From NCBI GenBank assembly GCA_017306865.1, contig JAFKHH010000019.1:1-64000 (forward strand): a stretch of 64,000 nt of DNA, in the 5' to 3' direction. The notes under the pieces are model-generated. The model searched no databases. It had not been told where the DNA came from and saw nothing but the letters and a program-made list of their open reading frames with translations. A program made the translations under genes and the position numbers. Origin of the DNA: Filimonas sp. GTDB taxonomy: Bacteria; Bacteroidota; Bacteroidia; Chitinophagales; Chitinophagaceae. Positions 1-64,000 of this stretch are shown piece by piece; positions within the stretch are counted from its first letter, which is position 1; each line of letters opens with the position of its first letter.

Positions 1-1322
1 ACCAATGTAATAGACAATGCCGAAAAACCGATTTCCATTCTTCCGTCCATAGCTGCCGTTCTTTTTTCTTTACCCATATCCAAATGACGTTGGATATTTT
101 CTAAAACTACGGTAGCATCGTCCACCAAAATACCGATGATTAAAGACATCGCCAGCAAAGTCATCAGGTTGAGCGTATAGCCCAAAAGCCACATCACGGC
201 AAAAGCGGTAATTAAGGAAGTAGGAATAGCGACCAACACAATCAGTGAGTTTCTGAAACTTCGCAGGAACAGCAACATTAATAACGACACTAAAATAACG
301 GCTAAAATCAAGTCAAGTACCACCGAATTAACGGCTGCAATGGTGTTATCGGTGCTGTCATCCGTAACTACAAATTTTACATCTGCATTGGCATTTTGTT
401 TTTCAATGGACTGAAATTTTTCTCTAATCAGTTTTGAAACATCAACGGCATTGGCATCGCCTTGTTTTTTTATCATTAAACCAATACCGTTTTTACCATT
501 GTAACGGCTGTAAGAAGCGGTTTCTTTAATACCGTCCGTTACTTCCGCAATATCTTTCACATAAACAGGGCTGTTTGGAAAAGGCATAGCAACTTGAACA
601 TTCTTTATGTCCGTAATGGTGTTGAACTTTCCTACCAAACGTACCGAATTATTTTCTGTATCGGTTTGCAATTTTCCGGCAGGTAAATCAATCCCCGAAC
701 GATTGACAGCTTCCACTACCTGATACAAAGAAATTTTATAGAGCTTCAGTTTTTCTTTATCTACCTTGATTTGAATTTCCCTTTCTTCCCCACCTAAAAT
801 GGTTATCTCTGCCACTCCTTTTAGCTGTTGGATTTGTGGCAGGTAATCGTCTTTCATTTTTTGATAAAATACTGTCGGCTCTAAATTGCTTGTTGCACTT
901 ACCGACATTATCGGCAAATCATTAGGTGATACTTTGCTCATTACAGGGTTTTGAATATCGTTAGGCAAGTCCTTTCGGATGTTGTCAATGTAGCGTTGAG
1001 CGTCCTGCATTGTTTTGTCCAAATCCGTTCCGTATTTCAGGTTGGCTATGATGATTGAAGCATTGGGTAATGATTTGGTAAGCAAATAATCTACGCCCTC
1101 CAAATTGGAAAGGGCATCTTCAATTTTTCGGGAAACGGAAGTTTCCACTTCGTTGGGTTCTGCACCGGGATAAACCGTTCGGATTACTACAACAGGCTGA
1201 TTAAAATCGGGCATCAGTTCATAGCTTAAATTTTTGTAGCCGATAATTCCCAACAGGGCAAACACGCTGAAAAGTACGATAATCAGCGAGGGACGTTTGA
1301 TTGATATTTCTGTGATGTTCAT
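1..1322 (-). CDS. RND efflux pump permease, N-terminal part (runs off left edge)
   Basis: The reading frame from the ATG at 1322 stays open to base 1, giving about 440 residues of a protein that normally has about 1,000-1,050. It starts with MNITEISIKRPSLIIVLFSV, the usual cytoplasmic start and first membrane helix of AcrB/MexB-like inner-membrane pumps. A long periplasmic porter domain follows, then clustered membrane helices. The segment GILVDDATVVLENI, near residue 400, carries the paired Asp of the TM4 proton relay. It would work with the adaptor and TolC-like channel encoded just upstream in the same operon as a tripartite exporter. The substrate cannot be read from the sequence; drug-type (HAE) is more likely than metal-type. 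Confidence 0.93.
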   Translation of the reverse strand, partial: MNITEISIKRPSLIIVLFSVFALLGIIGYKNLSYELMPDFNQPVVVIRTVYPGAEPNEVETSVSRKIEDALSNLEGVDYLLTKSLPNASIIIANLKYGTDLDKTMQDAQRYIDNIRKDLPNDIQNPVMSKVSPNDLPIMSVSATSNLEPTVFYQKMKDDYLPQIQQLKGVAEITILGGEEREIQIKVDKEKLKLYKISLYQVVEAVNRSGIDLPAGKLQTDTENNSVRLVGKFNTITDIKNVQVAMPFPNSPVYVKDIAEVTDGIKETASYSRYNGKNGIGLMIKKQGDANAVDVSKLIREKFQSIEKQNANADVKFVVTDDSTDNTIAAVNSVVLDLILAVILVSLLMLLFLRSFRNSLIVLVAIPTSLITAFAVMWLLGYTLNLMTLLAMSLIIGILVDDATVVLENIQRHLDMGKEKRTAAMDGRMEIGFSALSITL

Positions 1323-1333
1323 TTTCGCTGATT

Positions 1334-2389
1334 TTATTTAATCGTAATACTCGCTCCGTCAAACACGTTGATAAAGCCATTCGTTACCACAATATCGCCT
1401 GTTGCCAATCCGCCTGATACAATCGTTTTATTGCCGATATTTCTTGATATGGTTATCGGTTGCAATACGGCTTTTCCGTTTTTTATGATATATACTTTCG
1501 CTTTTCCATTTTCTTCCGTAATGGCTGATGTAGGAATAAGAATGCCTTGTTCTTGCTTGGTGTCAGAAAGATTTACCTTACCGAACATTCCCGATTTTAT
1601 GGTTAAGTTGTTGGTGTTGGCAACCTGAAACTGTATAGGAAAACTATTGCCCATATTGGCTTTACTTCCTGTCATTGTTACTTTGCCCGAAAGGGAAATG
1701 TCGGGATAAACATCAGCACTAATTTTATAAGTCTGATTGTTTTGAAACTGCACCAAATCATTTTCGGGAACATTGACCGTAAAGCGTAAAGTGCTTATAT
1801 CCGTAATTTGTAGCAACGGAATACCCGGTGCTGCAAAACCACCCTCCTCATTGAGCTTGGCAGTTACCACACCGTTGAAAGGTGCTTTTATAGTGGTTTT
1901 ACTGATTTGCTCCAATAAAGTCGCTTTCTGAACTTTTGCAGCTTTCAATCCCAATTTTGCCTTTTCCAACTGCACACCTTGAACGGCATCGGCTTCTGTT
2001 AAAATGGTGTATCGTTTTACATCGTCTTCCAAACCCTCAATCTGTACTTCAACTGCTTGCAGTTGTAGCTTCAACAACGAGTTATCCAACTGAATAAGTG
2101 TTTGTCCTTTGCTTACACTACTTCCAACATCTACCAAAACAGCATTGATTTTTCCTTGTATATCCGCACTGATTTTTGTTTCCTTATTCGGCTCAAAAGT
2201 ACCTGCATAAGTATTTGCATCATCAATAGTCTGCAAACGAATGGTGTCAGCATTTACAGTAATAGGTTTTTCTTTGTCATATTGATACACCTTGCTTTCG
2301 GTGGTTTCTTTATTGTTTTTCAACTTAAAAAACACAAGTGCTATTACCGCAATCAAAGCAATTATCCCGATTATTTTTTTCCAATTCAT
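1334..2389 (-). CDS. RND efflux periplasmic adaptor (membrane fusion protein)
   Basis: 351 residues. An N-terminal membrane anchor (IIGIIALIAVIALVFF) is followed by a lipoyl/barrel-sandwich half-motif (KISADIQGKINAVLVDVG), an alpha-hairpin with coiled-coil character at about residues 105-165, the second lipoyl half (TIKAPFNGVVTAKLNEEGGF) and beta-barrel and membrane-proximal domains. This is the standard order of the HlyD/AcrA family, and the length is normal. It bridges the inner-membrane pump encoded 11 bp downstream and the outer-membrane channel encoded 24 bp upstream, all co-directional, so one transcript is likely. Confidence 0.95.
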   Translation of the reverse strand: MNWKKIIGIIALIAVIALVFFKLKNNKETTESKVYQYDKEKPITVNADTIRLQTIDDANTYAGTFEPNKETKISADIQGKINAVLVDVGSSVSKGQTLIQLDNSLLKLQLQAVEVQIEGLEDDVKRYTILTEADAVQGVQLEKAKLGLKAAKVQKATLLEQISKTTIKAPFNGVVTAKLNEEGGFAAPGIPLLQITDISTLRFTVNVPENDLVQFQNNQTYKISADVYPDISLSGKVTMTGSKANMGNSFPIQFQVANTNNLTIKSGMFGKVNLSDTKQEQGILIPTSAITEENGKAKVYIIKNGKAVLQPITISRNIGNKTIVSGGLATGDIVVTNGFINVFDGASITIK

Positions 2390-2413
2390 ATTCCTGATTT
2401 TTTATCCGTTATT

Positions 2414-3739
2414 TTAATTCTTAATTGTTCCTGCCAGCTTTTTTAGCTCCAAATCCGCTTTCAGATAATCTATAACTGCCGACAGGTAATTTTGCTGTGC
2501 TTCACGAAGTGTATTATCAGCCAATAAAACATCGGTAAGTGTTGCCGTACCTTGCTTTTGTTGTAAAATGGTTTGCTCATAAATAGATTGAGCCAAAGTG
2601 ATTTGATTTTCGGTATTGATGACTGTTTGCTGTGCAATCGTTCTTTGCCTTAAAGCATTTTCAGTTTCCATTTTGTTTTTATCGCCAATCAGTTGAGCCT
2701 GCAATTCGTTATTGCTGATTTCCAGTTTTTTTTGATTTATTTTTCGCTGTGTAACTGTTCCGTTGAAAAGCGGGTAAGTCAGTTGCAAACCTGCAAAGCC
2801 TATGGGATAAAATTTCAGAAAGTCATTTGGGGTTTTGTCGTAGCCAAAACCTGTTGTTCCGTAGGAGGCAATCAAATTAAGCGAGGGTAGAAATCGTGAT
2901 TTGTTCAACGTACTCAATTCGCTGTTCAATAGTTTGTTTTGTGTCTGAATAATTTTCAAATCCAATATGTTTTCTACATTATTTTTAGTTAAGGCTCGCT
3001 GTTCGATTTCAGAAACAACGGTAATATTTCGCTCCAATGGGATACCGATATTCAGTTTTAGTGCATTTAGAATTGAAATGTATTTGTTGTGGACGTTTTC
3101 CCTTTGGGTATTTAACTGTTCGGTTTGCAATTTCACTTTACTCACATCTGTTCCCTTTGCCAATAACTGTTTTTTCAAAAGTTCCATATTCTTTAATAGC
3201 TTTTGGGTGTTGAGCATATTGCTTTCCAAAAAATCCAATTGATGTTTCAATATTTGAGCGTTGTAATACAGCATAGTGATGTCGTATAAAACCTGCTCTT
3301 CCGATTTTTGAAATTGAAGCAGTGTCAGTTTGTTGGCAATTTTTGTATTCTCAATCACTCCATAAACATGCGGATTATACAACGGCATTGCCAACTGCAC
3401 GTTTGCATTGATGTTGTGAGGAACACCAAATTGCAAATCTCTGAATTGCCCTTCGGGTGCTTGCGGATTGAGTGCATTCATCGGCATGAGCTGTGTAGGC
3501 AATTCCATAAAATATTTGTAATCGGCATTGGCTGTAACTTTCGGAATAAGATTGGCTTTTGCTTCTTTTTCCCTTTGTTCGCTGATGCTGATGTGGTTTC
3601 GGTTGATTTGCAGGGTTTTGTTATAGACCTGTGCCGTATCAGTACATTGTTTCAGTGTCCAGACTTCCTGTGCCTGAACAGTATTCCACCCGATAAATAT
3701 CAACGGAATAATAAATAGTTTGCGAGCGTTCACTAACAT
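2414..3739 (-). CDS. TolC-family outer membrane efflux protein
   Basis: 441 residues with a Sec signal peptide ending near VQAQEVW. The mature part has two similar halves rich in long amphipathic helices with Gln/Asn/Leu heptads, as expected for the outer-membrane efflux protein family. The C-terminal repeat contains the usual pattern QKQGTATLTDVLLADNTLREAQQNYLSA (shown here in part only as a landmark: QGTATLTDVLLAD). It forms the trimeric outer-membrane exit duct for the adjacent adaptor and RND pump. The start at 3739 places the signal peptide correctly. Confidence 0.95.
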   Translation of the reverse strand: MLVNARKLFIIPLIFIGWNTVQAQEVWTLKQCTDTAQVYNKTLQINRNHISISEQREKEAKANLIPKVTANADYKYFMELPTQLMPMNALNPQAPEGQFRDLQFGVPHNINANVQLAMPLYNPHVYGVIENTKIANKLTLLQFQKSEEQVLYDITMLYYNAQILKHQLDFLESNMLNTQKLLKNMELLKKQLLAKGTDVSKVKLQTEQLNTQRENVHNKYISILNALKLNIGIPLERNITVVSEIEQRALTKNNVENILDLKIIQTQNKLLNSELSTLNKSRFLPSLNLIASYGTTGFGYDKTPNDFLKFYPIGFAGLQLTYPLFNGTVTQRKINQKKLEISNNELQAQLIGDKNKMETENALRQRTIAQQTVINTENQITLAQSIYEQTILQQKQGTATLTDVLLADNTLREAQQNYLSAVIDYLKADLELKKLAGTIKN

Positions 3740-3769
3740 AATTGAGCAAATTTTTTTGTTTCTTTTTAT

Positions 3770-4162
3770 TTATATTCTTTGAGCAAAAGCGATAATATGC
3801 CCGTCTAAATCGGTAAAATAGCAAACGCTGTCGCCCCAATCTCTGTCTTCTATCGGACTAATAAGTTTAGCTCCTATTTTCATTGCGTTATGAAATTCAA
3901 GTTCAATATTATCAACATAAAAATATAGCTCACATCTCGGAATTCCGTTTCCTTGGTCAGGATGTGGTGTTTTGTCCGAAAGTATTTTGGCAATTCCTTT
4001 ATTAGGCATAAGTCCCAATTTACAGTTTTCGGAAAGTTTAAATTCAGTCATTCCAGGTACATTCAAGTCAGGGTTTATACGAAAAAGCTTTGTGTAAAAA
4101 TCTGTACTTTTCTGTTGGTCAATTACATAAAGTATAAATTCAGTTGTTATAATATGTTTCAT
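3770..4162 (-). CDS. VOC (glyoxalase/bleomycin-resistance-like) family protein
   Basis: 130 residues with the paired beta-alpha-beta-beta-beta fold signature of the vicinal-oxygen-chelate superfamily: an N-terminal EFILYVIDQQKSTDFYTKLF and a C-terminal DSVCYFTDLDGHIIAFAQ. Members bind metals or sequester small toxic molecules. The ligand here cannot be inferred. It lies in the tetR-efflux operon between the cupin gene and tolC, so a role in resistance or detoxification alongside the pump is plausible. Confidence 0.85.
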   Translation of the reverse strand: MKHIITTEFILYVIDQQKSTDFYTKLFRINPDLNVPGMTEFKLSENCKLGLMPNKGIAKILSDKTPHPDQGNGIPRCELYFYVDNIELEFHNAMKIGAKLISPIEDRDWGDSVCYFTDLDGHIIAFAQRI

Positions 4163-4185
4163 TCTTAGTTTGATATTAAATATGG

Positions 4186-4521
4186 TTATATGAATTGTTC
4201 TTCCTTTATCATTGTCAGCAACATTTTAAAGCGTTCAATGGCTTTCAATTCGTGTGGAATGTTTGCCGGCATAATGATACAATCACCTTTTTTCAGATGA
4301 TGAAGTTTTCCGGCAATCGTTATTTCTGCTTCGCCATCCAAAATCTGCACAATGGCATCATAAGGTGTTTTATGCTCCGATAGTCCCTGTTCTTTGTCAA
4401 ACGAGAATAAAGTCAAGGTTCCACCTTTGCTTTTAGTTACCTGTTTGCTGATAACACCGCCGTTTGTGTATTCAATTGCATTTTCGAGATTGAAAATGCT
4501 TTCTTTTTCAAATGTTGCCAT
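4186..4521 (-). CDS. Cupin-domain protein
   Basis: 111 residues forming one conserved small beta-barrel. Cupin motif 1 is visible as GLSEHKTPYDAIVQILDGEAE and motif 2 as KKGDCIIMPANIPHELKA, including His residues expected to bind a metal. Stand-alone cupins of this size in Bacteroidota often accompany stress or detoxification genes, but the substrate is unknown. It has the same orientation as its neighbours, with a 23-bp gap to the VOC gene and 9 bp to the lipoprotein gene, so it belongs to the tetR-efflux operon. Confidence 0.85.
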   Translation of the reverse strand: MATFEKESIFNLENAIEYTNGGVISKQVTKSKGGTLTLFSFDKEQGLSEHKTPYDAIVQILDGEAEITIAGKLHHLKKGDCIIMPANIPHELKAIERFKMLLTMIKEEQFI

Positions 4522-4530
4522 AGTCGTTGT

Positions 4531-4986
4531 TTAATTAAAATACTGATGATATTGCTGATACGAATGTTGCAGGCGCAAAACAATTTCACTTGCTTTGGTT
4601 GCATCTGTTTCATTTTGCAACGCCTTAATTATTTCAAGATGTGGATGTAGCCATTTGTGCAGTTCATCGTGACCTTTGCCGCCCATTGTACAACTTTTTA
4701 CGAGCTGGTCGTTTTGCTCTTTTAGTTGTTGAGCCAATGCTTTATAATCAGTCTTTCCGTCCTGAATATAAGTATTTACCAATTCTTCGCCTTTCACTAC
4801 AAAAGGTTTCATTTCTTCGTTCACCAGCCACTTTTCGCCATTGTTGAGTTCAATAGCTTTGGAACCCTCATCGTGTTGATGTTCTGCGTGGTTTTCTGTT
4901 TCCTGATGTGCCGTTGATTTTTCAGTAACATTATTACAACTCCACAAAAGCATAACGCTCAATCCAAATACAAGTAGTTTTTTCAT
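4531..4986 (-). CDS. Hypothetical lipoprotein, His-rich N-terminus
   Basis: 151 residues with a lipoprotein signal (LLWSCNN, lipobox Cys17) and then a short His/Glu-rich stretch (ENHAEHQHDEGSK) that could bind metal. The rest is helical, with conserved-looking Cys and His residues (VKSCTMGGKGHDELHKWLHP), a pattern seen in small periplasmic four-helix proteins. I do not recognise a named family. The ATG overlaps the 3' end of tetR by 4 bp, so translation is probably coupled and expression follows TetR control. Confidence 0.75.
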   Translation of the reverse strand: MKKLLVFGLSVMLLWSCNNVTEKSTAHQETENHAEHQHDEGSKAIELNNGEKWLVNEEMKPFVVKGEELVNTYIQDGKTDYKALAQQLKEQNDQLVKSCTMGGKGHDELHKWLHPHLEIIKALQNETDATKASEIVLRLQHSYQQYHQYFN

Positions 4987-5582
4987 ATCTCAATTTTTTT
5001 TTCAATCATTTTTAAAATTCCCTCTAAAACTGCTGTACCGTCTTTTATCAGGTTAGACTTATGCCTCGAAAGTTTCCATTTCAAAACCGTCATTCTCATT
5101 CCACCAAGTATAATAGTGGTAAGCGTGGAGGCATTGATTAGCTTGCCGTATTGCCCTACCTTCTGTCCTTTTTCAATGTTTGCATTGACATATTGGTGCA
5201 TTAATTCCATTATTTCGGAAACTTTATAACTCAATCCCTCATCATAATGAAAAATACTTTCCGCAAAAATGACACTGACAATCGCAGGTTTATCTGTAAA
5301 GGTTTGTAGTTGCGATTTAAAAATATCCCTCAATTCATCTCCTGCCGTTGCGTTAGGATTTACAGGAATGTTACTTATGCGGTTTTTCATTCCTGTTATG
5401 AAATAGTTGAGCAAACCAAGTAAAATATCATTCTTGCTTTTAAAATGACGGTATAAAGCCGGTTCGGATAAACCAATATCGGCAGCCAGCGTTTTGATAG
5501 TCAGGTTTTGAATACCGTAAGCATCAATCCGAACCGTTGCGGCTTCCATTATTTCTATTTGTCTGTTTGTGAATTTTTCCAT
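4983..5582 (-). CDS. TetR/AcrR-family transcriptional regulator
   Basis: 199 residues. The N-terminal TetR helix-turn-helix is clear: RQIEIMEAATVRI, then LAADIGLSEPALYRHFKSK at about residues 32-50. A divergent all-helical ligand-binding domain follows. It is the first gene of the efflux operon and overlaps the next gene by 4 bp. The palindromes at 5595-5628 overlap its own predicted -7 box, so it most likely represses itself and the whole efflux operon until an effector binds. Confidence 0.93.
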   Translation of the reverse strand: MEKFTNRQIEIMEAATVRIDAYGIQNLTIKTLAADIGLSEPALYRHFKSKNDILLGLLNYFITGMKNRISNIPVNPNATAGDELRDIFKSQLQTFTDKPAIVSVIFAESIFHYDEGLSYKVSEIMELMHQYVNANIEKGQKVGQYGKLINASTLTTIILGGMRMTVLKWKLSRHKSNLIKDGTAVLEGILKMIEKKIEI

Positions 5583-5594
5583 GTTACCCGTTCG

Positions 5595-5634
5595 CTAACA
5601 AAATTATGTTAGTTAGCATTCGCTAACAAAGGTA
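5595..5634 (-). promoter_or_regulatory. TetR operator and -7 box ahead of the efflux operon
   Basis: CTAACA at 5595-5600 and 5623-5628 flank TGTTAG at 5607-5612, giving two overlapping inverted repeats that share the middle arm. On the minus strand, TACCTTTG at 5634-5627 matches the Bacteroidota -7 consensus TAnnTTTG and overlaps the right-hand arm. This fits autorepression by the adjacent TetR protein. The operator assignment is inference from position and symmetry. Confidence 0.6.
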
Positions 5635-5700
5635 GTGATATTTTTTTATTTAGCGATATTTCTTCAAGAAAAGGATATTGTCAACCAATACTATCATTCT

Positions 5701-7701
5701 TTATTCCTTTTGCACCAAATGTTGTAAGTCAGGGTCGTTTTTGATGCGTTCCATTTCACTTTCAACAATGGTCATAACATCCTGCTTGACTTGCTTGTAG
5801 TTGGCTTCAATTTCTTGCTTCATATTATCCGCTCCACTTTCATCGGTAAAGGATAATATCTGCGGTATCTTCTTGTAGGCTTTGGTTTCGGCGGCAACTT
5901 TATCATTATCTACTACAATTTCAGAATGAAATATTTTCTGCTCGATGCGTTCATCGAAATTGTCGGAAACCGCACCAACAAACATGCCCTGCGTAAGTGT
6001 TGAAATTTTGGATGCTGGTATCAGGCTATCCATTTGGGTAGAAATGGAAGTGGACTTATCATTTCGGTTGATGGTCATGCTCTGCCTTTTCTGCAACACT
6101 TTTCCAAAGCGTTCCGAAAGGCTCTTTGCTGTTTCGCCCACCACCTGACCGGAGAAAATATTACCTATGGTATTCTGTATTACCTTACTTTCTTTATCGC
6201 CGTAATCCCTTGTCAGTTGTGAAAAATCCTGAAAGCCCAAACATACTGCTACCTTATTACTACGTGCAGTTGCAATCAGGTTATCCAATCCCCTGAAATA
6301 AATGGTTGGCAACTCATCTATGATAATTGAACTTTTAAGCTGTCCTTTTTTGTTAATCAGTTTTACAATCCTTGAATTGTATAAACCCAAAGCTGCGGAG
6401 TAAATATTTTGCCTGTCGGGGTTGTTGCCAACGCACAGTATTTTAGGCTCTTTCGGATTGTTGATGTCCAGTGAAAAATCGTCCCCCGTCATTACCCAAT
6501 ACAACTGCGGGCTAATCATTCGGGACAAAGGAATTTTTGCCGATGCAATCTGCCCCTGTAACTGGTCTTGTGCGCCCCCTAACCAGGCATCCATGAACGG
6601 CGATAAATAATTTTCGAGTTCGGGGTATGACGTAAGTATGGTAAATACGTCTGCGTATTTTTTGTTGAGCAATTCGATGGCGTGCGGGAACGTGCAATGC
6701 TTGCCGTTATCGTAAATTTTCAGGAACCAAATAATTGCTGCAAGCAATATAATCGGGCTTTCAACGAAGAAATCCCCTTGCTTCAAAATCCACGACTTGT
6801 TAAGGTTAAGCATGATGGTATAGGCAGCTTCGTAAGCATCCGATATGTCCGTCATAAAGTCGGGATTAAGCGGGTTGCACCTGTGGCTCCGGCGTGGGTC
6901 ATCAAAATTGATAACATAAAACTTGGGGGCTATTTTGTACTTGTTGGTATGCTTTAGCAGGTGGTTGTAGGCAATCGTGGAAAGGTCATCAAACTTGAAA
7001 TCGTAGATATACATACCGAACCCTTTCTCGATGTGTTGTTTGATGTAGTTGTTTACAATAGCATAGGATTTCCCCGAACCCGGAGTACCCAACACAATAG
7101 AGGCTCTAAAAGGATTGACCACATTAACCCAACCGTCATTCCATTTGCCTTTGTAGTAAAACTTCGTAGGCAGGTTAACGGAATATTCATTTTGCATCAG
7201 TTTGGTTTCCTGCTGGAAACTTTCGTTCTCGTTGTTGAAAACATCGTCCATCAGGTTATTGCGTAGTAAGCGGCTCATCCATACACCAGCCATCAGCAGG
7301 GCAATATATCCAGCGCCCGTTGTAAGAATGTAAAGCGAAGTAGCTAACCCTGCCGATAATTTCAGCAATGGGAAATTCAGGAAGAACAGCACTAAGCCAG
7401 TGGCTAAGGCAACACGGATTTTAGTCCATGTTATCTTTTCGTTTTTCACGCCCTTTGTACCCAAACAGCTTAACGCCAGTAACACCAATGCAAAAAATTT
7501 GGTGTAAAACGTGTGTGAGAAAAGCCCTGCGGTACGGTTAAAATTGGTGAGTATCTTGCCTATAACTTCTAAAGTCCAGCCACGTTCGGCAAAGAACCCA
7601 TAGCAAAACCAATAAAAGTGCATCAATACAATGAGGATGCTTACCGCTCTCATAAAAGCCATTATTTTGGCTAACCCTCTTAAATCGTCTTCTCCTTGCA
7701 T
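5701..7701 (-). CDS. mobC: Conjugative coupling protein MobC (TraG/VirD4-like ATPase)
   Basis: 666 residues. The N-terminus has several membrane helices (about residues 14-35, 65-82, 97-120 and 125-145). A cytoplasmic ATPase follows, with Walker A GTPGSGKS at 205-212 and a Walker B-like SSIIIDELPTIYF. The TraG/VirD4 family delivers the relaxosome to the type IV secretion channel; in CTnDOT-like elements the gene is called mobC and follows mobA-mobB, as here. It is separated from mobB by 124 bp containing a hairpin and the phased repeats, so it may have its own promoter. Confidence 0.93.
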   Translation of the reverse strand: MQGEDDLRGLAKIMAFMRAVSILIVLMHFYWFCYGFFAERGWTLEVIGKILTNFNRTAGLFSHTFYTKFFALVLLALSCLGTKGVKNEKITWTKIRVALATGLVLFFLNFPLLKLSAGLATSLYILTTGAGYIALLMAGVWMSRLLRNNLMDDVFNNENESFQQETKLMQNEYSVNLPTKFYYKGKWNDGWVNVVNPFRASIVLGTPGSGKSYAIVNNYIKQHIEKGFGMYIYDFKFDDLSTIAYNHLLKHTNKYKIAPKFYVINFDDPRRSHRCNPLNPDFMTDISDAYEAAYTIMLNLNKSWILKQGDFFVESPIILLAAIIWFLKIYDNGKHCTFPHAIELLNKKYADVFTILTSYPELENYLSPFMDAWLGGAQDQLQGQIASAKIPLSRMISPQLYWVMTGDDFSLDINNPKEPKILCVGNNPDRQNIYSAALGLYNSRIVKLINKKGQLKSSIIIDELPTIYFRGLDNLIATARSNKVAVCLGFQDFSQLTRDYGDKESKVIQNTIGNIFSGQVVGETAKSLSERFGKVLQKRQSMTINRNDKSTSISTQMDSLIPASKISTLTQGMFVGAVSDNFDERIEQKIFHSEIVVDNDKVAAETKAYKKIPQILSFTDESGADNMKQEIEANYKQVKQDVMTIVESEMERIKNDPDLQHLVQKE

Positions 7702-7731
7702 AATTCAAAAATTTGTTTTGATGCAAGTGTA

Positions 7732-7749
7732 ACCGCTATGAATAGCGGT
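7732..7749. repeat. Short perfect inverted repeat in the mobB-mobC gap
   Basis: ACCGCTAT (7732-7739) and ATAGCGGT (7742-7749) are perfect 8-bp arms around a 2-bp centre. It sits 31 bp upstream of the mobC ATG and next to the phased repeats. It could be an operator half of a composite site, or an mRNA hairpin between mobB and mobC. Confidence 0.5.
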
Positions 7750-7759
7750 GTAGAGAAAG

Positions 7760-7804
7760 CGGTGTCAGATGGCGTGTAGTGGCATTATTTGGCATTAAAC
7801 TGGC
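7760..7804 (-). promoter_or_regulatory. 10-bp-phased TGCCA direct repeats, site A (upstream of mobC)
   Basis: On the plus strand CGGTG, TGGCG, TGGCA and TGGCA begin at 7760, 7770, 7780 and 7790, exactly 10 bp apart. A further TGGC begins at 7801. Read on the minus strand, the direction of mobC, these are TGCCA-type units ending about 58 bp before the mobC start codon. The same unit and spacing recur at four other places in the element. Confidence 0.55.
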
Positions 7805-7825
7805 TTCCTGATAGAGAACAAAATC

Positions 7826-9130
7826 TTATTGCCGTCTTCCTGGTCTTTTGTTTTTCTTCTTTTTCTTCATGCGGTTTGCAAAAGCCTGTTCCTCGTAATC
7901 CTCGCCCTGTGCTTCCGGTAATAGCCCGCCCAATCCGTCTATCAATCCTGTATCATCGGTTGGCTGTTCTTTATCAAAGAAATCAAAAAGCCTGTGAGTT
8001 TCTTCTTTTTCCTCAACAACGTTTTTATCTGCGGCTGGCAATGCGGAGGTACTTGTATGTTCTGTATTTTGGCGTTGTTCCATTACTTGTTCTTTCCACC
8101 AGTCGTTAAACACATTTGCCGATAGTTTTTTGTCCAAAGCTGAACCGTTCCAAACTGTGCGGCTTTCATGGTCTATAAATGTCATACCATATATGCGCCC
8201 CTTATCAGTGCGGCGTACAACGGTATTGATGCCCTGCTCCAATAGTTGCTTTTTAAAATCGGTTTCATTGGTGGCCGTGTGCATTGCTACCTCGATGCTG
8301 TTTTTCAGTATGGCTCTTACCGGGTTATTTTTAATCTGCTCTTTAGATTGTGCAAAATGTTCCTGCAAGGCTTCCAATCCTGCGTGTTTGCCAAAACGTG
8401 AAGCCTTGAAAGGATTGCTGGCTTTTACTCCCTGTTCGTTCAAGGCAAAATACACCAGCCCGTTTTTGGGCTGTCCGTTCAGCTCGCCTTTCACTTCTTC
8501 GGCGGTAATATTAAAGAGGGAAAGCAACGCATTGTATGCGCCCAAACTGGCATATCCGTAATACTTTGGCAGATGTCGTACCACCGATGCTATCTGACTT
8601 TTAACATCCCCGGCTTTGTAGTCTATCGGGTGGAATACCCGCTCGTTCCCCGTGCGTTGCTTTTCCGTTGCAGGTACAAGATTGTACTGCTGTTCCAATT
8701 TCCTGCAAATTGCCATTGAACGGGGATGGTCGTAACTGTCCGCTATCTTCTTGCCATCCAATCCAACGGCAACGGTCACAATATGGATGTGGGTGCGCTC
8801 TATATCCGTATGTTTGAAAACAACATAGGGCTGGTTGCCATAGCCCATTTCCTGCATATACTGCTGCGCCATTTTTATAAACTGCCCATCGCTGACCTTA
8901 TCCGCAGGATCAGGGTTCAGCGATATGTGGCGAACTGGTTTTTCCGTTCGGATATTGGCGGCTAAATAGGGCTCAAATTGCTGGTGCAGGTAATGGGTAG
9001 AATAAGTATTGTTCAATGTTTCCGGTATCTTGTTCAGCAACAAAACCTGCCCTTTTTCTTTGTCAATCTTCTGCTGGTTATATGATATAGCACCGTACAA
9101 ATGCTCACCCTTTCCAATCTTTGCTATCAT
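7826..9130 (-). CDS. mobB: Relaxase/mobilisation nuclease MobB
   Basis: 434 residues. The N-terminal relaxase domain (Pfam Relaxase-like) contains HTDIERTHIHIV near residues 107-118, the histidine cluster that holds the catalytic metal, and an early Tyr-rich segment (HLYGAISYNQQK) that could supply the nicking tyrosine. The C-terminal third is charged and low in complexity, ending in a Lys/Arg-rich tail (MKKKKKNKRPGRRQ). It nicks oriT and pilots the strand. It overlaps the end of mobA by 4 bp (ATGA type), so the two are translationally coupled. Confidence 0.93.
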   Translation of the reverse strand: MIAKIGKGEHLYGAISYNQQKIDKEKGQVLLLNKIPETLNNTYSTHYLHQQFEPYLAANIRTEKPVRHISLNPDPADKVSDGQFIKMAQQYMQEMGYGNQPYVVFKHTDIERTHIHIVTVAVGLDGKKIADSYDHPRSMAICRKLEQQYNLVPATEKQRTGNERVFHPIDYKAGDVKSQIASVVRHLPKYYGYASLGAYNALLSLFNITAEEVKGELNGQPKNGLVYFALNEQGVKASNPFKASRFGKHAGLEALQEHFAQSKEQIKNNPVRAILKNSIEVAMHTATNETDFKKQLLEQGINTVVRRTDKGRIYGMTFIDHESRTVWNGSALDKKLSANVFNDWWKEQVMEQRQNTEHTSTSALPAADKNVVEEKEETHRLFDFFDKEQPTDDTGLIDGLGGLLPEAQGEDYEEQAFANRMKKKKKNKRPGRRQ

Positions 9131-9582
9131 TTTTGCAAGTGTTTTTTCTCAAATTCCTGTGTCAGTTCAATTACTTTCCGGCACAAGTCCGCCATTTCTG
9201 CCGTCTGTTTTTCCAGTTTAAAGAGGTAAGCAGATGCTTTTTTCTCCGAAAAATTGCGGTACAATATCTTCACGATTTGGTTGTAGTTCACACCAACGGC
9301 TCTGAACTGGCTGTAAAAACTGGTGAGCCTTGTATGAAATTCTACGGCATCCATATCAATTTTTACTGTCTTAATTGTTTTCTGAAAGATGCAGGCAGTA
9401 ATAAAATGCGCCATTACTTTCATTCCCGATTGCTCGAACAACGTAAGGAACTGTGCGTTTTCCGTATCGTTCAGGCTAATCGAATAGCGGTGGGTTGCAG
9501 GGTCATTCTTAGGCTTGCGACCACCTTTGCTTATTTGATTTCTTTTCTTGTCGTCCATATCTCTATCCATTACAATTTCCAT
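9127..9582 (-). CDS. mobA: Mobilisation accessory protein MobA
   Basis: About 150 residues. The core (GRKPKNDPATHRYSISLNDTENAQFL) is a ribbon-helix-helix-like DNA-binding segment of Bacteroidota MobA proteins, followed by a helical part ending near mobB. MobA helps the relaxase bind oriT. The frame is open to an ATG at 9651, but that start lies inside the loop of a 12-bp inverted repeat and gives an unlikely N-terminus. I prefer the ATG at 9582; those at 9570 or 9558 (MDDKKRN) are also possible. Confidence 0.85.
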   Translation of the reverse strand: MEIVMDRDMDDKKRNQISKGGRKPKNDPATHRYSISLNDTENAQFLTLFEQSGMKVMAHFITACIFQKTIKTVKIDMDAVEFHTRLTSFYSQFRAVGVNYNQIVKILYRNFSEKKASAYLFKLEKQTAEMADLCRKVIELTQEFEKKHLQK

Positions 9583-9718
9583 AAACCCCGACTTCGGAGG
9601 GGGTTTTCCGGCTCCATGCAATGGCAAGTTGTTTTTAGCTGCGGAAAGCATTTCAAGCAGCTAAAAACATAACTTGCTCTGTTCGGTTGAACAGAAAATC
9701 CGCCCTGCGGGACGGATT
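9583..9718. other. Candidate oriT: nested inverted repeats ahead of mobA
   Basis: Three inverted repeats lie in 136 bp. The first is AAACCCC/GGGGGTTT-type arms at about 9583-9606. The second is a large stem, GTTTTTAGCTGC (9631-9642) with GCAGCTAAAAAC (9657-9668), extended by CAAGTT (9625-9630) and AACTTG (9671-9676). The third is AATCCG (9697-9702) with CGGATT (9713-9718), enclosing CCC/GGG. The position directly upstream of mobA-mobB is where mobilisation origins of this family lie. No nick site is assigned. Confidence 0.45.
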
Positions 9719-10305
9719 GGATAAAGCAGAAAAAAACGACTTAGAGCCGTTCCACTTATAGCCTCTTATCTCCAATGATTTTTCCATTCTCCTGTTGCAT
9801 TGATGCAACTACAAAATAAGTGCAGCTTTCCCGAAGCATCACCCTGTTGCACACTGCCAAACACTGCCACAGAACGCCAATAGCTACCACTTCGCAGCAA
9901 TGCGATAAAATAACCCGCTCCTTTGTGATAGCATTCAGGCAAGCGTGTTGGCAGGCATTCATTCCGGTTGGCAGTTCAGAAAGACAGCATACAAGATTGC
10001 AGGAACCTAAGAATGTCTGATAGCATTCAGTCCGGCAGGCTGGCACACCTGAAAGAAAGCAGGACGGCTTTCATGTTGGGCTGCAAGGTGGCATGACAGC
10101 TCACAAAGGAAACGGCTTGCAAGCGTGACAGCAGAAATGCAAGATGGTCGGCACGACAGGCAGAAAGGTTGTTTGCCTGATAGCCGGAGTTCCATCGGGA
10201 TAGCATGACAGTATTATTTCATGCAGGATAACACGCTATCAAGAAAGCCATCCCGCAGGATTGCAGGCAGTACAAACAGAATTAAATTTTAAAACAGAAT
10301 AGAAA
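9719..10305. other. Non-coding mobA-traA region with degenerate GACAG/GCA repeats
   Basis: No convincing gene. The stretch 9980-10290 is unusually rich in short related words on the plus strand: GACAGCA, GCATGACAG, GCGTGACAGCA, GCACGACAGGCA, AGCATGACAG, TGATAGC and repeated GCAGG/GCAAG. CGGGAT/ATCCCG and GATAGC/GCTATC can pair around 10195-10255. The phased TGCCA array at 9855-9889 lies near its left end. It probably contains the tra promoter and leader. Confidence 0.5.
9855..9889 (+). promoter_or_regulatory. 10-bp-phased TGCCA direct repeats, site B (mobA-traA region)
   Basis: TGCCA at 9855 and 9865, CGCCA at 9875 and TACCA at 9885 are spaced exactly 10 bp apart. This is the longest plus-strand example of the unit. 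It lies about 417 bp upstream of traA, inside the non-coding leader. Confidence 0.55.
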
Positions 10306-11073
10306 ATGGAAACAAAAAACAAAACCCGATTCATTGCTTTTTCCAGCCAAAAAGGAGGCGTGGGTAAAAGCACTTTTACCACCATCACTGCAAGCATACT
10401 CCATTACCGCATGGGGTATAACGTGGTCGTATTTGATTGTGATTACCCACAGCACAGTCTTTGGCAGATGCGGGAACGGGATTTAAAAACGGTGATGAAA
10501 AGCGAAATCCTGAAAAGACTGGCGTACCGCCAGTTCACGACCATTAACAAAAAAGCATATCCGGTATTGCAGAGCAAGGCAGACAATGCTTTAAGGGATG
10601 CGGAGGCATTTTTACAATCTTCCGATGTCCCGGTGGATGTGGTTTTCTTCGACTTACCGGGAACTGTGAACACCCCCGGCTTGCTCAATACGCTGGCAGG
10701 AATGCAACATATCTTTTCACCTATCACGGCAGACCGTGTAGTGATGGAAAGTACATTGAGCTTTACCGATGTTCTGACCAATGTTTTGATGAAACGGGGA
10801 CAGACTTGCATCGAAACGATACGGTTATTTTGGAACCAGGTGGACGGACGGGAAAAATCGCACCTGTATGAAGCCTATGGAAATATCATCAATGAAGTTG
10901 GGCTGCAAACGATGGAAACCCGCATTGCAGACAGCAAACGCTTTCGCAAGGAAAGCGAAGCTACCGCAAAGACCGTTTTCCGCTCCACATTATTACCTCC
11001 CGATGAAAGATTGATGAAAGCCTGCGGGCTGGATTTGTTTATGGTAGAGTTTTTAAGAACCGTCAAATTGTAA
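10306..11073 (+). CDS. traA: TraA, ParA/MinD-like ATPase
   Basis: 255 residues. It begins with a deviant Walker A motif, SSQKGGVGKST (KGGVGKS at 16-22), followed by VFDCDYPQHS and VVFFDLPGT, the switch motifs of ParA-type ATPases. CTnDOT-like elements start the tra operon with such a protein. Its role is thought to be partition-like or in transfer-machine positioning, but is not established. It has a 5-bp gap to the next gene. The start is set by an ATG after AGAATAGAAA. Confidence 0.92.
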   Translation: METKNKTRFIAFSSQKGGVGKSTFTTITASILHYRMGYNVVVFDCDYPQHSLWQMRERDLKTVMKSEILKRLAYRQFTTINKKAYPVLQSKADNALRDAEAFLQSSDVPVDVVFFDLPGTVNTPGLLNTLAGMQHIFSPITADRVVMESTLSFTDVLTNVLMKRGQTCIETIRLFWNQVDGREKSHLYEAYGNIINEVGLQTMETRIADSKRFRKESEATAKTVFRSTLLPPDERLMKACGLDLFMVEFLRTVKL

Positions 11074-11078
11074 CGGCT

Positions 11079-11492
11079 ATGGAAAATGAGAATAAGAAAA
11101 AAACAAATGCCCCGATAGACGAGGCATACATCATGTCCATAATGGCGGGTGAAACAAAAAAGCCTGAAAAAGCAACGGAGGAACCCCAGGCAGAACAAAA
11201 GGAGTTGATAGACGAAAAGCCCGCATCTAAGGAGCGTACCCGTCAAAAGAAAGTTTCCGGGTTCAGTTACGGTGAGCGTTTCCTCAATGGTCATACCATG
11301 ACCCGCAGGGGTGATAAAAGCATTTACATCCGGCAGGAATATCACGAACGGCTTTCCCGTATTGTACAGGTTATCGGTGAGGATAAAATACCCCTGTATG
11401 CTTATTTGGACAATATTCTCGAACACCATTTTGAACAGTTTGAGAAAGCCATCACCGATGATTTTAATGAGAAATTTAAACCCATATTTTAA
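11079..11492 (+). CDS. TraB-like conjugal transfer protein (DUF3408 type)
   Basis: 137 residues. The N-terminal half is charged and Lys/Glu rich. The C-terminal half (MTRRGDKSIYIRQEYHERLSRIVQVIGEDKIPLYAYLDNILEHHFEQF) carries the signature of the DUF3408 family found after traA in Bacteroidota conjugative elements. The fold looks like a ribbon-helix-helix DNA-binding segment. The molecular role is unknown. It is directly downstream of traA and 5 bp upstream of the next gene. Confidence 0.85.
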   Translation: MENENKKKTNAPIDEAYIMSIMAGETKKPEKATEEPQAEQKELIDEKPASKERTRQKKVSGFSYGERFLNGHTMTRRGDKSIYIRQEYHERLSRIVQVIGEDKIPLYAYLDNILEHHFEQFEKAITDDFNEKFKPIF

Positions 11493-11497
11493 AGTAT

Positions 11498-12142
11498 TTG
11501 ATTATGGAAATAATAATTGTTATCTGCCTGCTGATTGTTATTGTGCTGCTGGCAAAGGATAAAATCATCATCAAAAAGGTGGTGAAAAGCAAGCCTCAAC
11601 ATCCTGCGGTAAATCCCGATTTATCGGAAATAATGGGCAAGCCAAAGCCTGTAAAGCGACACATAGTGCCAACAAGTGCCACGAAACGCCAATTTGATAA
11701 AAAGGCTGATATACCTGATAATTTTGAAGCAGAAACCAACGAAGCAGGTTTTGCGAGGGAAATTCCGCAGGAGGAATTGGATGAAGTTTTTGGGAGTGAA
11801 CCTGTTTCCGATTTTGAGAGTGAGGACGAGGAATGGCAAGAACAGGGATTACCGAACAGCGACAATGGGTTTGCCACAGGGGTTACCTACGAGGAACTGA
11901 CAACCGTGGGGGCATTGCTTCAGCAAGACGTGCTGGAACCTGCCTCTCAACAAAAAGCGGTAGACATCGTTCAGCGAATACAGGGAACCGAATTGTTTAG
12001 CTTGCTCGAAAACTCCATAGAGGGGGCTTCACGAAAGATTGCGGAGCTGCTGGATAAAAGCCTCCCCGCCAGAGCGGATTTCAATTCTTCCAACGTGCGG
12101 AATAAGGATTTAGAGGGTTTCGACATTGGGGAGTTTGTCTGA
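11498..12142 (+). CDS. TraD-like conjugal transfer protein
   Basis: 214 residues, with one N-terminal membrane helix (IIIVICLLIVIVLLA) and a long acidic, low-complexity cytoplasmic region. The C-terminal segment resembles the conserved tail of TraD-type proteins of Bacteroidota elements (VGALLQQDVL ... GTELFSLLENSI ... DFNSSNVRNKDLEGFDIGEFV, quoted in parts). Function unknown. The stop codon lies inside a hairpin followed by T residues, so this is the last gene of the first tra transcript. A phased TGCCA array lies within its coding sequence at 11667-11691. Confidence 0.75.
   Translation: MIMEIIIVICLLIVIVLLAKDKIIIKKVVKSKPQHPAVNPDLSEIMGKPKPVKRHIVPTSATKRQFDKKADIPDNFEAETNEAGFAREIPQEELDEVFGSEPVSDFESEDEEWQEQGLPNSDNGFATGVTYEELTTVGALLQQDVLEPASQQKAVDIVQRIQGTELFSLLENSIEGASRKIAELLDKSLPARADFNSSNVRNKDLEGFDIGEFV
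11667..11691 (+). repeat. 10-bp-phased TGCCA direct repeats, site C (inside traD-like gene)
   Basis: TGCCA at 11667 and 11677 and CGCCA at 11687 are exactly 10 bp apart. About 26 of 32 bases match site B, including the flanking bases. It is intragenic, so it may be fortuitous or an upstream element for a downstream promoter. Confidence 0.4.
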
Positions 12143-12159
12143 AAAGACAGCTCCCTTTT
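12129..12159 (+). terminator. Terminator at the end of the traA-traD unit
   Basis: GGGAG (12129-12133) pairs with CTCCC (12151-12155), and TGTCT (12136-12140) with AGACA (12145-12149). TTTT follows. The stem overlaps the traD-like stop codon and ends just before the convergent defence-island gene. Confidence 0.6.
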
Positions 12160-12161
12160 GT

Positions 12162-12962
12162 TTATATCGCTTTATCAAGTCTTTTATGAATGTAGGATAT
12201 GGTATTCAAAATATCCAAAGCCTCGTCTTCGGTAATTTCAAATTTGATTTTAGGTTCGTGCGCCGTAGAGTTTCTAATTAAGCCAAACATACCTTTAATC
12301 AAGTTGCATAATCCTAAATGCTCGCTTCTATCCGTATCCGTTTTTAAGTGATTGATTTTAACCAACGGATTACTGGTAGAAAATGAAGTTTCTGCTAAAG
12401 CATTGCCATCTGCATAAAGCCCGGTCATTTTCCTTAAACGGTCTGCAATACTTTTGGTAGCCTCAAAAACAGAATGAAAGTAGTTTTCAACCAATAGTTC
12501 AGCCTTACAATATTCAAATATCGCAGCATGAACATTCCTGCTTTCCAACTTATGTTTTAAGCGGCTGGCACGTTGTTCGGCTTCTGCGATTGTTGTAGCT
12601 TTTTCAACTAATCTGAATTTACCTTGCTCTGTGAGTTCTGTACCTATAAACGCTAAACGTTTATTAACCTCTAATCTGCGGTTATGAAAAATTTCTTCTT
12701 TCCCAATATACCGAACAGGTTGCAAAGCATCTTGCACAAATCTTAGTATATGATTTGAACATTGATTTTTATTCTGCCAATCAGCAAATGCAGAATACAG
12801 TCTTCTCCATTTTGTGTTTTGAGGGTCAACATCCGGGATGTTTGCGTTCAATAGAATTTGCCCTATTTCCGTACCTGTCAAACCATCCGAAGCATCTCCA
12901 ATAGTTTTACATAATCCCTCCAACACATGCGCTTCAAACATTGGACGTTTAATACTTGCCAT
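12162..12962 (-). CDS. TIGR02391/Ymh-like protein, last gene of the defence-like island
   Basis: 266 residues. The C-terminal part (LCNLIKGMFGLIRNSTAHEPKIKFEITEDEALDILNTISYIHKRLD, quoted as a landmark: GLIRNSTAHEPK) is the hallmark of the TIGR02391 (Ymh) family, with the RN-x3-H core that recurs in HEPN-like abortive-infection proteins. The N-terminal 100 residues look like a winged-helix or small helical domain. Family members are common in phage-defence neighbourhoods; their activity is unproven. It is 5 bp from the preceding gene, hence the same operon. An RNase role is inference. Confidence 0.75.
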   Translation of the reverse strand: MASIKRPMFEAHVLEGLCKTIGDASDGLTGTEIGQILLNANIPDVDPQNTKWRRLYSAFADWQNKNQCSNHILRFVQDALQPVRYIGKEEIFHNRRLEVNKRLAFIGTELTEQGKFRLVEKATTIAEAEQRASRLKHKLESRNVHAAIFEYCKAELLVENYFHSVFEATKSIADRLRKMTGLYADGNALAETSFSTSNPLVKINHLKTDTDRSEHLGLCNLIKGMFGLIRNSTAHEPKIKFEITEDEALDILNTISYIHKRLDKAI

Positions 12963-12967
12963 ACTTT

Positions 12968-14014
12968 CTACTTTTCTTCCTCGTAATAGATTTTGTAATA
13001 CTTCCTACCATCTTTCTCAACACCCTTTTCAATAAGATCTTTATTCCCATGAATATATATGTCGAAATTTCGGTCAAGTTTTAGTACGCTTTTGAAAACA
13101 CGAGATTGTTTTTTTACAGCTTGGGAAGATATTGGGAAGCTATCTGCTAATTCTACCTCATTTTCCTGTCTGTAAGTTTGATCGAACTTTCTAAACGATT
13201 CAATAACATTGTTGTCTCCAAACACTTCCTCTTCAAACTCCTCTTTATTAAATGTCTCATTCTTTTTAAAATAGTCCACAGATCGATTTAAAAAATCAAT
13301 TTTATCGGCTTTACTCAACTCAAAGTCTTCATCTAATTGCTTTGTTACAAACTGTTTGGCTATTCCTAAAAATTGGTTGGTTTGATGGTATTCATCCTTG
13401 ATAATGCTCACATTAAGAAACTCATCTTTCCAATATTGTGCTTCGTTTGATTTGCTTGCATTATCAATAATTAAAATTTTATATCCTGTTTCGGCAGTTG
13501 TATTGAAAATCAAACAGCCTTTATCCATGCTTTTCAAATCGAATCCAATTTCATGTACAATATTATAATTCGATCTTTGCTTCTTCATCTGAATAAATGG
13601 AGAAGGTGTTTCTGATTTGAAAATGCCAAGTACATTAACAACCTCATCTTCTATAATTACATTGTCGAATAGTGAAATATTGAGTTGCCCTTCTTTTATT
13701 TTGGGGTGCATTGACTGTTCATAAAGTAATTTTGCTATACTTTGAGAATTTGAGATAAAAGAATTTGGATCTGAAAATATCTGCTTAGCTAAAGTAAACA
13801 CTTCATTCATCTCAATATTTACTGCATGGGTAAATTTGTAAAGTTCTTCTGTTTTTAAAAGGGATAAGAAATATTTTAAAAGATAGTTTTTCGTGTCCGA
13901 TGCTAAGAGCGATTCTTCATTAGAAAGACTATATTTTTCATCTCGTAATTTATTTCCAATTTGGTGCGTAATAATTTTCTCTATTTCTACTTGGGTAAAA
14001 TCTATATTATTCAT
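12968..14014 (-). CDS. NdpA/YejK-like nucleoid-associated protein
   Basis: 348 residues. The order of motifs fits the 37-kDa nucleoid-associated family (PF04245): an N-terminal helix with ITHQIGNKLRDEKYSLS, the central sheet region with SLFDNVIIEDEVVNVLGIFKSE, then AQYWKDEFLNVSIIKDEYHQTNQFL, a very typical NdpA block, and a charged C-terminal helical part. NdpA binds nucleoid DNA. Its place here, with gaps of 3 and 5 bp to its neighbours, suggests it has been recruited as a DNA-binding component of the island. Confidence 0.8.
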   Translation of the reverse strand: MNNIDFTQVEIEKIITHQIGNKLRDEKYSLSNEESLLASDTKNYLLKYFLSLLKTEELYKFTHAVNIEMNEVFTLAKQIFSDPNSFISNSQSIAKLLYEQSMHPKIKEGQLNISLFDNVIIEDEVVNVLGIFKSETPSPFIQMKKQRSNYNIVHEIGFDLKSMDKGCLIFNTTAETGYKILIIDNASKSNEAQYWKDEFLNVSIIKDEYHQTNQFLGIAKQFVTKQLDEDFELSKADKIDFLNRSVDYFKKNETFNKEEFEEEVFGDNNVIESFRKFDQTYRQENEVELADSFPISSQAVKKQSRVFKSVLKLDRNFDIYIHGNKDLIEKGVEKDGRKYYKIYYEEEK

Positions 14015-14017
14015 CTT

Positions 14018-15154
14018 TTATGTCGTATGTTGTACAGAATGTGGTTGAGATTTCAGTAAATTATATTTTTCCATTTTGAATTTTTCAAATTCTTGTAATA
14101 AAAATAACCTCACTTTATCTTTGTTTACTCCTTTATATTCATCTTTAAGATTAACGGTTGAAACATCTATTGAAAATTCAATGTTGCTAAGTCGTTTTTT
14201 GAAATATCCGTTGAAGCCAAATTGAACTACGCAGTTCCCTTCAGCGGCATGATAGGAAAAATTGTAAAGAGCTTCAACTGAGGCTAACTCAATATATTTA
14301 TGATTCTCATTTTCATTAATCAAATAATGTTCATGTAGTGTTTCGCCATTTATTTTTAAAGTATTTACTTTACCCGTCATTAACTTGGCAATTTCAATTG
14401 GCATTTCCATAGTTCTATCAGGAGCAATATCCAAATCTGTGGCTCTTTGAAATTCAAAAATTTCAGAACTATCAGTTAGACTTAAAAAAAATTTAATCCT
14501 TTCTTCATTTGTGAAATTGCTATACAAGATTCTTTCAACGTCTGTATTTGGTTTAGTATAGTTTTTACTTTTAAACTCATTAACCAAATGCTTAACACCC
14601 AAATCCGCAATTGTTTGAGTTTCAGGAGAGGTGTAAATCATTCTTAGATATACCTTGTCATTTTCTTGTACCTTCTCTAAGACAATTTCTCCATCATACT
14701 CATTTTTAGTTCTATACCAGCCAGAATTATAATTATTCGTTTGACATCTAAATTGCATTTTCACTTTGTTTGGATTTCCTTCAACCATTGCAAAATTGGT
14801 TTGCGAAATAACAGCCTGTCGTGAATCCGCTGTTCTTATAATTTCCTTTAAATCAATCTTGTCAGGAACAACTTTAATGAGATCATCTGTATTATGCCAG
14901 GCTAAAGGTCTTGAAAGAATTTTTTGGTTTAATTCTTTTCCTCGAATGTTTTCTTTAATATATTCAAATTCACTCGGAGAAAGTATTGTTGACAATAAAA
15001 TTGGATATGTATCATTATTCTTTGAATCCTCTAAATAAATTCCACGCAGTCTGAGCAAGTATTTCAATTTTGTGTCGGATAATGACGGATGATTTAAAAC
15101 GTCCTGAAGAGTTGCTCCAAAAGGGATATGCTTATTTACTTCTAACTTTTCCAT
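14018..15154 (-). CDS. GapS4b-like protein, candidate anti-phage component
   Basis: 378 residues. I recognise only the N-terminal part (PFGATLQDVLNHPSLSDTKLK, then LRLRGIY, then LSTILSPSEFEYIKENI). It resembles the SAP-like start of GapS4b proteins, the partner of GapS4a in the GAPS4 anti-phage system. This is from memory and not verified by search. The C-terminal half is mixed alpha/beta with no motif I can name. It ends 3 bp before the NdpA-like gene and begins 4 bp after the GapS4a-like gene, so obligate co-expression is likely. Confidence 0.5.
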   Translation of the reverse strand: MEKLEVNKHIPFGATLQDVLNHPSLSDTKLKYLLRLRGIYLEDSKNNDTYPILLSTILSPSEFEYIKENIRGKELNQKILSRPLAWHNTDDLIKVVPDKIDLKEIIRTADSRQAVISQTNFAMVEGNPNKVKMQFRCQTNNYNSGWYRTKNEYDGEIVLEKVQENDKVYLRMIYTSPETQTIADLGVKHLVNEFKSKNYTKPNTDVERILYSNFTNEERIKFFLSLTDSSEIFEFQRATDLDIAPDRTMEMPIEIAKLMTGKVNTLKINGETLHEHYLINENENHKYIELASVEALYNFSYHAAEGNCVVQFGFNGYFKKRLSNIEFSIDVSTVNLKDEYKGVNKDKVRLFLLQEFEKFKMEKYNLLKSQPHSVQHTT

Positions 15155-15158
15155 AGTA

Positions 15159-16064
15159 CTAACGTAAAATAGGGTTATTATAATTTACTACTTCTAACTG
15201 CGAAGTAAAAGAGGCATCATTGAATATTTGCTTAATGTTGTTTACCGTTGGCAAATGTTCAGTTTCTGAATAGTCCGGAAAGCCAATTAATGTCGCTCCT
15301 TGTGCATTACAGCCAATATTTTTTGCTATTCCCATGTATTTCATCAAATCATCTCTATCAAAATTGTCGATTGCATTTATAATGATAGTTGTTTCATTCT
15401 CCTTTGATGCTCTCAATGGTAATATACTTGAGTTAATGTACTGAATCGGCATAACTCTCCCGTTTCGTGGATTTCGGTCATCATTATTTAGCCCATTGTT
15501 GAAATAAACAAAGTCAATATTGTGTAGACGATATTTCAATTGAGCAAAACAAATCGAATCATATATGAACTCAATCCGTTTATTGTCAACTAAAAAAATG
15601 CCGTCGTGATTTACCCCTGTATTTAACTCAATCCGAGATAATCGACTTACTAAATCGTTCTCACCTGTTCCTGAATTGTTCAACCAAAACAAAACACCTC
15701 GATCGAAATGTGTGTCAATGTTCTGGTGAAGATTTATTGTGTATTGTTTTAACTCAGACTTTTTAAAGGATTCAATTGCCTTAGCTAATTCAAGATATCG
15801 CTCTTTAAATTGTGTTGTTACTTGTGATACAGGATAAGGATCTGTGCTATATTTTGATGAATAGATGACATTTTCAATTGTGCTGCTCACCATAGGATTA
15901 ACGTAATGAAAATATCCATCTATCCCATTTGTTCTTTTTCTGAACTCGGTATCAATACTATCAATATCATCATTTCTTAAAGGATTTATCCATCCTATAA
16001 GGGCTAAAAAATCCGCTACTACTGTTTCGCCTACTTCTCCTACACGTTTTGAATATTCTCCCAT
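15159..16064 (-). CDS. GapS4a-like protein, putative PD-(D/E)XK-fold nuclease
   Basis: 301 residues. The start, MGEYSKRVGEVGETVVADFLALIGW (landmark: GEVGETVVADFL), matches the N-terminal helix of restriction-endonuclease-like folds. RTNGIDGYFHY (Asp49) and VIYSSKYS (Lys71) follow, consistent with the catalytic D...xxK region, although the usual acidic residue of ExK is Ser here. The middle region (GVLFWLNNSGTGENDLVSRL) may be the substrate-proximal sheet. The resemblance to GapS4a is from memory. It lies 20 bp after the XRE regulator and 4 bp before the GapS4b-like gene. Confidence 0.5.
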   Translation of the reverse strand: MGEYSKRVGEVGETVVADFLALIGWINPLRNDDIDSIDTEFRKRTNGIDGYFHYVNPMVSSTIENVIYSSKYSTDPYPVSQVTTQFKERYLELAKAIESFKKSELKQYTINLHQNIDTHFDRGVLFWLNNSGTGENDLVSRLSRIELNTGVNHDGIFLVDNKRIEFIYDSICFAQLKYRLHNIDFVYFNNGLNNDDRNPRNGRVMPIQYINSSILPLRASKENETTIIINAIDNFDRDDLMKYMGIAKNIGCNAQGATLIGFPDYSETEHLPTVNNIKQIFNDASFTSQLEVVNYNNPILR

Positions 16065-16084
16065 AATTTCTATTTAAGTTAAGT

Positions 16085-16420
16085 CTAAGTTTTTTTTCTT
16101 CGATAGTATTTGATTTTCTTCTCTACTATTTTTAGGATTTCAAGTCCATCTTCCTCATTAAGAAGTTGATTAGTGATCTTATCGCTAATGTATCTAACCT
16201 TTAGTTCGGACTGGTCAATTTTGAACATTCTTGAAATTCCATCAATGATTTGTTCATTGGCATTTCGTTCATTCTTCTCTATTTTACTCAATGTTGACGT
16301 ATCAATATTCAATTCCGCTGCGACTTTTCTAAGAGGAAGATTCGCTTTTCCCCTTAATGACCGGACATACTCGCCAAATGATATTCTTTCTAATGTTGAC
16401 ATTGACTTCTTGGACATCAT
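16085..16420 (-). CDS. XRE-family regulator of the defence-like island
   Basis: 111 residues with a clear Cro/C1 helix-turn-helix: SFGEYVRSLRGKANLPLRKVAAELNIDTSTLSKIEKNERN (landmark: VAAELNIDTSTLSKIE). A helical tail ending in Lys/Arg follows. It is the first gene of the five-gene minus-strand unit. A perfect palindrome overlaps its start and the predicted -7 box, so negative autoregulation is likely. Because the -7 box is so close, either the mRNA is leaderless or the true start is the Met at about 16402. Confidence 0.9.
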   Translation of the reverse strand: MMSKKSMSTLERISFGEYVRSLRGKANLPLRKVAAELNIDTSTLSKIEKNERNANEQIIDGISRMFKIDQSELKVRYISDKITNQLLNEEDGLEILKIVEKKIKYYRRKKT

Positions 16421-16433
16421 TTGTCCAAAAGTA
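16410..16433 (-). promoter_or_regulatory. Operator and -7 box of the XRE regulator
   Basis: TTGGACA (16410-16416) and TGTCCAA (16422-16428) form a perfect inverted repeat with a 5-bp centre. It covers the start codon. On the minus strand TACTTTTG (16433-16426) matches TAnnTTTG and overlaps the right arm. A repressor bound here would block the island's own promoter. Confidence 0.65.
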
Positions 16434-16490
16434 ATAAAATTCTATGATTTGAAAAATATGTATTTCATAGGTATCAATTACTCATAACAC

Positions 16491-16515
16491 TGCCACTCAC
16501 TGCCAAGTAATTCCA
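16491..16515 (+). promoter_or_regulatory. 10-bp-phased TGCCA direct repeats, site D (upstream of traE)
   Basis: TGCCA at 16491 and 16501 and TTCCA at 16511 are exactly 10 bp apart. The array ends 100 bp before the traE ATG and lies in the gap between the divergent xre and traE genes. It is the only obvious regulatory signal on the traE side. Confidence 0.55.
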
Positions 16516-16614
16516 CTGAAAGACACATCGTTATTGCGCCTCTTTTTTCCTGACACTTTTGTTCCGAAAGCCCACAGAAAGCGGGAAGTAGAAACAAAAT
16601 AATTCATTCAGATT

Positions 16615-16920
16615 ATGGAAAGAAGAAAGAAAAAAGTATTGCTGACAGGCGTTGCGTTACTGTCGGCATTTGGTGTGTTCGCACAGGGAAACGGCAATGC
16701 TGGCATTCAGGAAGCAACACAAATGGTAACGGGATATTTTGACCCGGCTACCAAATTGATTTATGCCATCGGTGCGGTGGTTGGGTTAATCGGAGGTGTA
16801 AAGGTTTACAACAAATTCAGCAGTGGCGACCCGGACACATCGAAAACGGCGGCAAGCTGGTTCGGTGCGTGTATCTTCTTAATCGTTGCAGCAACCATCC
16901 TGCGTTCATTCTTCCTTTAA
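16615..16920 (+). CDS. traE: TraE (DUF4134), VirB2-like small membrane protein
   Basis: 101 residues: a signal-like N-terminus (LLTGVALLSAFGVFAQG), then two membrane helices (LIYAIGAVVGLIGGVKVYNKF and ACIFLIVAATILRSFFL). This is the usual layout of DUF4134, the first protein of the Bacteroidota mating-apparatus operon and a probable pilin-like (VirB2) subunit. It begins the second tra transcript after the island. The next gene starts 11 bp downstream. Confidence 0.9.
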   Translation: MERRKKKVLLTGVALLSAFGVFAQGNGNAGIQEATQMVTGYFDPATKLIYAIGAVVGLIGGVKVYNKFSSGDPDTSKTAASWFGACIFLIVAATILRSFFL

Positions 16921-16931
16921 TCCAATGCCCT

Positions 16932-17264
16932 ATGAGTAATTACAACATCAACAAAGGCATTGGAAGAACCGTAGAGTTCAAAGGGCTGAAAGCACAATAC
17001 CTGTTCATCTTCGCAGGTGGCTTGCTCGGCGTGCTTATCCTTGTTATGATTATGTACATGGCAGGCGTAAACTCCTACATCTGCCTGTTCATAGGCGCAG
17101 GCGGTGCATCACTGATTGTTTGGAAAACATTCTCATTAAATGGCAAGTACGGCGAACACGGGTTGATGAAGCTGGGCGCAAAGAAAAAGCATCCCAAATA
17201 CATCATCAGTCGCAAAGCGGTACATCGCAGTTTAAGGTTCACCTCTAAATCCGATGCCGTATGA
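16932..17264 (+). CDS. traF: TraF (DUF4133), VirB3-like membrane protein
   Basis: 110 residues beginning MSNYNINKGIGRTVEFKGL, the conserved start of DUF4133. Two membrane helices (YLFIFAGGLLGVLILVMIMYM and ICLFIGAGGASLIVW) and a basic C-terminus follow. The frame is open upstream to 16869, but that would overlap traE and lose the conserved start, so 16932 is chosen. Its stop overlaps the traG start by 4 bp. It is thought to assemble with the VirB4-like ATPase. Confidence 0.9.
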   Translation: MSNYNINKGIGRTVEFKGLKAQYLFIFAGGLLGVLILVMIMYMAGVNSYICLFIGAGGASLIVWKTFSLNGKYGEHGLMKLGAKKKHPKYIISRKAVHRSLRFTSKSDAV

Positions 17265-19768
17265 GAAACACCGCAAAAACTACAACGCTGGAAAGCAAGT
17301 TTCCATTACTGGCGGTGGAACACAACTGCGTCATTTCAAAAGATGCAGACATTACCGCCTGCTTTCGGGTACACCTGCCGGAACTGTTTACCGTAGCATC
17401 ACCGGAGTACGATGCCATACACTCCGCATGGCACAAGGCAATCAAAACCTTACCGGATTACTCCATCATCCACAAACAGGATTGGTTCATCAAGGAAAAT
17501 TATGCACCGGATATTGCACAGGACGGATTGAGTTTCTTAGCGAAATCCTACCAGCAACATTTCAACGAGCGTCCTTTTCTCAACCATTACTGCTACCTCT
17601 TTTTGACGAAGACAACCAAAGAGCGTATGCGGATGCAAAGCAACTTTAGTTCGCTTTGCAAAGGCGTTCTTATCCCGAAAGAAATAAGGGATAAAGAAAC
17701 CGTCCGCCGATTTATGGAAGCGGTGGCGCAATTCGAGCGCATCATCAACGACAGCGGGTTTGTGAAACTGGAACGGTTGACAGAAGATGACATCATCGGT
17801 GCAAATGAAAAACAGGGATTGTTGGAGCAATACCTGACCTTATCACGGACAGCCAATACGCCGTTGCAGGATTTGGCACTCGGTACGGAAGATGTGCGCA
17901 TCGGTAATAAGCGATTGTGCCTGCACACGCTTTCAGATACAGACGATTTGCCCGGAACAGTATCAGCAAATACACGTTATGAAAAGCTGTCCACCGATAG
18001 AAGCGACTGCCTGTTGTCCTTTGCGGCTCCGGTGGGCTTGCTCCTTAGCTGTAACCATATCTACAACCAGTATTTATTTTTGGATAACAGCGATGAGAAC
18101 CTGCGCAAGTTTGAAAAATCCGCAAGGAATATGCACTCGCTGGCAAGGTATAGCCGTGCAAATCAAATCAACAAAGAGTGGATTGAAAAGTACCTGAACG
18201 AAGCCCACAGCTTCGGGCTTTCGTCTATCCGTGCGCACTTCAATGTAATGGCGTGGTCGGATGATGCAAACGAACTCAAACAGCTAAAGAACGATACCGG
18301 TAGCGCATTGGCTTTAATGGAGTGCAAGCCTCGCCACAATACCATTGACGTTGCCACGCTGTATTGGGCGGCTATGCCGGGCAATGCGGCCGACTTTCCA
18401 AGCGAGGAAAGTTTTTACACGTTCATTGAACCCGCCCTGTGTTTCTTCACCGAAGAAACCAATTATCAAAGTTCACCATCGCCTTTCGGTATCAAGATGG
18501 CAGACAGGCTTACGGGTAAGCCTATCCATTTGGATATTTCCGACCTGCCAATGAAAAAAGGCATCATCACGAACCGCAACAAGTTCATCTTGGGGCCATC
18601 GGGTTCGGGTAAGTCTTTTTTCACTAACCACATGGTGCGCCAATATTACGAACAGGGCGCACACGTCCTGCTCGTGGACACAGGTAATTCCTATCAGGGC
18701 TTATGCGAACTGATTAAAGGAAAGACCAGAGGTGAAGACGGGGTTTACTTTACTTACACCGAAGAGAACCCGATTGCGTTCAATCCCTTTTATACCGATG
18801 ACGGCGTATTTGACATTGAGAAAAGGGAAAGCATCAAAACCCTCATCCTTACGCTTTGGAAGCGTGATGACGAACCGCCGAAGCGTTCGGAAGAAGTGGC
18901 GTTGTCAAACGCCGTGAGCGGTTACATTGACCACATTAAGCAAAACGATGAATACCCATCGTTCAACGATTTCTATGAATATGTAAAGGGTGATTACAAA
19001 ACGGTACTGGAAGAAAAGCAGGTAAGGGAAAAAGACTTTGACCTCGCCAATTTCCTGAACGTACTGGAACCTTACTACAAGGGCGGCGAATACGATTACC
19101 TGTTGAACTCCGATAAGCAACTCGACCTGCTTTCCAAACGTTTTATCGTGTTTGAAATTGATGCGATAAAAGACCACAAAATCCTCTTTCCCGTGGTCAC
19201 AATCATCATTATGGAAGTGTTCATCAACAAGATGCGCAGGCTCAAAGGTGTGCGTAAGCTGATACTGATTGAAGAAGCGTGGAAAGCGATTGCTAAAGAG
19301 GGTATGGCAGAATACATCAAGTATTTGTTTAAGACCGTCCGCAAATTCTTTGGTGAAGCCATCGTGGTTACGCAGGAAGTGGACGACATCATCCAGTCGC
19401 CCATCGTGAAAGAAAGTATCATCAACAACTCCGACTGCAAAATCCTGCTTGACCAGCGCAAGTACATGAACAAGTTCGATGACATTCAGGCGATGCTCGG
19501 ACTTACCGAAAAGGAAAAATCACAAATCCTTTCCATCAACATGAACAACGACCCGTCAAGGCTTTACAAAGAAGTATGGATTGGGCTGGGCGGTACGCAT
19601 TCCGCAGTTTACGCCACAGAGGTATCGCTCGAAGAATACTTAGCCTACACCACGGAGGAAACCGAAAAAATGGAAGTGATGCAGCTTGCCCATGAACTGG
19701 ATGGTAACGTGGAGCAAGCCATTAAACGCATTGCCCTCCAAAGACGTGAGAAAGCAAACAGTTACTAA
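17261..19768 (+). CDS. traG: TraG, VirB4-like conjugation ATPase
   Basis: 835 residues, full length for this family. The N-terminal half is the family-specific DUF3875-like region. Walker A GPSGSGKS is at 445-452 and the Walker B-like stretch KLILIEEAWKAI follows at about residue 670, then the conserved KTVRKFFGEAIVVTQEVDDI segment. It powers pilus assembly and DNA transfer at the inner membrane. Its start overlaps the traF stop (ATGA), a classic coupling signal. Confidence 0.96.
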   Translation: MRNTAKTTTLESKFPLLAVEHNCVISKDADITACFRVHLPELFTVASPEYDAIHSAWHKAIKTLPDYSIIHKQDWFIKENYAPDIAQDGLSFLAKSYQQHFNERPFLNHYCYLFLTKTTKERMRMQSNFSSLCKGVLIPKEIRDKETVRRFMEAVAQFERIINDSGFVKLERLTEDDIIGANEKQGLLEQYLTLSRTANTPLQDLALGTEDVRIGNKRLCLHTLSDTDDLPGTVSANTRYEKLSTDRSDCLLSFAAPVGLLLSCNHIYNQYLFLDNSDENLRKFEKSARNMHSLARYSRANQINKEWIEKYLNEAHSFGLSSIRAHFNVMAWSDDANELKQLKNDTGSALALMECKPRHNTIDVATLYWAAMPGNAADFPSEESFYTFIEPALCFFTEETNYQSSPSPFGIKMADRLTGKPIHLDISDLPMKKGIITNRNKFILGPSGSGKSFFTNHMVRQYYEQGAHVLLVDTGNSYQGLCELIKGKTRGEDGVYFTYTEENPIAFNPFYTDDGVFDIEKRESIKTLILTLWKRDDEPPKRSEEVALSNAVSGYIDHIKQNDEYPSFNDFYEYVKGDYKTVLEEKQVREKDFDLANFLNVLEPYYKGGEYDYLLNSDKQLDLLSKRFIVFEIDAIKDHKILFPVVTIIIMEVFINKMRRLKGVRKLILIEEAWKAIAKEGMAEYIKYLFKTVRKFFGEAIVVTQEVDDIIQSPIVKESIINNSDCKILLDQRKYMNKFDDIQAMLGLTEKEKSQILSINMNNDPSRLYKEVWIGLGGTHSAVYATEVSLEEYLAYTTEETEKMEVMQLAHELDGNVEQAIKRIALQRREKANSY

Positions 19769-19788
19769 TCATTTTAAAAGCAAGAGAA

Positions 19789-20004
19789 GTGGAAAAGGAG
19801 AAAATCACACTGCCCATTGGTGGTAACAAGGCTTTGATATTTGAAGCCGACCCCACCAACAAAGAGGAACAGGATTTTGCAAAACTGTGCAAGGAAGCAG
19901 CAGCATCCCAACCTCAAAGCCTGCAAGACTTTTTTACCCGGCTCAATGACCTGCAACAAAAGAAGCCTCCTGAACCAAAAAGGAAAATGGGTCGGAAAAT
20001 GTAA
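19789..20004 (+). CDS. Small tra-operon protein (TraH-position)
   Basis: 71 residues with a GTG start (no nearby in-frame ATG) preceded by AAGAGAA. No membrane segment is visible; the C-terminus is Lys/Pro/Arg rich. It occupies the position between traG and traI where CTnDOT-like elements carry a small variable traH. I do not recognise a family. Function unknown; assigned by context. Confidence 0.65.
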   Translation: MEKEKITLPIGGNKALIFEADPTNKEEQDFAKLCKEAAASQPQSLQDFFTRLNDLQQKKPPEPKRKMGRKM

Positions 20005-20066
20005 AGCAGCTTTTCAACAGGAAAAGAAAAAATCAAACAGTTATTAATTTTTAAAAATCAGAAACA

Positions 20067-20699
20067 ATGAAAAAAGCAATGTTACTGGTGTGTACGGCAA
20101 TTATGCTTGCCGTTGCACCATCCGCTAAAGCACAATTTGTAGTAACTGACCCCGGTAATCTTATCTCCGGCATTCTCAACAGTGCAAACGAAATCGTGCA
20201 GACCTCATCCACCGTATCGAATGTGGTTAAGAATTTCAATGAGGTAAAAAAGGTGTATGACCAAGGCAAAGAGTATTACGACAAACTGAAAGCCGTAAAC
20301 AACCTGGTTAAAGATGCCCGCAAGGTACAGCAGACCGTTTTGCTGGTGGGCGATGTGTCCGAAATGTACGTGAAGAATTTCGGCAAGATGATGAACGACC
20401 CCAATTTCACCCCACAGGAATTGACGGCAATTGCTAATGGTTATTCTACGCTTCTGAATGAAAGTACCGAGTTGCTGAAAGAGTTGAAACAAATCGTTAC
20501 CTCGACCGGGCTTTCCTTAAATGATAAGGAGCGTATGGATATAATCGACAAAGTGTACAAAGAGGTTAAGGACTACCATAACCTTGTACGCTATTACACC
20601 AATAAAAATATTTCTGTAAGCATTTTGAGGGCGAAGAAACAGAACAACACCAAGCGTGTGCTGGAACTGTACGGAACCGCAGAACAAAAATATTGGTAA
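20067..20699 (+). CDS. traI: TraI (DUF4141) periplasmic transfer protein
   Basis: 210 residues with a Sec signal peptide (LLVCTAIMLAVAPSAKAQ), then a helical, Asn/Lys-rich domain (VVKNFNEVKKVYDQGKEYYDKLKAVNNLV as landmark region 55-85). This is the DUF4141 family, placed like the VirB5-type minor pilus proteins of other systems; the equivalence is inference. It is 3 bp from traJ, so tightly co-translated. Confidence 0.9.
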   Translation: MKKAMLLVCTAIMLAVAPSAKAQFVVTDPGNLISGILNSANEIVQTSSTVSNVVKNFNEVKKVYDQGKEYYDKLKAVNNLVKDARKVQQTVLLVGDVSEMYVKNFGKMMNDPNFTPQELTAIANGYSTLLNESTELLKELKQIVTSTGLSLNDKERMDIIDKVYKEVKDYHNLVRYYTNKNISVSILRAKKQNNTKRVLELYGTAEQKYW

Positions 20700-20702
20700 G
20701 CT

Positions 20703-21701
20703 ATGGAATGGAATAACCTTCACGAAATGCTGCGCAGCCTGTACGATGAAATGATGCCATTGACGGCAGACATGGCTGCAATAGCCAAAGGAATTGCCGG
20801 ATTGGGCGCACTGTTCTACGTTGCGCTGAAAGTGTGGCAGGCGTTGAGCCGGGCAGAACCCATAGACGTGTTCCCTTTGCTCCGTCCGTTCGCCATCGGG
20901 CTTTGCATTATGTTTTTTCCCACGATGGTTTTAGGAACCATCAATGCGGTAATGTCTCCCGTAGTAAAAGGCACGCACTCCATGCTCGAAGGGCAGGTAC
21001 TTGACCTGAACAAGCTACAACAACAAAAAGACCAGTTGGAGCGGGAAGCCATGCTTCGCAATCCCGAAACCGCTTACCTCGTAAGCGACGAGGAATTTGA
21101 TAAGAAGCTGGACGAATTGGGCTGGTCGCCGTCCGATTTGGCTACCATGACGGGAATGTATCTCGACAGGCAAGCCTATAAAATGGAGAAAGCCATAAAG
21201 GAGTGGTTTCGTGACCTGCTGGAGATACTCTTTCAGGCAGCGGCATTGGTCATAGATACGATACGGACGTTCTTCCTCATCGTACTGTCTATATTGGGGC
21301 CGATAGCCTTTGCGATAAGCGTTTGGGACGGTTTTCAGTCCACGCTCACGCAATGGCTAACCCGATATATCAGCGTTTATCTGTGGCTGCCCATATCCGA
21401 TATGTTCAGTTCCATACTGGCGAAAATACAATCGCTCATACTGGAGCGGGATATTGAAATGCTGGCAGACCCTACTTACATCCCCGATACTTCCAATACC
21501 GTGTATATCATTTTTATGCTGATAGGCATAGTGGGCTACTTCACTATCCCAACGGTGGCGGGCTGGGTAATACAGGCAGGCGGTGCAGGAAACTTTATGC
21601 GTAACGTAAACTCTACGGCTGCAAAAACAGGAAATCTTGCCGGAGCCGGAACGGGAGCCGCAGTGGGCAACATTGGCGGCAGGCTATTGAACAAAAATTA
21701 A
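20703..21701 (+). CDS. traJ: TraJ, polytopic VirB6-like membrane protein
   Basis: 332 residues with about five membrane segments (around residues 20-40, 52-82, 165-190, 195-215 and 265-290) and a Gly/Ala-rich C-terminus. The conserved central block (TFFLIVLSILGPIAFAISVWDGFQ and LTRYISVYLWLPISDMFSSIL) marks the conjugative transposon TraJ family. It is a core inner-membrane channel component. It lies 3 bp after traI and 11 bp before traK. Confidence 0.93.
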   Translation: MEWNNLHEMLRSLYDEMMPLTADMAAIAKGIAGLGALFYVALKVWQALSRAEPIDVFPLLRPFAIGLCIMFFPTMVLGTINAVMSPVVKGTHSMLEGQVLDLNKLQQQKDQLEREAMLRNPETAYLVSDEEFDKKLDELGWSPSDLATMTGMYLDRQAYKMEKAIKEWFRDLLEILFQAAALVIDTIRTFFLIVLSILGPIAFAISVWDGFQSTLTQWLTRYISVYLWLPISDMFSSILAKIQSLILERDIEMLADPTYIPDTSNTVYIIFMLIGIVGYFTIPTVAGWVIQAGGAGNFMRNVNSTAAKTGNLAGAGTGAAVGNIGGRLLNKN

Positions 21702-21712
21702 TCATCGTAAAA

Positions 21713-22336
21713 ATGGAATTTAAAACATTAAGAAACATCGAAAACAGTTTTAGACAGATAAGACTGTACGCTATTGTTTTTGCCATTCTCTGCATTGCAG
21801 TGGTAGGATATGCCCTTTGGCAGTCCTACCGCTTTGCGGAGTTACAAAGACAAAAGATTTATGTATTGGATAACGGCAAATCATTGATGCTTGCTTTATC
21901 ACAGGATGCCAGCATTAACCGACCAGTGGAAGCCCGTGAACACGTTAGGCGTTTCCATGAATTGTTTTTTACGCTCGCACCCGATAAGAATGCTATCGAA
22001 AGCAATATGAAGCGGGCTTTTAATCTCGCAGATAAATCGGCTTTTGATTACTACAAAGACCTTTCGGAAAAGGGCTATTACAACCGTATCATTTCGGGCA
22101 ACGTACAACAGCGCATCGAAGTAGATAGTGTCGTCTGCAATTTCGATACCTATCCTTATGCGGTTCGTACCTACGCCAAGCAATTCATCATCCGTTCAAG
22201 CAATGTAACCAGGCGCAGCCTTGTTACCTCTTGCTACCTCGTGAACTCCGTCCGTTCGGACAACAATCCGCAGGGCTTCAACATCGAAAAATTTGCCGTG
22301 CTGGAAAACAAAGACATGGAGGTTATCGAACGCTAA
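21713..22336 (+). CDS. traK: TraK, VirB8-like transfer protein
   Basis: 207 residues. The short cytoplasmic N-terminus (MEFKTLRNIENSFRQIRLYA) and single membrane helix (IVFAILCIAVVGYALWQ), followed by a periplasmic NTF2-like domain, are typical of TraK of Bacteroidota elements. By layout it is VirB8-like and should nucleate the channel. Normal length. Confidence 0.92.
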   Translation: MEFKTLRNIENSFRQIRLYAIVFAILCIAVVGYALWQSYRFAELQRQKIYVLDNGKSLMLALSQDASINRPVEAREHVRRFHELFFTLAPDKNAIESNMKRAFNLADKSAFDYYKDLSEKGYYNRIISGNVQQRIEVDSVVCNFDTYPYAVRTYAKQFIIRSSNVTRRSLVTSCYLVNSVRSDNNPQGFNIEKFAVLENKDMEVIER

Positions 22337-22346
22337 AACCAATTTT

Positions 22347-22775
22347 ATGGAAGCATTATCAGATTTAAACACGTTCGCCAAAATCCTTACCGACAAAGGA
22401 TATAACGGCTATTTCCATACGCAGGGGGCATATCCCGGAAAGCTCAAAGATAGCATAGGCGAATACCTCGAAAGTTGTCGTAAAGGAACAGAGGGCGCAC
22501 CTAAGCCCGTACTGTTGGTTACGGGCTACCTGCAATGGGCAGGTGAAGACAAGCCCCATGTGGAATGCAGTATGTGGGTCAAGTACCTGAACGGAAAATT
22601 CTTCCTCTCAAAAATGGAGGTTTCAAGAAAAGACCAATACGGGCAATTATTGAAGCATTCGGAACTCACAAATCTATCAGTGGTTACCGCTCCCAAAGTA
22701 AGGGAGGCAATCGCTTTGGTGAGTGATGCGCCTAAGCAAAGAGTTGTTCCCAAAAGCAAAGGTTTCAGGCACTAA
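22347..22775 (+). CDS. Conserved hypothetical tra-operon protein between traK and traL
   Basis: 142 residues, soluble, with no signal peptide. The ATG at 22347 is chosen because the open frame to 22293 would overlap traK by 44 bp. Residues such as YNGYFHTQGAYPGKLKDSIGEYLESC and VLLVTGYLQWAGEDKPHVECSMWVKY (quoted as separate landmarks) suggest a compact alpha/beta domain. It is not part of the canonical CTnDOT set. Function unknown. Confidence 0.7.
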   Translation: MEALSDLNTFAKILTDKGYNGYFHTQGAYPGKLKDSIGEYLESCRKGTEGAPKPVLLVTGYLQWAGEDKPHVECSMWVKYLNGKFFLSKMEVSRKDQYGQLLKHSELTNLSVVTAPKVREAIALVSDAPKQRVVPKSKGFRH

Positions 22776-22788
22776 AAACAGTCAAGGA

Positions 22789-23073
22789 ATGAAAAAGTTA
22801 CGAACAAAAATCAGCAAGTGGTTTGACAGGCTCGATGACAGGTGGCGGGAGTTGCCCATAAAAAAACAGCACCGCTATACGCTATTGCTTTTCGCTGGCT
22901 ATGTGTTGTTGTCCATTATAGTAATAGCAAAAGTCTGCTATGATGTTGGCGCAAGCGATAGCAAGCTGAAAATAGAGCATATCGAAAACCCGCTTATCAA
23001 ACAAAACAAGTCCCCGGTATCGCCGCAGGACAGTATTTCAAAAATCCTAAAAAATAAGATGTATGAAAGATAA
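22789..23073 (+). CDS. traL: TraL (DUF3989) small membrane protein
   Basis: 94 residues. The start is set at 22789 (MKKLRTKISKWFDRLDDRWRE), the conserved beginning of DUF3989, rather than the open upstream frame. It has one membrane helix (YTLLLFAGYVLLSIIVIAKVCY) and a short periplasmic tail. It overlaps traM by 11 bp. The exact role in the mating apparatus is not known. Confidence 0.88.
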   Translation: MKKLRTKISKWFDRLDDRWRELPIKKQHRYTLLLFAGYVLLSIIVIAKVCYDVGASDSKLKIEHIENPLIKQNKSPVSPQDSISKILKNKMYER

Positions 23074-24394
23074 TGAAAACAAAAAAGTGAGTATTCTGGT
23101 CGAAGATGACGACCTGAATAACCAGCAGGATGCACCGAAAGACGGTGCGCAGAACAAAGCCGAAAAGCTAAAAAAGCCAATCATTTTTGTCCTTATGGGC
23201 GTGGTATTTCTCGGCTGTATGTATTTAATCTTCAAACCATCTTCCGACAAGAAAAAGGCGGTAGATATAGGTTTGAATGATGCCGTACCACAGGCTACCG
23301 ATGCCGGAATGCAATCGGATAAGCAAAAAGCGTATGAACAGGAAATGCTGGAACAGAAAGAACAGGAAAAACGCAATGCGCTTATGTCCCTTTCCGATTA
23401 CTGGAGCGAAGACAGTGCCGCCGACAAGAAAGCTGCTAATCCGGATGAGGTTAACGAAGACGGATCTGCTTACGGAGGTGGTATGCCTGCTAAGGGCAAT
23501 CCGGCTTTGAGCAGTTATCGCAATGCCCAAAGTACTTTAGGTTCATTTTACGACAACAACGATTATCAAACGCAGGAACTCCGCAAACAGGTTGATGAAC
23601 TGAAAGAGAAACTGGCGGAAAAGGATGTACCCGCTACAACGACCGTGCAAGACCAAATGGCATTGATGGAGAAGTCGTACCAAATGGCGGCAAAGTACTT
23701 GCCAACAAATACAGTTCCACAATCCAATAAAGTAGATACAACGGTTCCGGTAAAGGGTGGCGGTACGCAAAAAGAACATTTTGTAGCGTTCTCACCTGTG
23801 AGGAAAACTGCGGTGTCTGCATTGTACCGTGAGCCGACAGACAGTGCTTTTCTTGCCAACTGGAACGAAACCCGTAACAGGGGATTTTATACAGCCGGAA
23901 CCAGTAAGCAGGTACAGCAGCCCAAAAACAGCATCAGGGCGATAGTACAGGAAACGCAGACTGTAACCGATGAAAGTGGTGTGCGCTTGCGTTTGATGGA
24001 AACTGCGAAAACGCCCGGTCGTACTATTCCGGCGGGAACGGTGCTAACAGCAAATGCAAAGTTTGCAGGCGGTAGGTTACAGTTGAAAATAACGTCCATT
24101 GAATTTGAGGGCAATATTATCCCTATGGAAATAACCGTGTACGATTTGGACGGACAACAAGGCTTATATGTGCCTTATTCGCCTGAAGTAAATGCCTTAA
24201 CGGAAATAGCCTCCAACATGAGCCAGACGTCCGGCACGTCCATTATGATGACCCGCTCTGCAGGGCAGCAGGCGGCAGGCGACCTTTCCCGTGGCGTGGT
24301 GCAGGGTATATCGGGCTACTTCTCTAAAAAACTAAGAACACCGAAAGTTACCGTTAAAGCCGGTCATCAACTTTTCCTTGTTTCAAAAAACTAA
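23063..24394 (+). CDS. traM: TraM, VirB10-like transfer protein
   Basis: 443 residues: a cytoplasmic N-terminus, one membrane helix (PIIFVLMGVVFLGCMYLIF), a long Gln/Glu/Lys-rich flexible periplasmic region with coiled-coil character (TQELRKQVDELKEKLAEK), and a C-terminal beta-rich domain. The C-terminal block (GRTIPAGTVLTANAKFAGGRLQLKI) is the TraM family signature. The architecture is that of a TonB-like VirB10 spanning protein. Confidence 0.94.
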   Translation: MKDNENKKVSILVEDDDLNNQQDAPKDGAQNKAEKLKKPIIFVLMGVVFLGCMYLIFKPSSDKKKAVDIGLNDAVPQATDAGMQSDKQKAYEQEMLEQKEQEKRNALMSLSDYWSEDSAADKKAANPDEVNEDGSAYGGGMPAKGNPALSSYRNAQSTLGSFYDNNDYQTQELRKQVDELKEKLAEKDVPATTTVQDQMALMEKSYQMAAKYLPTNTVPQSNKVDTTVPVKGGGTQKEHFVAFSPVRKTAVSALYREPTDSAFLANWNETRNRGFYTAGTSKQVQQPKNSIRAIVQETQTVTDESGVRLRLMETAKTPGRTIPAGTVLTANAKFAGGRLQLKITSIEFEGNIIPMEITVYDLDGQQGLYVPYSPEVNALTEIASNMSQTSGTSIMMTRSAGQQAAGDLSRGVVQGISGYFSKKLRTPKVTVKAGHQLFLVSKN

Positions 24395-24421
24395 TGTTCA
24401 ACACTAAAAATCAGCAATAAA

Positions 24422-25324
24422 ATGAAAGCAATATTTAAAAGTCTTTTGGCAATGGCTTGTTTAATAGCCTTTACTGCCAATACCAATGCGCAGCAGGTTG
24501 CATCTAATACAAGCAAATTAAGCATGGGTAAAGTAGAACCTTACGAAATGCAGGTAACGTACAATAAGACCTCCCATTTGATTTTTCCGGCAGCCATCCG
24601 GTATGTGGATTTGGGCAGTGAATACCTGATTGCAGGTAAGGCAGATGATGCCGAAAACGTGCTGCGTATAAAGGCTACCGTTAAAGATTTTAAAGAAGAA
24701 ACCAATTTTTCTGTAATTACCGATGATGGTCGTTTCTACAACTTCAATGTTTTTTACAGTGCTTATCCAACCACCCTGAATTATGATTTACTGACGATGC
24801 AAAAAGCATCAGACAGGGAAAACGGTAACGATGTGCTGTTTGAGGAATTGGGGAGCAATTCGCCATCGCTGGCCGGGTTGCTCATGGAAACCATTTATAA
24901 AAAGGACAAAAGGATTGTAAAGCATATAGCCTCCAAAAGTTACGGCGTACAGTTTCTACTGAAAGGCATCTATGTACACAACGGCAAATTTTATTTTCAT
25001 ACAGAGTTGCGCAATACAAGCAACGTTCCGTTTGCTATTGACTTTGTGAATTTCAAAGTAGTAGATAAGAAAGTGGCGAAGCGTACCGTAGTGCAGGAAA
25101 AGCCAATGACCCCGTTGCGTATGTATAAACCGCTTACCGAAATTGCGGGCAATACGACTGACCAAAACGTCTTCCTACTCGACCAGTTCACCATTACCGA
25201 TGATAAGGTATTGGTAATTGAAATCTTTGAAAAGAATGGCGGCAGGCAGCAAGCCTTACAGGTCGAAAATTCCGACCTCGTACACGCCAAGCTGGTAAAC
25301 GCTATGCACCTAAAGATTAAGTAA
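24422..25324 (+). CDS. traN: TraN (DUF4138), VirB9-like outer-membrane complex protein
   Basis: 300 residues with a signal peptide (LLAMACLIAFTANTNAQ) and the DUF4138 pattern: an N-terminal beta domain containing YNKTSHLIFPAAIRYVDLGS and a C-terminal domain with KSYGVQFLLKGIYVHNGKFYFHTELRN. In other type IV systems the VirB9 partner plays this role with VirB10. It lies 27 bp after traM and 17 bp before traO. Confidence 0.94.
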   Translation: MKAIFKSLLAMACLIAFTANTNAQQVASNTSKLSMGKVEPYEMQVTYNKTSHLIFPAAIRYVDLGSEYLIAGKADDAENVLRIKATVKDFKEETNFSVITDDGRFYNFNVFYSAYPTTLNYDLLTMQKASDRENGNDVLFEELGSNSPSLAGLLMETIYKKDKRIVKHIASKSYGVQFLLKGIYVHNGKFYFHTELRNTSNVPFAIDFVNFKVVDKKVAKRTVVQEKPMTPLRMYKPLTEIAGNTTDQNVFLLDQFTITDDKVLVIEIFEKNGGRQQALQVENSDLVHAKLVNAMHLKIK

Positions 25325-25341
25325 CCAAAACAGAAAAAACA

Positions 25342-25899
25342 ATGACAAAATACATTTTTGCTGTAATGCTTGCGGTGTTGAGCATTACAGCAACGCAAGC
25401 ACAACGAATGACACCCGGACAAAAAGGACTGGAAGTAAACGCCGGATTGTTATCTAAGAAAGTAAAGGATAATTACTTTTTGAATTTGACCCTTACTGTA
25501 AATAGCAGAGCTGGAAACTATTGGATTTGGGGTGCAGAATATACCCACCAATTTGCCGATTACAGGACTGTACAAATACCTCTTGAAACCTATACGGGTG
25601 AAATGGGGTACAGCCTCCAGCTTTTAGGCGATGCAAGAAAGACTACAAACCTTAATGCGGGGCTTACTGCTGTTGCCGGGTACGAAACCATTAACCGGAG
25701 TGATGCAACGCTCTATGATGGCTCTAAAGTCCTCGACAAAGACAATTTTATTTACGGAGCCGGAGGGCGTTTGTCTTTGGAAACATACCTGTCCGACAGG
25801 TTTGTGCTGCTCCTGCAAGGTCGTACCAAAGTATTATGGGGTACAGATTTAAAACAGTTCCGCCCATCAGCAGGCATTGGGCTAAGGTTTAACTTTTAA
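25342..25899 (+). CDS. traO: TraO, outer-membrane beta-barrel-like transfer protein
   Basis: 185 residues with a signal peptide (FAVMLAVLSITATQAQRM) and alternating beta strands, ending in an aromatic residue (GLRFNF), as in outer-membrane barrels. The body (GQKGLEVNAGLLSKKVKDNYFLNL) is the TraO family signature. It probably sits in the outer membrane of the mating channel. Function not established. Confidence 0.9.
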   Translation: MTKYIFAVMLAVLSITATQAQRMTPGQKGLEVNAGLLSKKVKDNYFLNLTLTVNSRAGNYWIWGAEYTHQFADYRTVQIPLETYTGEMGYSLQLLGDARKTTNLNAGLTAVAGYETINRSDATLYDGSKVLDKDNFIYGAGGRLSLETYLSDRFVLLLQGRTKVLWGTDLKQFRPSAGIGLRFNF

Positions 25900-25910
25900 A
25901 AAGAATAACA

Positions 25911-26345
25911 ATGAAACGATTTTTGAATAGAAATAAATTTTTGTGGCTGCTTCTCCTGGTCTTTACAAGTGCCGCCGTGTTATCGTCCTGTAATAAGGAG
26001 GAACTCGACATACAGCAGAACTATCCGTTTGAGGTCAAAGTGATGCCAGTTCCGGGAGATGTGGCAAACGGGCAGACTGTTGAAATAAGGTTTACCATTG
26101 AACGGAGTGGTAATTTCAACGATGCAAAATACTTTATCCGCTATTTCCAATATGACGGGCAAGGCGCATTGCGATATTACAGCGAACCGCCGTATATGCC
26201 TAATGATTTGTACCAATTGCCAGCGACACAGTTCCGGCTGTATTACACCTCACAATCTGCCGTATCGCAGTCGTTTGATGTATGGATAAGCGACAATTTC
26301 GGGAACGAAAAGCAGATAAGTTTTCAATTTAATAATAAAGACTAA
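25911..26345 (+). CDS. traQ: TraQ (DUF3872) lipoprotein
   Basis: 144 residues with a lipoprotein signal (SAAVLSSCNKEE; lipobox Cys) followed by an immunoglobulin-like beta domain (GQTVEIRFTIERSG). This is DUF3872, the last gene of the conserved tra set. CTnDOT carries traP (primase-like) before it; no such gene is present here. A strong hairpin terminator follows, ending the operon. Confidence 0.9.
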   Translation: MKRFLNRNKFLWLLLLVFTSAAVLSSCNKEELDIQQNYPFEVKVMPVPGDVANGQTVEIRFTIERSGNFNDAKYFIRYFQYDGQGALRYYSEPPYMPNDLYQLPATQFRLYYTSQSAVSQSFDVWISDNFGNEKQISFQFNNKD

Positions 26346-26373
26346 GCGAACGGCTATACCAATCGGAAAATAG

Positions 26374-26409
26374 AAGTCGTCTGACCTAAAAAGTCGGACG
26401 ACTTTTTTA
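26374..26409 (+). terminator. Rho-independent terminator of the traE-traQ operon
   Basis: AAGTCGTCTGAC (26374-26385) pairs with GTCGGACGACTT (26393-26404) with one wobble, loop of 7, followed by a run of T. The arms end with AA/TT, so it could also work in the reverse direction for the minus-strand gene at 26432. Confidence 0.88.
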
Positions 26410-26431
26410 TTGCAGTTCTTAATTTGTGCCG

Positions 26432-26863
26432 TTATAAGCTGTGACTGCTAAAATATTCTGCTGCTATTTCACTAATTCCAACACTGACATATTTCCTGTC
26501 TTTGCTCAATGCTTTTACGGCGGTTATTATCTCATCAGGGTCGGCGAATTTCAATATATAGCCCGATACACCAGCTTTCAGCATAGTTCTAACACTTTCC
26601 TCTGCATCATCGGTACTTGATATTAATAGCTTTAAATCGGGATGTTTTTCGAGTAACAATTTTGCTGCCGCAAAATCTTCTTCGACGATGCACACATCGG
26701 GCAGCTCGCCGTCTTCATCTATTTTCATTAATGCTTTTTCGCTGTCACTCACTTGAAATTGTACAATATAGCCAGCATTTTCAAGTTGATTTATGGAAGT
26801 ATATCCCAGATGTTCGTTGTTATCTATAATGGCTATGCGAATTGCTTTTTCATTACTGTTCAT
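26432..26863 (-). CDS. Stand-alone receiver-domain protein, phosphoacceptor Asp replaced by Glu
   Basis: 143 residues with a response-regulator receiver fold and no output domain. IRIAIIDNNEHLG is the first strand with its acidic pocket (Asp14), and YILKFADP holds the conserved Lys105. The strand that normally ends in the phosphorylated Asp reads PDVCIVEEDF, with Glu61 at that position. Such proteins occur in Bacteroidota conjugative elements near regulatory genes. A phosphomimetic or phosphorylation-independent role is inference. Confidence 0.8.
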   Translation of the reverse strand: MNSNEKAIRIAIIDNNEHLGYTSINQLENAGYIVQFQVSDSEKALMKIDEDGELPDVCIVEEDFAAAKLLLEKHPDLKLLISSTDDAEESVRTMLKAGVSGYILKFADPDEIITAVKALSKDRKYVSVGISEIAAEYFSSHSL

Positions 26864-26875
26864 AATCTTGCAATA

Positions 26876-27133
26876 TTATTTGTTACGTTTAATCCGTCCC
26901 CACCAGCTTTTATTTGTAGATGGAGGGGTTGGCTTTGTCCTTTCTTCTTTTTGTATATCTCTGATTTCATGAGCGGTCAGCCAATCATGAAAATGTTGGA
27001 CATCATTGGGGCAAAAGTGTACTATCTTCCCGTTTTTAAGTGATATGGTAAAAATGCCACTGGCAACTGCAAAAGCCGATAATTCGGAGGCAGAAAATTG
27101 AAAGGCAAGGTAGGTATTGTTTGCAGTGTCCAT
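26876..27133 (-). CDS. Hypothetical protein, receiver partner
   Basis: 85 residues (alternative start at 27166). It begins MDTANNTYLAFQFSASELSAFAVASGIFTISLKNGKIVHFCPND (landmark: SLKNGKIVHFCPND) and ends in a basic tail (WWGRIKRNK). There are no membrane helices. It lies 12 bp upstream of the receiver-domain gene and is co-directional, so they probably form a pair. I do not recognise a family. Confidence 0.65.
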   Translation of the reverse strand: MDTANNTYLAFQFSASELSAFAVASGIFTISLKNGKIVHFCPNDVQHFHDWLTAHEIRDIQKEERTKPTPPSTNKSWWGRIKRNK

Positions 27134-27192
27134 AATATCCGTTTTAGTATTGGAAGCCTGCAACAAAAAGAGGCGCAGGCAACCACACTTAC

Positions 27193-27305
27193 CGATACTA
27201 AGGCACTGGTACGCCTAATCCCGAATAAGCGAGCGCCCACGCCATAGCATGAGCGTTCTTACTTATTATCTCGGGATTTTTAAAAATTACCAGTTTTTAG
27301 TATCG
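27193..27305. repeat. 113-bp imperfect inverted repeat / structured element
   Basis: Three pairs of perfect arms are nested: CGATACTAA (27193-27201) with TTAGTATCG (27297-27305); CTGGTA (27206-27211) with TACCAG (27288-27293); AATCCCGA (27217-27224) with TCGGGATT (27271-27278). ATAAG (27225-27229) can also pair with CTTAT (27262-27266). No gene covers it. It separates the receiver-domain pair from the sulfur operon and could be a structured RNA, a MITE-like insert or a protein-bound site. Confidence 0.7.
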
Positions 27306-27441
27306 AGATTTAAAGCAAAAACACTTTAAATTTTTTATATCTTCAATAGCAAATATACTAAAAAATCACCCCTATTTAAGTATAGATGTAATTAATACGA
27401 TTATTAGACTTCCCATAGCCAATTTCCTGTAATTAAATTTT

Positions 27442-27449
27442 TAATTTTG
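27442..27449 (+). promoter_or_regulatory. -7 box of the Crp/Fnr regulator gene
   Basis: TAATTTTG matches TAnnTTTG and lies only 4 bp before the ATG at 27454. The mRNA would be nearly leaderless. No clear TTTG -33 box is seen at ideal spacing. Confidence 0.4.
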
Positions 27450-27453
27450 CACT

Positions 27454-28077
27454 ATGAGTGATTTGCAACAGATAACAGAATTTAAGTCATCGCCTGAATT
27501 AGTGGAGCAACTGTATAAGCACAGTATACAAAAGACTTATAAAGCGGGTGATATTATTTTAAACGAAAATGCACACATTCGTTCTATTCCGATTGTAGCG
27601 AAAGGAACTTTAAAAGTGATCCGAACAGAAGAAGATGGAAAAGAAATTTTGCTGTACTATATTAAAGCGGGTGAAAGTTGTATTATGTCTTTTTTGGGTG
27701 GACTGCACAACGAAATAAGCAAAGTAAGAGCCGAGGTGGAAGAAGATGCTGAAATTCTGTTTTTGCCTGTTGATAAAGTATCATTATTTATCAAAGAATA
27801 TCCCCAATGGTTGGATTATATTTTCCGTTTATACCACAAACGGTTTGAAGAGTTATTGGAAATCGTAAATGCCATTTCCTTTAAAAAAGTGGACGAAAGA
27901 ATGCTGAATTTGCTGGATAAAAAAGTAGCACTTACAGGAAACAAAACACTGAACATTACCCACGAACAAGTAGCCTCCGAATTGGGAACAGCAAGAGCAG
28001 TTGTTTCCCGCCTGCTAAAACAGTTGGAAGAAAACGGAAAAGTAAAATTGGGCAGAAACAAAATAACCCTTATGTGA
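27454..28077 (+). CDS. Crp/Fnr-family regulator of the sulfur operon
   Basis: 207 residues. An N-terminal cyclic-nucleotide-like beta roll (KAGDIILNENAHIRSIPIVAKGTLKVI) and a long dimer helix are followed by a C-terminal winged helix (ITHEQVASELGTARAVVSRLLKQLEENGKV). No Cys cluster for an iron-sulfur centre is visible at the N-terminus, so it is not a classical FNR. It is upstream of and co-directional with tauE, osmC and the MBL-rhodanese gene, and three copies of a conserved motif follow. It probably senses sulfide or persulfide stress; that is inference. Confidence 0.9.
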   Translation: MSDLQQITEFKSSPELVEQLYKHSIQKTYKAGDIILNENAHIRSIPIVAKGTLKVIRTEEDGKEILLYYIKAGESCIMSFLGGLHNEISKVRAEVEEDAEILFLPVDKVSLFIKEYPQWLDYIFRLYHKRFEELLEIVNAISFKKVDERMLNLLDKKVALTGNKTLNITHEQVASELGTARAVVSRLLKQLEENGKVKLGRNKITLM

Positions 28078-28094
28078 CCAAAGTAGCTGTACAG
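28067..28094 (+). promoter_or_regulatory. Conserved motif copy 1 (sulfur operon)
   Basis: Core GTGACCAAAGTAGCTGTACAG overlaps the stop codon of the Crp/Fnr gene; CCCTTAT precedes it. It is the first of three copies in the operon. Probable binding site for the Crp/Fnr protein or a repeat from operon assembly. Confidence 0.55.
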
Positions 28095-28138
28095 TTTTTG
28101 GAGTTGGTGCATTTTTGCAGCAGAAATTTCAGAAACTT

Positions 28139-28936
28139 ATGGATATAGCAGGTTATTTAGCATCAATTTTAATAGGTATTTCATTAGGGCTAATCGGGGG
28201 TGGCGGCAGCATTCTTACCGTTCCTGTTTTAGTCTATTTATTTCATATAGATGCAGTTTTAGCAACCGCCTATTCTCTTTTCATTGTTGGAACTACCAGC
28301 GTTGTAGGCTCATTCTCTTATTTCAAAAAAGGGTTGGTTAACTTTAGAACGGCTGTTGCATTTGGCATCCCGTCTATTATAGCCGTTTTTTTAACAAGGG
28401 CTTTTATTGTTCCCGCCATACCGCAGGAAATTTTTAGCATCGGCAGTTTTATCATTACCAAAAACATTTTCTTGATGTTGCTTTTTGCTGTATTGATGTT
28501 TTTTGCGTCTTACAGTATGATAAAAAAGTGTAAAGGAGAAGATTGCCTGCCTTCCAAAACAGCCCCTAAGCGCACTTCATTAGTTATTATCCAAGGATTA
28601 TTTGTGGGTATAGTTACCGGGCTTATCGGTGCAGGTGGCGGTTTTTTAATAATCCCTGCCCTGGTTAATCTGCTACATTTAGATATTAAGAAAGCAATCG
28701 GAACCTCACTGGTCATTATTGCGGTCAATTCACTTTTTGGATTTGCTGTATCGGCTACACATCTAACGGTTGAATGGATTTTTCTTCTCAAAATTTTGGC
28801 ACTGGCTATTATCGGGGTGCTGATAGGAAGCTTTATCTCTAAAAAAATTGATGGTAAAAAATTGAAACCTGCTTTCGGTTGGTTTGTGCTGTCAATGGGT
28901 ATTTACATTATGATCAAAGAAATCATTGTGAAATAA
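28139..28936 (+). CDS. TauE/SafE-family sulfite/sulfur-compound exporter
   Basis: 265 residues with about seven or eight membrane helices. The N-terminal repeat (ILIGISLGLIGGGGSILTVPVLVYL) and the matching C-terminal repeat (GIVTGLIGAGGGFLIIPALVNLLHL) are the two TauE/SafE halves. The ATG at 28139 starts the helix cleanly; an upstream TTG is less likely. It probably exports sulfite or related sulfur oxyanions made by the operon's enzymes. The substrate is inference. Confidence 0.9.
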   Translation: MDIAGYLASILIGISLGLIGGGGSILTVPVLVYLFHIDAVLATAYSLFIVGTTSVVGSFSYFKKGLVNFRTAVAFGIPSIIAVFLTRAFIVPAIPQEIFSIGSFIITKNIFLMLLFAVLMFFASYSMIKKCKGEDCLPSKTAPKRTSLVIIQGLFVGIVTGLIGAGGGFLIIPALVNLLHLDIKKAIGTSLVIIAVNSLFGFAVSATHLTVEWIFLLKILALAIIGVLIGSFISKKIDGKKLKPAFGWFVLSMGIYIMIKEIIVK

Positions 28937-28939
28937 AAT

Positions 28940-28967
28940 CCCTTATGTGACTAAAGTAGCTGTACAG
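28940..28967 (+). promoter_or_regulatory. Conserved motif copy 2 (sulfur operon)
   Basis: Core GTGACTAAAGTAGCTGTACAG directly follows the TauE/SafE gene, with CCCTTAT before it. It differs from copy 1 at one base. Homology with copy 3 continues about 25 bp further downstream. Confidence 0.55.
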
Positions 28968-29052
28968 GAAAATCAATCTTCAGAAATTTGTAACAAATAA
29001 TATAACCCACTACAGCGGGCAATGTCAACTGTCCTTTTTCAATTCAAAAATT

Positions 29053-29487
29053 ATGTCACAAACACATTTTTACGAAGTAAACATCAAATGGAAAGATGGC
29101 AGAACAGGCGAACTGTCATCGCCGGTATTAAACAAAACTATTGAATGCGCTACACCACCGGAATTTCCTAATGGCGTTCCCGGTGTATGGTCGCCAGAAC
29201 ATCTTTTTGTAGCAGCTATTAACAGTTGCTATATGGCAACCTTCCTGGCAATTGCTTCTAATTTTAAAGTAGAAATCGAAAACTTTAGTTGTAAAACAAT
29301 TGCCAGATTGGAAATGGTAGAAGGAAAATACCTCATCACGCAGGCAGAAATGTTTCCGGTAATAAAATTGATTAATCCCGGAACCGATATGGATAAGGCC
29401 ATGCGTGTTGCCGAAAAAGCAAAAGCTGGCTGTTTAGTAACCAACTCAATGAAAACAGAAATTACATTAACGCCTGAAATTGCCTAA
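29053..29487 (+). CDS. OsmC-family peroxide/persulfide-related protein
   Basis: 144 residues of the OsmC/Ohr family. Two cysteines stand at the family positions (Cys59 in AINSCYMATFL and Cys127 in KAGCLVTNSMK). OsmC proteins reduce organic hydroperoxides; some members act on persulfides. It follows the TauE/SafE gene and the second motif copy and precedes the MBL-rhodanese gene, so persulfide stress is the likely context. Confidence 0.9.
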   Translation: MSQTHFYEVNIKWKDGRTGELSSPVLNKTIECATPPEFPNGVPGVWSPEHLFVAAINSCYMATFLAIASNFKVEIENFSCKTIARLEMVEGKYLITQAEMFPVIKLINPGTDMDKAMRVAEKAKAGCLVTNSMKTEITLTPEIA

Positions 29488-29509
29488 TGTGACAAAAGTA
29501 GCTGTACCG
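29483..29509 (+). promoter_or_regulatory. Conserved motif copy 3 (sulfur operon)
   Basis: Core GTGACAAAAGTAGCTGTACCG directly at the osmC stop codon. Together with the other two copies it gives the consensus GTGACNAAAGTAGCTGTAC. It lies about 60-80 bp before the MBL-rhodanese start, as copies 1 and 2 lie before tauE and osmC. Confidence 0.55.
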
Positions 29510-29566
29510 AAAAACCAATATTCGGAAATTCGCAGTATCAAATCATAAACAAGAAAAATTTGGATA

Positions 29567-30976
29567 ATGAAAATAGAACAAATTTATACAGGCTGCCTGG
29601 CACAAGGTGCATATTATATTACTTCCAATGGTGAAGCTGCCATTATTGACCCATTACGTGAAACGCAACCGTATTTAGACCGTTTGGAAAAAGATGATGT
29701 GAAGCTCAAATACATTTTTGAAACGCATTTTCACGCTGATTTTGTAAGCGGACACGTTGATCTGAGTAAAAAAACAAATGCATCAATTGTTTACGGGCCT
29801 ACGGCAAAGCCAGAGTTTGAAGCCATCGTAGCAGAAGACAATCAGATTTTTGAATTGGGCAACGTGAAAATTAAAGTATTGCATACCCCGGGGCATACAA
29901 TGGAAAGCTCCTGTTTTTTGTTGATTGACGAAAATGGCAATGAAACAGCATTGTTTAGTGGCGATACACTTTTTCTTGGCGATGTAGGCAGACCGGATCT
30001 GGCACAAAAGGCGGCAAACCTCACACAGGAAGAATTGGCAGGTTTGCTTTATGACAGTTTGTATCATAAGATTTTACCACTATCGGATGATATCACTGTT
30101 TATCCGGCACACGGTGCAGGTTCGGCTTGCGGAAAAAATATGATGAAAGAAACGGTTGATAGCCTTGGTAATCAGAAAAGTATCAACTATGCGCTAAACC
30201 AGCCGGATAAAGAAAGTTTTATCAAAGCCGTTACTGATGGATTATTACCACCACCTGCTTATTTCGGTATGAACGTAGCCATGAATAAAAAAGGTTATGA
30301 CAGTTTTGAAGAAGTGTTGAGCCACGGAATGAAAGCACTCTCGGCAGAAGAATTTGAAGCGGCGGCAGAAAATACAGGAGCATTGATTTTAGACACACGA
30401 AGCGATAAGGATTTTGCCAAAGGCTTTATTCCGAAATCTATCAATATAGGTTTGAAAGGCGATTTTGCACCTTGGGTGGGTGCGATGATTGTTGACGTGA
30501 AACAACCGATTTTGTTGGTTACCGACAACGGTACGGAAGAAGAAGCCGTAACACGATTGAGCCGTGTTGGTTTTGACAATGTACTGGGACATTTAAAAGA
30601 TGGTTTTGAAACCTGGATAAAAGCAGCAAAAGAAACTGACATCATAAATCGGATTACGGCCGACCAATTTTCAAAAGATTATTATGACAACAGCAAGGTC
30701 ATTGATGTTCGCAAAGAAAGCGAATATACGGCAGAGCACGTTGAAGATGCTTACAGCAAACCATTGGCATATATCAATGATTGGGTTAAAGAACTCAACC
30801 CGAAAGAGCATTTTTACCTGCATTGTGCAGGCGGCTACCGCAGTATGATAGCTGCGAGTATTTTACAGGCAAGAGGATACAGAAACTTTACGGAAGTAGA
30901 GGGTGGTTTTAACGCCATTGCACAGACCAGTATTCCTAAAACCGATTTTGTATGTCAAAGTAAAATGTTGAGCTAA
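29567..30976 (+). CDS. MBL-fold persulfide dioxygenase-like protein fused to two rhodanese domains
   Basis: 469 residues. The N-terminal metallo-beta-lactamase domain (about 1-230) has THFHADFVSGH (His54, His56, Asp58), GHTMESS and FSGDTLFLGDVGRPDL, close to ETHE1-type persulfide dioxygenases. Two rhodanese domains follow. The first lacks the catalytic Cys (VTDNGTEE), while the second keeps it (HCAGGYRSM, Cys420). It should oxidise glutathione-like persulfide to sulfite and move sulfane sulfur. It sits centrally in the sulfur operon. Confidence 0.93.
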   Translation: MKIEQIYTGCLAQGAYYITSNGEAAIIDPLRETQPYLDRLEKDDVKLKYIFETHFHADFVSGHVDLSKKTNASIVYGPTAKPEFEAIVAEDNQIFELGNVKIKVLHTPGHTMESSCFLLIDENGNETALFSGDTLFLGDVGRPDLAQKAANLTQEELAGLLYDSLYHKILPLSDDITVYPAHGAGSACGKNMMKETVDSLGNQKSINYALNQPDKESFIKAVTDGLLPPPAYFGMNVAMNKKGYDSFEEVLSHGMKALSAEEFEAAAENTGALILDTRSDKDFAKGFIPKSINIGLKGDFAPWVGAMIVDVKQPILLVTDNGTEEEAVTRLSRVGFDNVLGHLKDGFETWIKAAKETDIINRITADQFSKDYYDNSKVIDVRKESEYTAEHVEDAYSKPLAYINDWVKELNPKEHFYLHCAGGYRSMIAASILQARGYRNFTEVEGGFNAIAQTSIPKTDFVCQSKMLS

Positions 30977-31002
30977 TTTATATCACCATAACAACAATAG
31001 CA

Positions 31003-31323
31003 ATGTTTGGAATTTTCAAAAATATGTTCTCGTCAACAGACAATACCCAACTATCAGAAGCGATAAAAGAAGGTGCTTTTTTAGTGGATGTTCGCACACC
31101 TGCCGAATTTTCGACAGGTAGTGTAAAAGGTGCGGTAAACATACCGCTGGATAAAGTTCAAAGTCAGTTATCCAAATTCAAAAACAAAAAAAGCATCATT
31201 GTATTTTGCCGTAGCGGAAACCGCAGCAGCCAGTCAAAAAGTATTCTGGAAAGAAAAGGCATTCAAAATGTAATCAATGGCGGAACCTGGCACAACGTAA
31301 ATAACTTAGTAAACAACAAATAG
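31003..31323 (+). CDS. Single-domain rhodanese
   Basis: 106 residues forming one rhodanese domain. The active-site loop FCRSGNRSS carries the catalytic Cys69, and the start (LVDVRTPAEF) is the family signature. There is no signal peptide. It probably transfers sulfane sulfur between thiosulfate or persulfide carriers in the cytoplasm, working with the upstream MBL-rhodanese protein and the downstream thioredoxin. Confidence 0.93.
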   Translation: MFGIFKNMFSSTDNTQLSEAIKEGAFLVDVRTPAEFSTGSVKGAVNIPLDKVQSQLSKFKNKKSIIVFCRSGNRSSQSKSILERKGIQNVINGGTWHNVNNLVNNK

Positions 31324-31330
31324 ATCAGAT

Positions 31331-31540
31331 ATGAAAAAGAATATGGGAACAATAGACAAAGCAATTCGCATACTCATTGCGATTGTGATAGGTGTTTTAT
31401 ATTTCACAAATACCATTTCCGGTATAATGGCAATCATCTTGGGTATTTTAGCCATAGCATTTGTGCTTACTTCATTTATGAGCTTTTGCCCTTTATACCT
31501 GCCGTTTGGCATCAATACCCTTAAAAAGAAAGAGAAATGA
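31331..31540 (+). CDS. DUF2892 inner-membrane protein (first copy)
   Basis: 69 residues: MGTIDKAIRILIAIVIGVLYF (landmark: DKAIRILIA) then a second helix and SFCPLYLPFGINT. These are the two membrane helices and CPLY motif of DUF2892, frequently found with rhodaneses. Function unknown; a role near the membrane in sulfane-sulfur handling is inference. Its stop overlaps the next start by 4 bp. Confidence 0.85.
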   Translation: MKKNMGTIDKAIRILIAIVIGVLYFTNTISGIMAIILGILAIAFVLTSFMSFCPLYLPFGINTLKKKEK

Positions 31541-31770
31541 AAAAACATTTTGAAAACTGGAGCTTTATGCGAGTACTGCGGTTAGCATTGGGCATCCTTA
31601 TTATCGTGCAAAGCGTTATTGCAAAAGATTGGCTTTTTATGGGAGCAGGTATTTTGTTTTCACTGATGCCAATATTGAATATCGGTTGTTGTGGCACATC
31701 GGGGTGCACTACGCCTGTTTCAAAAAGCAACAAGAAAGTGGAAGAGGTAAGCTATGAAGAAGTTCGCTAA
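31537..31770 (+). CDS. DUF2892-like inner-membrane protein with Cys-rich loop (second copy)
   Basis: 77 residues with two membrane helices and a loop rich in cysteines (LNIGCCGTSGCTTP). It is related to the previous protein, giving a tandem pair. The cysteines could carry sulfane sulfur. It overlaps the preceding gene by 4 bp and the following gene by 17 bp, so translation is coupled. Confidence 0.8.
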   Translation: MKKHFENWSFMRVLRLALGILIIVQSVIAKDWLFMGAGILFSLMPILNIGCCGTSGCTTPVSKSNKKVEEVSYEEVR

Positions 31771-31960
31771 AAATAATCTGCTCACAATAGTTGGCGTATT
31801 TGCAGGGGCATTGGCAGGTTATCTCTATTGGAAAACGGTCGGTTGCAATTCGGGGCAATGTGCTATTACTTCAAATCCTATTAACAGTAGCTTATACGGT
31901 TCAGTTATGGGTGGCCTTCTATTCTCAATGTTTCAAAAAAGCAGAAAAAAAACAGCATGA
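31754..31960 (+). CDS. DUF6132-like small membrane protein
   Basis: 68 residues: two short membrane helices and a central loop with paired cysteines (VGCNSGQCAITSNP), a pattern I associate with DUF6132 proteins next to rhodanese and YeeE genes. It overlaps both neighbours (17 bp and 4 bp). Function unknown. Confidence 0.75.
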   Translation: MKKFAKNNLLTIVGVFAGALAGYLYWKTVGCNSGQCAITSNPINSSLYGSVMGGLLFSMFQKSRKKTA

Positions 31961-32250
31961 CATTTCAGGAAATAATAAATCAGGACAAACCTGTATTGGT
32001 GGACTTTTTTGCCACTTGGTGTGGCCCCTGCAAAATGATGTCGCCAATATTGGAAGACGTAAAGCAACGTGTTGGCGAAAATGCAAACATCATAAAAATT
32101 GATGTAGACAAAAACCCTCAAGCTGCATCAGCTTATCAGGTACGTGGCGTACCCACGCTTATCTTATTTAAAAACGGGAAACCGCTTTGGCGACAATCGA
32201 GCGTTGTGCCCGCAAACGAGTTAGAAAGACTGATTATAGCAAATACATAA
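31957..32250 (+). CDS. Thioredoxin
   Basis: 97 residues, complete thioredoxin fold with the classic WCGPCK active site (Cys22 and Cys25). There is no signal peptide, so it is cytoplasmic. It probably reduces the persulfidated rhodanese or MBL-rhodanese products. Its ATG overlaps the previous stop by 4 bp. Confidence 0.94.
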   Translation: MTFQEIINQDKPVLVDFFATWCGPCKMMSPILEDVKQRVGENANIIKIDVDKNPQAASAYQVRGVPTLILFKNGKPLWRQSSVVPANELERLIIANT

Positions 32251-32257
32251 ACTAAGA

Positions 32258-32821
32258 ATGATAGAATATTTAAAACAGCCCTGGGCTTGGTATATAGCAG
32301 GCCCATTAATCGGCTTAACTGTTCCTGCATTGATGATTTTAGGAAATAAATCCTTTGGTATCAGCTCATCTCTACGACACATTTGTGCCTCGTGCGTGCC
32401 TGCCAACATTCTGTTTTTTAAATATGACTGGAAAAAAGAAATATGGAATTTACTCTTTGTATTCGGTATATTTCTGGGCGGAGCATTGGCAGTTAGCCTT
32501 TTGGCTAATCCCAATCCGGTTGAGGTTAGTCCTAAATTAGCACAAGATTTAGCAGGTTATGGCATTACCCATTTTAATAATCTGGTTCCACAAGACATTA
32601 TGAGCTGGCAATCGCTGTTTACATTAAGAGGCTTTATAATGATGGTAGGCGGTGGCTTTTTAGTAGGTTTCGGAACTCGCTATGCAGGTGGCTGTACCAG
32701 CGGACACGCTATTATGGGATTGTCCAATTTACAACTGCCGTCCCTGATTGCTACCATTAGCTTTATGATGGGCGGTTTCATTATGGCGAACCTGATTTTG
32801 CCTTTTATTCTTTCACTTTAA
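32258..32821 (+). CDS. YeeE/YedE-family sulfur-compound transporter, first half
   Basis: 187 residues with several membrane helices and the strong motif GFGTRYAGGCTSGHAIMG, the conserved Cys-containing pore signature of YeeE/YedE (thiosulfate uptake family). The next gene encodes the complementary half with another conserved cysteine. Split two-gene forms are common in Bacteroidota. Confidence 0.9.
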   Translation: MIEYLKQPWAWYIAGPLIGLTVPALMILGNKSFGISSSLRHICASCVPANILFFKYDWKKEIWNLLFVFGIFLGGALAVSLLANPNPVEVSPKLAQDLAGYGITHFNNLVPQDIMSWQSLFTLRGFIMMVGGGFLVGFGTRYAGGCTSGHAIMGLSNLQLPSLIATISFMMGGFIMANLILPFILSL

Positions 32822-32848
32822 GTAAAACAGAAATTAACTAAAACAAAA

Positions 32849-33349
32849 ATGCAGCAACATATAGATACAGAAAAAGATTTAGCACAAAGAGAGCTGGACG
32901 CAATGTGCGTAAATGAAAGCCATTTACAGCACAAATGGTATCATAATTTGAAATACTTAGTTGTCGGAATTTTATTTGGCATTGTGTTCGTAAAAGCCGA
33001 AGTCATTAGCTGGTTTCGTATTCAGGAAATGTTTCGTTTGCAATCGTTTCATATGTATGGAATAATAGGAAGTGCCGTTGTAACAGGAATGATTTCCGTT
33101 TTTCTGATTAAAAAATTCAACATCAAAACCATTTATGGAGAGCCGATTAAAATTGCACCCAAAGAGTTTAATAAAGGGCAAATCTACGGTGGTTTAATTT
33201 TTGGTTTTGGTTGGGCAATTACCGGGGCCTGTCCCGGGCCGTTGTTTGCTCAAATTGGAACAGGGGCAACCGTCATTGCCGTTACGCTTCTGAGTGCTGT
33301 TGCAGGGACTTGGGTTTACGGCTATTTCAGAGAAAAGTTGCCGCATTAA
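32849..33349 (+). CDS. YeeE/YedE-family sulfur-compound transporter, second half
   Basis: 166 residues with a cytoplasmic N-terminus, several membrane helices, and GFGWAITGACPGPLFAQIGTG, the second conserved pore motif of the YeeE/YedE family. With the preceding protein it should make one transporter for thiosulfate-like ions. It is the last gene of the sulfur operon. Confidence 0.9.
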   Translation: MQQHIDTEKDLAQRELDAMCVNESHLQHKWYHNLKYLVVGILFGIVFVKAEVISWFRIQEMFRLQSFHMYGIIGSAVVTGMISVFLIKKFNIKTIYGEPIKIAPKEFNKGQIYGGLIFGFGWAITGACPGPLFAQIGTGATVIAVTLLSAVAGTWVYGYFREKLPH

Positions 33350-33676
33350 ATATTGTTATGGGTTAGTTTAAGAAATTGTTGCTAACAACAATAATGTAGG
33401 TCTTATTGGGCTTAATCTTGAATACAAAGCTTTACCCAATTTGAAATTTGATATATCTATGTTAGCCGAATATCCTTAACAGCACCACAAGGCTGTACGA
33501 AAACAATATCTCTGAACGTTATTCAATCAAATAGAAAATTAGAGACAATATAATGATACATAATTTGCTTGCAGGATTGCCCAAAATACACATTTTTAAA
33601 GCTGAAATGCTTTTTATATGGCTATAAACTTATTAGAAAAACAGTTTTGTAAGTTTGCAATAAAAAAAATTTATAA
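33350..33676 (+). promoter_or_regulatory. Intergenic region with -7 box for the DUF1275 gene
   Basis: No gene is seen in these 327 bp. TAAGTTTG at 33650-33657 matches TAnnTTTG and is 19 bp before the ATG at 33677. The rest is AT-rich. I see no clear terminator for the sulfur operon, although the TTGTTGCTAACAACAA palindrome near 33376-33391 is a possible weak hairpin. Confidence 0.5.
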
Positions 33677-34414
33677 ATGTTTAGACATAAGGGTAAAGGT
33701 CGGACTTATGCACATAATCTAAAATTAGCTTCCATATTATCAGGCGTTGCTGGCATCGTAAATATTACGGGTGTTTTAGAATTGCATACATTAACAACCA
33801 ACGTAACAGGACATTTCGCTTATTTTTCTGAAGAACTTATTTTAAGAAATAACAAAATGGCTCTTGCATATTTATTTTACATTCTTTTTTTCTTATTTGG
33901 TGCTTTCGTTTCAAGCCTGATTATGGAATTGGTATCAAAATATAAACCACAAACTTCTTATGTGATACCTATATTGATTGAAGTATTCATATTTTTAGCA
34001 ATTAGTACTTCAGTATTTTTTGTACCAAACGAATATCCCAAATTTTCGATTATATTATCGTCTGCTCTGCTTTTTGCTATGGGATTACAGAATGCATTAG
34101 TGACGAGGGTATCTCAATCGGTAGTAAGAACTACGCATTTAACAGGATTGTTTACTGACCTCGGAATTGAACTCTCACAGTTGTTCTTTTATAACGACCG
34201 ACCAGCAAAGATGCAGTTAAATAAAAGCATCTTCTTGAAGTTAGCTATTATTAGCTGTTTCTTTTTAGGATGTATCATAGGGGGGCTGGTTTATACGAAT
34301 TTCAAGTTGCAAACTCTTTTACTCCCGGTGGGATTATTATTTTTTGCGCTGTGGTATGATCGCTTACTCTTTCGATATTATCATCTGAAAAGGAAATTTA
34401 GAAATCATCACTAA
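33677..34414 (+). CDS. YoaK-family (DUF1275) membrane protein
   Basis: 245 residues with about six membrane helices. The conserved DUF1275 blocks are NITGVLELHTLTTNVTGHFAYFSEEL (landmark: TTNVTGHFAYF) and LLFAMGLQNALVTRVSQSVVRTTHLTGLFTDLGIEL (landmark: RTTHLTGLFTDLG). Function unknown in this family; it may transport a small molecule. It has its own -7 box, so it is probably independent of the sulfur operon. Confidence 0.9.
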   Translation: MFRHKGKGRTYAHNLKLASILSGVAGIVNITGVLELHTLTTNVTGHFAYFSEELILRNNKMALAYLFYILFFLFGAFVSSLIMELVSKYKPQTSYVIPILIEVFIFLAISTSVFFVPNEYPKFSIILSSALLFAMGLQNALVTRVSQSVVRTTHLTGLFTDLGIELSQLFFYNDRPAKMQLNKSIFLKLAIISCFFLGCIIGGLVYTNFKLQTLLLPVGLLFFALWYDRLLFRYYHLKRKFRNHH

Positions 34415-34421
34415 CCACATT

Positions 34422-34709
34422 TTATTTTATATAATGCTTTTCCAATATCGTTACCAAATCTGATTGTTTATAGATTAATTTGCCTCCTATTTGTATATAC
34501 GGCAAAATTTGGTCATCACGGTATTGTTGTAAAGTTCGTTTACTGATATGCAGCAGTTTGCAAATATCATCCCCTGACAAATAAATTTCTCCGTTCATTA
34601 CCGGGCGAAAGTTCTCCAGTATCATTTCCGTTTGGATACGGAGCTGCTCAAACTTTCTTTTATAGTTTGCTATTTCTTCGGCATCGGTATCAAAAAGTTC
34701 CATACTCAT
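34422..34709 (-). CDS. Excisionase-like helix-turn-helix protein (second of pair)
   Basis: 95 residues from the ATG at 34709 (34703 is also possible). The C-terminal winged-helix segment LSGDDICKLLHISKRTLQQYRDDQILPYIQIGGKLIYKQSDL (landmark: LLHISKRTLQQYRDD) is the MerR-like excisionase type. Such pairs in Bacteroidota elements act in excision or regulation of transfer. It overlaps the previous gene by 20 bp, so the pair is coupled. Confidence 0.85.
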   Translation of the reverse strand: MSMELFDTDAEEIANYKRKFEQLRIQTEMILENFRPVMNGEIYLSGDDICKLLHISKRTLQQYRDDQILPYIQIGGKLIYKQSDLVTILEKHYIK

Positions 34710-34995
34710 TTGTTTTGTGTGTGGTATCAGGAGCAAGCAAACGCTGTACATCCGAAAGTTTGTAATAATTTTTTCGGTTCAATTTTGAAAAAGACAAAAT
34801 CCCTTTGTCTTTGTATGATTGCAGGGTGCGTTTGGTTATGCCAAGCATGAGGCACACCTCCTGATTGTCCAGCCATCTTTCTTCGTTGAAAATGCCTACA
34901 TAGGCTTTGCTCGCATCTGTGGTACGCTGTAACAGTTCATCCAGCTCTGTGGTCAGTTCTTTAAGAACTGATTTCGGTATTGCTATCACTTCCAT
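34690..34995 (-). CDS. Excisionase-like helix-turn-helix protein (first of pair)
   Basis: 101 residues: an N-terminal helical part, then LDNQEVCLMLGITKRTLQSYKDKGILSFSKLNRKNYYKLSDVQRLL (landmark: MLGITKRTLQSYKDKG), a winged-helix domain of the same type as its downstream partner. The two share the KRTLQxY core, so they are paralogous. The phased TGCCA array ends 67 bp upstream, like the one ahead of mobC. Confidence 0.87.
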   Translation of the reverse strand: MEVIAIPKSVLKELTTELDELLQRTTDASKAYVGIFNEERWLDNQEVCLMLGITKRTLQSYKDKGILSFSKLNRKNYYKLSDVQRLLAPDTTHKTNEYGTF

Positions 34996-35062
34996 AATCT
35001 TTTCCTCACTTTTTCATGTTAGGAAAGGAAATTAGGAAAGGTTTTAAGGTGTCTTATAAATG

Positions 35063-35097
35063 TGGGCGTGTTTGACGTTGAGTGGTAAGGTTTGGCA
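35063..35097 (-). promoter_or_regulatory. 10-bp-phased TGCCA direct repeats, site E (upstream of excisionase-like genes)
   Basis: Plus-strand units TGGGC (35063), TGACG (35073), TGGTA (35083) and TGGCA (35093) are exactly 10 bp apart. On the minus strand, the direction of the HTH genes, they read as TGCCA-type units ending 67 bp before the start. The last units are degenerate but keep the spacing. Confidence 0.5.
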
Positions 35098-35154
35098 CAA
35101 AAAAATGGTACAAGCCTGTAAAGACCTATACCATTGAATAAAGTAAGTTGTTGA

Positions 35155-35427
35155 TTATCGTGGCTTCTGTACCTCCGTGTTTTTGGTTGCTATTTCCTTC
35201 TTCTCTCTTGAATATACCCATAGCGACAATAGCCCGAAAATAATCAAAGCATAAGCTATCCATTTGCCCACACGTTCGATGAACTTTATAGCTAATGATT
35301 TTTCATAGCTTGAAAATCCTTCGGCTCCGGTAGGGCTTCGCCTGTAAAATTTCCTGCGGTTAATCCAATAACGTAACGCCAAGCCTGCTACCAAAAATAT
35401 TATTCCTATGACTAATGATGATACCAT
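35155..35427 (-). CDS. Hypothetical two-helix membrane protein
   Basis: 90 residues from the ATG at 35427, which starts the first helix directly (MVSSLVIGIIFLVAGLAL); the open frame upstream adds an unlikely extension. A second helix (WIAYALIIFGLLSLWVY) follows a basic loop. No family recognised. It is an element accessory gene of unknown function. Confidence 0.6.
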   Translation of the reverse strand: MVSSLVIGIIFLVAGLALRYWINRRKFYRRSPTGAEGFSSYEKSLAIKFIERVGKWIAYALIIFGLLSLWVYSREKKEIATKNTEVQKPR

Positions 35428-35514
35428 AATTCTACCATTTAATTTAACAAAAACTATCCAATCCGTTATAAACAAAAATACAAAATATAAATGTGGGTGA
35501 CTGCAAGGAACGAC

Positions 35515-35706
35515 CTAAGTGTTACAAGACTGTTTTACTTTTAATGCTAACAGTTTCTCATGCATATCAGCCCAATATGCCTGCCGCTCCTTGTCACTTT
35601 CTACTGGAGGGTTGTGTTGATACGTTTTATACCAACTTGCCTGCTGAATAGCTTTTTTAAGATTGGTAACTTCAATGCATTGTCCGTTTTTATCTCTTAC
35701 TTTCAT
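35515..35706 (-). CDS. Small hypothetical protein
   Basis: 63 residues, soluble: MKVRDKNGQCIEVTNLKKAI then a helix-rich part with WYKTYQHNP. Small proteins of this look are common in accessory zones of Bacteroidota elements. It is the last of three minus-strand genes (DUF932, the 136-residue protein, and this one) that are separated by related hairpins. Function unknown. Confidence 0.6.
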   Translation of the reverse strand: MKVRDKNGQCIEVTNLKKAIQQASWYKTYQHNPPVESDKERQAYWADMHEKLLALKVKQSCNT

Positions 35707-35724
35707 CGTTGTTCAGTTTAAAAA

Positions 35725-35748
35725 GCAACCGCCATTGCAGACGGTCGC
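35725..35748 (-). other. Intergenic RNA hairpin, copy 1
   Basis: GCAACCG (35725-35731) pairs with CGGTCGC (35742-35748) with one wobble or mismatch. It lies 19 bp upstream of the 63-residue gene and resembles the hairpin at 36187-36210 in arms and following bases. Confidence 0.5.
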
Positions 35749-35757
35749 CCGTAGTTT

Positions 35758-36168
35758 TTAATTATCGTTTGGGATTATTTTTAATAGCTTCTCACTTCCA
35801 AAAAGCAAGTGTATCGCCTGTGTTAAATCAGGGTTGCAATCTTCGCTGTCTGCATACTCAATAAGACAGTGTACAGTAAACAATGAGTTGTGTCCGTCAA
35901 AGAAATGGTCTGCAAACCAATTTGGGCGTTTCCATAGTTGGCGGTCGTTTTTCTCAATTGTCTTGTGTGCATTTTCTACAAGTCTGTACCAAAATTCTGC
36001 GGTGAAAAACCCTTTTTGATGCCAGCCCTCACGAAAGGCAGTTTCATTTTGCAGAAAGTAACCGCATTGCTTTTCTATTGCGTTTTGAATGCCCTGTAAC
36101 GCTTCGGGAAACAGTTTGCTTAGTAACGTTCCTTTATCCAGATTGTCCATTTTGTTTAATGCTTTCAT
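35758..36168 (-). CDS. Hypothetical element protein
   Basis: 136 residues from the ATG at 36168 (MKALNKMDNLDKGTLL); the frame is open to 36276, but that would overlap the DUF932 gene. Trp- and His-rich (REGWHQKGFFTAEFWYRLVENAHKTI, landmark region 45-70), soluble. No family recognised. It lies between two related hairpins and downstream of DUF932. Confidence 0.6.
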   Translation of the reverse strand: MKALNKMDNLDKGTLLSKLFPEALQGIQNAIEKQCGYFLQNETAFREGWHQKGFFTAEFWYRLVENAHKTIEKNDRQLWKRPNWFADHFFDGHNSLFTVHCLIEYADSEDCNPDLTQAIHLLFGSEKLLKIIPNDN

Positions 36169-36186
36169 ATATGTATATTTTTTAAA

Positions 36187-36210
36187 GCGACCGCCTGCAA
36201 AGGCGGTCGC
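36187..36210 (-). other. Intergenic RNA hairpin, copy 2 (GNRA-like loop on plus strand)
   Basis: GCGACCGCCT (36187-36196) and AGGCGGTCGC (36201-36210) form a perfect 10-bp stem around GCAA. On the minus strand the stem is followed by TTTAAAAAAT. It lies between the DUF932 gene and its downstream neighbour and could be a processing or attenuation hairpin. Confidence 0.6.
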
Positions 36211-36220
36211 CTGTGATTGA

Positions 36221-37294
36221 TTAATTAAAACTGAAAATATCTGCCCCGTTTTGTGCAAAGGCTGTGCATAAGTCAAAAGCCTTTTGTGTTTTTAGTTGTG
36301 CTGTTCCACCCATTACAATGCTTTCCAGCTTCGCTTCCCCACTCTTGTAATTGCGTACATTTTGGTAGTAACCTGTAACGGCGTTATATGCTCCGAACAA
36401 TGTACCTTTGGTTGTGTCCATTTGTTGTGTGTCGCTAATCATGGCGTACGCAAAAGCATCTTCAACAGTGTTTTTAAACACAGTGGAAATTTCATCGTAG
36501 TTACCTTTTTCTAAGTGAGTTAAGGTTTCTTTGTTAGGGCATAATGCCAACTCGATTAGCTTTCTTATTTCTCTGTCCGTTACCCTTACTTTAGCCCATG
36601 TGTTGAAAATATCTTGCAACTGGTTGCTTAGAGTGTTAGCCAGCCCCATAACCTTGTGAGCATTTTCTAACCGCTGTTTAGCTCCTGCGGTGTGTTTAAT
36701 GCGTACAACGTTACTCATGTTGCGAAGTGAAGCATTTAAGGTATTTTGGCAAACGATGCGGATAGGGGTAAATGCTGCGGTAATACTTCCGCTACCGTCA
36801 TGGCTTGTTGTTAAGAAGATGTATTTTTCTGTAACATCATCACCGTTTCCTACACGGATGTAGTCAGGCAACTTTGCAGTGATAAATATGCGTTCTCCAT
36901 TACCTAATGCTCCGGCTGTTTCATACAATATGCCATCGCCTCCACCTATAATTGCGTCAAAGAAAGCAAAGGCTTCACGGTTCTGTACGATATGGTAATC
37001 CTTGCCCACTACACCCAATACGGCATTGTTGTCGCTTCGGATATTGGCAAAGTAGTTCGGTACGTGGAGTTGATTGTCTGTTATTTCGATACCCTGTGCA
37101 GTTTCTATGATGTTTGAGCCGGTGGTGTACAGTGGACTTTTTACTACTTCATAATCCAGCCCTGCGTGTTTTATTGCTTCCTCGCTTGTGGGGTAGTCTT
37201 GTACGATTTGTCCTAATCCATGCCATGCTTTTTCTTTTACGCTAAAGAATGAATAACGTCCTGTTCTGTTGTTGAAATTTAGATTGTGTGCCAT
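36221..37294 (-). CDS. DUF932-family phage/plasmid-like protein
   Basis: 357 residues. The start (SFFSVKEKAWHGLGQIV) and the central block (FFDAIIGGGDGILYETAGALGNGERIFITAKLPDYI, landmark: AGALGNGERIF) are signatures of the DUF932/TIGR03299 phage- and plasmid-associated family. Function not established. It is the first of three minus-strand genes probably sharing one transcript with processing hairpins between them. About 600 bp without a clear gene lie upstream. Confidence 0.9.
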   Translation of the reverse strand: MAHNLNFNNRTGRYSFFSVKEKAWHGLGQIVQDYPTSEEAIKHAGLDYEVVKSPLYTTGSNIIETAQGIEITDNQLHVPNYFANIRSDNNAVLGVVGKDYHIVQNREAFAFFDAIIGGGDGILYETAGALGNGERIFITAKLPDYIRVGNGDDVTEKYIFLTTSHDGSGSITAAFTPIRIVCQNTLNASLRNMSNVVRIKHTAGAKQRLENAHKVMGLANTLSNQLQDIFNTWAKVRVTDREIRKLIELALCPNKETLTHLEKGNYDEISTVFKNTVEDAFAYAMISDTQQMDTTKGTLFGAYNAVTGYYQNVRNYKSGEAKLESIVMGGTAQLKTQKAFDLCTAFAQNGADIFSFN

Positions 37295-37895
37295 GATTTT
37301 TATTTTTTAATGATTGTTTTGAATTGATTTTTTTTGATTTATTCGGTAATGAGAGGAGGTGCTGTTTCGTTTCCCTATTACCATTTCCAATGCTGTTAAT
37401 CTTCATACCTGACATTTTTTTTATTCGTCTAAAGAGCCGGAGTATGCTATGTTTCGTTTCACGAGCAGAAAAAGGTTAGTGTTTAGCCGACACAAGGTTT
37501 TGGAAAATAAATACTACCCAAAGGGTGGAGATTTTTTTCCAAACTTGCATGACCTTTTGGCGGCGTTAAGAACACGGAAATACCTTTGCTCTTGAAACGG
37601 AACAAAACGGCATACTGGCTCTTTGAATAAAAAACCGTGGAAGCAATGAAGATGGCATTGGCAATGGTTCCAGGTGGATGAAAATTCTACTTCCAATTCA
37701 CAGAATATTCAAACACTGTTTTTCAATGCGTGGTTGTGAAAGCCACATAAAGGGTATTGAAAAATAATTGTGTGGGCTTATGCAGGGTTATTTTTCAATA
37801 GGCTTTATCCGAACACCCAACAAAGTTCTTTTAAGTGAAAAGATATGTGTGGAGGGCATTAAATGTGCTTTGGGGTCAGATATGGAAACAAAAAA
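37295..37895. other. Gene-poor stretch upstream of the DUF932 gene
   Basis: No convincing gene in about 600 bp. It should contain the promoter of the DUF932 gene (minus strand). TATTGAAAAATAA at about 37757-37769 is followed about 30 bp later by TTATTTTTCAATA (37790-37802), a near-perfect inverted repeat of 13 bp. I see nothing else specific. Confidence 0.4.
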
Positions 37896-37917
37896 AGCAG
37901 GACGGTAAAATCCTGCT
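37896..37917 (-). terminator. Terminator of the integrase gene
   Basis: On the minus strand, AGCAGGA and TCCTGCT (plus 37911-37917 and 37896-37902) form a 7-bp stem with an 8-nt loop, followed by a run of about ten T (plus-strand A tract from 37887). It lies 25 bp after the integrase stop codon. Confidence 0.75.
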
Positions 37918-37941
37918 CTTTCATTACGTTACAAACTCTTG

Positions 37942-39270
37942 CTATATGGCAATTTCCAATTCCTCTTTATCCATAACAATTACAGCATTAGAAATAATTT
38001 CCTCCTGCGAAACAGGCTCCGTTTGCATGGCACTAAATGAAACCTCCATTGCCTTTAGGTTTCTTGCAACAATGTCCATATCCATACCTACTTTTTCGTT
38101 AAGTATCTTGGCATAGATTTGAGTAGTGGTAATGTTTGTATGCCCCATCATCTTTTGTACGCTTTCAAGTGATGCACCTGCTGTCAGTATCATAGTGGCA
38201 AACGTGTGTCGGGCTGTATGGAAAGTAACTTTTTGTTCTGTTACAACTCCTGCGGCTTCCGTGATTTTAAGTACATGAGCATTGCAGGTAGCGTTTGACG
38301 GAATAGGGAACACAAACTCGTCCTTAGTTGTACCCAAATACTTTTCAATGATTTTCTTGGGTATTTCCAATAACCTCACATTGGAAGAAACATCGGTTTT
38401 CTTTCTGCGGCTGATAATCCATTGGTGTCCGTCAAAGAAATTCTGAATATTGCTCCGTTTCAGTTTTTTGATGTCTGCATAAGAAAGCCCGGTAAAGCAA
38501 CTGAAAATAAACAGGTCACGTACAAGTTCATACTTTGGTTTGGGAAGACTGCAAAGCATAATCTTTTCTACATCCTCTTTCAGTAAGAACCCCCTGTCGG
38601 TTTCTTTCATGGTAATTTCGTAATCCTCGAAAGGGTTATTGCGTATCATACCCTTTTTCATTGCCAGCTCTACCATTCGCAATACAGGCATCGTATAAAC
38701 CCAAACTGTATTGTGGGTGCATTCCTTGTCTATACGCAGGTAAAAATCAAACTCACGGATAAAGTCAGAGGTAAGCTCTTTGAAAGCCATGTCTGTTCTT
38801 AAATAGCGTAGCTGGATAAATTCGGAAAGATGGTTGTACACGACTTTATATTTGTCGTAGGTGCTTTGGGAACGTTCCTTTTTAGCAACCATCTTGGCAA
38901 AATCATCGTTGTGGGCTTGGAATACTTTTAGAATAGCTTCTTCCATAACGCCCACGCCTAAAAATGCCAGCTTCAATTTCTGTGCAGAAGCAAAGCCATC
39001 GTATTTGAGCAATTCCTCGTAATGCTTGTCAATTCGCAGGCGTACATCATCTAATTTCTTATTGGTGCTTTGTGCTTGGGTACTTTTCCCCAATACACGC
39101 CCATGTTTCAAATCCCAATTATCAGGGTGGATTTCCAGCTTGGTGCTGAAAGATGCGGGCTTTCCATCAATTGTGATGCGCCCCATAATAGCAACTGCTC
39201 CGTTCTTCTTAGGCTCGTTTTTCTTTAGGTAGAAAAGTAGCTTAAACGTTGACCTTTTCGACTGTTCCAT
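37942..39270 (-). CDS. Tyrosine site-specific recombinase (element integrase)
   Basis: 442 residues with an N-terminal arm-binding domain, a SAM-like core-binding domain (about 120-215) and a catalytic domain. His351, Arg354 and His377 with Tyr386 (HTARHTFAT, MMGHTN, IYAKI) are in place. The usual first Arg (TGLR) reads TGLS, with Ser263, a substitution known from the CTnDOT integrase. It catalyses integration and excision. It is the outermost element gene at the right-hand end. Confidence 0.95.
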   Translation of the reverse strand: MEQSKRSTFKLLFYLKKNEPKKNGAVAIMGRITIDGKPASFSTKLEIHPDNWDLKHGRVLGKSTQAQSTNKKLDDVRLRIDKHYEELLKYDGFASAQKLKLAFLGVGVMEEAILKVFQAHNDDFAKMVAKKERSQSTYDKYKVVYNHLSEFIQLRYLRTDMAFKELTSDFIREFDFYLRIDKECTHNTVWVYTMPVLRMVELAMKKGMIRNNPFEDYEITMKETDRGFLLKEDVEKIMLCSLPKPKYELVRDLFIFSCFTGLSYADIKKLKRSNIQNFFDGHQWIISRRKKTDVSSNVRLLEIPKKIIEKYLGTTKDEFVFPIPSNATCNAHVLKITEAAGVVTEQKVTFHTARHTFATMILTAGASLESVQKMMGHTNITTTQIYAKILNEKVGMDMDIVARNLKAMEVSFSAMQTEPVSQEEIISNAVIVMDKEELEIAI

Positions 39271-39368
39271 AACTCAATTGTTTAATGTTTAAAATTAAAT
39301 TTCAATGAGTTACAAGGGAAGATGAAAAGAAGTGCAAAAGACTGAAATATAATCTGTTATATCAGTCG

Positions 39369-39408
39369 GGGTTGGGCGGTAACCAGTAACGATTTAGTAA
39401 CCTAACCC
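39369..39408. other. Repeat cluster upstream of the integrase (possible attachment or control region)
   Basis: GGGTTGGG (39369-39376) and CCTAACCC (39401-39408) are near-perfect inverted arms, and GTAAC occurs three times between or beside them. It lies about 100 bp upstream of the integrase start, at the likely element edge. Arm-type recombinase sites are possible; no core or target duplication could be identified. Confidence 0.35.
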
Positions 39409-39544
39409 TGTCTTTTTAAGCCCAAAAACTAAAGTACAGAGACTTCCAACTTTAGCCCCGAGTTTCATAAACTACTGTGTTTGAACGGACTTCGCCGTTT
39501 TGCTTATTTTTGCTTTTATCTAATCTTTTTTTTAAAAAAAATTA

Positions 39545-39558
39545 TGCAATCGATTGCA
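39545..39558. promoter_or_regulatory. LacI-type operator 1 of the xylan locus
   Basis: TGCAATCGATTGCA is a perfect 14-bp palindrome with the central CG typical of LacI/GalR-family operators. It is about 305 bp upstream of the GH3 start codon, and 282 bp from operator 2, a distance compatible with DNA looping. Confidence 0.65.
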
Positions 39559-39826
39559 CTTTTCAAAAGTTCCCTTATTTTTAATCTGCTAAACGATTTG
39601 ATTGCTGTACCAAACGATTGCTGATAATGCTTGTAAACACAGGATTGCTATGCTGTACCAAAGCTGCCTATACGGCGGCTGTATTGACTTTCAGAGATAA
39701 TTCCATTTATTTTTCTACAGTTATAGACTACGCCTGTTTGATTGATTCAGAACCGGGATTTATTATTTAGCAGACTTTTTATTGGCCAGGGCAAAGCAGC
39801 CATTCGCAATTTTTTGTGTCAATTAA

Positions 39827-39840
39827 TGAAATCGATTGCA
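39827..39840. promoter_or_regulatory. LacI-type operator 2 of the xylan locus
   Basis: TGAAATCGATTGCA differs from operator 1 at one base and lies 22 bp before the GH3 start codon, where a bound repressor would block transcription or initiation. Confidence 0.65.
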
Positions 39841-39862
39841 GAAAATAAAGTCAAGACTCCGT

Positions 39863-42040
39863 ATGAAGAAAATTGTATGCCTGTTCGGTATCCTTTCTAT
39901 GGGTACGCTGTGCATGGCACAGACCAAAGCCACGTACTTAGACCCGGCACAGCCTTTAGAGAAAAGGGTGAACAACCTTATTTCACAACTGACATTGGAA
40001 GAGAAAGTTCAGCAACTTATTTACAACAGCCCGGCAATAGACAGGCTAAAAATACCTGCCTATAACTGGTGGAATGAGGCATTGCATGGCGTAGGCCGCT
40101 CAGGCGCTGCAACCGTTTTTCCACAAGCAATAGGCATGAGCGCAACGTTTGATGACGACCTGTTGTACCGTGTTTCAACAGCGATCAGCGATGAAGCACG
40201 CGCTATGTACAACGCTTCTATTGCAAAGGGTTATCACCAGCAATATGCGGGGCTTACATTCTGGACACCTAACATCAACATTTTTCGCGATCCACGCTGG
40301 GGACGCGGCCAGGAAACATACGGTGAAGATCCATACCTGACATCGCGCATGGGCGTTGCATTTGTAAAAGGATTGCAAGGCAACGATCCCAGATACCTCA
40401 AAGTGGCCGCATGTGCCAAACACTTTGCTGTACACAGTGGCCCTGAAAAATTGCGTCACGAGTTTAACGCAGTTGCCTCTATAAAAGACCTGCGCGAAAC
40501 ATACCTGCCGGCATTTAAGGCACTTGTAGATGCCAAAGTAGAAGCGGTCATGTGTGCTTACAACAGAACAAATACAGAACCTTGCTGCGCCAATACATTT
40601 TTATTACAGGATGTGCTGCGCGATGAATGGAAGTTTAAAGGCCACGTTGTCTCTGACTGCTGGGCCATTACAGACTTCTACGAAGGACATAAAGTTGTAG
40701 CCAACAGTGCGCAAGCGTCTGCACTTGCTGTTAAGCGTGGTGTAAACCTGAACTGTGGCAATGAATTTCCTGCGCTGGTAGACGCGGTAAAACAAAACCT
40801 GATCACAGAAAAAGAGATAGATAGTTCATTAGCCATCCTGCTGCGTACACGTTTTAAGCTGGGTATGTTCGACCCGAAAGGTTCAACACCGTATGACAAA
40901 CTTTCACCAGATGTGATCAATAGTGCAGATCATAGAAAACTTGCGCGTGAAGTAGCACAGAAATCTATTGTACTGCTAAAGAATAATGGCGTATTGCCAT
41001 TGCGCAACGACCTTTCCTTATACTATGTAACAGGCCCCAACGCAGCAAGCGTAGATGCGCTGATGGGAAATTATTACGGTGTGAACCCGCAAATGGTTAC
41101 TATACTGGAAGGATTGACCGGTGCCATAAAACCAGGCAGCCAGTTACAATACAAACCAGGCTGTTTACTTGACCGCGACAATGTAAACCCCATAGACTGG
41201 ACCACAAGTGATGCCAAGAAAGCTGATGCAACAATCGTAGTATTAGGCATTACTGGTTTATTGGAAGGAGAAGAAGGTGAATCTATTGCGTCACCTAATG
41301 CTGGTGACAGGCTGGATTACAACATCCCTCAAAACCAAATCAGGTTCCTGCAAACATTACGCAAGGACAATAAGAAACCGATCATCGCTGTGGTTACAGG
41401 TGGTAGCCCGATGAACCTTGCAGACATTCATGAGCTGGCAGATGCAGTACTACTGGCATGGTATCCGGGAGAAGAGGGCGGCAATGCAGTAGCAGATGTA
41501 GTGTTTGGTAAAGTATCCCCATCAGGTAAGCTACCAGTAACCTTCCCTAAGTCGTTAGATCAATTACCTGCGTATGAAAACTATTCTATGCAGGGCAGAA
41601 CATATCGCTTTATGAAAGCCGAACCTATGTATCCGTTTGGCTTTGGCTTAAGCTACGGCAGGTTTGAATACGGGCCTGCAAAAACTGCAACAACAACTAT
41701 TTCTAAAAAACAATCATTTACGGTTACCACTACACTTACTAACAAAGGCAAAGCAGAAAGCGAAGAAGTAGTGCAATTGTATATAACGGATGTAGACACG
41801 AAGGAAAACGCACCTATCTATGCGTTGAAGGGATTTAAGCGTGCAAAACTTGCTGCCGGTGCATCTAAAGAAGTTTCGTTTACGGTAACACCAGAAATGT
41901 TGTCTGTGGTAAATGAAAAAGGAGAAAGCGTTATAGACAATGGCCATTATAAATTATACATAGGTAGTGCTTCACCATCTGCAAGAAACATTGAGTTGGG
42001 CGGAAGCAAACCTGCAGAGCTGGTGGTGACGGTGAAATAG
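39863..42040 (+). CDS. GH3 beta-xylosidase-like glycoside hydrolase
   Basis: 725 residues with a signal peptide (IVCLFGILSMGTLCMAQ) starting at the ATG 39863; the frame is open to 39836 but that start is less likely. The N-terminal GH3 barrel includes VVSDCWAITDFY, where the Asp is the expected nucleophile, and the C-terminal sandwich carries LLEGEEGESIASPNAGDRLDYNIP (landmark: GEEGESI). A fibronectin-like domain ends the protein. The family includes beta-glucosidases and beta-xylosidases; the xylan setting favours xylosidase. Operator 2 is 22 bp upstream. Confidence 0.92.
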   Translation: MKKIVCLFGILSMGTLCMAQTKATYLDPAQPLEKRVNNLISQLTLEEKVQQLIYNSPAIDRLKIPAYNWWNEALHGVGRSGAATVFPQAIGMSATFDDDLLYRVSTAISDEARAMYNASIAKGYHQQYAGLTFWTPNINIFRDPRWGRGQETYGEDPYLTSRMGVAFVKGLQGNDPRYLKVAACAKHFAVHSGPEKLRHEFNAVASIKDLRETYLPAFKALVDAKVEAVMCAYNRTNTEPCCANTFLLQDVLRDEWKFKGHVVSDCWAITDFYEGHKVVANSAQASALAVKRGVNLNCGNEFPALVDAVKQNLITEKEIDSSLAILLRTRFKLGMFDPKGSTPYDKLSPDVINSADHRKLAREVAQKSIVLLKNNGVLPLRNDLSLYYVTGPNAASVDALMGNYYGVNPQMVTILEGLTGAIKPGSQLQYKPGCLLDRDNVNPIDWTTSDAKKADATIVVLGITGLLEGEEGESIASPNAGDRLDYNIPQNQIRFLQTLRKDNKKPIIAVVTGGSPMNLADIHELADAVLLAWYPGEEGGNAVADVVFGKVSPSGKLPVTFPKSLDQLPAYENYSMQGRTYRFMKAEPMYPFGFGLSYGRFEYGPAKTATTTISKKQSFTVTTTLTNKGKAESEEVVQLYITDVDTKENAPIYALKGFKRAKLAAGASKEVSFTVTPEMLSVVNEKGESVIDNGHYKLYIGSASPSARNIELGGSKPAELVVTVK

Positions 42041-42346
42041 TAATTGTCAGAGGGCTAAATTGTTTAATTGTTTTTTGATGCAAGATGATGGCTTTCTTTT
42101 AACCACAAAGATTCACAAGGCAAGCACAAGGCTCACAAGGGTTTTCCTTGTGCCCTTTGTGAGAACTTAGTGGCCTTTGTGGTTCATACAAACCGGATGC
42201 TGAATAGTGACAAAAAGTACAAGTGTGCGACGCAACAGAAGTTCAATCGTTATTCTTCTGCCCGGTTCAAAAAGATTCATACTGCATCACTCTATATTCT
42301 TTGTTCATTATTCATAAACTTTTTTAATAAATAAAATAATACTGCT
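42041..42346. other. Intergenic region with CACAAGG-type repeats between GH3 and susC
   Basis: No gene in about 300 bp. Short related words (CACAAGG, CCTTGTG, CTTTGTG, CCTTTGTGGTT) recur and can pair, for example CACAAGG near 42126 with CCTTGTG near 42146. This belongs to the dispersed intergenic repeat family seen again at 49.2, 51.1, 55.8 and 63.4 kb. It may hold the susC promoter. Confidence 0.5.
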
Positions 42347-45300
42347 ATGAATTGCTGGTCTAAAGATTGTTTGCAAAAACTCGCGATTCTTTTCTGCGCC
42401 ATGTTGGTCTGCGTCTTGCAGGTTACGGCACAGGTAAAGACGGTACTCGTAAAAGGCGTTGTCCGGGACGAAAGCGGCGCCATACTACCGAACGCGTCCA
42501 TAGTTGTTTCCGGTGGCACTACCGGAACAGCCTCAGGGGAAGACGGAAGTTTTTCCCTGCAAGTACCACTGAACAGTACGATTACTGTTTCTTCCGTTGG
42601 TTACGACTCCTACTCTATTAAGATTACAAAAGAAGAAACCCAACTTGTACTTCAACTGCACAATTCAAAAAAGGAATTGGAGCAGGTAGTGGTAGTAGGT
42701 TACGGTACGCAGAAGAAGAAAGATGTTACAGGTGCTGTAACTGTAGTAACTGCAAAGGCTTTAAAAGAAGTGCCTACCGCTAACTTTCAAAATGCGTTGC
42801 AGGGACATGCACCTGGCGTGGATGTTCAAACAGTTGGTACTTCACCCGGTTCTGGTGCAGTTATCCGCATTCGCGGTATCCGCTCCGTGCTTGGAAGCAA
42901 CGCTCCTTTAATAGTAGTAGACGGTATTCCTTATGGCGGCAATCTCAATGATATTAACACGGATGATATTGCATCATTAAATATTTTGAAAGATGCATCG
43001 GCAACGGCTATTTATGGTAGCCGTGGTTCTAACGGCGTTATCATCATCACTACCAAACGAGGCAGCTCCGGTATTGCCAGGGTAGATTACAATGGTTACT
43101 ATGGCATTGGTACTGTGGCAAATAAATACCCTGTATTTAACGGCCCTGAATATATAGCCATGCACAGTATTGCAGATGCTACTGGTACAGGTTTTCAACC
43201 GGATGAAATAAAAAATATAGCAGCAGGCAGATATACCGATTGGCAGAATCTCATGTATCAAAATTCGATTAAGACAAACCACTACATCACTGTTTCGGGT
43301 GGTAACGATGGTTCCTCTTATTCGCTGGGTGGTGGCTTCTACAAAGAGACAGCCGTACTGCCTGGCCAGGATTATCAACGTGGCTCTTTAAGAGTATCAC
43401 TTGAGTCTAAAGTAGGTAAATGGTTAAAAGTAGGTGTAAACTCCATGAATAGCCTGAGCATTCAGAAAGGTGCCCAGTTCGTAAACGGCAGTACCATGTT
43501 CCCTACGCTGGCAACCAGTCCTTTGGTAAGTCCTTATGACAGCACTGGCGCCATTGTTTTCAACGCCATGGGACGTGGTAACCCTAACGATGCGCAAGGC
43601 AACTATAGCCCGTTATTATTAAAGAACAATAACGGCATGTGGAAGGATAGAAAAAGAATCATACATACATTCAATAGCCTCTTTGCAGAAGCAAACCTTT
43701 ATAAAGGCATAAAATACCGCTTTAACCTGGGCCTTGATTTTTCACAGGAAGAAGATGCACAGTTTAAAGCAGGAGACCATTACAATGGTACAACCAACCC
43801 GGCCACTAACTCGAACCCTAGCTTCTTTAGACCACTAAACGGCAACACTGCTTCAGTAAATAATATTGAGAACTGGTCTTACACAGCAGAAAATTTATTA
43901 ATGTACGATAAGGATTTTGGCAAGAGCCGTATCAGCGCAACAGCCTTATACAGCATACAACAACAACAGGTTCATAACACGTATGCCAGCAAAGACTCCA
44001 TGTATTCAGACCAGACGCAATACTTTGATATGTCCCAGGCATCGCCAACTCCGATACCTGTAATTTCCGGCGGAGAAGCATCTTCTACTATCATTTCTTA
44101 TATGGGACGTGTCAACTATACTTACGACAACAAGTATATGCTTACCGTAACATACAGGAATGACGGTTCTTCCGTATTGGCTGCAGGACATAACTGGCAT
44201 CAATTTGCAGCGGCATCTGCCGGCTGGAATATTATGAACGAAAACTTTATAAAAGACAATACGAAACTGAGCTGGATCAGTCAACTGAAATTAAGAGCAG
44301 GCTATGGACAAACGGCTTCACAGGCAGTAGGTGCATATTCTTCTTTAGGTAGTGTAACAAACAATAACGGCCTTGCTAACCTTGGAGGTGATATGAGTAA
44401 GAGCACTATCGTAAAATACAATTATGGACAGGGCGTACAGGTTGGTTACTACTTAGCAGGGTTACCTAACCCGGACCTGGATTGGGAATATACCAATACG
44501 CTGAACGTAGGTTTAGATTATGGCTTCTTAAACAATCGCATTACGGGCAGCATTGATTTTTACAGTGCAGTTACCAATAAATTGCTGTTCTCTCAAAACT
44601 TACCTACTTCTTCCGGCGTAAGCAACCCTTACCCGGTAAACGTTGGACAAATGAAGAACTGGGGTATGGAATTCTCTGTTTCTTCTTTGAATATTAAACC
44701 AACTAAAGCAGACGGATTTACCTGGACTACTGATCTGAATTTATTCTTCAACAGGAACAAACTCACCAAACAAATTGGTACCAACAACCAGAATATAGGC
44801 AACCAGTTGTTTACCGGTTATTCCATGACCTCTATTTATGATTACAACAAGTTAGGTATATGGCAAACGAACGAAACGGCAGATGCTGCTAAATACGGCG
44901 CAGCACCAGGTATGATTAAAATACAGGATTATGATGGTGATGGAAAAATAACTACAGCAGACAGACACATTATTGGCAATGGCGATCCTAAAATACAGGG
45001 TGGTATGACCAATACGTTCAGCTATAAAGGAGTGGACCTGTCAATAAGCATGTACGGACGCTTTGGTGGTTTATTAATAAGCCAGGTACATCAATGGCAG
45101 TCTTCTTACCTGACGCAATTAGATGCAGGCTCCAGCCTTGGCAGAAACCAGATAAAGGTAGATTACTGGACACCAAACAATCCGACTAACTGGTTCCCAA
45201 CTATTGCAAATGGTACGAACGGATGGAGTACTGCTGCTACAGCGTGGCAAACCCTGGGCTATTACAATGCTTCTTTCCTGCAAATAAGAGCGATCAATTT

Positions 45301-45565
45301 AGGATATACGTTTAAAGATAATTTACTGAAACAAATAGGTGTTCATTCACTCCGCGTTTACGCTACAGTAGACAACGTTGCGTTCCTGTTCTCTCCGTAC
45401 ATGCGCCAGACAGGTATAGCACCTATAGCTACCAACCAGGGATCATCAGGTGTTAGTAACCCGGATAACTTACGTGCAAATACAAACGGTAATGCTATGA
45501 CGACTATCAGCGTATCTACACCACTGACGAGGAATTATATGTTCGGCGTAAATGTGAATTTTTAA
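42347..45565 (+). CDS. SusC/RagA-family TonB-dependent outer-membrane transporter
   Basis: 1,072 residues, full length. A signal peptide is followed by a carboxypeptidase-regulatory-like domain (VKGVVRDESGAILPNASIVV), a TonB-box-like region and plug (VVVVGYGTQKKKDVTGAV, then DGIPYGGNLNDINTDDIAS), then a 22-strand-type barrel ending in GVNVNF. It imports xylo-oligosaccharides in complex with the SusD protein encoded 20 bp downstream. The ligand is inferred from the neighbours. Confidence 0.97.
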   Translation: MNCWSKDCLQKLAILFCAMLVCVLQVTAQVKTVLVKGVVRDESGAILPNASIVVSGGTTGTASGEDGSFSLQVPLNSTITVSSVGYDSYSIKITKEETQLVLQLHNSKKELEQVVVVGYGTQKKKDVTGAVTVVTAKALKEVPTANFQNALQGHAPGVDVQTVGTSPGSGAVIRIRGIRSVLGSNAPLIVVDGIPYGGNLNDINTDDIASLNILKDASATAIYGSRGSNGVIIITTKRGSSGIARVDYNGYYGIGTVANKYPVFNGPEYIAMHSIADATGTGFQPDEIKNIAAGRYTDWQNLMYQNSIKTNHYITVSGGNDGSSYSLGGGFYKETAVLPGQDYQRGSLRVSLESKVGKWLKVGVNSMNSLSIQKGAQFVNGSTMFPTLATSPLVSPYDSTGAIVFNAMGRGNPNDAQGNYSPLLLKNNNGMWKDRKRIIHTFNSLFAEANLYKGIKYRFNLGLDFSQEEDAQFKAGDHYNGTTNPATNSNPSFFRPLNGNTASVNNIENWSYTAENLLMYDKDFGKSRISATALYSIQQQQVHNTYASKDSMYSDQTQYFDMSQASPTPIPVISGGEASSTIISYMGRVNYTYDNKYMLTVTYRNDGSSVLAAGHNWHQFAAASAGWNIMNENFIKDNTKLSWISQLKLRAGYGQTASQAVGAYSSLGSVTNNNGLANLGGDMSKSTIVKYNYGQGVQVGYYLAGLPNPDLDWEYTNTLNVGLDYGFLNNRITGSIDFYSAVTNKLLFSQNLPTSSGVSNPYPVNVGQMKNWGMEFSVSSLNIKPTKADGFTWTTDLNLFFNRNKLTKQIGTNNQNIGNQLFTGYSMTSIYDYNKLGIWQTNETADAAKYGAAPGMIKIQDYDGDGKITTADRHIIGNGDPKIQGGMTNTFSYKGVDLSISMYGRFGGLLISQVHQWQSSYLTQLDAGSSLGRNQIKVDYWTPNNPTNWFPTIANGTNGWSTAATAWQTLGYYNASFLQIRAINLGYTFKDNLLKQIGVHSLRVYATVDNVAFLFSPYMRQTGIAPIATNQGSSGVSNPDNLRANTNGNAMTTISVSTPLTRNYMFGVNVNF

Positions 45566-45585
45566 ACGACTAAAACAAACAGGCA

Positions 45586-47466
45586 ATGAAACGAATAAAA
45601 AAATATATATACTTACTGGCAACCGGGGCTGTAATAATGACCGCGAATAGTTGCAGTAACAAATTAAAGGAAACGCCTTATACGGTAAATACCGTAGCTA
45701 TGTTTCAGAATGCACAAGGCATACAACTGGCACTGAATGGCGTTTACTCCGGCATGCGCTACATATACGGCCCGGAAGGTGCCAATATAATTGGTGATGC
45801 TGGTACCGATATGTGGTGGGGCAATGCAGGTGGGGCAGCGGGTGCCTACCAGATCAGCGCCTATACATTTGACTATACTGATGGTTCTATTCTAACACTG
45901 TGGAACAGGACATTTAATGGCATCAATATGTGCAATGGCATTATTAAATGGGCACCGGGCATTGCAGGCATAGATACAGCCAATGTTATAGGCCAGGCCC
46001 GTTTCTTAAGAGCGCTGAGCTACCTGAACCTCGTATCCCAGTTTGGTGCAATACCGGTAGACCTCGGCAGTGGTGATTATGCTTTTAACCAATCTTCTTT
46101 TGCAGGGTTTAACCGTTTGCCACTGGCAGACATCCTGACAAAAGACTGGAAACTGATCATCAGCGATTTGACGTATGCTGCACAAAATTTACCCAACACG
46201 CGTATAACTACTGGCTCAAATGCAGCCTTTACGCTATACAAAGCAGCGGCTTATGGCTTGCTGGCAAAAGCATATATCTTCAAAGGATACTCTGCCAACG
46301 CTGAAGCTACAGATTGGCAAAATGCGTACAATGCAGCTATGCAGGTTATCAATAACCAGGCTACATACGGCTGCAGCCTGCTAAAAAACTATGCAGATGT
46401 AACAGCGCCTGCTATCAATACAATAACAGGACAAGGTGGTAATTATAACCCGGAAATATTATTTGCCATAGAACGTATTCCCGGCGATCTGCCTTCTAAT
46501 GAAGAAAGTGTTTACAATGGGTTAGCGGCCACTTCCGGCGGTAAGGATGTAAACGCATCTAACGATTACAATATGAGTTATGATGCAACACCTGCACCTG
46601 TAGCAAGCAGCAGCGGCAAACCTTGCGCTACACGTACACCGCTATACGGTCGTCCATTGCGTGTGATCTGCCCTACAGATTTTTTATACAATACGCTTTT
46701 TGCTGATAAAACAAACGACAGCCGCTACGATGGCACTTTCAACAGCGTTTACTTATGCACTGTACAAACAACGTCTAATTACCAGTCAGGAAGTAGCTTT
46801 TCAGGAAACTTCACATACAACATAGGTGATACAGCTATTGTAGTAGCACGTAATATTACAGAGTACAATACTTTAGTAGCAGCACAATTAAAATCTGCAA
46901 AACCTTACCGCGTAATCAGCCCGGCTGAGATGCCAGGTATTAGTGGCACTTATCCCGGTGCTGCCGGTGCTGCCCAGCCTGTGCTAATGCCTTCTATGAT
47001 GAAATACTGGGACCCTGCTCGGCCTAATGCAAATGAAGGTGGCGGCAGACCTTACCCGGTACTCAAACTATCTGAAGTTTACCTATTGGCAGCAGAAGCT
47101 GCTATGCAACTGGGTAACAACCCGGAAGCAGTAAATAAAGTGAATGTGCTAAGAACACGCGCTGCTTTTAGAAGCACGTTGTCTGCAACAGATGTAACAA
47201 CAAGAACAAATGCGATGCTGGCTGCAACGCCTGCAACCATTACACTGGATTTTATTTTGGATGAACATGGCCGTGAGTTGGCAGGTGAGGCAAACCGTTG
47301 GGTGGACCTTGCTATGCGCAAGCAACTGGTGAATCGCGTAAAGCTCTACAACCCACCGGCTGTAGCCAAAATACAGGATTATATGATGTTGAGACCTATT
47401 CCGAAATCCCAGTTGGATAACCTGACAGTAGCAAACCCTGCTCAGTATCAAAATCCGCAATGGTAA
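45586..47466 (+). CDS. SusD/RagB-family glycan-binding lipoprotein
   Basis: 626 residues with a lipoprotein signal (MTANSCSNKL) and TPR-like helices of the SusD fold (KAAAYGLLAKAYIFKGY and the C-terminal LDFILDEHGRELAGEANRWVDLAMRKQL, landmark: DEHGRELAGE). It sits on the cell surface, capping the SusC barrel encoded 20 bp upstream. Longer than many SusD proteins because of loop insertions. Confidence 0.96.
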   Translation: MKRIKKYIYLLATGAVIMTANSCSNKLKETPYTVNTVAMFQNAQGIQLALNGVYSGMRYIYGPEGANIIGDAGTDMWWGNAGGAAGAYQISAYTFDYTDGSILTLWNRTFNGINMCNGIIKWAPGIAGIDTANVIGQARFLRALSYLNLVSQFGAIPVDLGSGDYAFNQSSFAGFNRLPLADILTKDWKLIISDLTYAAQNLPNTRITTGSNAAFTLYKAAAYGLLAKAYIFKGYSANAEATDWQNAYNAAMQVINNQATYGCSLLKNYADVTAPAINTITGQGGNYNPEILFAIERIPGDLPSNEESVYNGLAATSGGKDVNASNDYNMSYDATPAPVASSSGKPCATRTPLYGRPLRVICPTDFLYNTLFADKTNDSRYDGTFNSVYLCTVQTTSNYQSGSSFSGNFTYNIGDTAIVVARNITEYNTLVAAQLKSAKPYRVISPAEMPGISGTYPGAAGAAQPVLMPSMMKYWDPARPNANEGGGRPYPVLKLSEVYLLAAEAAMQLGNNPEAVNKVNVLRTRAAFRSTLSATDVTTRTNAMLAATPATITLDFILDEHGRELAGEANRWVDLAMRKQLVNRVKLYNPPAVAKIQDYMMLRPIPKSQLDNLTVANPAQYQNPQW

Positions 47467-47491
47467 TTAATCAAAGACTAAAATTTAAGTT

Positions 47492-49099
47492 ATGAACTAT
47501 AAATTAAAATATTTCATGTTTGCATTATTGGCAGCAGGGGCACTTACCTCCTGCTCCAAAATGAAGGACATTGGTATTCTGAACACCGGAAATTACGGTG
47601 ATACTTCCGGCACATTAAAATCAGTTGCCGGTAGTATGGCCATCGGCTTTGCAGCGTATCAGGGTGATGCGAACTATGCAAAATATTTCCCGATCATTGC
47701 AAAAGAAGGTAATTACCTGACACCCGGCAATGAAATGAAACACGGCTCTATTGTACAGAGTGATGGTTCATTAAAATTCACCAGTGCAGACGCTATCGTA
47801 AGCCAGGCTACAGCCGCAGGTTTAAATGTATTCGGGCATACACTTTGCTGGCACTCACAACAGAATGCAACATACATAAAGAGTTATGCTGGCATAACTG
47901 TTCCTGCTGCTACGGAACTATTAACCAATCCGGGTTTTGAATCAGGCACAAACGGCTGGAGCGTCTTTAACACAAACGGCGCAACCATTACGTTTACAAC
48001 AGGTGCTAACGCGCACGCAGGCACCGGTTATATGCAAGTGGTAAACCCTACTTCACAAACCGGCAACCAGTGGAAGGTGCAGGTATCAAGCGCCGCATTT
48101 GCTACAACGCCGGGTAAACAATATATCATTTCTTATTGGGTAAAAGCGGCAGCTTCCGGTGGTTCTATCAGGCTTTCTACAGGCCCGTCTGCTGCACAAT
48201 ACCAGGGCGACCAAACCATAGGCACAGCATGGCAGCAGGTTAGCTGGACCATTACAGCAACACTTACTTCTACCACTTTCCTGTTTGATATGGGACAGGT
48301 TGCCAACACTTATTACATTGATGATGCCAGTGTGAAAGAAGCAGTACAAACTCCTTCTGGTGCACAAGTAGCATTGAAAGTAGATACGGCTATGAATAAA
48401 TTCATTACCGGTATGGTAACGCATTACAAAGGCACGGTGAAAGCATGGGATGTAGTAAATGAACCATTAACAGATAACGGCACATTGCGTACAGGTACAA
48501 ATACCGGAGGTGTTGCTGCTGGTTCTGATATATTCTTCTGGGCTGATTATTCTTACAATGGTGTTCCTAAAGATTATGCAGTAAGAGCATTTCAATACGC
48601 TGCTGCTGCCGATCCTGCGGCGCTATTGTTCATCAACGATTACAACTTAGAATCCAGCAAAGCAAAAACAGACTCAATGGTAGCTTACATTACCTATCTG
48701 AAAGGTAAGGGAGCTAAAATTGATGGTATCGGTACACAAATGCACTGCGACGCCTTAACTACAACGTACACTGGCATAGACTATATGTTCCAGCAACTGG
48801 CTGCTACAGGCTTACAGGTGAAAATATCCGAACTGGATGTTACCATCAAAGGCTCACCAACTGATCCTACTATTGGTGATCCTCAAACGTTGGGTTACCA
48901 GGCGGCAATGTATCAATACATCGTTAACTCATACTTCAAATACGTTCCTGCTGCACAGCGCTATGGTATTACCGTATGGGGTGTAGACGATCCGGATAGC
49001 TGGAGAGCAGCCAAACTGCCACTGCTTTGGGATAAAAACTTTGCTAAGAAGCCGGCATATTCTGCAGTCTTTAATGCATTGAAAAATGCGGGGAAATAA
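47492..49099 (+). CDS. Surface GH10 endo-xylanase with inserted carbohydrate-binding module
   Basis: 535 residues with a lipobox (LTSCSKMKD). The GH10 barrel is split: the N-terminal strands to about residue 135, an inserted CBM4/9-like beta-sandwich (TNPGFESGTNGWSVF to YYIDDASVKE, about 145-285), then the rest of the barrel with the acid/base Glu in AWDVVNEPL and the nucleophile Glu in VKISELDVT. Such inserted-CBM GH10 lipoproteins are the surface xylanases of Bacteroidota xylan loci. It follows susD directly (26-bp gap). Confidence 0.95.
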   Translation: MNYKLKYFMFALLAAGALTSCSKMKDIGILNTGNYGDTSGTLKSVAGSMAIGFAAYQGDANYAKYFPIIAKEGNYLTPGNEMKHGSIVQSDGSLKFTSADAIVSQATAAGLNVFGHTLCWHSQQNATYIKSYAGITVPAATELLTNPGFESGTNGWSVFNTNGATITFTTGANAHAGTGYMQVVNPTSQTGNQWKVQVSSAAFATTPGKQYIISYWVKAAASGGSIRLSTGPSAAQYQGDQTIGTAWQQVSWTITATLTSTTFLFDMGQVANTYYIDDASVKEAVQTPSGAQVALKVDTAMNKFITGMVTHYKGTVKAWDVVNEPLTDNGTLRTGTNTGGVAAGSDIFFWADYSYNGVPKDYAVRAFQYAAAADPAALLFINDYNLESSKAKTDSMVAYITYLKGKGAKIDGIGTQMHCDALTTTYTGIDYMFQQLAATGLQVKISELDVTIKGSPTDPTIGDPQTLGYQAAMYQYIVNSYFKYVPAAQRYGITVWGVDDPDSWRAAKLPLLWDKNFAKKPAYSAVFNALKNAGK

Positions 49100-49105
49100 T
49101 ACAAG

Positions 49106-49173
49106 CGTGAATCGTGAAACGATAATCGTGAGTAGTGAGTAGTGTATTCACGATTGCCGTCTCACGATTCACG
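49106..49173. terminator. Nested inverted repeat after the GH10 gene (possible terminator)
   Basis: CGTGAATCGTGA (49106-49117) and TCACGATTCACG (49162-49173) form perfect 12-bp arms; AATCGTG (49124-49130) with CACGATT (49149-49155) pair inside. It starts 7 bp after the stop codon. There is no T run, so it may be a dispersed palindrome rather than an intrinsic terminator. Confidence 0.45.
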
Positions 49174-49324
49174 ATAGTCTTTGCGCCCTTTGCGTGAAAC
49201 ATAGCAGTATGAATATAAAAAGGACAGTTTCAGTTTGTTGACATCGCAGCCCGGCACGTTTGCATAGCAAATACACCGGGCTGTTTCTTTTTATTTGAAA
49301 TTATTTTTATAAAACAGATTACTT

Positions 49325-50941
49325 GTGAAAAAACTTTTGCCCGTTTTATTATCCTTATCCGTTATTGTTGCCGCACATGCACAACAAGGCAATGCGCCTA
49401 AGATCGTACAACTCAATGGGCGTAACAGCTTATGGGTAGATGGCGCGCCTTTCCTTCTATTGGGCGGTGAACTCGGCAACTCCAGTGCGTCCAGCAATGC
49501 CTATATGCGACCCGTATGGCCAAAGTTAAAAGCGATGCACCTGAATGCTGTATTAACTCCGGTGTATTGGGAACTAATGGAGCCGGAAGAAAATAAATTT
49601 GACTTCGCATTACTTGATACGGCTATTTACAATGCACGCCTGAACAATATGAAACTGGTATTGCTTTGGTTTGGCTCATGGAAAAATAGCATGAGCTGCT
49701 ATGCACCGGCATGGGTAAAGAAAAACACAAGCCGTTTCCCTCGTGCGCAAGACCAGCAAGGGAAAAATCAGGAGATACTTTCGGCATTTGAAGACAACAA
49801 TCTACAGGCAGACATCAAAGCATTTAAAGCATTGATGACGCACATTAAATCAATAGATGCCAATCACCGCACAGTGCTAATGATACAGGTAGAAAATGAA
49901 ATAGGTATGCTACCGGAGGCAAGGGAATACACTACCACAGCCAACAATCTTTTTCAAAAAGAGGTACCTGCTACCTTGGTTACCTATTTGAAAAAAAATA
50001 AAGACAAGCTGGTGCCGGAGTTTAAAGAACGCTGGGCTAAAACCAACTTTACAGCTACAGGCAATTGGGAAAGCATGTTTGGCAAAAGCCTCGAAACAGA
50101 TGAAATATTCCAGGCATGGCATTATGCAAAGTATGCAGGCGCAGTTGCAGCCGCAGGAAAATCTATTTATGATATTCCTATGTTTGTGAACGCAGCGCTT
50201 AATTACAAAAATGTAAAACCAGGCCAATACCCAAGTGCAGGGCCATTGCCGCAAGTAATGGACATCTGGCAGGCAGCAGCGCCTCCCATTGATATGCTAT
50301 CGCCGGATTTCTACAATCCTTATTTCAAACACTACTCTGAACTATACGTAAGACAGAACAATCCATACTTCATTCCTGAAATACGTTTTGAACCGGATGA
50401 CGCAGCAAAAGTGTTTTATGCCATCGGGCATCATAATGCAATGGGCTTCTCTCCTTTTTCCATAGAAGATACGAACCACCCCGAAGATGAACCTGTAGCG
50501 AAGAGCTATGCAATACTGCATCAGCTTGCGCCTTACCTGTTGCAGCAAAAAGGAAATGTAGCAATAGACGGTGTACTACTGGAAAAATCATCCCCTACAC
50601 AAATAGTGAAGCTGGGTAAATATGAAATAAAGGTCTCGCATGAGTTAACGCTTGGCTGGTCGCCCAAAGCAAAAGATTCCACCTGGGCAATGGCTGGCGG
50701 CCTTATTATACAAACAGGTGAAGACGATTTTATCATTGCAGGCACAGGTATTGTTTGTACCTTCTCCCAGCCGGGCAGTGACAAGATCACCGGGATATTA
50801 CAGGCTGATGAAGGACATTTTGAAAATGGCAAATGGATAGCAGGCAGGCGTATGAATGGTGACCAGGACCACCAGGGAAGACATATAAGAATAGCTGCGG
50901 GAGATTGGGGAATACAGAAAGTGAGCCTATACAAGTACTAA
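49325..50941 (+). CDS. GH35-like beta-galactosidase family protein (DUF5597 C-terminus)
   Basis: 538 residues with a GTG start (no nearby ATG) and a signal peptide (LLPVLLSLSVIVAAHAQ). The GH35/GH42-like barrel includes LLLGGELGNSSASS and the acid/base segment MIQVENEIGML. The C-terminal part resembles the DUF5597 beta domain. The family hydrolyses beta-galactosides or arabinosides; within a xylan locus it may remove side-chain sugars. It has a longer upstream gap (225 bp), so possibly a separate transcript. Confidence 0.85.
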   Translation: MKKLLPVLLSLSVIVAAHAQQGNAPKIVQLNGRNSLWVDGAPFLLLGGELGNSSASSNAYMRPVWPKLKAMHLNAVLTPVYWELMEPEENKFDFALLDTAIYNARLNNMKLVLLWFGSWKNSMSCYAPAWVKKNTSRFPRAQDQQGKNQEILSAFEDNNLQADIKAFKALMTHIKSIDANHRTVLMIQVENEIGMLPEAREYTTTANNLFQKEVPATLVTYLKKNKDKLVPEFKERWAKTNFTATGNWESMFGKSLETDEIFQAWHYAKYAGAVAAAGKSIYDIPMFVNAALNYKNVKPGQYPSAGPLPQVMDIWQAAAPPIDMLSPDFYNPYFKHYSELYVRQNNPYFIPEIRFEPDDAAKVFYAIGHHNAMGFSPFSIEDTNHPEDEPVAKSYAILHQLAPYLLQQKGNVAIDGVLLEKSSPTQIVKLGKYEIKVSHELTLGWSPKAKDSTWAMAGGLIIQTGEDDFIIAGTGIVCTFSQPGSDKITGILQADEGHFENGKWIAGRRMNGDQDHQGRHIRIAAGDWGIQKVSLYKY

Positions 50942-50948
50942 GTACAAG

Positions 50949-51145
50949 CTATTTAAGATTTGAGATTTAAAATTTGAAATGACCGAAGCGGCTAGACCTA
51001 TAAGTTTTTAAAACCCTATGGTCTTTCTTAAACTTGGCGATCCTCTGTGTTTCTGTGCCTCTGTGGCAAATTTCTTCTTTGCGTTCTCTGCGTATCCTTT
51101 GCGCCCTTTGCGATACTTATGCGCCTTTGCGTGAAAAATTATAAC
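50949..51145 (+). repeat. Leader repeat ahead of the acetylesterase gene (inverted partner at 55.8-55.9 kb)
   Basis: Low-complexity ATTTGAGATTTAAAATTTGAAATGA, then CGAAGCGGCTAGACCT, and later TTCTTTGCGTTCTCTGCGTA and CCTTTGCGCCCTTTGCGATA (given in pieces). The same blocks, in the same order relative to the downstream gene, lie ahead of the GH115 gene on the opposite strand. So two convergent genes have a shared leader. Confidence 0.7.
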
Positions 51146-53080
51146 ATGAAAAGAAAATTCATTATTGTTTTTGTGTTCTTACTCGTGGCAGTTATTAAAC
51201 TCCACGCACAAATACGTTTGCCACGTCTTGTGAGCGATAGCATGGTGCTGCAACGCGATGCGCCAGTGAAAATATGGGGCTGGGCTTCGGCAGGTGAAGC
51301 GGTTACCATCGCTTTCAACAAGAAAACATATCATGCAACTACAGATGCATCCGGCAAGTGGCAAACTGTATTGGCAGCTACTAAGGCCGGTGGCCCTTAT
51401 ACAATGGAAATAAGCGGAAGCAACAAGCTGCTACTAAAAGATATTTTGCTTGGTGATGTGTGGGTTTGCTCCGGGCAATCTAATATGGAACTACCCATGA
51501 GTCGTGTGATAGACAGGTATCCAAATGAAATTGCAACTGCTAACAACGCCAAGATCCGTTTATTTAATGCGCCCAAGACTTATTCTTTTACAGATGCGAA
51601 CACAGACTTCAATGCTGGTAGCTGGATCACTACTACACCGCAAAGTATTTTAAACTTCACGGCTGTTGGTTATTTCTTCGCAAAATCATTGTACGAAAAA
51701 TATCACATTCCTATTGGCCTCATCAATGTAAGCCTCGGCGGCTCTCCTGCTGAAGCCTGGCTGAGTGAGGACGCATTGCAGGAATTTCCTGCCTATCTGC
51801 AAACAGCCAACAAATACAAAGACGGCAACCTGGTAAAACAGACCATGCAATCGGATGCCGCTGCATCTAATGATTGGTACACGAAACTATGGCAGTCAGA
51901 CAAAGGCATGCAGGAAACAGTAAAGTGGTACGAGCCAAATTACAACAGTAGTAACTGGGCTACCATGAGTATACCGGGTTTGTGGGATGACCAGGGTTTG
52001 AAAAACACGCTCGGCGTAGTATGGTTTCGCAAAGAGGTAGACATTCCTGCGTCCATGCTTAACAAACCTGTATTGCTTCGCCTTGGCACCATCATAGACC
52101 GTGATTCCGTTTATGTAAATGGAAAATTTGTCGGCACTACGGGTTATCAATATCCGCCGCGCAAATACACCATACCTGCAGGCATTTTACACGAAGGCAA
52201 AAACAACATTACTATTCGCGTGATCAACTATGCAGGCAAAGGCGGCTTTACCAAAGAGAAGCCTTATCAACTTATTGCGGATAATAATGTAGTTGACATA
52301 AGTGGAAAATGGCAGTACCAGTTAGGTACAACTGCACAGCCGATTCCCGGCAGCACCACATTCCAGTATCAACCGGAAGGGTTATACAACGGCATGATCG
52401 CACCACTTTTAAACTATCGCATTAAAGGTGCGATCTGGTTCCAGGGTGAATCTAACACAGGCAGGGCTGGCGAATACACAAAACTCTTTAGTAAGGTGAT
52501 CACTACATGGAGAGAGAAATGGCAACAAGGTAATTTCCCGTTCCTGTTTGTACAATTAGCAAACTACATGGAAGCAAAGAAACAACCATCCGAAAGTGGC
52601 TGGGCGGCACTACGTGACGCACAACGCAGAACACTGGCCGTACCAAACACGGCGATGGCCGTAACCATAGACATTGGCGAATGGAATGACTTGCACCCGC
52701 TGAACAAACAAGATGTGGGTAAACGTCTTGCGCTGGCAGCACAGCGGCTGGCTTACAATGACAAAAAAATTGTGTACTCCGGGCCTTTATATGAATCAAT
52801 GCAAAGTGAGGGTAACAAGATCATATTAACATTTTCAAATACTGGCAGTGGTTTAATAGCTAAAGATGGAAAGCCGTTAGCGCAATTCGCGATTGCAGGA
52901 AGTGATCAAAAATTTGTGTGGGCCAATGCAGTTATTGAAAATAATAAGGTTGTTGTATCTGCACCGGGCATAGAACATCCTGTTGTAGTTCGTTACGCGT
53001 GGGCAGATAATCCTGAAGGGGCGAATTTGTATAATAAAGAGGGATTGCCAGCATCGCCATTTACAACGGCAGGCCACTAA
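51146..53080 (+). CDS. Sialate-O-acetylesterase-family carbohydrate esterase (acetylxylan esterase candidate)
   Basis: 644 residues from the ATG at 51146 (signal peptide FIIVFVFLLVAVIKLHAQ); the frame upstream runs through the repeat and is rejected. The SGNH esterase core shows WVCSGQSNMELPMS (Ser in the GQSN motif), GSPAEAWLS and IDIGEWNDLHPLNK with Asp-x-x-His. A jelly-roll insert splits the core (about 290-430). This architecture is seen in CE20-type acetylxylan esterases. It should deacetylate xylan for the GH10 and GH115 enzymes. Confidence 0.88.
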   Translation: MKRKFIIVFVFLLVAVIKLHAQIRLPRLVSDSMVLQRDAPVKIWGWASAGEAVTIAFNKKTYHATTDASGKWQTVLAATKAGGPYTMEISGSNKLLLKDILLGDVWVCSGQSNMELPMSRVIDRYPNEIATANNAKIRLFNAPKTYSFTDANTDFNAGSWITTTPQSILNFTAVGYFFAKSLYEKYHIPIGLINVSLGGSPAEAWLSEDALQEFPAYLQTANKYKDGNLVKQTMQSDAAASNDWYTKLWQSDKGMQETVKWYEPNYNSSNWATMSIPGLWDDQGLKNTLGVVWFRKEVDIPASMLNKPVLLRLGTIIDRDSVYVNGKFVGTTGYQYPPRKYTIPAGILHEGKNNITIRVINYAGKGGFTKEKPYQLIADNNVVDISGKWQYQLGTTAQPIPGSTTFQYQPEGLYNGMIAPLLNYRIKGAIWFQGESNTGRAGEYTKLFSKVITTWREKWQQGNFPFLFVQLANYMEAKKQPSESGWAALRDAQRRTLAVPNTAMAVTIDIGEWNDLHPLNKQDVGKRLALAAQRLAYNDKKIVYSGPLYESMQSEGNKIILTFSNTGSGLIAKDGKPLAQFAIAGSDQKFVWANAVIENNKVVVSAPGIEHPVVVRYAWADNPEGANLYNKEGLPASPFTTAGH

Positions 53081-53117
53081 GACACGAAGACAGAAAGGCA
53101 ACACCAAGATATTCTCT

Positions 53118-53164
53118 CGCTGAAAACGCTGAAATCGCAGAAAAATAATTCCGCGTTTTCAGCG
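53118..53164. terminator. Inverted repeat between convergent genes (possible bidirectional terminator)
   Basis: CGCTGAAAACGC (53118-53129) and GCGTTTTCAGCG (53153-53164) are perfect 12-bp arms, loop 23. It lies between the acetylesterase stop (53080) and the convergent GH115 stop (53295). Direct GTACTTT repeats at about 53270-53290 are also present. Confidence 0.5.
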
Positions 53165-53294
53165 CTTTCCGCGAGCCCTTTTTTGCACAACACAGAAATG
53201 AACAAAAATATCTGCGTCCCTCCCCGCCCTCTACGATCCCCACAGTACTGTTGGGACGATTAAATTCCTCGTACTTTGTACTTTGTACTTATAT

Positions 53295-55805
53295 TCATTC
53301 CTCCGGCCCTAAATAGCTTTCTTTCAAGCCGCCGAAATCTATTACGATCTTCTGCAATACCACAGCAGGGTCTACACGCCAGAATTTCAATGTGTGTTTT
53401 CCTTTCGCAGTAAAGTGATGCTTTGATACCAATATCCTGATATTATCCGCCACGCCTTTCTCCCATGCTTTCTCTGAAGTGTCCGGCTCTATATTCACGA
53501 TCTGTGGTTTTTCATTATCTACAGAGATTGCATATTTCAAGCCACCGGAAGAAGTAAAATCTATTGTTGGTGAAATGTAACAGTGTACCGCAAAGTATCC
53601 CGTATCTTTTATCGTAATATCATACTCCAACCGCGGCGCATCATTCAATGGCAAAGAAGGTTTTGCTGTAACAGGAAAGAAGGTAACGCCAGACAACGTT
53701 CTGCCATAGCCTGGCAATATTTTTACCTTTATTTCGCCTTTATTAATTGCCCGGCTAAAATGCGCTGCTTCTATTGCTTTATATCCATCATTAGCAGTCG
53801 TGCTATTCGTTAATACATCATTGTTCTTGATCTCAGATGAAGCAAGTCGTACAACTGCTGGCATTACGTTTTTATCCGGTTGCTGCCAGTAGGTATAACC
53901 AATATGCGTTTGGTCCATCATGTGATTCCATTTGCCACCAGCTAACGTCTTATTGTAGTACAGCGAAAGCAATGAATCATTTGCATACAACTGCACAGCC
54001 TTGTCTGCCATAGCATTGGCGTTACCGTTATATTGCTTTGCATAATGCCTATTCTTCGCCACAGTTACATACAGTTCATTCAGGTTGGCACAGGCTTTTA
54101 CGGGAAACAGAACGAGTTGATAATAGGCATCTTTATATTTCTCATCCAGTTTATCATAAATGGACTGAGCATGTGTTGCCAGTTGGTTATACGCATCTGC
54201 TACGCGGTTCGCCTCATTATAGTTCAGTAAACTATAAGTGTCCGGTGACAACAGCTCTGGCTTACGCCTGCCATTATATTTTGTGTATTTATTTATAATA
54301 TCTGCTATCTCGCCTGCGTACTTCATGCCAAACTGTTCGCTACTCCAGCGTGTTGTATAGTTATCCAGGTCATCAATATCCATTTTAGATGGCGCCCATG
54401 CATAGTCAAGAAAAAAAGAAATGGGAAACTCCATCGGTTTAATGTCACCTACGTTTACAATCCATATCTGCCTGGCATTATATTCATAAGCGAGGTGCAT
54501 TTGTTCCCACACTTTAGAGATCGGGTTTGTATTTAGCCATTTATAATTGCGTGGCCCTCCCACATAGTCAAAGTGGTAGTAAATACCATAACCACCTGCG
54601 CGTTTAGGTTCGTTCAGCTTGGGTAACTTTCGTATGTTTCCCCAGTTATCATCACATAACAACAATGTTACATCATCCGGCACACGCATACCTTTGTCAT
54701 AATAATCCTGCACTTCTTTATACAAAGCCCATGATTGTGGAATATCTTTTGCAGGTTTACCTGTTACTTCTTCTAAAATAGTACGCTGGTCTTTTACAAT
54801 TCTTTCCAGTAGTGCAATATTACTTCCTTCCGTCATTGGCATATCACCATCGCCACGCATGCCTATGCTTACAATGCTCTCATGCGACTTCATATTTTGA
54901 ATGCCTTTGCGCCAGAAATTTTGCAACACCTCCTTGTTGTGGTCATAGTTCCACTCCCCCTTTCCATATCTTTTCCACTCCTGTTGCGCCCGCATCATTG
55001 GCTCGTGGTGAGACGTTCCCATCACTATACCGTATTCATCCGCCAATACAGGGTTCAACGTATCATCATCATTAAACGCATTGCCCCACATAGCAGGCCA
55101 GAGATAATTTCCTTTCAACCGGAGGATCAGTTCAAACACTTTTTCATAGAAGAGATGATTAAAGCCGCCAAACTTTTCCTTTGTCCAGCCAGACAGTGCA
55201 GGCGCTTCATCGTTGATAAAAATGCCACGATATTTTATTTCCGGTTCACCTGCCGTATATATACCCGGCTGTACAAATAGTGATGTGTGTTTTACAACCG
55301 GTACGTCTGCCCACCAATACCAGGGCGATACTCCTATCTTAGCAGAGAGGTCATATATACCATAGATCGTTCCGCGTTTATCACTACCCGCTATTACTAC
55401 CGCCTTATCTACACCTTTAAATGGTTTGTCAATTGTTTGCACAATAAACTTCTCCCATTTGTTTTGCAACGCCGCTCCATCTATCTTTTTTTCTTTTATC
55501 AATGCATCGATCCATTCATTCTTACCAACCGTCCCAATGATCACGACAGCATTTCCCGTTGGGGATTCTGTTGATACATTGGGTTGTATATTGGTTACAG
55601 CATTTATATCTGTCTGCATGTTTTTAACCGCGCGTACCACGCCGGCATATTCGTTTGTGCTGATATAAATTCCCACTGCATTCCCATTTGTAACTAATGG
55701 AAATGCCCGGGATATTTTCTCAAATGAGATATAAGAGGAATCCTTTTTTGCAAAAGCAAAAGAAAGACTCATCAGCAAAACTATTAGCAGAGATAATTTT
55801 TTCAT
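53295..55805 (-). CDS. GH115 alpha-glucuronidase
   Basis: 836 residues from the ATG at 55805 with signal peptide (LSLLIVLLMSLSFAFAKK); an upstream open frame lies in the repeat. The family blocks include KRGTIYGIYDLSAKIGVSPWYWWADVPV, GTSHHEPMMRAQQEWKR and the catalytic-region EPKRAGGYGIYYHFDYVGGP (landmarks). GH115 removes (4-O-methyl)glucuronic acid from xylan, which makes this a glucuronoxylan locus. It is convergent with the acetylesterase gene. Confidence 0.95.
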   Translation of the reverse strand: MKKLSLLIVLLMSLSFAFAKKDSSYISFEKISRAFPLVTNGNAVGIYISTNEYAGVVRAVKNMQTDINAVTNIQPNVSTESPTGNAVVIIGTVGKNEWIDALIKEKKIDGAALQNKWEKFIVQTIDKPFKGVDKAVVIAGSDKRGTIYGIYDLSAKIGVSPWYWWADVPVVKHTSLFVQPGIYTAGEPEIKYRGIFINDEAPALSGWTKEKFGGFNHLFYEKVFELILRLKGNYLWPAMWGNAFNDDDTLNPVLADEYGIVMGTSHHEPMMRAQQEWKRYGKGEWNYDHNKEVLQNFWRKGIQNMKSHESIVSIGMRGDGDMPMTEGSNIALLERIVKDQRTILEEVTGKPAKDIPQSWALYKEVQDYYDKGMRVPDDVTLLLCDDNWGNIRKLPKLNEPKRAGGYGIYYHFDYVGGPRNYKWLNTNPISKVWEQMHLAYEYNARQIWIVNVGDIKPMEFPISFFLDYAWAPSKMDIDDLDNYTTRWSSEQFGMKYAGEIADIINKYTKYNGRRKPELLSPDTYSLLNYNEANRVADAYNQLATHAQSIYDKLDEKYKDAYYQLVLFPVKACANLNELYVTVAKNRHYAKQYNGNANAMADKAVQLYANDSLLSLYYNKTLAGGKWNHMMDQTHIGYTYWQQPDKNVMPAVVRLASSEIKNNDVLTNSTTANDGYKAIEAAHFSRAINKGEIKVKILPGYGRTLSGVTFFPVTAKPSLPLNDAPRLEYDITIKDTGYFAVHCYISPTIDFTSSGGLKYAISVDNEKPQIVNIEPDTSEKAWEKGVADNIRILVSKHHFTAKGKHTLKFWRVDPAVVLQKIVIDFGGLKESYLGPEE

Positions 55806-55908
55806 ATAATAAGATTTCACGCATAAGTATCGCAAAGGGCGCAAAGAATACGCAGAGAACACAAAGAAGGTCTAGCCGCTTCGATCATTTCAAATCTCAA
55901 ATTTCAAA
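55806..55908 (-). repeat. Leader repeat ahead of the GH115 gene (inverted partner at 50.9-51.1 kb)
   Basis: Reverse complement carries ATTTGAAATTTGAGATTTGA, then CGAAGCGGCTAGACCT, TTCTTTGTGTTCTCTGCGTA and CTTTGCGCCCTTTGCGATAC, as in the leader of the acetylesterase gene. It also separates GH115 from the GH10 gene. Confidence 0.7.
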
Positions 55909-57006
55909 TCAAAAATCCCCCCTCACAACTTCCCAATACGCTTTTTTTCTTTGCAGGTTGGTATCAAACAATAACGGATAATTTTTTCTACCGGGCACCG
56001 GGTAATCATCCAGCCACGTTTCGCGGTCAGAGATGTTCCAGAACGTTACGCCCGTTATTACTTTTTTGTATTGGCGAAACACATCGAACACCATTTTATA
56101 TTGTGCCATTTGTTTTGCCTGTAACTCCGGTGTATATGTATCGTTTTCCCCTGGCTTTTTTGTTCGCATATTCTTTTCCCACGGATATACGGACATATCC
56201 AGTTCTGTGACCTGTATTTTCAAGCCGAGCGAAGCAAATTTTTCTATTGCAGCTTTTAGCTCTCCTTGTGTTGGCTCGTAAATAGACCAATGTGCCTGCA
56301 GGCCCACGGCATCTACAGGTACGCCGGCATCATTCAGTTTCTTTAGCAGGCGATATACCCTGTCGCGTTTTTCCGGACGCTCTGTATTATAATCATTGTA
56401 AAACAAAACAGCTTTCGGATCAGCAGCATGGGCATACTCAAATGCTTTTATAATAAAGTCTTCGCCGCATATTTGATACCACAAAGAATTGCGGAGAAAC
56501 TTTGTACTGTCATCGTCGATAGCTTCGTTCACTACATCCCACGCATAGATCTTTCCTTTGTAGCGGTTCACCACAGTTGTAATATGATCTTTTAATCTTT
56601 TCAGCAATGTCTCCTTATCTACCAGTTTACCGTCAGCATTTTTAAACAGCCAGTCCGGTGTTTGTTCGTGCCAGCACAAATTATGCCCACGCACTTTCAG
56701 CCCATTGCGTTGTGCAAAAGCAACTATAGAATCTGCATCCTTCCAGTAGTATTCATTTTCCTTCGGATGGATCGGCCCCATTTTCATCGCATTCTCTGGT
56801 GTAATGCTGTTAAACTCCCGCAAGATCAAAGCAGACGCATCCGGCCGTTTCAGTGATCCCGGAGAAACAGCTACGCCAATGGGGAAATAATTTTTGTAAT
56901 AATCTTTCAGCCCTTTTCCAGGCGAATCAGTTTGTGCCGTGGCAGGCGCTACCACGCAGGCTCCACAAAGGAAGCCACAGCAAGCAATCAGCAACTTGAA
57001 GTTCAT
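55909..57006 (-). CDS. Secreted or periplasmic GH10 endo-xylanase
   Basis: 365 residues with a signal peptide (LLIACCGFLCGACVVAPATAQ), then a complete GH10 barrel: SITPENAMKMGPIHPKE, GLKVRGHNLCWHEQTPDW, acid/base Glu in AWDVVNEAIDDD, nucleophile Glu in IQVTELDMSV. There is no CBM insert, unlike the surface GH10 at 47.5 kb. It would cut the shorter oligomers after import. A LacI-type operator lies 27 bp upstream, so it belongs to the same regulon as the GH3 gene. Confidence 0.96.
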   Translation of the reverse strand: MNFKLLIACCGFLCGACVVAPATAQTDSPGKGLKDYYKNYFPIGVAVSPGSLKRPDASALILREFNSITPENAMKMGPIHPKENEYYWKDADSIVAFAQRNGLKVRGHNLCWHEQTPDWLFKNADGKLVDKETLLKRLKDHITTVVNRYKGKIYAWDVVNEAIDDDSTKFLRNSLWYQICGEDFIIKAFEYAHAADPKAVLFYNDYNTERPEKRDRVYRLLKKLNDAGVPVDAVGLQAHWSIYEPTQGELKAAIEKFASLGLKIQVTELDMSVYPWEKNMRTKKPGENDTYTPELQAKQMAQYKMVFDVFRQYKKVITGVTFWNISDRETWLDDYPVPGRKNYPLLFDTNLQRKKAYWEVVRGDF

Positions 57007-57032
57007 AAGTGAAAATTAGTTAATCAAATTTA

Positions 57033-57046
57033 TGTAATCGATTGCA
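57033..57046. promoter_or_regulatory. LacI-type operator 3 of the xylan locus
   Basis: TGTAATCGATTGCA differs at one base from operator 1 and lies 27 bp upstream of the GH10 start codon. It ties this minus-strand gene to the regulator of the plus-strand operon. Confidence 0.65.
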
Positions 57047-57174
57047 TTAAACAAAGGATTGTTGCATTGTTTAATTGCTTAATTGTTTATCGCATCTTTT
57101 CTTTTCCCTCGCGAGACGAAATGCAACAGGCATGTGGGACGCAGACCAAAGCAGGAGAAAAGCATCTAACAACC

Positions 57175-57444
57175 TTATTCCTTACTTCTTTTCTTACCCC
57201 AAAACTTAAATGAAAGCAAGAGTATAACCACATATATAAAAATATCTATGATCAGGTTGGTATAGTTATAAGTAACAGGCGATATCGCTCTACTCAAGAG
57301 CTTGCCGCCATAGTACGTATAAAATTTAAGCGGAAACCCGAGGCGATCTTCTCCGTCAAAGTGAGATTCATTTACCGAAGTGATCTTTGTAAGTAATAAA
57401 AATATAAGAGTTACTATAAGGAAAATAAGCAACTTCCTTTTCAT
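57175..57444 (-). CDS. Hypothetical two-helix membrane protein
   Basis: 89 residues with two membrane helices (KLLIFLIVTLIFLLLTKI and LIIDIFIYVVILLLSF) around a polar loop, and a basic C-terminus. No family recognised. It lies 6 bp after the metzincin-like gene in the same direction, so the two probably form an operon. Confidence 0.6.
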   Translation of the reverse strand: MKRKLLIFLIVTLIFLLLTKITSVNESHFDGEDRLGFPLKFYTYYGGKLLSRAISPVTYNYTNLIIDIFIYVVILLLSFKFWGKKRSKE

Positions 57445-57450
57445 AAAGCT

Positions 57451-58146
57451 TTATTTATTTACTGTATTATGCTTAACATTCTCTATAAGTCTTTTCATTT
57501 GAGAAGTATTTATACTTGTTGACAAACTATCATGCATATAAGCACTTCCTCCGCTAAACATAACATTTGTACGAAACTGCTTTTGTTTTGCTAAATCCCA
57601 ATATTGCTCACTCGTAGCACCGAAAACCGAGAAAAAGTGCATATTTTGATCTACATGAAATAAACCCAAACTATGCCCTAATTCGTGAGGGATTGTGTTT
57701 CTATCAAAGCCGGATATAATTTGAGGAACACAGGTTTCGTTTATCTCAATTACAGATCCACCAATTTTATTCACTCTTCCATATATACCGGGCAACTGGC
57801 TTGCGCTTTTAATTTGTAACAAATGCTCATTATTCGCTCTTTGTGAAATGTTGGTGATAATTCGACTTTTAACAACAACACGGACTTTATTCAATACTGT
57901 TGTTTTAAAGGCACCTTTTCGAGACGGGAAATTATCTAATTTGCTAGCCATTATGTATGGCTCATAGAGGGTATCATAAAAATCAACGTTATAGCAATTA
58001 ATTATAGATCGATCAATTGCAACACGTAAACCTCCCATAAAAACTGTAGTAGCGCTCGAGTTAAGAAGACAATAAGCAAGAGATAAGTCTATGGCGAAGC
58101 TTTGATTGTTTCTAGCAATTCCAATTAATTTCCATCCTCCTGACAT
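57451..58146 (-). CDS. Metzincin-like zinc metalloprotease domain protein
   Basis: 231 residues. HELGHSLGLFH (His154, Glu155, His158, His164) is a full metzincin zinc motif, followed by a Met-turn candidate NVMFSGG (Met197). No signal peptide is visible from this start, so either the true start is missed or the protein is exported differently. The N-terminal part resembles the prodomain-free region of archaemetzincin or matrixin-like proteins, not placed further. Confidence 0.75.
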   Translation of the reverse strand: MSGGWKLIGIARNNQSFAIDLSLAYCLLNSSATTVFMGGLRVAIDRSIINCYNVDFYDTLYEPYIMASKLDNFPSRKGAFKTTVLNKVRVVVKSRIITNISQRANNEHLLQIKSASQLPGIYGRVNKIGGSVIEINETCVPQIISGFDRNTIPHELGHSLGLFHVDQNMHFFSVFGATSEQYWDLAKQKQFRTNVMFSGGSAYMHDSLSTSINTSQMKRLIENVKHNTVNK

Positions 58147-58492
58147 AAGTTAGCAATTTTTGTGACGACCAAATCTACTAAAAGAAGTTACAATCAGGAG
58201 TATTAATTCGGGAATGTCAGAGTAACCGTATTTAAATTTCAGTATGACTTTTCATCTCCCCGACTCATATCCTCATGAGGCGGAATGTAACCGGCTCGCG
58301 AATGCACAAACTACGGCGGGAAAGAGTGGGCCACTTTCGAAAAGCATATTTTCCAGGATATTGATGCACTTAAAAAGTGGCCCACTCTGCTTTACGCATT
58401 TTAAAGCTCTCTCCGGTCTTGCCTAACCATTCAACAATAAAACACTTAAACAATTCTACCTTCAACACAAATATTGTACTTTCAACGCCTCC
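58147..58492. other. Gene-free stretch with a perfect 15-bp inverted repeat
   Basis: AGAGTGGGCCACTTT (58323-58337) and AAAGTGGCCCACTCT (58374-58388) are perfect arms separated by 36 bp. A reading frame across it encodes repeated SGPL-type residues, as seen next to some Bacteroidota insertion sequences, so it may be a solo relic. No gene is supported here. Confidence 0.55.
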
Positions 58493-59446
58493 ATGAACCG
58501 CATCGACCGAGTTACAGCCATTTTGATACAATTACAATCCCGCAAGGTTGTGAAGGCGCAGGATATTGCTGAACGTTTTAATATAAGCCTGCGTACAGTT
58601 TACCGGGATGTAAAAACATTGGAGGAAGCGGGCATTCCTATTATTGGCGAAGCGGGTGTGGGCTATTCCATTATGGATGGTTATCGCCTACCACCTGTTA
58701 TGTTTACCAAAGAAGAGGCGACCGCTTTCTTAACGGCGGAAAAGCTGGTAGAAAAACTGACGGACCACTCTACAGACACCAGCTACAAATCTGCAATGTT
58801 CAAAGTAAGGGCCGTTTTGCGCAGCAGCGAAAAAGACCTGCTAGAAAACATAGAGGAAAATATAGAGGTACGTCGTCATACATATGCACCCTATACAGAA
58901 AAGCCGACTGACAGCACACTCCAATTGATCCTCAAAAATATTGCAGATAAAAAAGTCATCCGGATCAAATACAACGCATTTAGTAATGAAGAAGTTACCG
59001 AGCGCGATATAGAACCGGTGGGCATATTTTTTGCCAGTACTTATTGGTACCTGATCGCGTTTTGTCGCATGCGCAATGATTACCGGAATTTTCGCACAGA
59101 CCGTATCGTAACGATCAATAGCAAGGATATCCCTTTTGAGAAAACGCATCCTTCCCTTAAAACATACTTGCAGCAGGTGGCGGAACAAAAGCACCTGGAA
59201 ACAGTGATCTTAAAGATCAGTAAACAAACAGCCCGTTATTTACAAACGCAGCGCTACTATTATGGTTTCGTTTCGGAGAAACCACAGGGAGATACTGTGG
59301 AAATGACTTTCCTTACCAACATGCCTGATATATTACTCCGCTGGTACCTGATGTTTGCTGATACCGCAGAAATAATATCGCCCGCCTCTTTGAAAGAGAT
59401 GCTGAAGGAGCATGTGAAAAAAGTAGCGGATAAGATCAACAATTAG
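58493..59446 (+). CDS. YafY-family (HTH and WYL domain) transcriptional regulator
   Basis: 317 residues: an N-terminal HTH (KVVKAQDIAERFNISLRTVYRDVKTLEEAGIPI, landmark: FNISLRTVYRDVKTL) then a WYL domain (RIKYNAFSNEEVTERDIEPVGIFF, with TYWYLIAFCRMRNDYRNFRTDRI). WYL proteins bind nucleic acid or nucleotide ligands and control stress or defence genes. It is monocistronic, next to a small convergent gene. The target is not evident. Confidence 0.92.
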   Translation: MNRIDRVTAILIQLQSRKVVKAQDIAERFNISLRTVYRDVKTLEEAGIPIIGEAGVGYSIMDGYRLPPVMFTKEEATAFLTAEKLVEKLTDHSTDTSYKSAMFKVRAVLRSSEKDLLENIEENIEVRRHTYAPYTEKPTDSTLQLILKNIADKKVIRIKYNAFSNEEVTERDIEPVGIFFASTYWYLIAFCRMRNDYRNFRTDRIVTINSKDIPFEKTHPSLKTYLQQVAEQKHLETVILKISKQTARYLQTQRYYYGFVSEKPQGDTVEMTFLTNMPDILLRWYLMFADTAEIISPASLKEMLKEHVKKVADKINN

Positions 59447-59448
59447 TA

Positions 59449-59718
59449 TTACGCAAAAAACACGTCGGCAAAAGAGCGCAACGGCGCATAATCTGTACTG
59501 ATCTCATCCGGCAATACCTCCGCTTGCACGCCTAACTGTTTTATCAGTGCTATAATACTCTCCGGGTGTATTATAAAACAGGACTGAACACGCAAAATTT
59601 TATCGCAATCATCAAGATCAAAATTCACCCTGCAAAATTTGTATGTATGCCGTATCAGCTCAATACACGCCGCAGCCTGCTGTGTACTGTTTACGTTGGT
59701 TTTAAATACTTCTATCAT
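59449..59718 (-). CDS. Small hypothetical protein
   Basis: 89 residues, soluble: MIEVFKTNVNSTQQAAACIELIRHTYKFCRVNFDLDDCDKILRV (landmark: CRVNFDLDDCDKILRV). The pattern (a beta-alpha-beta-like fold with paired cysteines and PDEISTDYAPLRSFADVFF at the end) is common in Bacteroidota, but I cannot name it. It is convergent with the WYL regulator, only 2 bp between stops. Confidence 0.65.
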   Translation of the reverse strand: MIEVFKTNVNSTQQAAACIELIRHTYKFCRVNFDLDDCDKILRVQSCFIIHPESIIALIKQLGVQAEVLPDEISTDYAPLRSFADVFFA

Positions 59719-60040
59719 ACTGGCCTGGTTAAATGAAGGATAACTCCTACAAACTTAATACACCATACAGAAGATATAGGGGTGTAAATGCGGCATTTAT
59801 TGGGGTTTTGTGCGACAGGAGTGGGATTTGAGATTTGAAATTTGAGATTTGAGATCACCTCTGGCGGGAGTGCGAGATCAACACCTGTCAGCATAAACAG
59901 GTTCGTGTGGACACGAACCTGGGCGAAGAGAGTACGCAACTCCTGACAGGTCTTAAAGACCTGTCAGGATTCTCAAATTTCAAATTTCAAATCGGTCAAT
60001 GTCTTTGCGTAATTTTGCACCACTTACCAATAACAAACAA
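59719..60040. other. Intergenic repeat cluster with two strong hairpins and a promoter
   Basis: CAGGTTCGTGT (59898-59908) pairs with ACACGAACCTG (59911-59921). CCTGACAGGTCTT (59942-59954) pairs with AAGACCTGTCAGG (59956-59968), a 27-bp palindrome. AAATTTGAGATTTGA-type low-complexity repeats lie before and after. TAATTTTG at 60010-60017 is a -7 box for the next gene. No gene is supported. Confidence 0.7.
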
Positions 60041-60646
60041 ATGCTGAATAATACATCTGCCGGATTTACTACTATTGCTACATTACTAAAACAGAATCCT
60101 TTATTTGTCTTTGCGCTTGAGTCCGAAGCTGCGGATGAATTTGAGGATGTTAATTCCCTGATCGTCGGCATTGGCAAAGTGCATGCGGCGTATAATCTTA
60201 CAAAACGTATAGCGCAGGAAAAGCCAGGCATCATCGTTAACCTGGGTTCTGCGGGCAGTAATACATTTAAGCGTGGAGAAGTGGTGTGTTGCACAGAATT
60301 TATACAACGCGATATGGACGTTACAGGATTGGGATACCGCAAATATGAAACGCCCTTTTCTGGTGAAGAGCCTTTATTACAATACGGCCTTACACTGGAA
60401 GGCTTGCCACACGGTGTATGTGGCACGGGTGACAATTTTGAAACAGCACATATAGAGGCCGCTTATAATGTACTGGATATGGAAGGGTATTCGCTGGCAT
60501 ATATTGCGAAAAAAGAAGCAATTCCTTTCCTGTGCCTGAAATATATTTCGGATGGTGCAGATGGCGCTGCGGCAGAAGACTGGCTGGTGCAGGTGCACAA
60601 TGCAGCAGCAGCCTTTAGAAAAATAATAGATGAGCTAAGAAAATAA
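60041..60646 (+). CDS. Phosphorylase-superfamily nucleosidase-like protein
   Basis: 201 residues of the PNP/MTAN fold. Motifs: VGIGKVHAAYNLT, IVNLGSAGSNTFKRGEVV, FETAHIEAAYNVLDMEGYSLAYIAKKEAIPFLCLKYISDGADG (landmarks: LDMEGYSLA and SDGAD, the active-site Asp region). Probably a 5'-methylthioadenosine/S-adenosylhomocysteine nucleosidase-like enzyme. The ATG at 60041 is chosen because the -7 box at 60010-60017 leaves a normal leader; an earlier ATG at 59999 lies upstream of that box. Confidence 0.85.
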   Translation: MLNNTSAGFTTIATLLKQNPLFVFALESEAADEFEDVNSLIVGIGKVHAAYNLTKRIAQEKPGIIVNLGSAGSNTFKRGEVVCCTEFIQRDMDVTGLGYRKYETPFSGEEPLLQYGLTLEGLPHGVCGTGDNFETAHIEAAYNVLDMEGYSLAYIAKKEAIPFLCLKYISDGADGAAAEDWLVQVHNAAAAFRKIIDELRK

Positions 60647-60651
60647 CCAAC

Positions 60652-61719
60652 ATGAATAACACTATGAAACAAACACTCCTTTTACTTACCTCTTTGATCG
60701 CCCTCAGCACCTATGCACAAAAGAAGGTATTGGTGCTGGAAGCCGGCAAAGTTTCAGATGAGACTGTTGCCGCGGTTTTTAATACGAATAAGATCCGTGT
60801 AACAAGTACGACACAAACTTCAGCTACAAAAAATGGCGTGAACGGCCTATTTGTAGTCTATGAAAAGACAGACACGCTGGACTTTAATCATAAATTTTTC
60901 ACCGATGGCAATGGTGACGATTATACAAACAATGGCATTGCTTTTTACAAGCAACAAGGCAACCGCTATGAATTAAGCGTAGCAAATGACTTTGCTTTTA
61001 TGTGCAATAGTTGCAACAATATGCACGGGCATTTTGTAGAAATGAAAAAGGATACTGTTGTCTTGTCTATTACCTGGGGACCACGGCGTTTTTCGTCAAC
61101 AGATGTACATTATTTCACATGGCGAAGCGATAAAGCTAGCTGGCAGTACACTAAATTTATTACCAACGGTCGCGATGATATAGATGGAGAAATGTACACT
61201 TATAGGATTTATGACAAAAACGGGCGCATTTACTTAAACAACTTCAATGCCGAGGCTACGCAGTTTGACTCGACAGTGATTGCTGCCCGTAGTTTTGATT
61301 TTTATTACATACATGGCAAATGCAGTAGTTTACTTAAAGCACTGAAGGAAACCAAACCTGCCAATTATGACTTACTTAGATCTTACTTTACCGCAGGGTT
61401 CGCAAAAAGCTTTTTGACATCGTATGAAAATGATTCTGAAAACACGATCACGAAAGCTAATGTAACAGATGCGAATGAGATTGGTTATTTCTTTGAGCAG
61501 GTAAATATATTGGCGCCAGCGGAAGTGTTCCTGCAAAAAACAATTGAAAAATTTCCAACCCGCATGGTAGCTTACCTGAACCTGGGGGATGTTTACAGGA
61601 AGCAGCAACGAAAACAATTAGCGCTGGACAACTATACAAAATATGTAGCCTTGATGAAAGAAAAGGCACTGGACAACAAAATACCGAAAGCCGTAATGGA
61701 CTATATTGCACGGCAATGA
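60652..61719 (+). CDS. Hypothetical secreted protein with TPR-like C-terminus
   Basis: 355 residues with a signal peptide (QTLLLLTSLIALSTYAQ). The N-terminal half is beta-rich (FTWRSDKASWQYTKF). The C-terminus (VFLQKTIEKFPTRMVAYLNLGDVYRKQQRKQLALDNYTKYVALMKEK, landmark: AYLNLGDVYRKQQRKQLA) is a tetratricopeptide-like pair of helices. No name can be given. It is 6 bp after the nucleosidase gene, so co-transcribed. Confidence 0.7.
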   Translation: MNNTMKQTLLLLTSLIALSTYAQKKVLVLEAGKVSDETVAAVFNTNKIRVTSTTQTSATKNGVNGLFVVYEKTDTLDFNHKFFTDGNGDDYTNNGIAFYKQQGNRYELSVANDFAFMCNSCNNMHGHFVEMKKDTVVLSITWGPRRFSSTDVHYFTWRSDKASWQYTKFITNGRDDIDGEMYTYRIYDKNGRIYLNNFNAEATQFDSTVIAARSFDFYYIHGKCSSLLKALKETKPANYDLLRSYFTAGFAKSFLTSYENDSENTITKANVTDANEIGYFFEQVNILAPAEVFLQKTIEKFPTRMVAYLNLGDVYRKQQRKQLALDNYTKYVALMKEKALDNKIPKAVMDYIARQ

Positions 61720-61820
61720 GAACAGTTTAAACATGACGATTGTATGTAAAAGAAACCCTTTGTTTATCCGGCATAGCCTATTACAAGCGAGTGCAAAAAC
61801 AATTCATCTATATTAAAAAA

Positions 61821-61845
61821 AATGCTGCATTACCCATGCAGCATT
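61821..61845 (+). terminator. Intrinsic terminator
   Basis: AATGCTGCAT (61821-61830) and ATGCAGCATT (61836-61845) form a perfect 10-bp stem with a 5-nt loop, followed by TTTT and preceded by a run of A. It can act in both directions and lies 102 bp after the previous gene. Confidence 0.85.
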
Positions 61846-61895
61846 TTTCTATTTATAGAACAATAATTTACCGACCTTTAGCTATATCATTTTCT

Positions 61896-62417
61896 ATGGC
61901 TTCTGTAACAATATTGTTGACCCGATTTAATGAAACAGCGGACGTGCTGCTCAATGCATTGGCTCGTTATTCATTAACAACTTTGCAGCAGCAACTACAA
62001 CCTGGTGCATGGTCGCTTGGGCAGATGTACACGCATATACTGGATGATACGGAATATTATATTGAACAAATGAAAGCGGCCTTGGCTACAGCAGAGAATA
62101 CAACTGAAACAATGCATACGGATGCCAAAGCAATGTTTGCAAACAATGCGTTCCCCGACATACAGATTGCCGGACCAACAACCGGCATATATATCCCGCA
62201 GCCGGAAAGCAAGGAGCTTTTAGTACAAAGACTTTCCTCTATAAAAGCAACAATTAACACGCTTTATCAATCTTTCGACGACACAAAGCCACAGGGCAAA
62301 ACATTGCATCCGGGCTTGCTATTTTTCAGCTCACTGGAATGGCTACAGTTTGCAGAAATGCACATGCGGCATCACTTCAGGCAGAAGGAACGGATAGAGC
62401 GAGCTTTGAAATTATAA
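61896..62417 (+). CDS. DinB-like domain protein
   Basis: 173 residues from the ATG at 61896; an open upstream frame crosses the terminator and is rejected. LTTLQQQLQPGAWSLGQMYTHILDDTEYYI (landmark: PGAWSLGQMYTHI) and EMHMRHHFRQKERI near the end give the three His residues of the DinB/YfiT metal site. Function of this family is largely unknown (possible thiol-dependent enzyme). It stands alone. Confidence 0.85.
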   Translation: MASVTILLTRFNETADVLLNALARYSLTTLQQQLQPGAWSLGQMYTHILDDTEYYIEQMKAALATAENTTETMHTDAKAMFANNAFPDIQIAGPTTGIYIPQPESKELLVQRLSSIKATINTLYQSFDDTKPQGKTLHPGLLFFSSLEWLQFAEMHMRHHFRQKERIERALKL

Positions 62418-62497
62418 TCTTCATTTTGTGATCATTGGTTCACTTTTTGCAAACCAATATTCCCGAAAAATAAACGCAGGACCATCCGCCTACCAAA

Positions 62498-63319
62498 ATG
62501 AAAAAGTTACTAACGCTTTTATTATTATCCACCGCGCTATGTGCAGGCGCTCAGATCAATTTCTCTTCTATACTGGAACAATGTCATGTAAAAGGCAGTA
62601 TTACGATCTATGATCTCAGACACCACAAATGGTATTTTAGTGATAGCATAGATGCTCAACGACAAACGCAACCAGCATCTACTTTTAAAATTCCTAATAT
62701 GCTGATTGCACTGCAAACAAACACAATCGAAAATGAATATGTGGTAGTAAAGTGGCCTGGCAAAACGGATACAATATTATATGGCTATCGGCCAGATATA
62801 TACCATGACATTTCTGTAAAAGAAGCTTTTGAAGTCTCTGCCGGATGGGCATTTATAGAGCTGGCAAAACGAATACCCAGGACCACTTACAAGACTTACC
62901 TCGCTCAATCTGGGTATGGCAATAATAATCTCTCGGAACGCGGCGACGATTTCTGGAACTTTGGGGCGTTTGGCATTTCACCTAAAAACCAGGTTGACTT
63001 TCTTATTAAGCTATATAATGGCGACTTGCCTTTTTCAGCGCGCAATATGAATATTGTAAGAAAGGTAATGATCAGTGATACAACTGGTGGGCAGGTAATA
63101 CGATCCAAAACAGGATGGACGCGTATAGATGGCAGAGATATTGGCTGGTGGGTAGGTTACCAGACCATTGGCAATGATGTTTATTTCTTTGCTACGCGTT
63201 TGGAAAAACAGCGCAGCGAAATACTTCCGTCTTTTAGTGAATGCAGGAAAAAGGTAACCTTGGCTGCATTACAACAGCTTCATCATTTTTACAACAGGGG
63301 TACTGATGTAAAACCATAA
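62498..63319 (+). CDS. Class D (OXA-type) beta-lactamase-like protein
   Basis: 273 residues with a signal peptide (LLTLLLLSTALCAGAQ). Active-site motifs of class D: STFK (residues 61-64, catalytic Ser and Lys), YGN (140-142), and KTG (204-206) in SKTGW with WWVG after it. The usual second motif SxV reads SAG (114-116). It should be periplasmic. It may hydrolyse beta-lactams or be a BlaR-like or related family member. Confidence 0.88.
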   Translation: MKKLLTLLLLSTALCAGAQINFSSILEQCHVKGSITIYDLRHHKWYFSDSIDAQRQTQPASTFKIPNMLIALQTNTIENEYVVVKWPGKTDTILYGYRPDIYHDISVKEAFEVSAGWAFIELAKRIPRTTYKTYLAQSGYGNNNLSERGDDFWNFGAFGISPKNQVDFLIKLYNGDLPFSARNMNIVRKVMISDTTGGQVIRSKTGWTRIDGRDIGWWVGYQTIGNDVYFFATRLEKQRSEILPSFSECRKKVTLAALQQLHHFYNRGTDVKP

Positions 63320-63470
63320 TTGCACTGTTGATTCGGATGGAAACAAAAGCGGTTTGCATGCGGAGGAATAGTACAGAAATATCGCAAAGGACACAGAGGG
63401 AACGCAGAGGGCACAAAGGTTATTCACGATTATTTCCTTTGCGCCCTTCCTTGTTTGATGCAAGGTAACT
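63320..63470. repeat. Dispersed CTTTGCG/CGCAAAGG-type intergenic repeat
   Basis: TATCGCAAAGGACACAGAGG, AACGCAGAGGGCACAAAGG and CCTTTGCGCCCTT are variants of the repeat seen ahead of the acetylesterase and GH115 genes. No gene is supported. Confidence 0.6.
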
Positions 63471-63899
63471 TTATCTCGGCGGCACTTCTCTTACTTCTAT
63501 TGATCCGCCAAGATCGAGCACGGGGCAGGCTTTGGCTAGCTCTACAGCATTGTCAAATGATTCAGCTTTGAGAATGATCGTGCTTACTACTTTTAAATTA
63601 TTGGCAAGCACATATTCGTTTTTCAACTGCCTGTCACTGCCTGATAAGACAAAACTATTGCCAGGGAAAACAAAGCTGCTCACCCATATACCATCTGCTT
63701 TCCATTTGTTGGTTACTACATCCCATTTCGGACCTGCCGCTTTTGCCTGCTCTGTTGAGTAATCTGCCGGTACTCTTACGAGTAAAATAAATTCTTTCAT
63801 ACCTGTCGTTTTTGTTGTTGAATGTTTGGTTTCCTGTGCTGTTATACTACTGCTACAAAAAGCAAGTAATACGAACATGGATAAAAAAACATGCTTCAT
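63471..63899 (-). CDS. YCII-domain secreted protein
   Basis: 142 residues with a signal peptide (MFVLLAFCSSSITAQE) and then a YCII-related ferredoxin-like domain: MKEFILLVRVPADYSTEQAKAAGPKWDVV (landmark: MKEFILLVR), ending SIEVREVPPR, which is usual for DGPF/YCII proteins. Secreted forms are rarer than cytoplasmic ones. Function unknown. Confidence 0.85.
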   Translation of the reverse strand: MKHVFLSMFVLLAFCSSSITAQETKHSTTKTTGMKEFILLVRVPADYSTEQAKAAGPKWDVVTNKWKADGIWVSSFVFPGNSFVLSGSDRQLKNEYVLANNLKVVSTIILKAESFDNAVELAKACPVLDLGGSIEVREVPPR

Positions 63900-64000
63900 T
63901 GTTTAGCTATTTTGTACTGCAAAAATGGCTAAGACAGGATGCGAATCCTTGTAAAAAATCATTGATTTACCACAACGGCTTCGAACGGAAAAACTCGGAA

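What the first reader, a model, noticed from the sequence alone, without database searches (positions are those of the whole stretch)
39545..57046. LacI-type operators bracket the xylan locus
TGCAATCGATTGCA, TGAAATCGATTGCA and TGTAATCGATTGCA lie ahead of the first gene (two copies 282 bp apart, looping distance) and the last divergent-end gene (GH10). The pattern TGnAATCGATTGCA is a classic LacI/GalR site. Bacteroidota loci are more often controlled by hybrid two-component or ECF proteins, none of which is in this window.
Basis: partly seen in the sequence, partly recalled or inferred. Interest (0 to 1): 0.6.

Follow-up and report, generated by a model that had tools for sequence, protein, structure and literature searches.

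The report
LacI-type repressor sites controlling xylan genes
Three near-identical DNA palindromes around a xylan-degradation gene cluster look like docking sites for a LacI-type switch protein; the likely protein is encoded elsewhere, beside a pectin cluster carrying the same sites, which would tie the use of the two plant polymers together.

Summary
TGNAATCGATTNCA lies at 39545, 39827 and 57033 and has 6 places in the 6.15-Mb genome against about 0.5 expected. The other three precede a pectin SusC/SusD-GH28-pectinesterase locus, a LacI gene (18 bp before its ATG) and an AraC-GH36 pair. Of the genome's 11 LacI genes only that one (C1) has the motif in its own promoter. In Chitinophagaceae the motif is linked to GH115 and LacI genes. 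At GH10 the site fills the 19-bp spacer of a Bacteroidota-type promoter, as a repressor site would.

Two corrections. The 282-bp pair is probably not a loop: the three comparable pairs found in relatives are divergent promoters with a target gene on one side and LacI on the other. The regulator is not local: this genome lacks the xylan-linked LacI type that 61 of 65 other GH115 genomes have, and a mobile-element integrase stands where LacI stands in G029. Best reading: xylan operators served in trans by a paralogous pectin-locus LacI. Binding is untested and the effector unknown.

The parts
39545..39558 (.). O1, perfect palindrome TGCAATCGATTGCA, 305 bp before the GH3 ATG
39537..39567 (-). possible leftward promoter TTTG-N19-TAATTTTT with O1 in its spacer
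   Evidence: consensus recalled; AT-rich, could be chance
39827..39840 (.). O2, TGAAATCGATTGCA, 23 bp before the GH3 ATG (39863)
57033..57046 (.). O3, TGTAATCGATTGCA, 27 bp before the GH10 ATG
57025..57055 (-). GH10 promoter TTTG-N19-TAAATTTG with O3 filling the spacer
   Evidence: Bacteroidota consensus recalled
39863..42040 (+). GH3, probable beta-xylosidase
   Evidence: Pfam; NCBIfam best Xyl3A but under its cut-off
42347..45565 (+). SusC-like TonB-dependent receptor
45586..47466 (+). SusD-like protein
47492..49099 (+). GH10 xylanase with CBM4_9
49325..50941 (+). GH35-family protein
51047..53080 (+). SASA esterase, probable xylan acetylesterase
   Evidence: substrate inferred
53295..55862 (-). 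GH115 alpha-glucuronidase
55909..57006 (-). GH10 xylanase, first gene of the leftward pair GH10-GH115
37942..39270 (-). tyrosine integrase of a conjugative element, at the side where a LacI gene stands in G029 (not part of the regulon)

Best explanation
The three palindromes are operators of a LacI-family repressor. Without inducer a repressor dimer sits in or beside the promoters of the GH3 and GH10-GH115 operons and blocks RNA polymerase; a breakdown sugar (xylo-oligosaccharide, xylose or a uronate, unknown) releases it. The likely repressor is the LacI protein at G000:C1:81361-82392, outside the window, which appears to control itself and the neighbouring pectin SusC/SusD locus through the same motif. 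Shown: the sites, their rarity, their positions, the family-wide linkage to xylan and LacI genes, and that this is the only one of the 11 LacI genes with the motif in its promoter. Inferred: binding, repression, the choice of this LacI, the inducer.
For: 6 places in the genome, reversed control 0. C1 LacI promoter holds TGCAATCGATTGCA and CGTAATCGATTACG; none of the other 10 LacI genes has this motif within 600 bp upstream. O3 fills a TTTG-N19-TAAATTTG spacer. Of eight listed homologues of the C1 LacI at 40% identity or more, five have a GNAA[T/C]CG[A/G]TTNC site before their own gene (G029, G355, L088) or before the GH10 or GH3 gene next door (G015, G236). Motif-GH115 linkage outside this genome: 5 of 35 sites within 10 kb, 0.25 expected. 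10 sites lie 36-167 bp before a LacI gene of the sister clade. Symmetric operator change at the orthologous place in G029.
Against: No binding or expression data. Three of the eight homologues (G006, G028, G358) have no such site nearby. L013 has an ATCAATCGATTGTG, L008 a TTCAATCGTTTGAA and L009 a CGCAACCGGTTGTG upstream, so cross-binding is possible. The C3 site stands before AraC-GH36, not a xylan or pectin gene. 27 of the 69 motif genomes lack the sister-clade LacI, and several family sites have no recognised xylan gene nearby.
Confidence: 0.7

Rival explanations
1. The sites are LacI operators, but another of the 11 LacI proteins (for example L011 or L013), or several together, binds them.
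For: L011 is the nearest relative of clade A in this genome (37% to the C1 LacI); L013 has an AATCGATT-cored near-palindrome upstream.
Against: L011 has no such site within 600 bp and no site of this pattern elsewhere in its 19-kb neighbourhood was among the genome's six; L013 lacks the outer G/C of the motif.
Confidence: 0.2
2. O1 and O2 act together as a looping pair on the GH3 promoter.
For: 282-bp spacing; pairs 61-65 bp apart at the two C1 promoters.
Against: In all three comparable pairs among held loci of relatives (221, 289, 417 bp) each site serves its own divergent gene; short C-terminus of the candidate LacI.
Confidence: 0.12
3. The palindromes are not LacI sites but something else (another regulator, a recombination or methylation site).
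For: A mobile-element integrase lies beside O1.
Against: Rarity and position before genes, linkage to LacI and xylan genes in other genomes, symmetric change in G029.
Confidence: 0.05

Closest known systems
XylR of Caulobacter and Xanthomonas (LacI family, xyl-box TGGTAGCGCTAACA)
   Same: LacI-type repressor on CG-centred palindromes before xylan and xylose genes, TonB receptors among the targets (passages of PMC10380989)
   Different: Operator core AATCGATT, not TAGCGCTA; SusC/D loci; no xylose-isomerase gene among the six places; effector unknown here
KdgR, UxaR, UxuR, UxmR of Bacteroides (LacI family, uronate regulons)
   Same: LacI-family regulators in the same phylum acting on uronate catabolism (PMC3878776 passages)
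   Different: Those are described for cytoplasmic uronate pathways; here the sites precede xylan and pectin loci. Orthology and motif were not compared
lacI gene in the xylan PULs of Gramella flava
   Same: LacI gene inside a Bacteroidota xylan PUL (figure legend of PMC5306329)
   Different: No operator or regulon seen in the passages read; here the regulator is in trans
HTCS- or ECF-controlled xylan PULs of Bacteroides
   Same: SusC/D xylan locus with GH10 and GH115-type enzymes (PMC10766802 passages)
   Different: No HTCS or ECF gene found in the window or Reg_prop match on the contig

Membership tests
LacI/GalR-family regulon | Regulator with LacI HTH and periplasmic-binding-like sensor domain | tested here: met
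   C1 LacI: PF00356 and PF13377
LacI/GalR-family regulon | Even palindromic operators with central CG | tested here: met
   TGNAATCGATTNCA; feature as given in PMC4052901
LacI/GalR-family regulon | Autoregulation, site in own promoter | tested here: met
   18 bp before the ATG of the C1 LacI; binding not shown
LacI/GalR-family regulon | Specific DNA binding released by a sugar | not testable with these tools
   needs EMSA
XylR/xyl-box type | Operator TGGTAGCGCTAACA | tested here: not met
   core is AATCGATT; xyl-box
Bacteroides KdgR/UxaR/UxuR/UxmR | Orthology and uronate effector | not tested
   no such sequence was compared; effector unknown
Locally HTCS/ECF-controlled PUL | HTCS or ECF sigma/anti-sigma gene in the locus | tested here: not met
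   50 of 63 listed window ORFs scanned; no Reg_prop match on the contig

The most novel reading that the evidence does not exclude
Regulatory capture. The ancestral xylan-linked LacI gene, divergent from GH3 across O1 and O2, was lost, perhaps when a conjugative element inserted there, leaving orphan operators; a paralogous LacI at the pectin locus took them over in trans and fused xylan and pectin degradation into one regulon. A weaker corollary: O1's leftward promoter now points at the element's integrase, so xylan supply could affect integrase expression.
Probability: 0.3. Interest if true: 0.65.

Novelty: new member of a known kind. Interest (0 to 1): 0.45.

Why it matters
It gives a specific, testable LacI regulon (operator, candidate repressor, target operons) for xylan and pectin loci in a family of Bacteroidota where local HTCS or ECF control is the usual expectation. 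It also offers a natural case of operators that seem to have outlived their local regulator, and an operator base switch in a relative with an unchanged recognition helix and an altered hinge.

Tried and rejected
Looping between O1 and O2: disfavoured.

Remnant of a lost LacI gene: tblastn of 27 relatives' LacI proteins against the window gave nothing better than E 0.09, and a clade-B LacI searched against the whole genome gave 11 matches, the known LacI genes. So the absence is seen, its cause is not.

A second weak site about 62 bp from each main site: present at the C1 LacI and SusC promoters (61-65 bp), but in the window only 4-mismatch matches, which occur about 6 per kb; dropped.

A rightward promoter before O1 (TTTG-N21-TATTTTTG) overlaps a terminator-like hairpin; not relied on. 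No convincing attachment repeats among the 20 largest families shown and no tRNA.

Effector: xylose, xylo-oligosaccharide and uronate stay open; the pectin-locus GH43 resembles beta-xylosidases and arabinofuranosidases, which does not decide it.

Limits of the counts: clade-B counts use an E-value cut-off (1e-85 to one G138 protein that was itself found through the motif), not a tree of all hits, and the listing of LacI places was capped. The genomes are related, so the Fisher P is not of independent events. Clade-B members in the trees were mostly found through the motif, so their neighbourhood is circular; searches are the better tests. The expectation of 0.4 is a rough estimate. A Fisher test on a hand-counted 195-genome table is not relied on. 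The second tree left out G339a_L209 and G180_L199 (apparently damaged or long-branched rows). A viral-contig search with the GH10 protein gave two 37% matches and was of no use.

Full report
OBSERVATION. Genome-wide TGNAATCGATTNCA has six places and the reversed pattern none; about 0.51 are expected. The looser GNAATCGATTNC has 13 places against 6 for its reversed control, so the outer TG...CA matters. The six places: three in the window; C1:65933, 102 bp before a SusC gene followed by SusD, GH28, pectinesterase, GH28, two GDSL esterases and GH43; C1:82410, 18 bp before a LacI gene; C3:331493, 132 bp before an AraC gene followed by GH36. Beside the two C1 places stand CGTAATCGATTACG palindromes. 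Of the other five looser places, three lie inside ORFs (C30:30971, C42:15951, C42:554688), one lies between two divergent ORFs (C11:61358) and one is about 105 bp before an ECF sigma gene (C42:289615).

THE LOCUS. GH3, SusC, SusD, GH10-CBM, a GH35-family protein and a SASA esterase read rightwards; GH10 and GH115 read leftwards. By enzyme content this is a glucuronoxylan utilisation locus (inference). O2 ends 23 bp before the GH3 ATG and O3 27 bp before the GH10 ATG. O3 lies exactly in the 19-bp spacer of TTTG-N19-TAAATTTG, the Bacteroidota promoter consensus (consensus recalled). Over 81 distinct sites in held loci, 6 (two of them O1 leftwards and O3) overlap such a promoter against 1.1 with shuffled flanks, a count reached in 1 of 300 shuffles: modest support for a rule, a clear case at GH10.

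WHICH REGULATOR. The genome has 11 LacI genes, none in the window. Within 600 bp upstream only the C1 gene has this motif, as TGCAATCGATTGCA plus CGTAATCGATTACG; L013, L008 and L009 have weaker relatives of it and L010 a perfect but different palindrome. Among homologues of the C1 LacI found by protein similarity eight listed ones have 40% identity or more, and five have a GNAA[T/C]CG[A/G]TTNC site: directly before the LacI gene in G355, in a Mucilaginibacter MAG (L088) and in G029; before the GH10 or GH3 gene next door in G015 and G236. G006, G028 and G358 lack one in the stretches held. In maximum-likelihood trees the C1 LacI groups with seven of these homologues (clade A, 100/99); a sister clade B holds LacIs of other Chitinophagaceae, mostly from xylan loci with the same motif. 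G006 was not in the tree.

FAMILY-WIDE TESTS. In 394 genomes of the family TGNAATCGATTGCA occurs at 106 places in 69 genomes, with 4 reversed-control matches by my reading of the table. With GH115 as an independent mark of xylan loci (195 genomes, 66 with it), 5 of the 35 sites outside this genome that lie in GH115 genomes are within 10 kb of GH115, against 0.25 expected (P 6.5e-6); the other 30 are not. Clade-B-like LacI (E <= 1e-85) is in 144 of 394 genomes. Motif and clade-B LacI co-occur in 42 genomes, motif without it in 27 (Fisher P 5e-6). 20 of 72 sites in such genomes lie within 10 kb of a listed clade-B LacI (roughly 0.4 expected), 10 of them 36-167 bp upstream. 32 of 107 GH115 matches outside this genome lie within 10 kb of one. 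61 of the 65 other GH115 genomes have one; G103, G144, G167 and G213 do not. The window's genome has none by this cut-off or in the tree.

OPERATOR CHANGE IN A RELATIVE. Its promoter site is TTTACGTAACCGGTTACGTAAA where this genome has ATTACGTAATCGATTACGTAAA: the same change in both half-sites. The recognition helix (NITPASVSRA) is identical, the hinge differs (NLKANSLRTG against NVNARLLSTG). Its GH3 (67%) has TGCAACCGGTTGCA and its GH115/SusC gap TGTAATCGGTTACA. However, GNAACCGGTTNC has 26 places in G029 against 6 for its control, several of those I fetched without a recognised xylan or pectin gene, and G029 also has two clade-B LacIs, so which protein drove the change is open.

THE PAIR O1-O2. 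In held loci of 6 kb or more there are four pairs 30-600 bp apart. The three in relatives (L193, L218, L237) have SusC or GH3 on one side and a divergent clade-B LacI on the other (LacI places). In the window the other side is the integrase 37942-39270 of a conjugative element with relaxase and tra genes at 5.7-26 kb. O1 also sits in a possible leftward promoter of the same geometry as O3. I therefore read the pair as a former divergent promoter that lost its LacI gene rather than a loop; no remnant was found, and three pairs are few.

MECHANISM. Sites close to or inside promoters, with autoregulation, fit classical LacI repression relieved by a sugar. That the pectin-locus LacI serves the xylan operators in trans is inferred from motif identity, from its being the only LacI gene with the motif, and from clade-A relatives with the motif before GH10 or GH3. 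The effector is unknown.

LITERATURE. Passages seen: PMC3878776 (Bacteroides: HTCS and SusR-like regulators for polysaccharides, four LacI uronate regulators); PMC4052901 (LacI regulons in 344 genomes, Bacteroides one group, 'xylan' 0 times in the main text); PMC5306329 (legend: lacI in Gramella xylan PULs); PMC12125979; PMC10766802 (review); PMC10380989 (xyl-box). Other papers were seen only in listings. In this open-access library the searches (0 papers; 0 papers) showed no title or abstract start describing this regulon; most listed papers were not opened.

VERDICT. A real, family-linked LacI-type operator set on a xylan locus: ordinary in kind, apparently new in lineage and target set. The unusual part is the missing local regulator and the probable takeover in trans.

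Noticed in passing
window 5701-39270: A conjugative element (relaxase, MobC, coupling protein, TraG/J/M/O/Q-type genes) ends with a tyrosine integrase next to the xylan locus; it carries Crp-like, TauE, OsmC, rhodanese/beta-lactamase-fold and sulphur-transport genes.
   Followed up: partly
L034:6615-6628 (G000:C42:289614): AGTAATCGATTACC lies about 105 bp before an ECF sigma gene followed by FecR and a large, probably SusC-like, ORF: possible contact between the LacI motif and an ECF system.
   Followed up: no
L019:3475-3488 and L114:9333-9344: Orthologous LacI promoters differ by a symmetric T/A to C/G change in the operator while the recognition helix is identical and the hinge differs: a natural test of hinge specificity.
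   Followed up: partly
L019:3912-6378: The GH95 gene next to the LacI is split over two overlapping frames (N-terminal and catalytic domains apart), a possible frameshift or assembly error.
   Followed up: no
L118 and L124 (G358, G028): These two clade-A LacIs have no CG-centred near-palindrome (12 or more of 14) in the 500 bp upstream, so their operator or autoregulation must differ.
   Followed up: partly
G000 contigs C16, C32, C42, C1: 31 Reg_prop matches, several in frames of 950-1430 aa: the genome does own hybrid-two-component-type sensors, only not on the window's contig.
   Followed up: no
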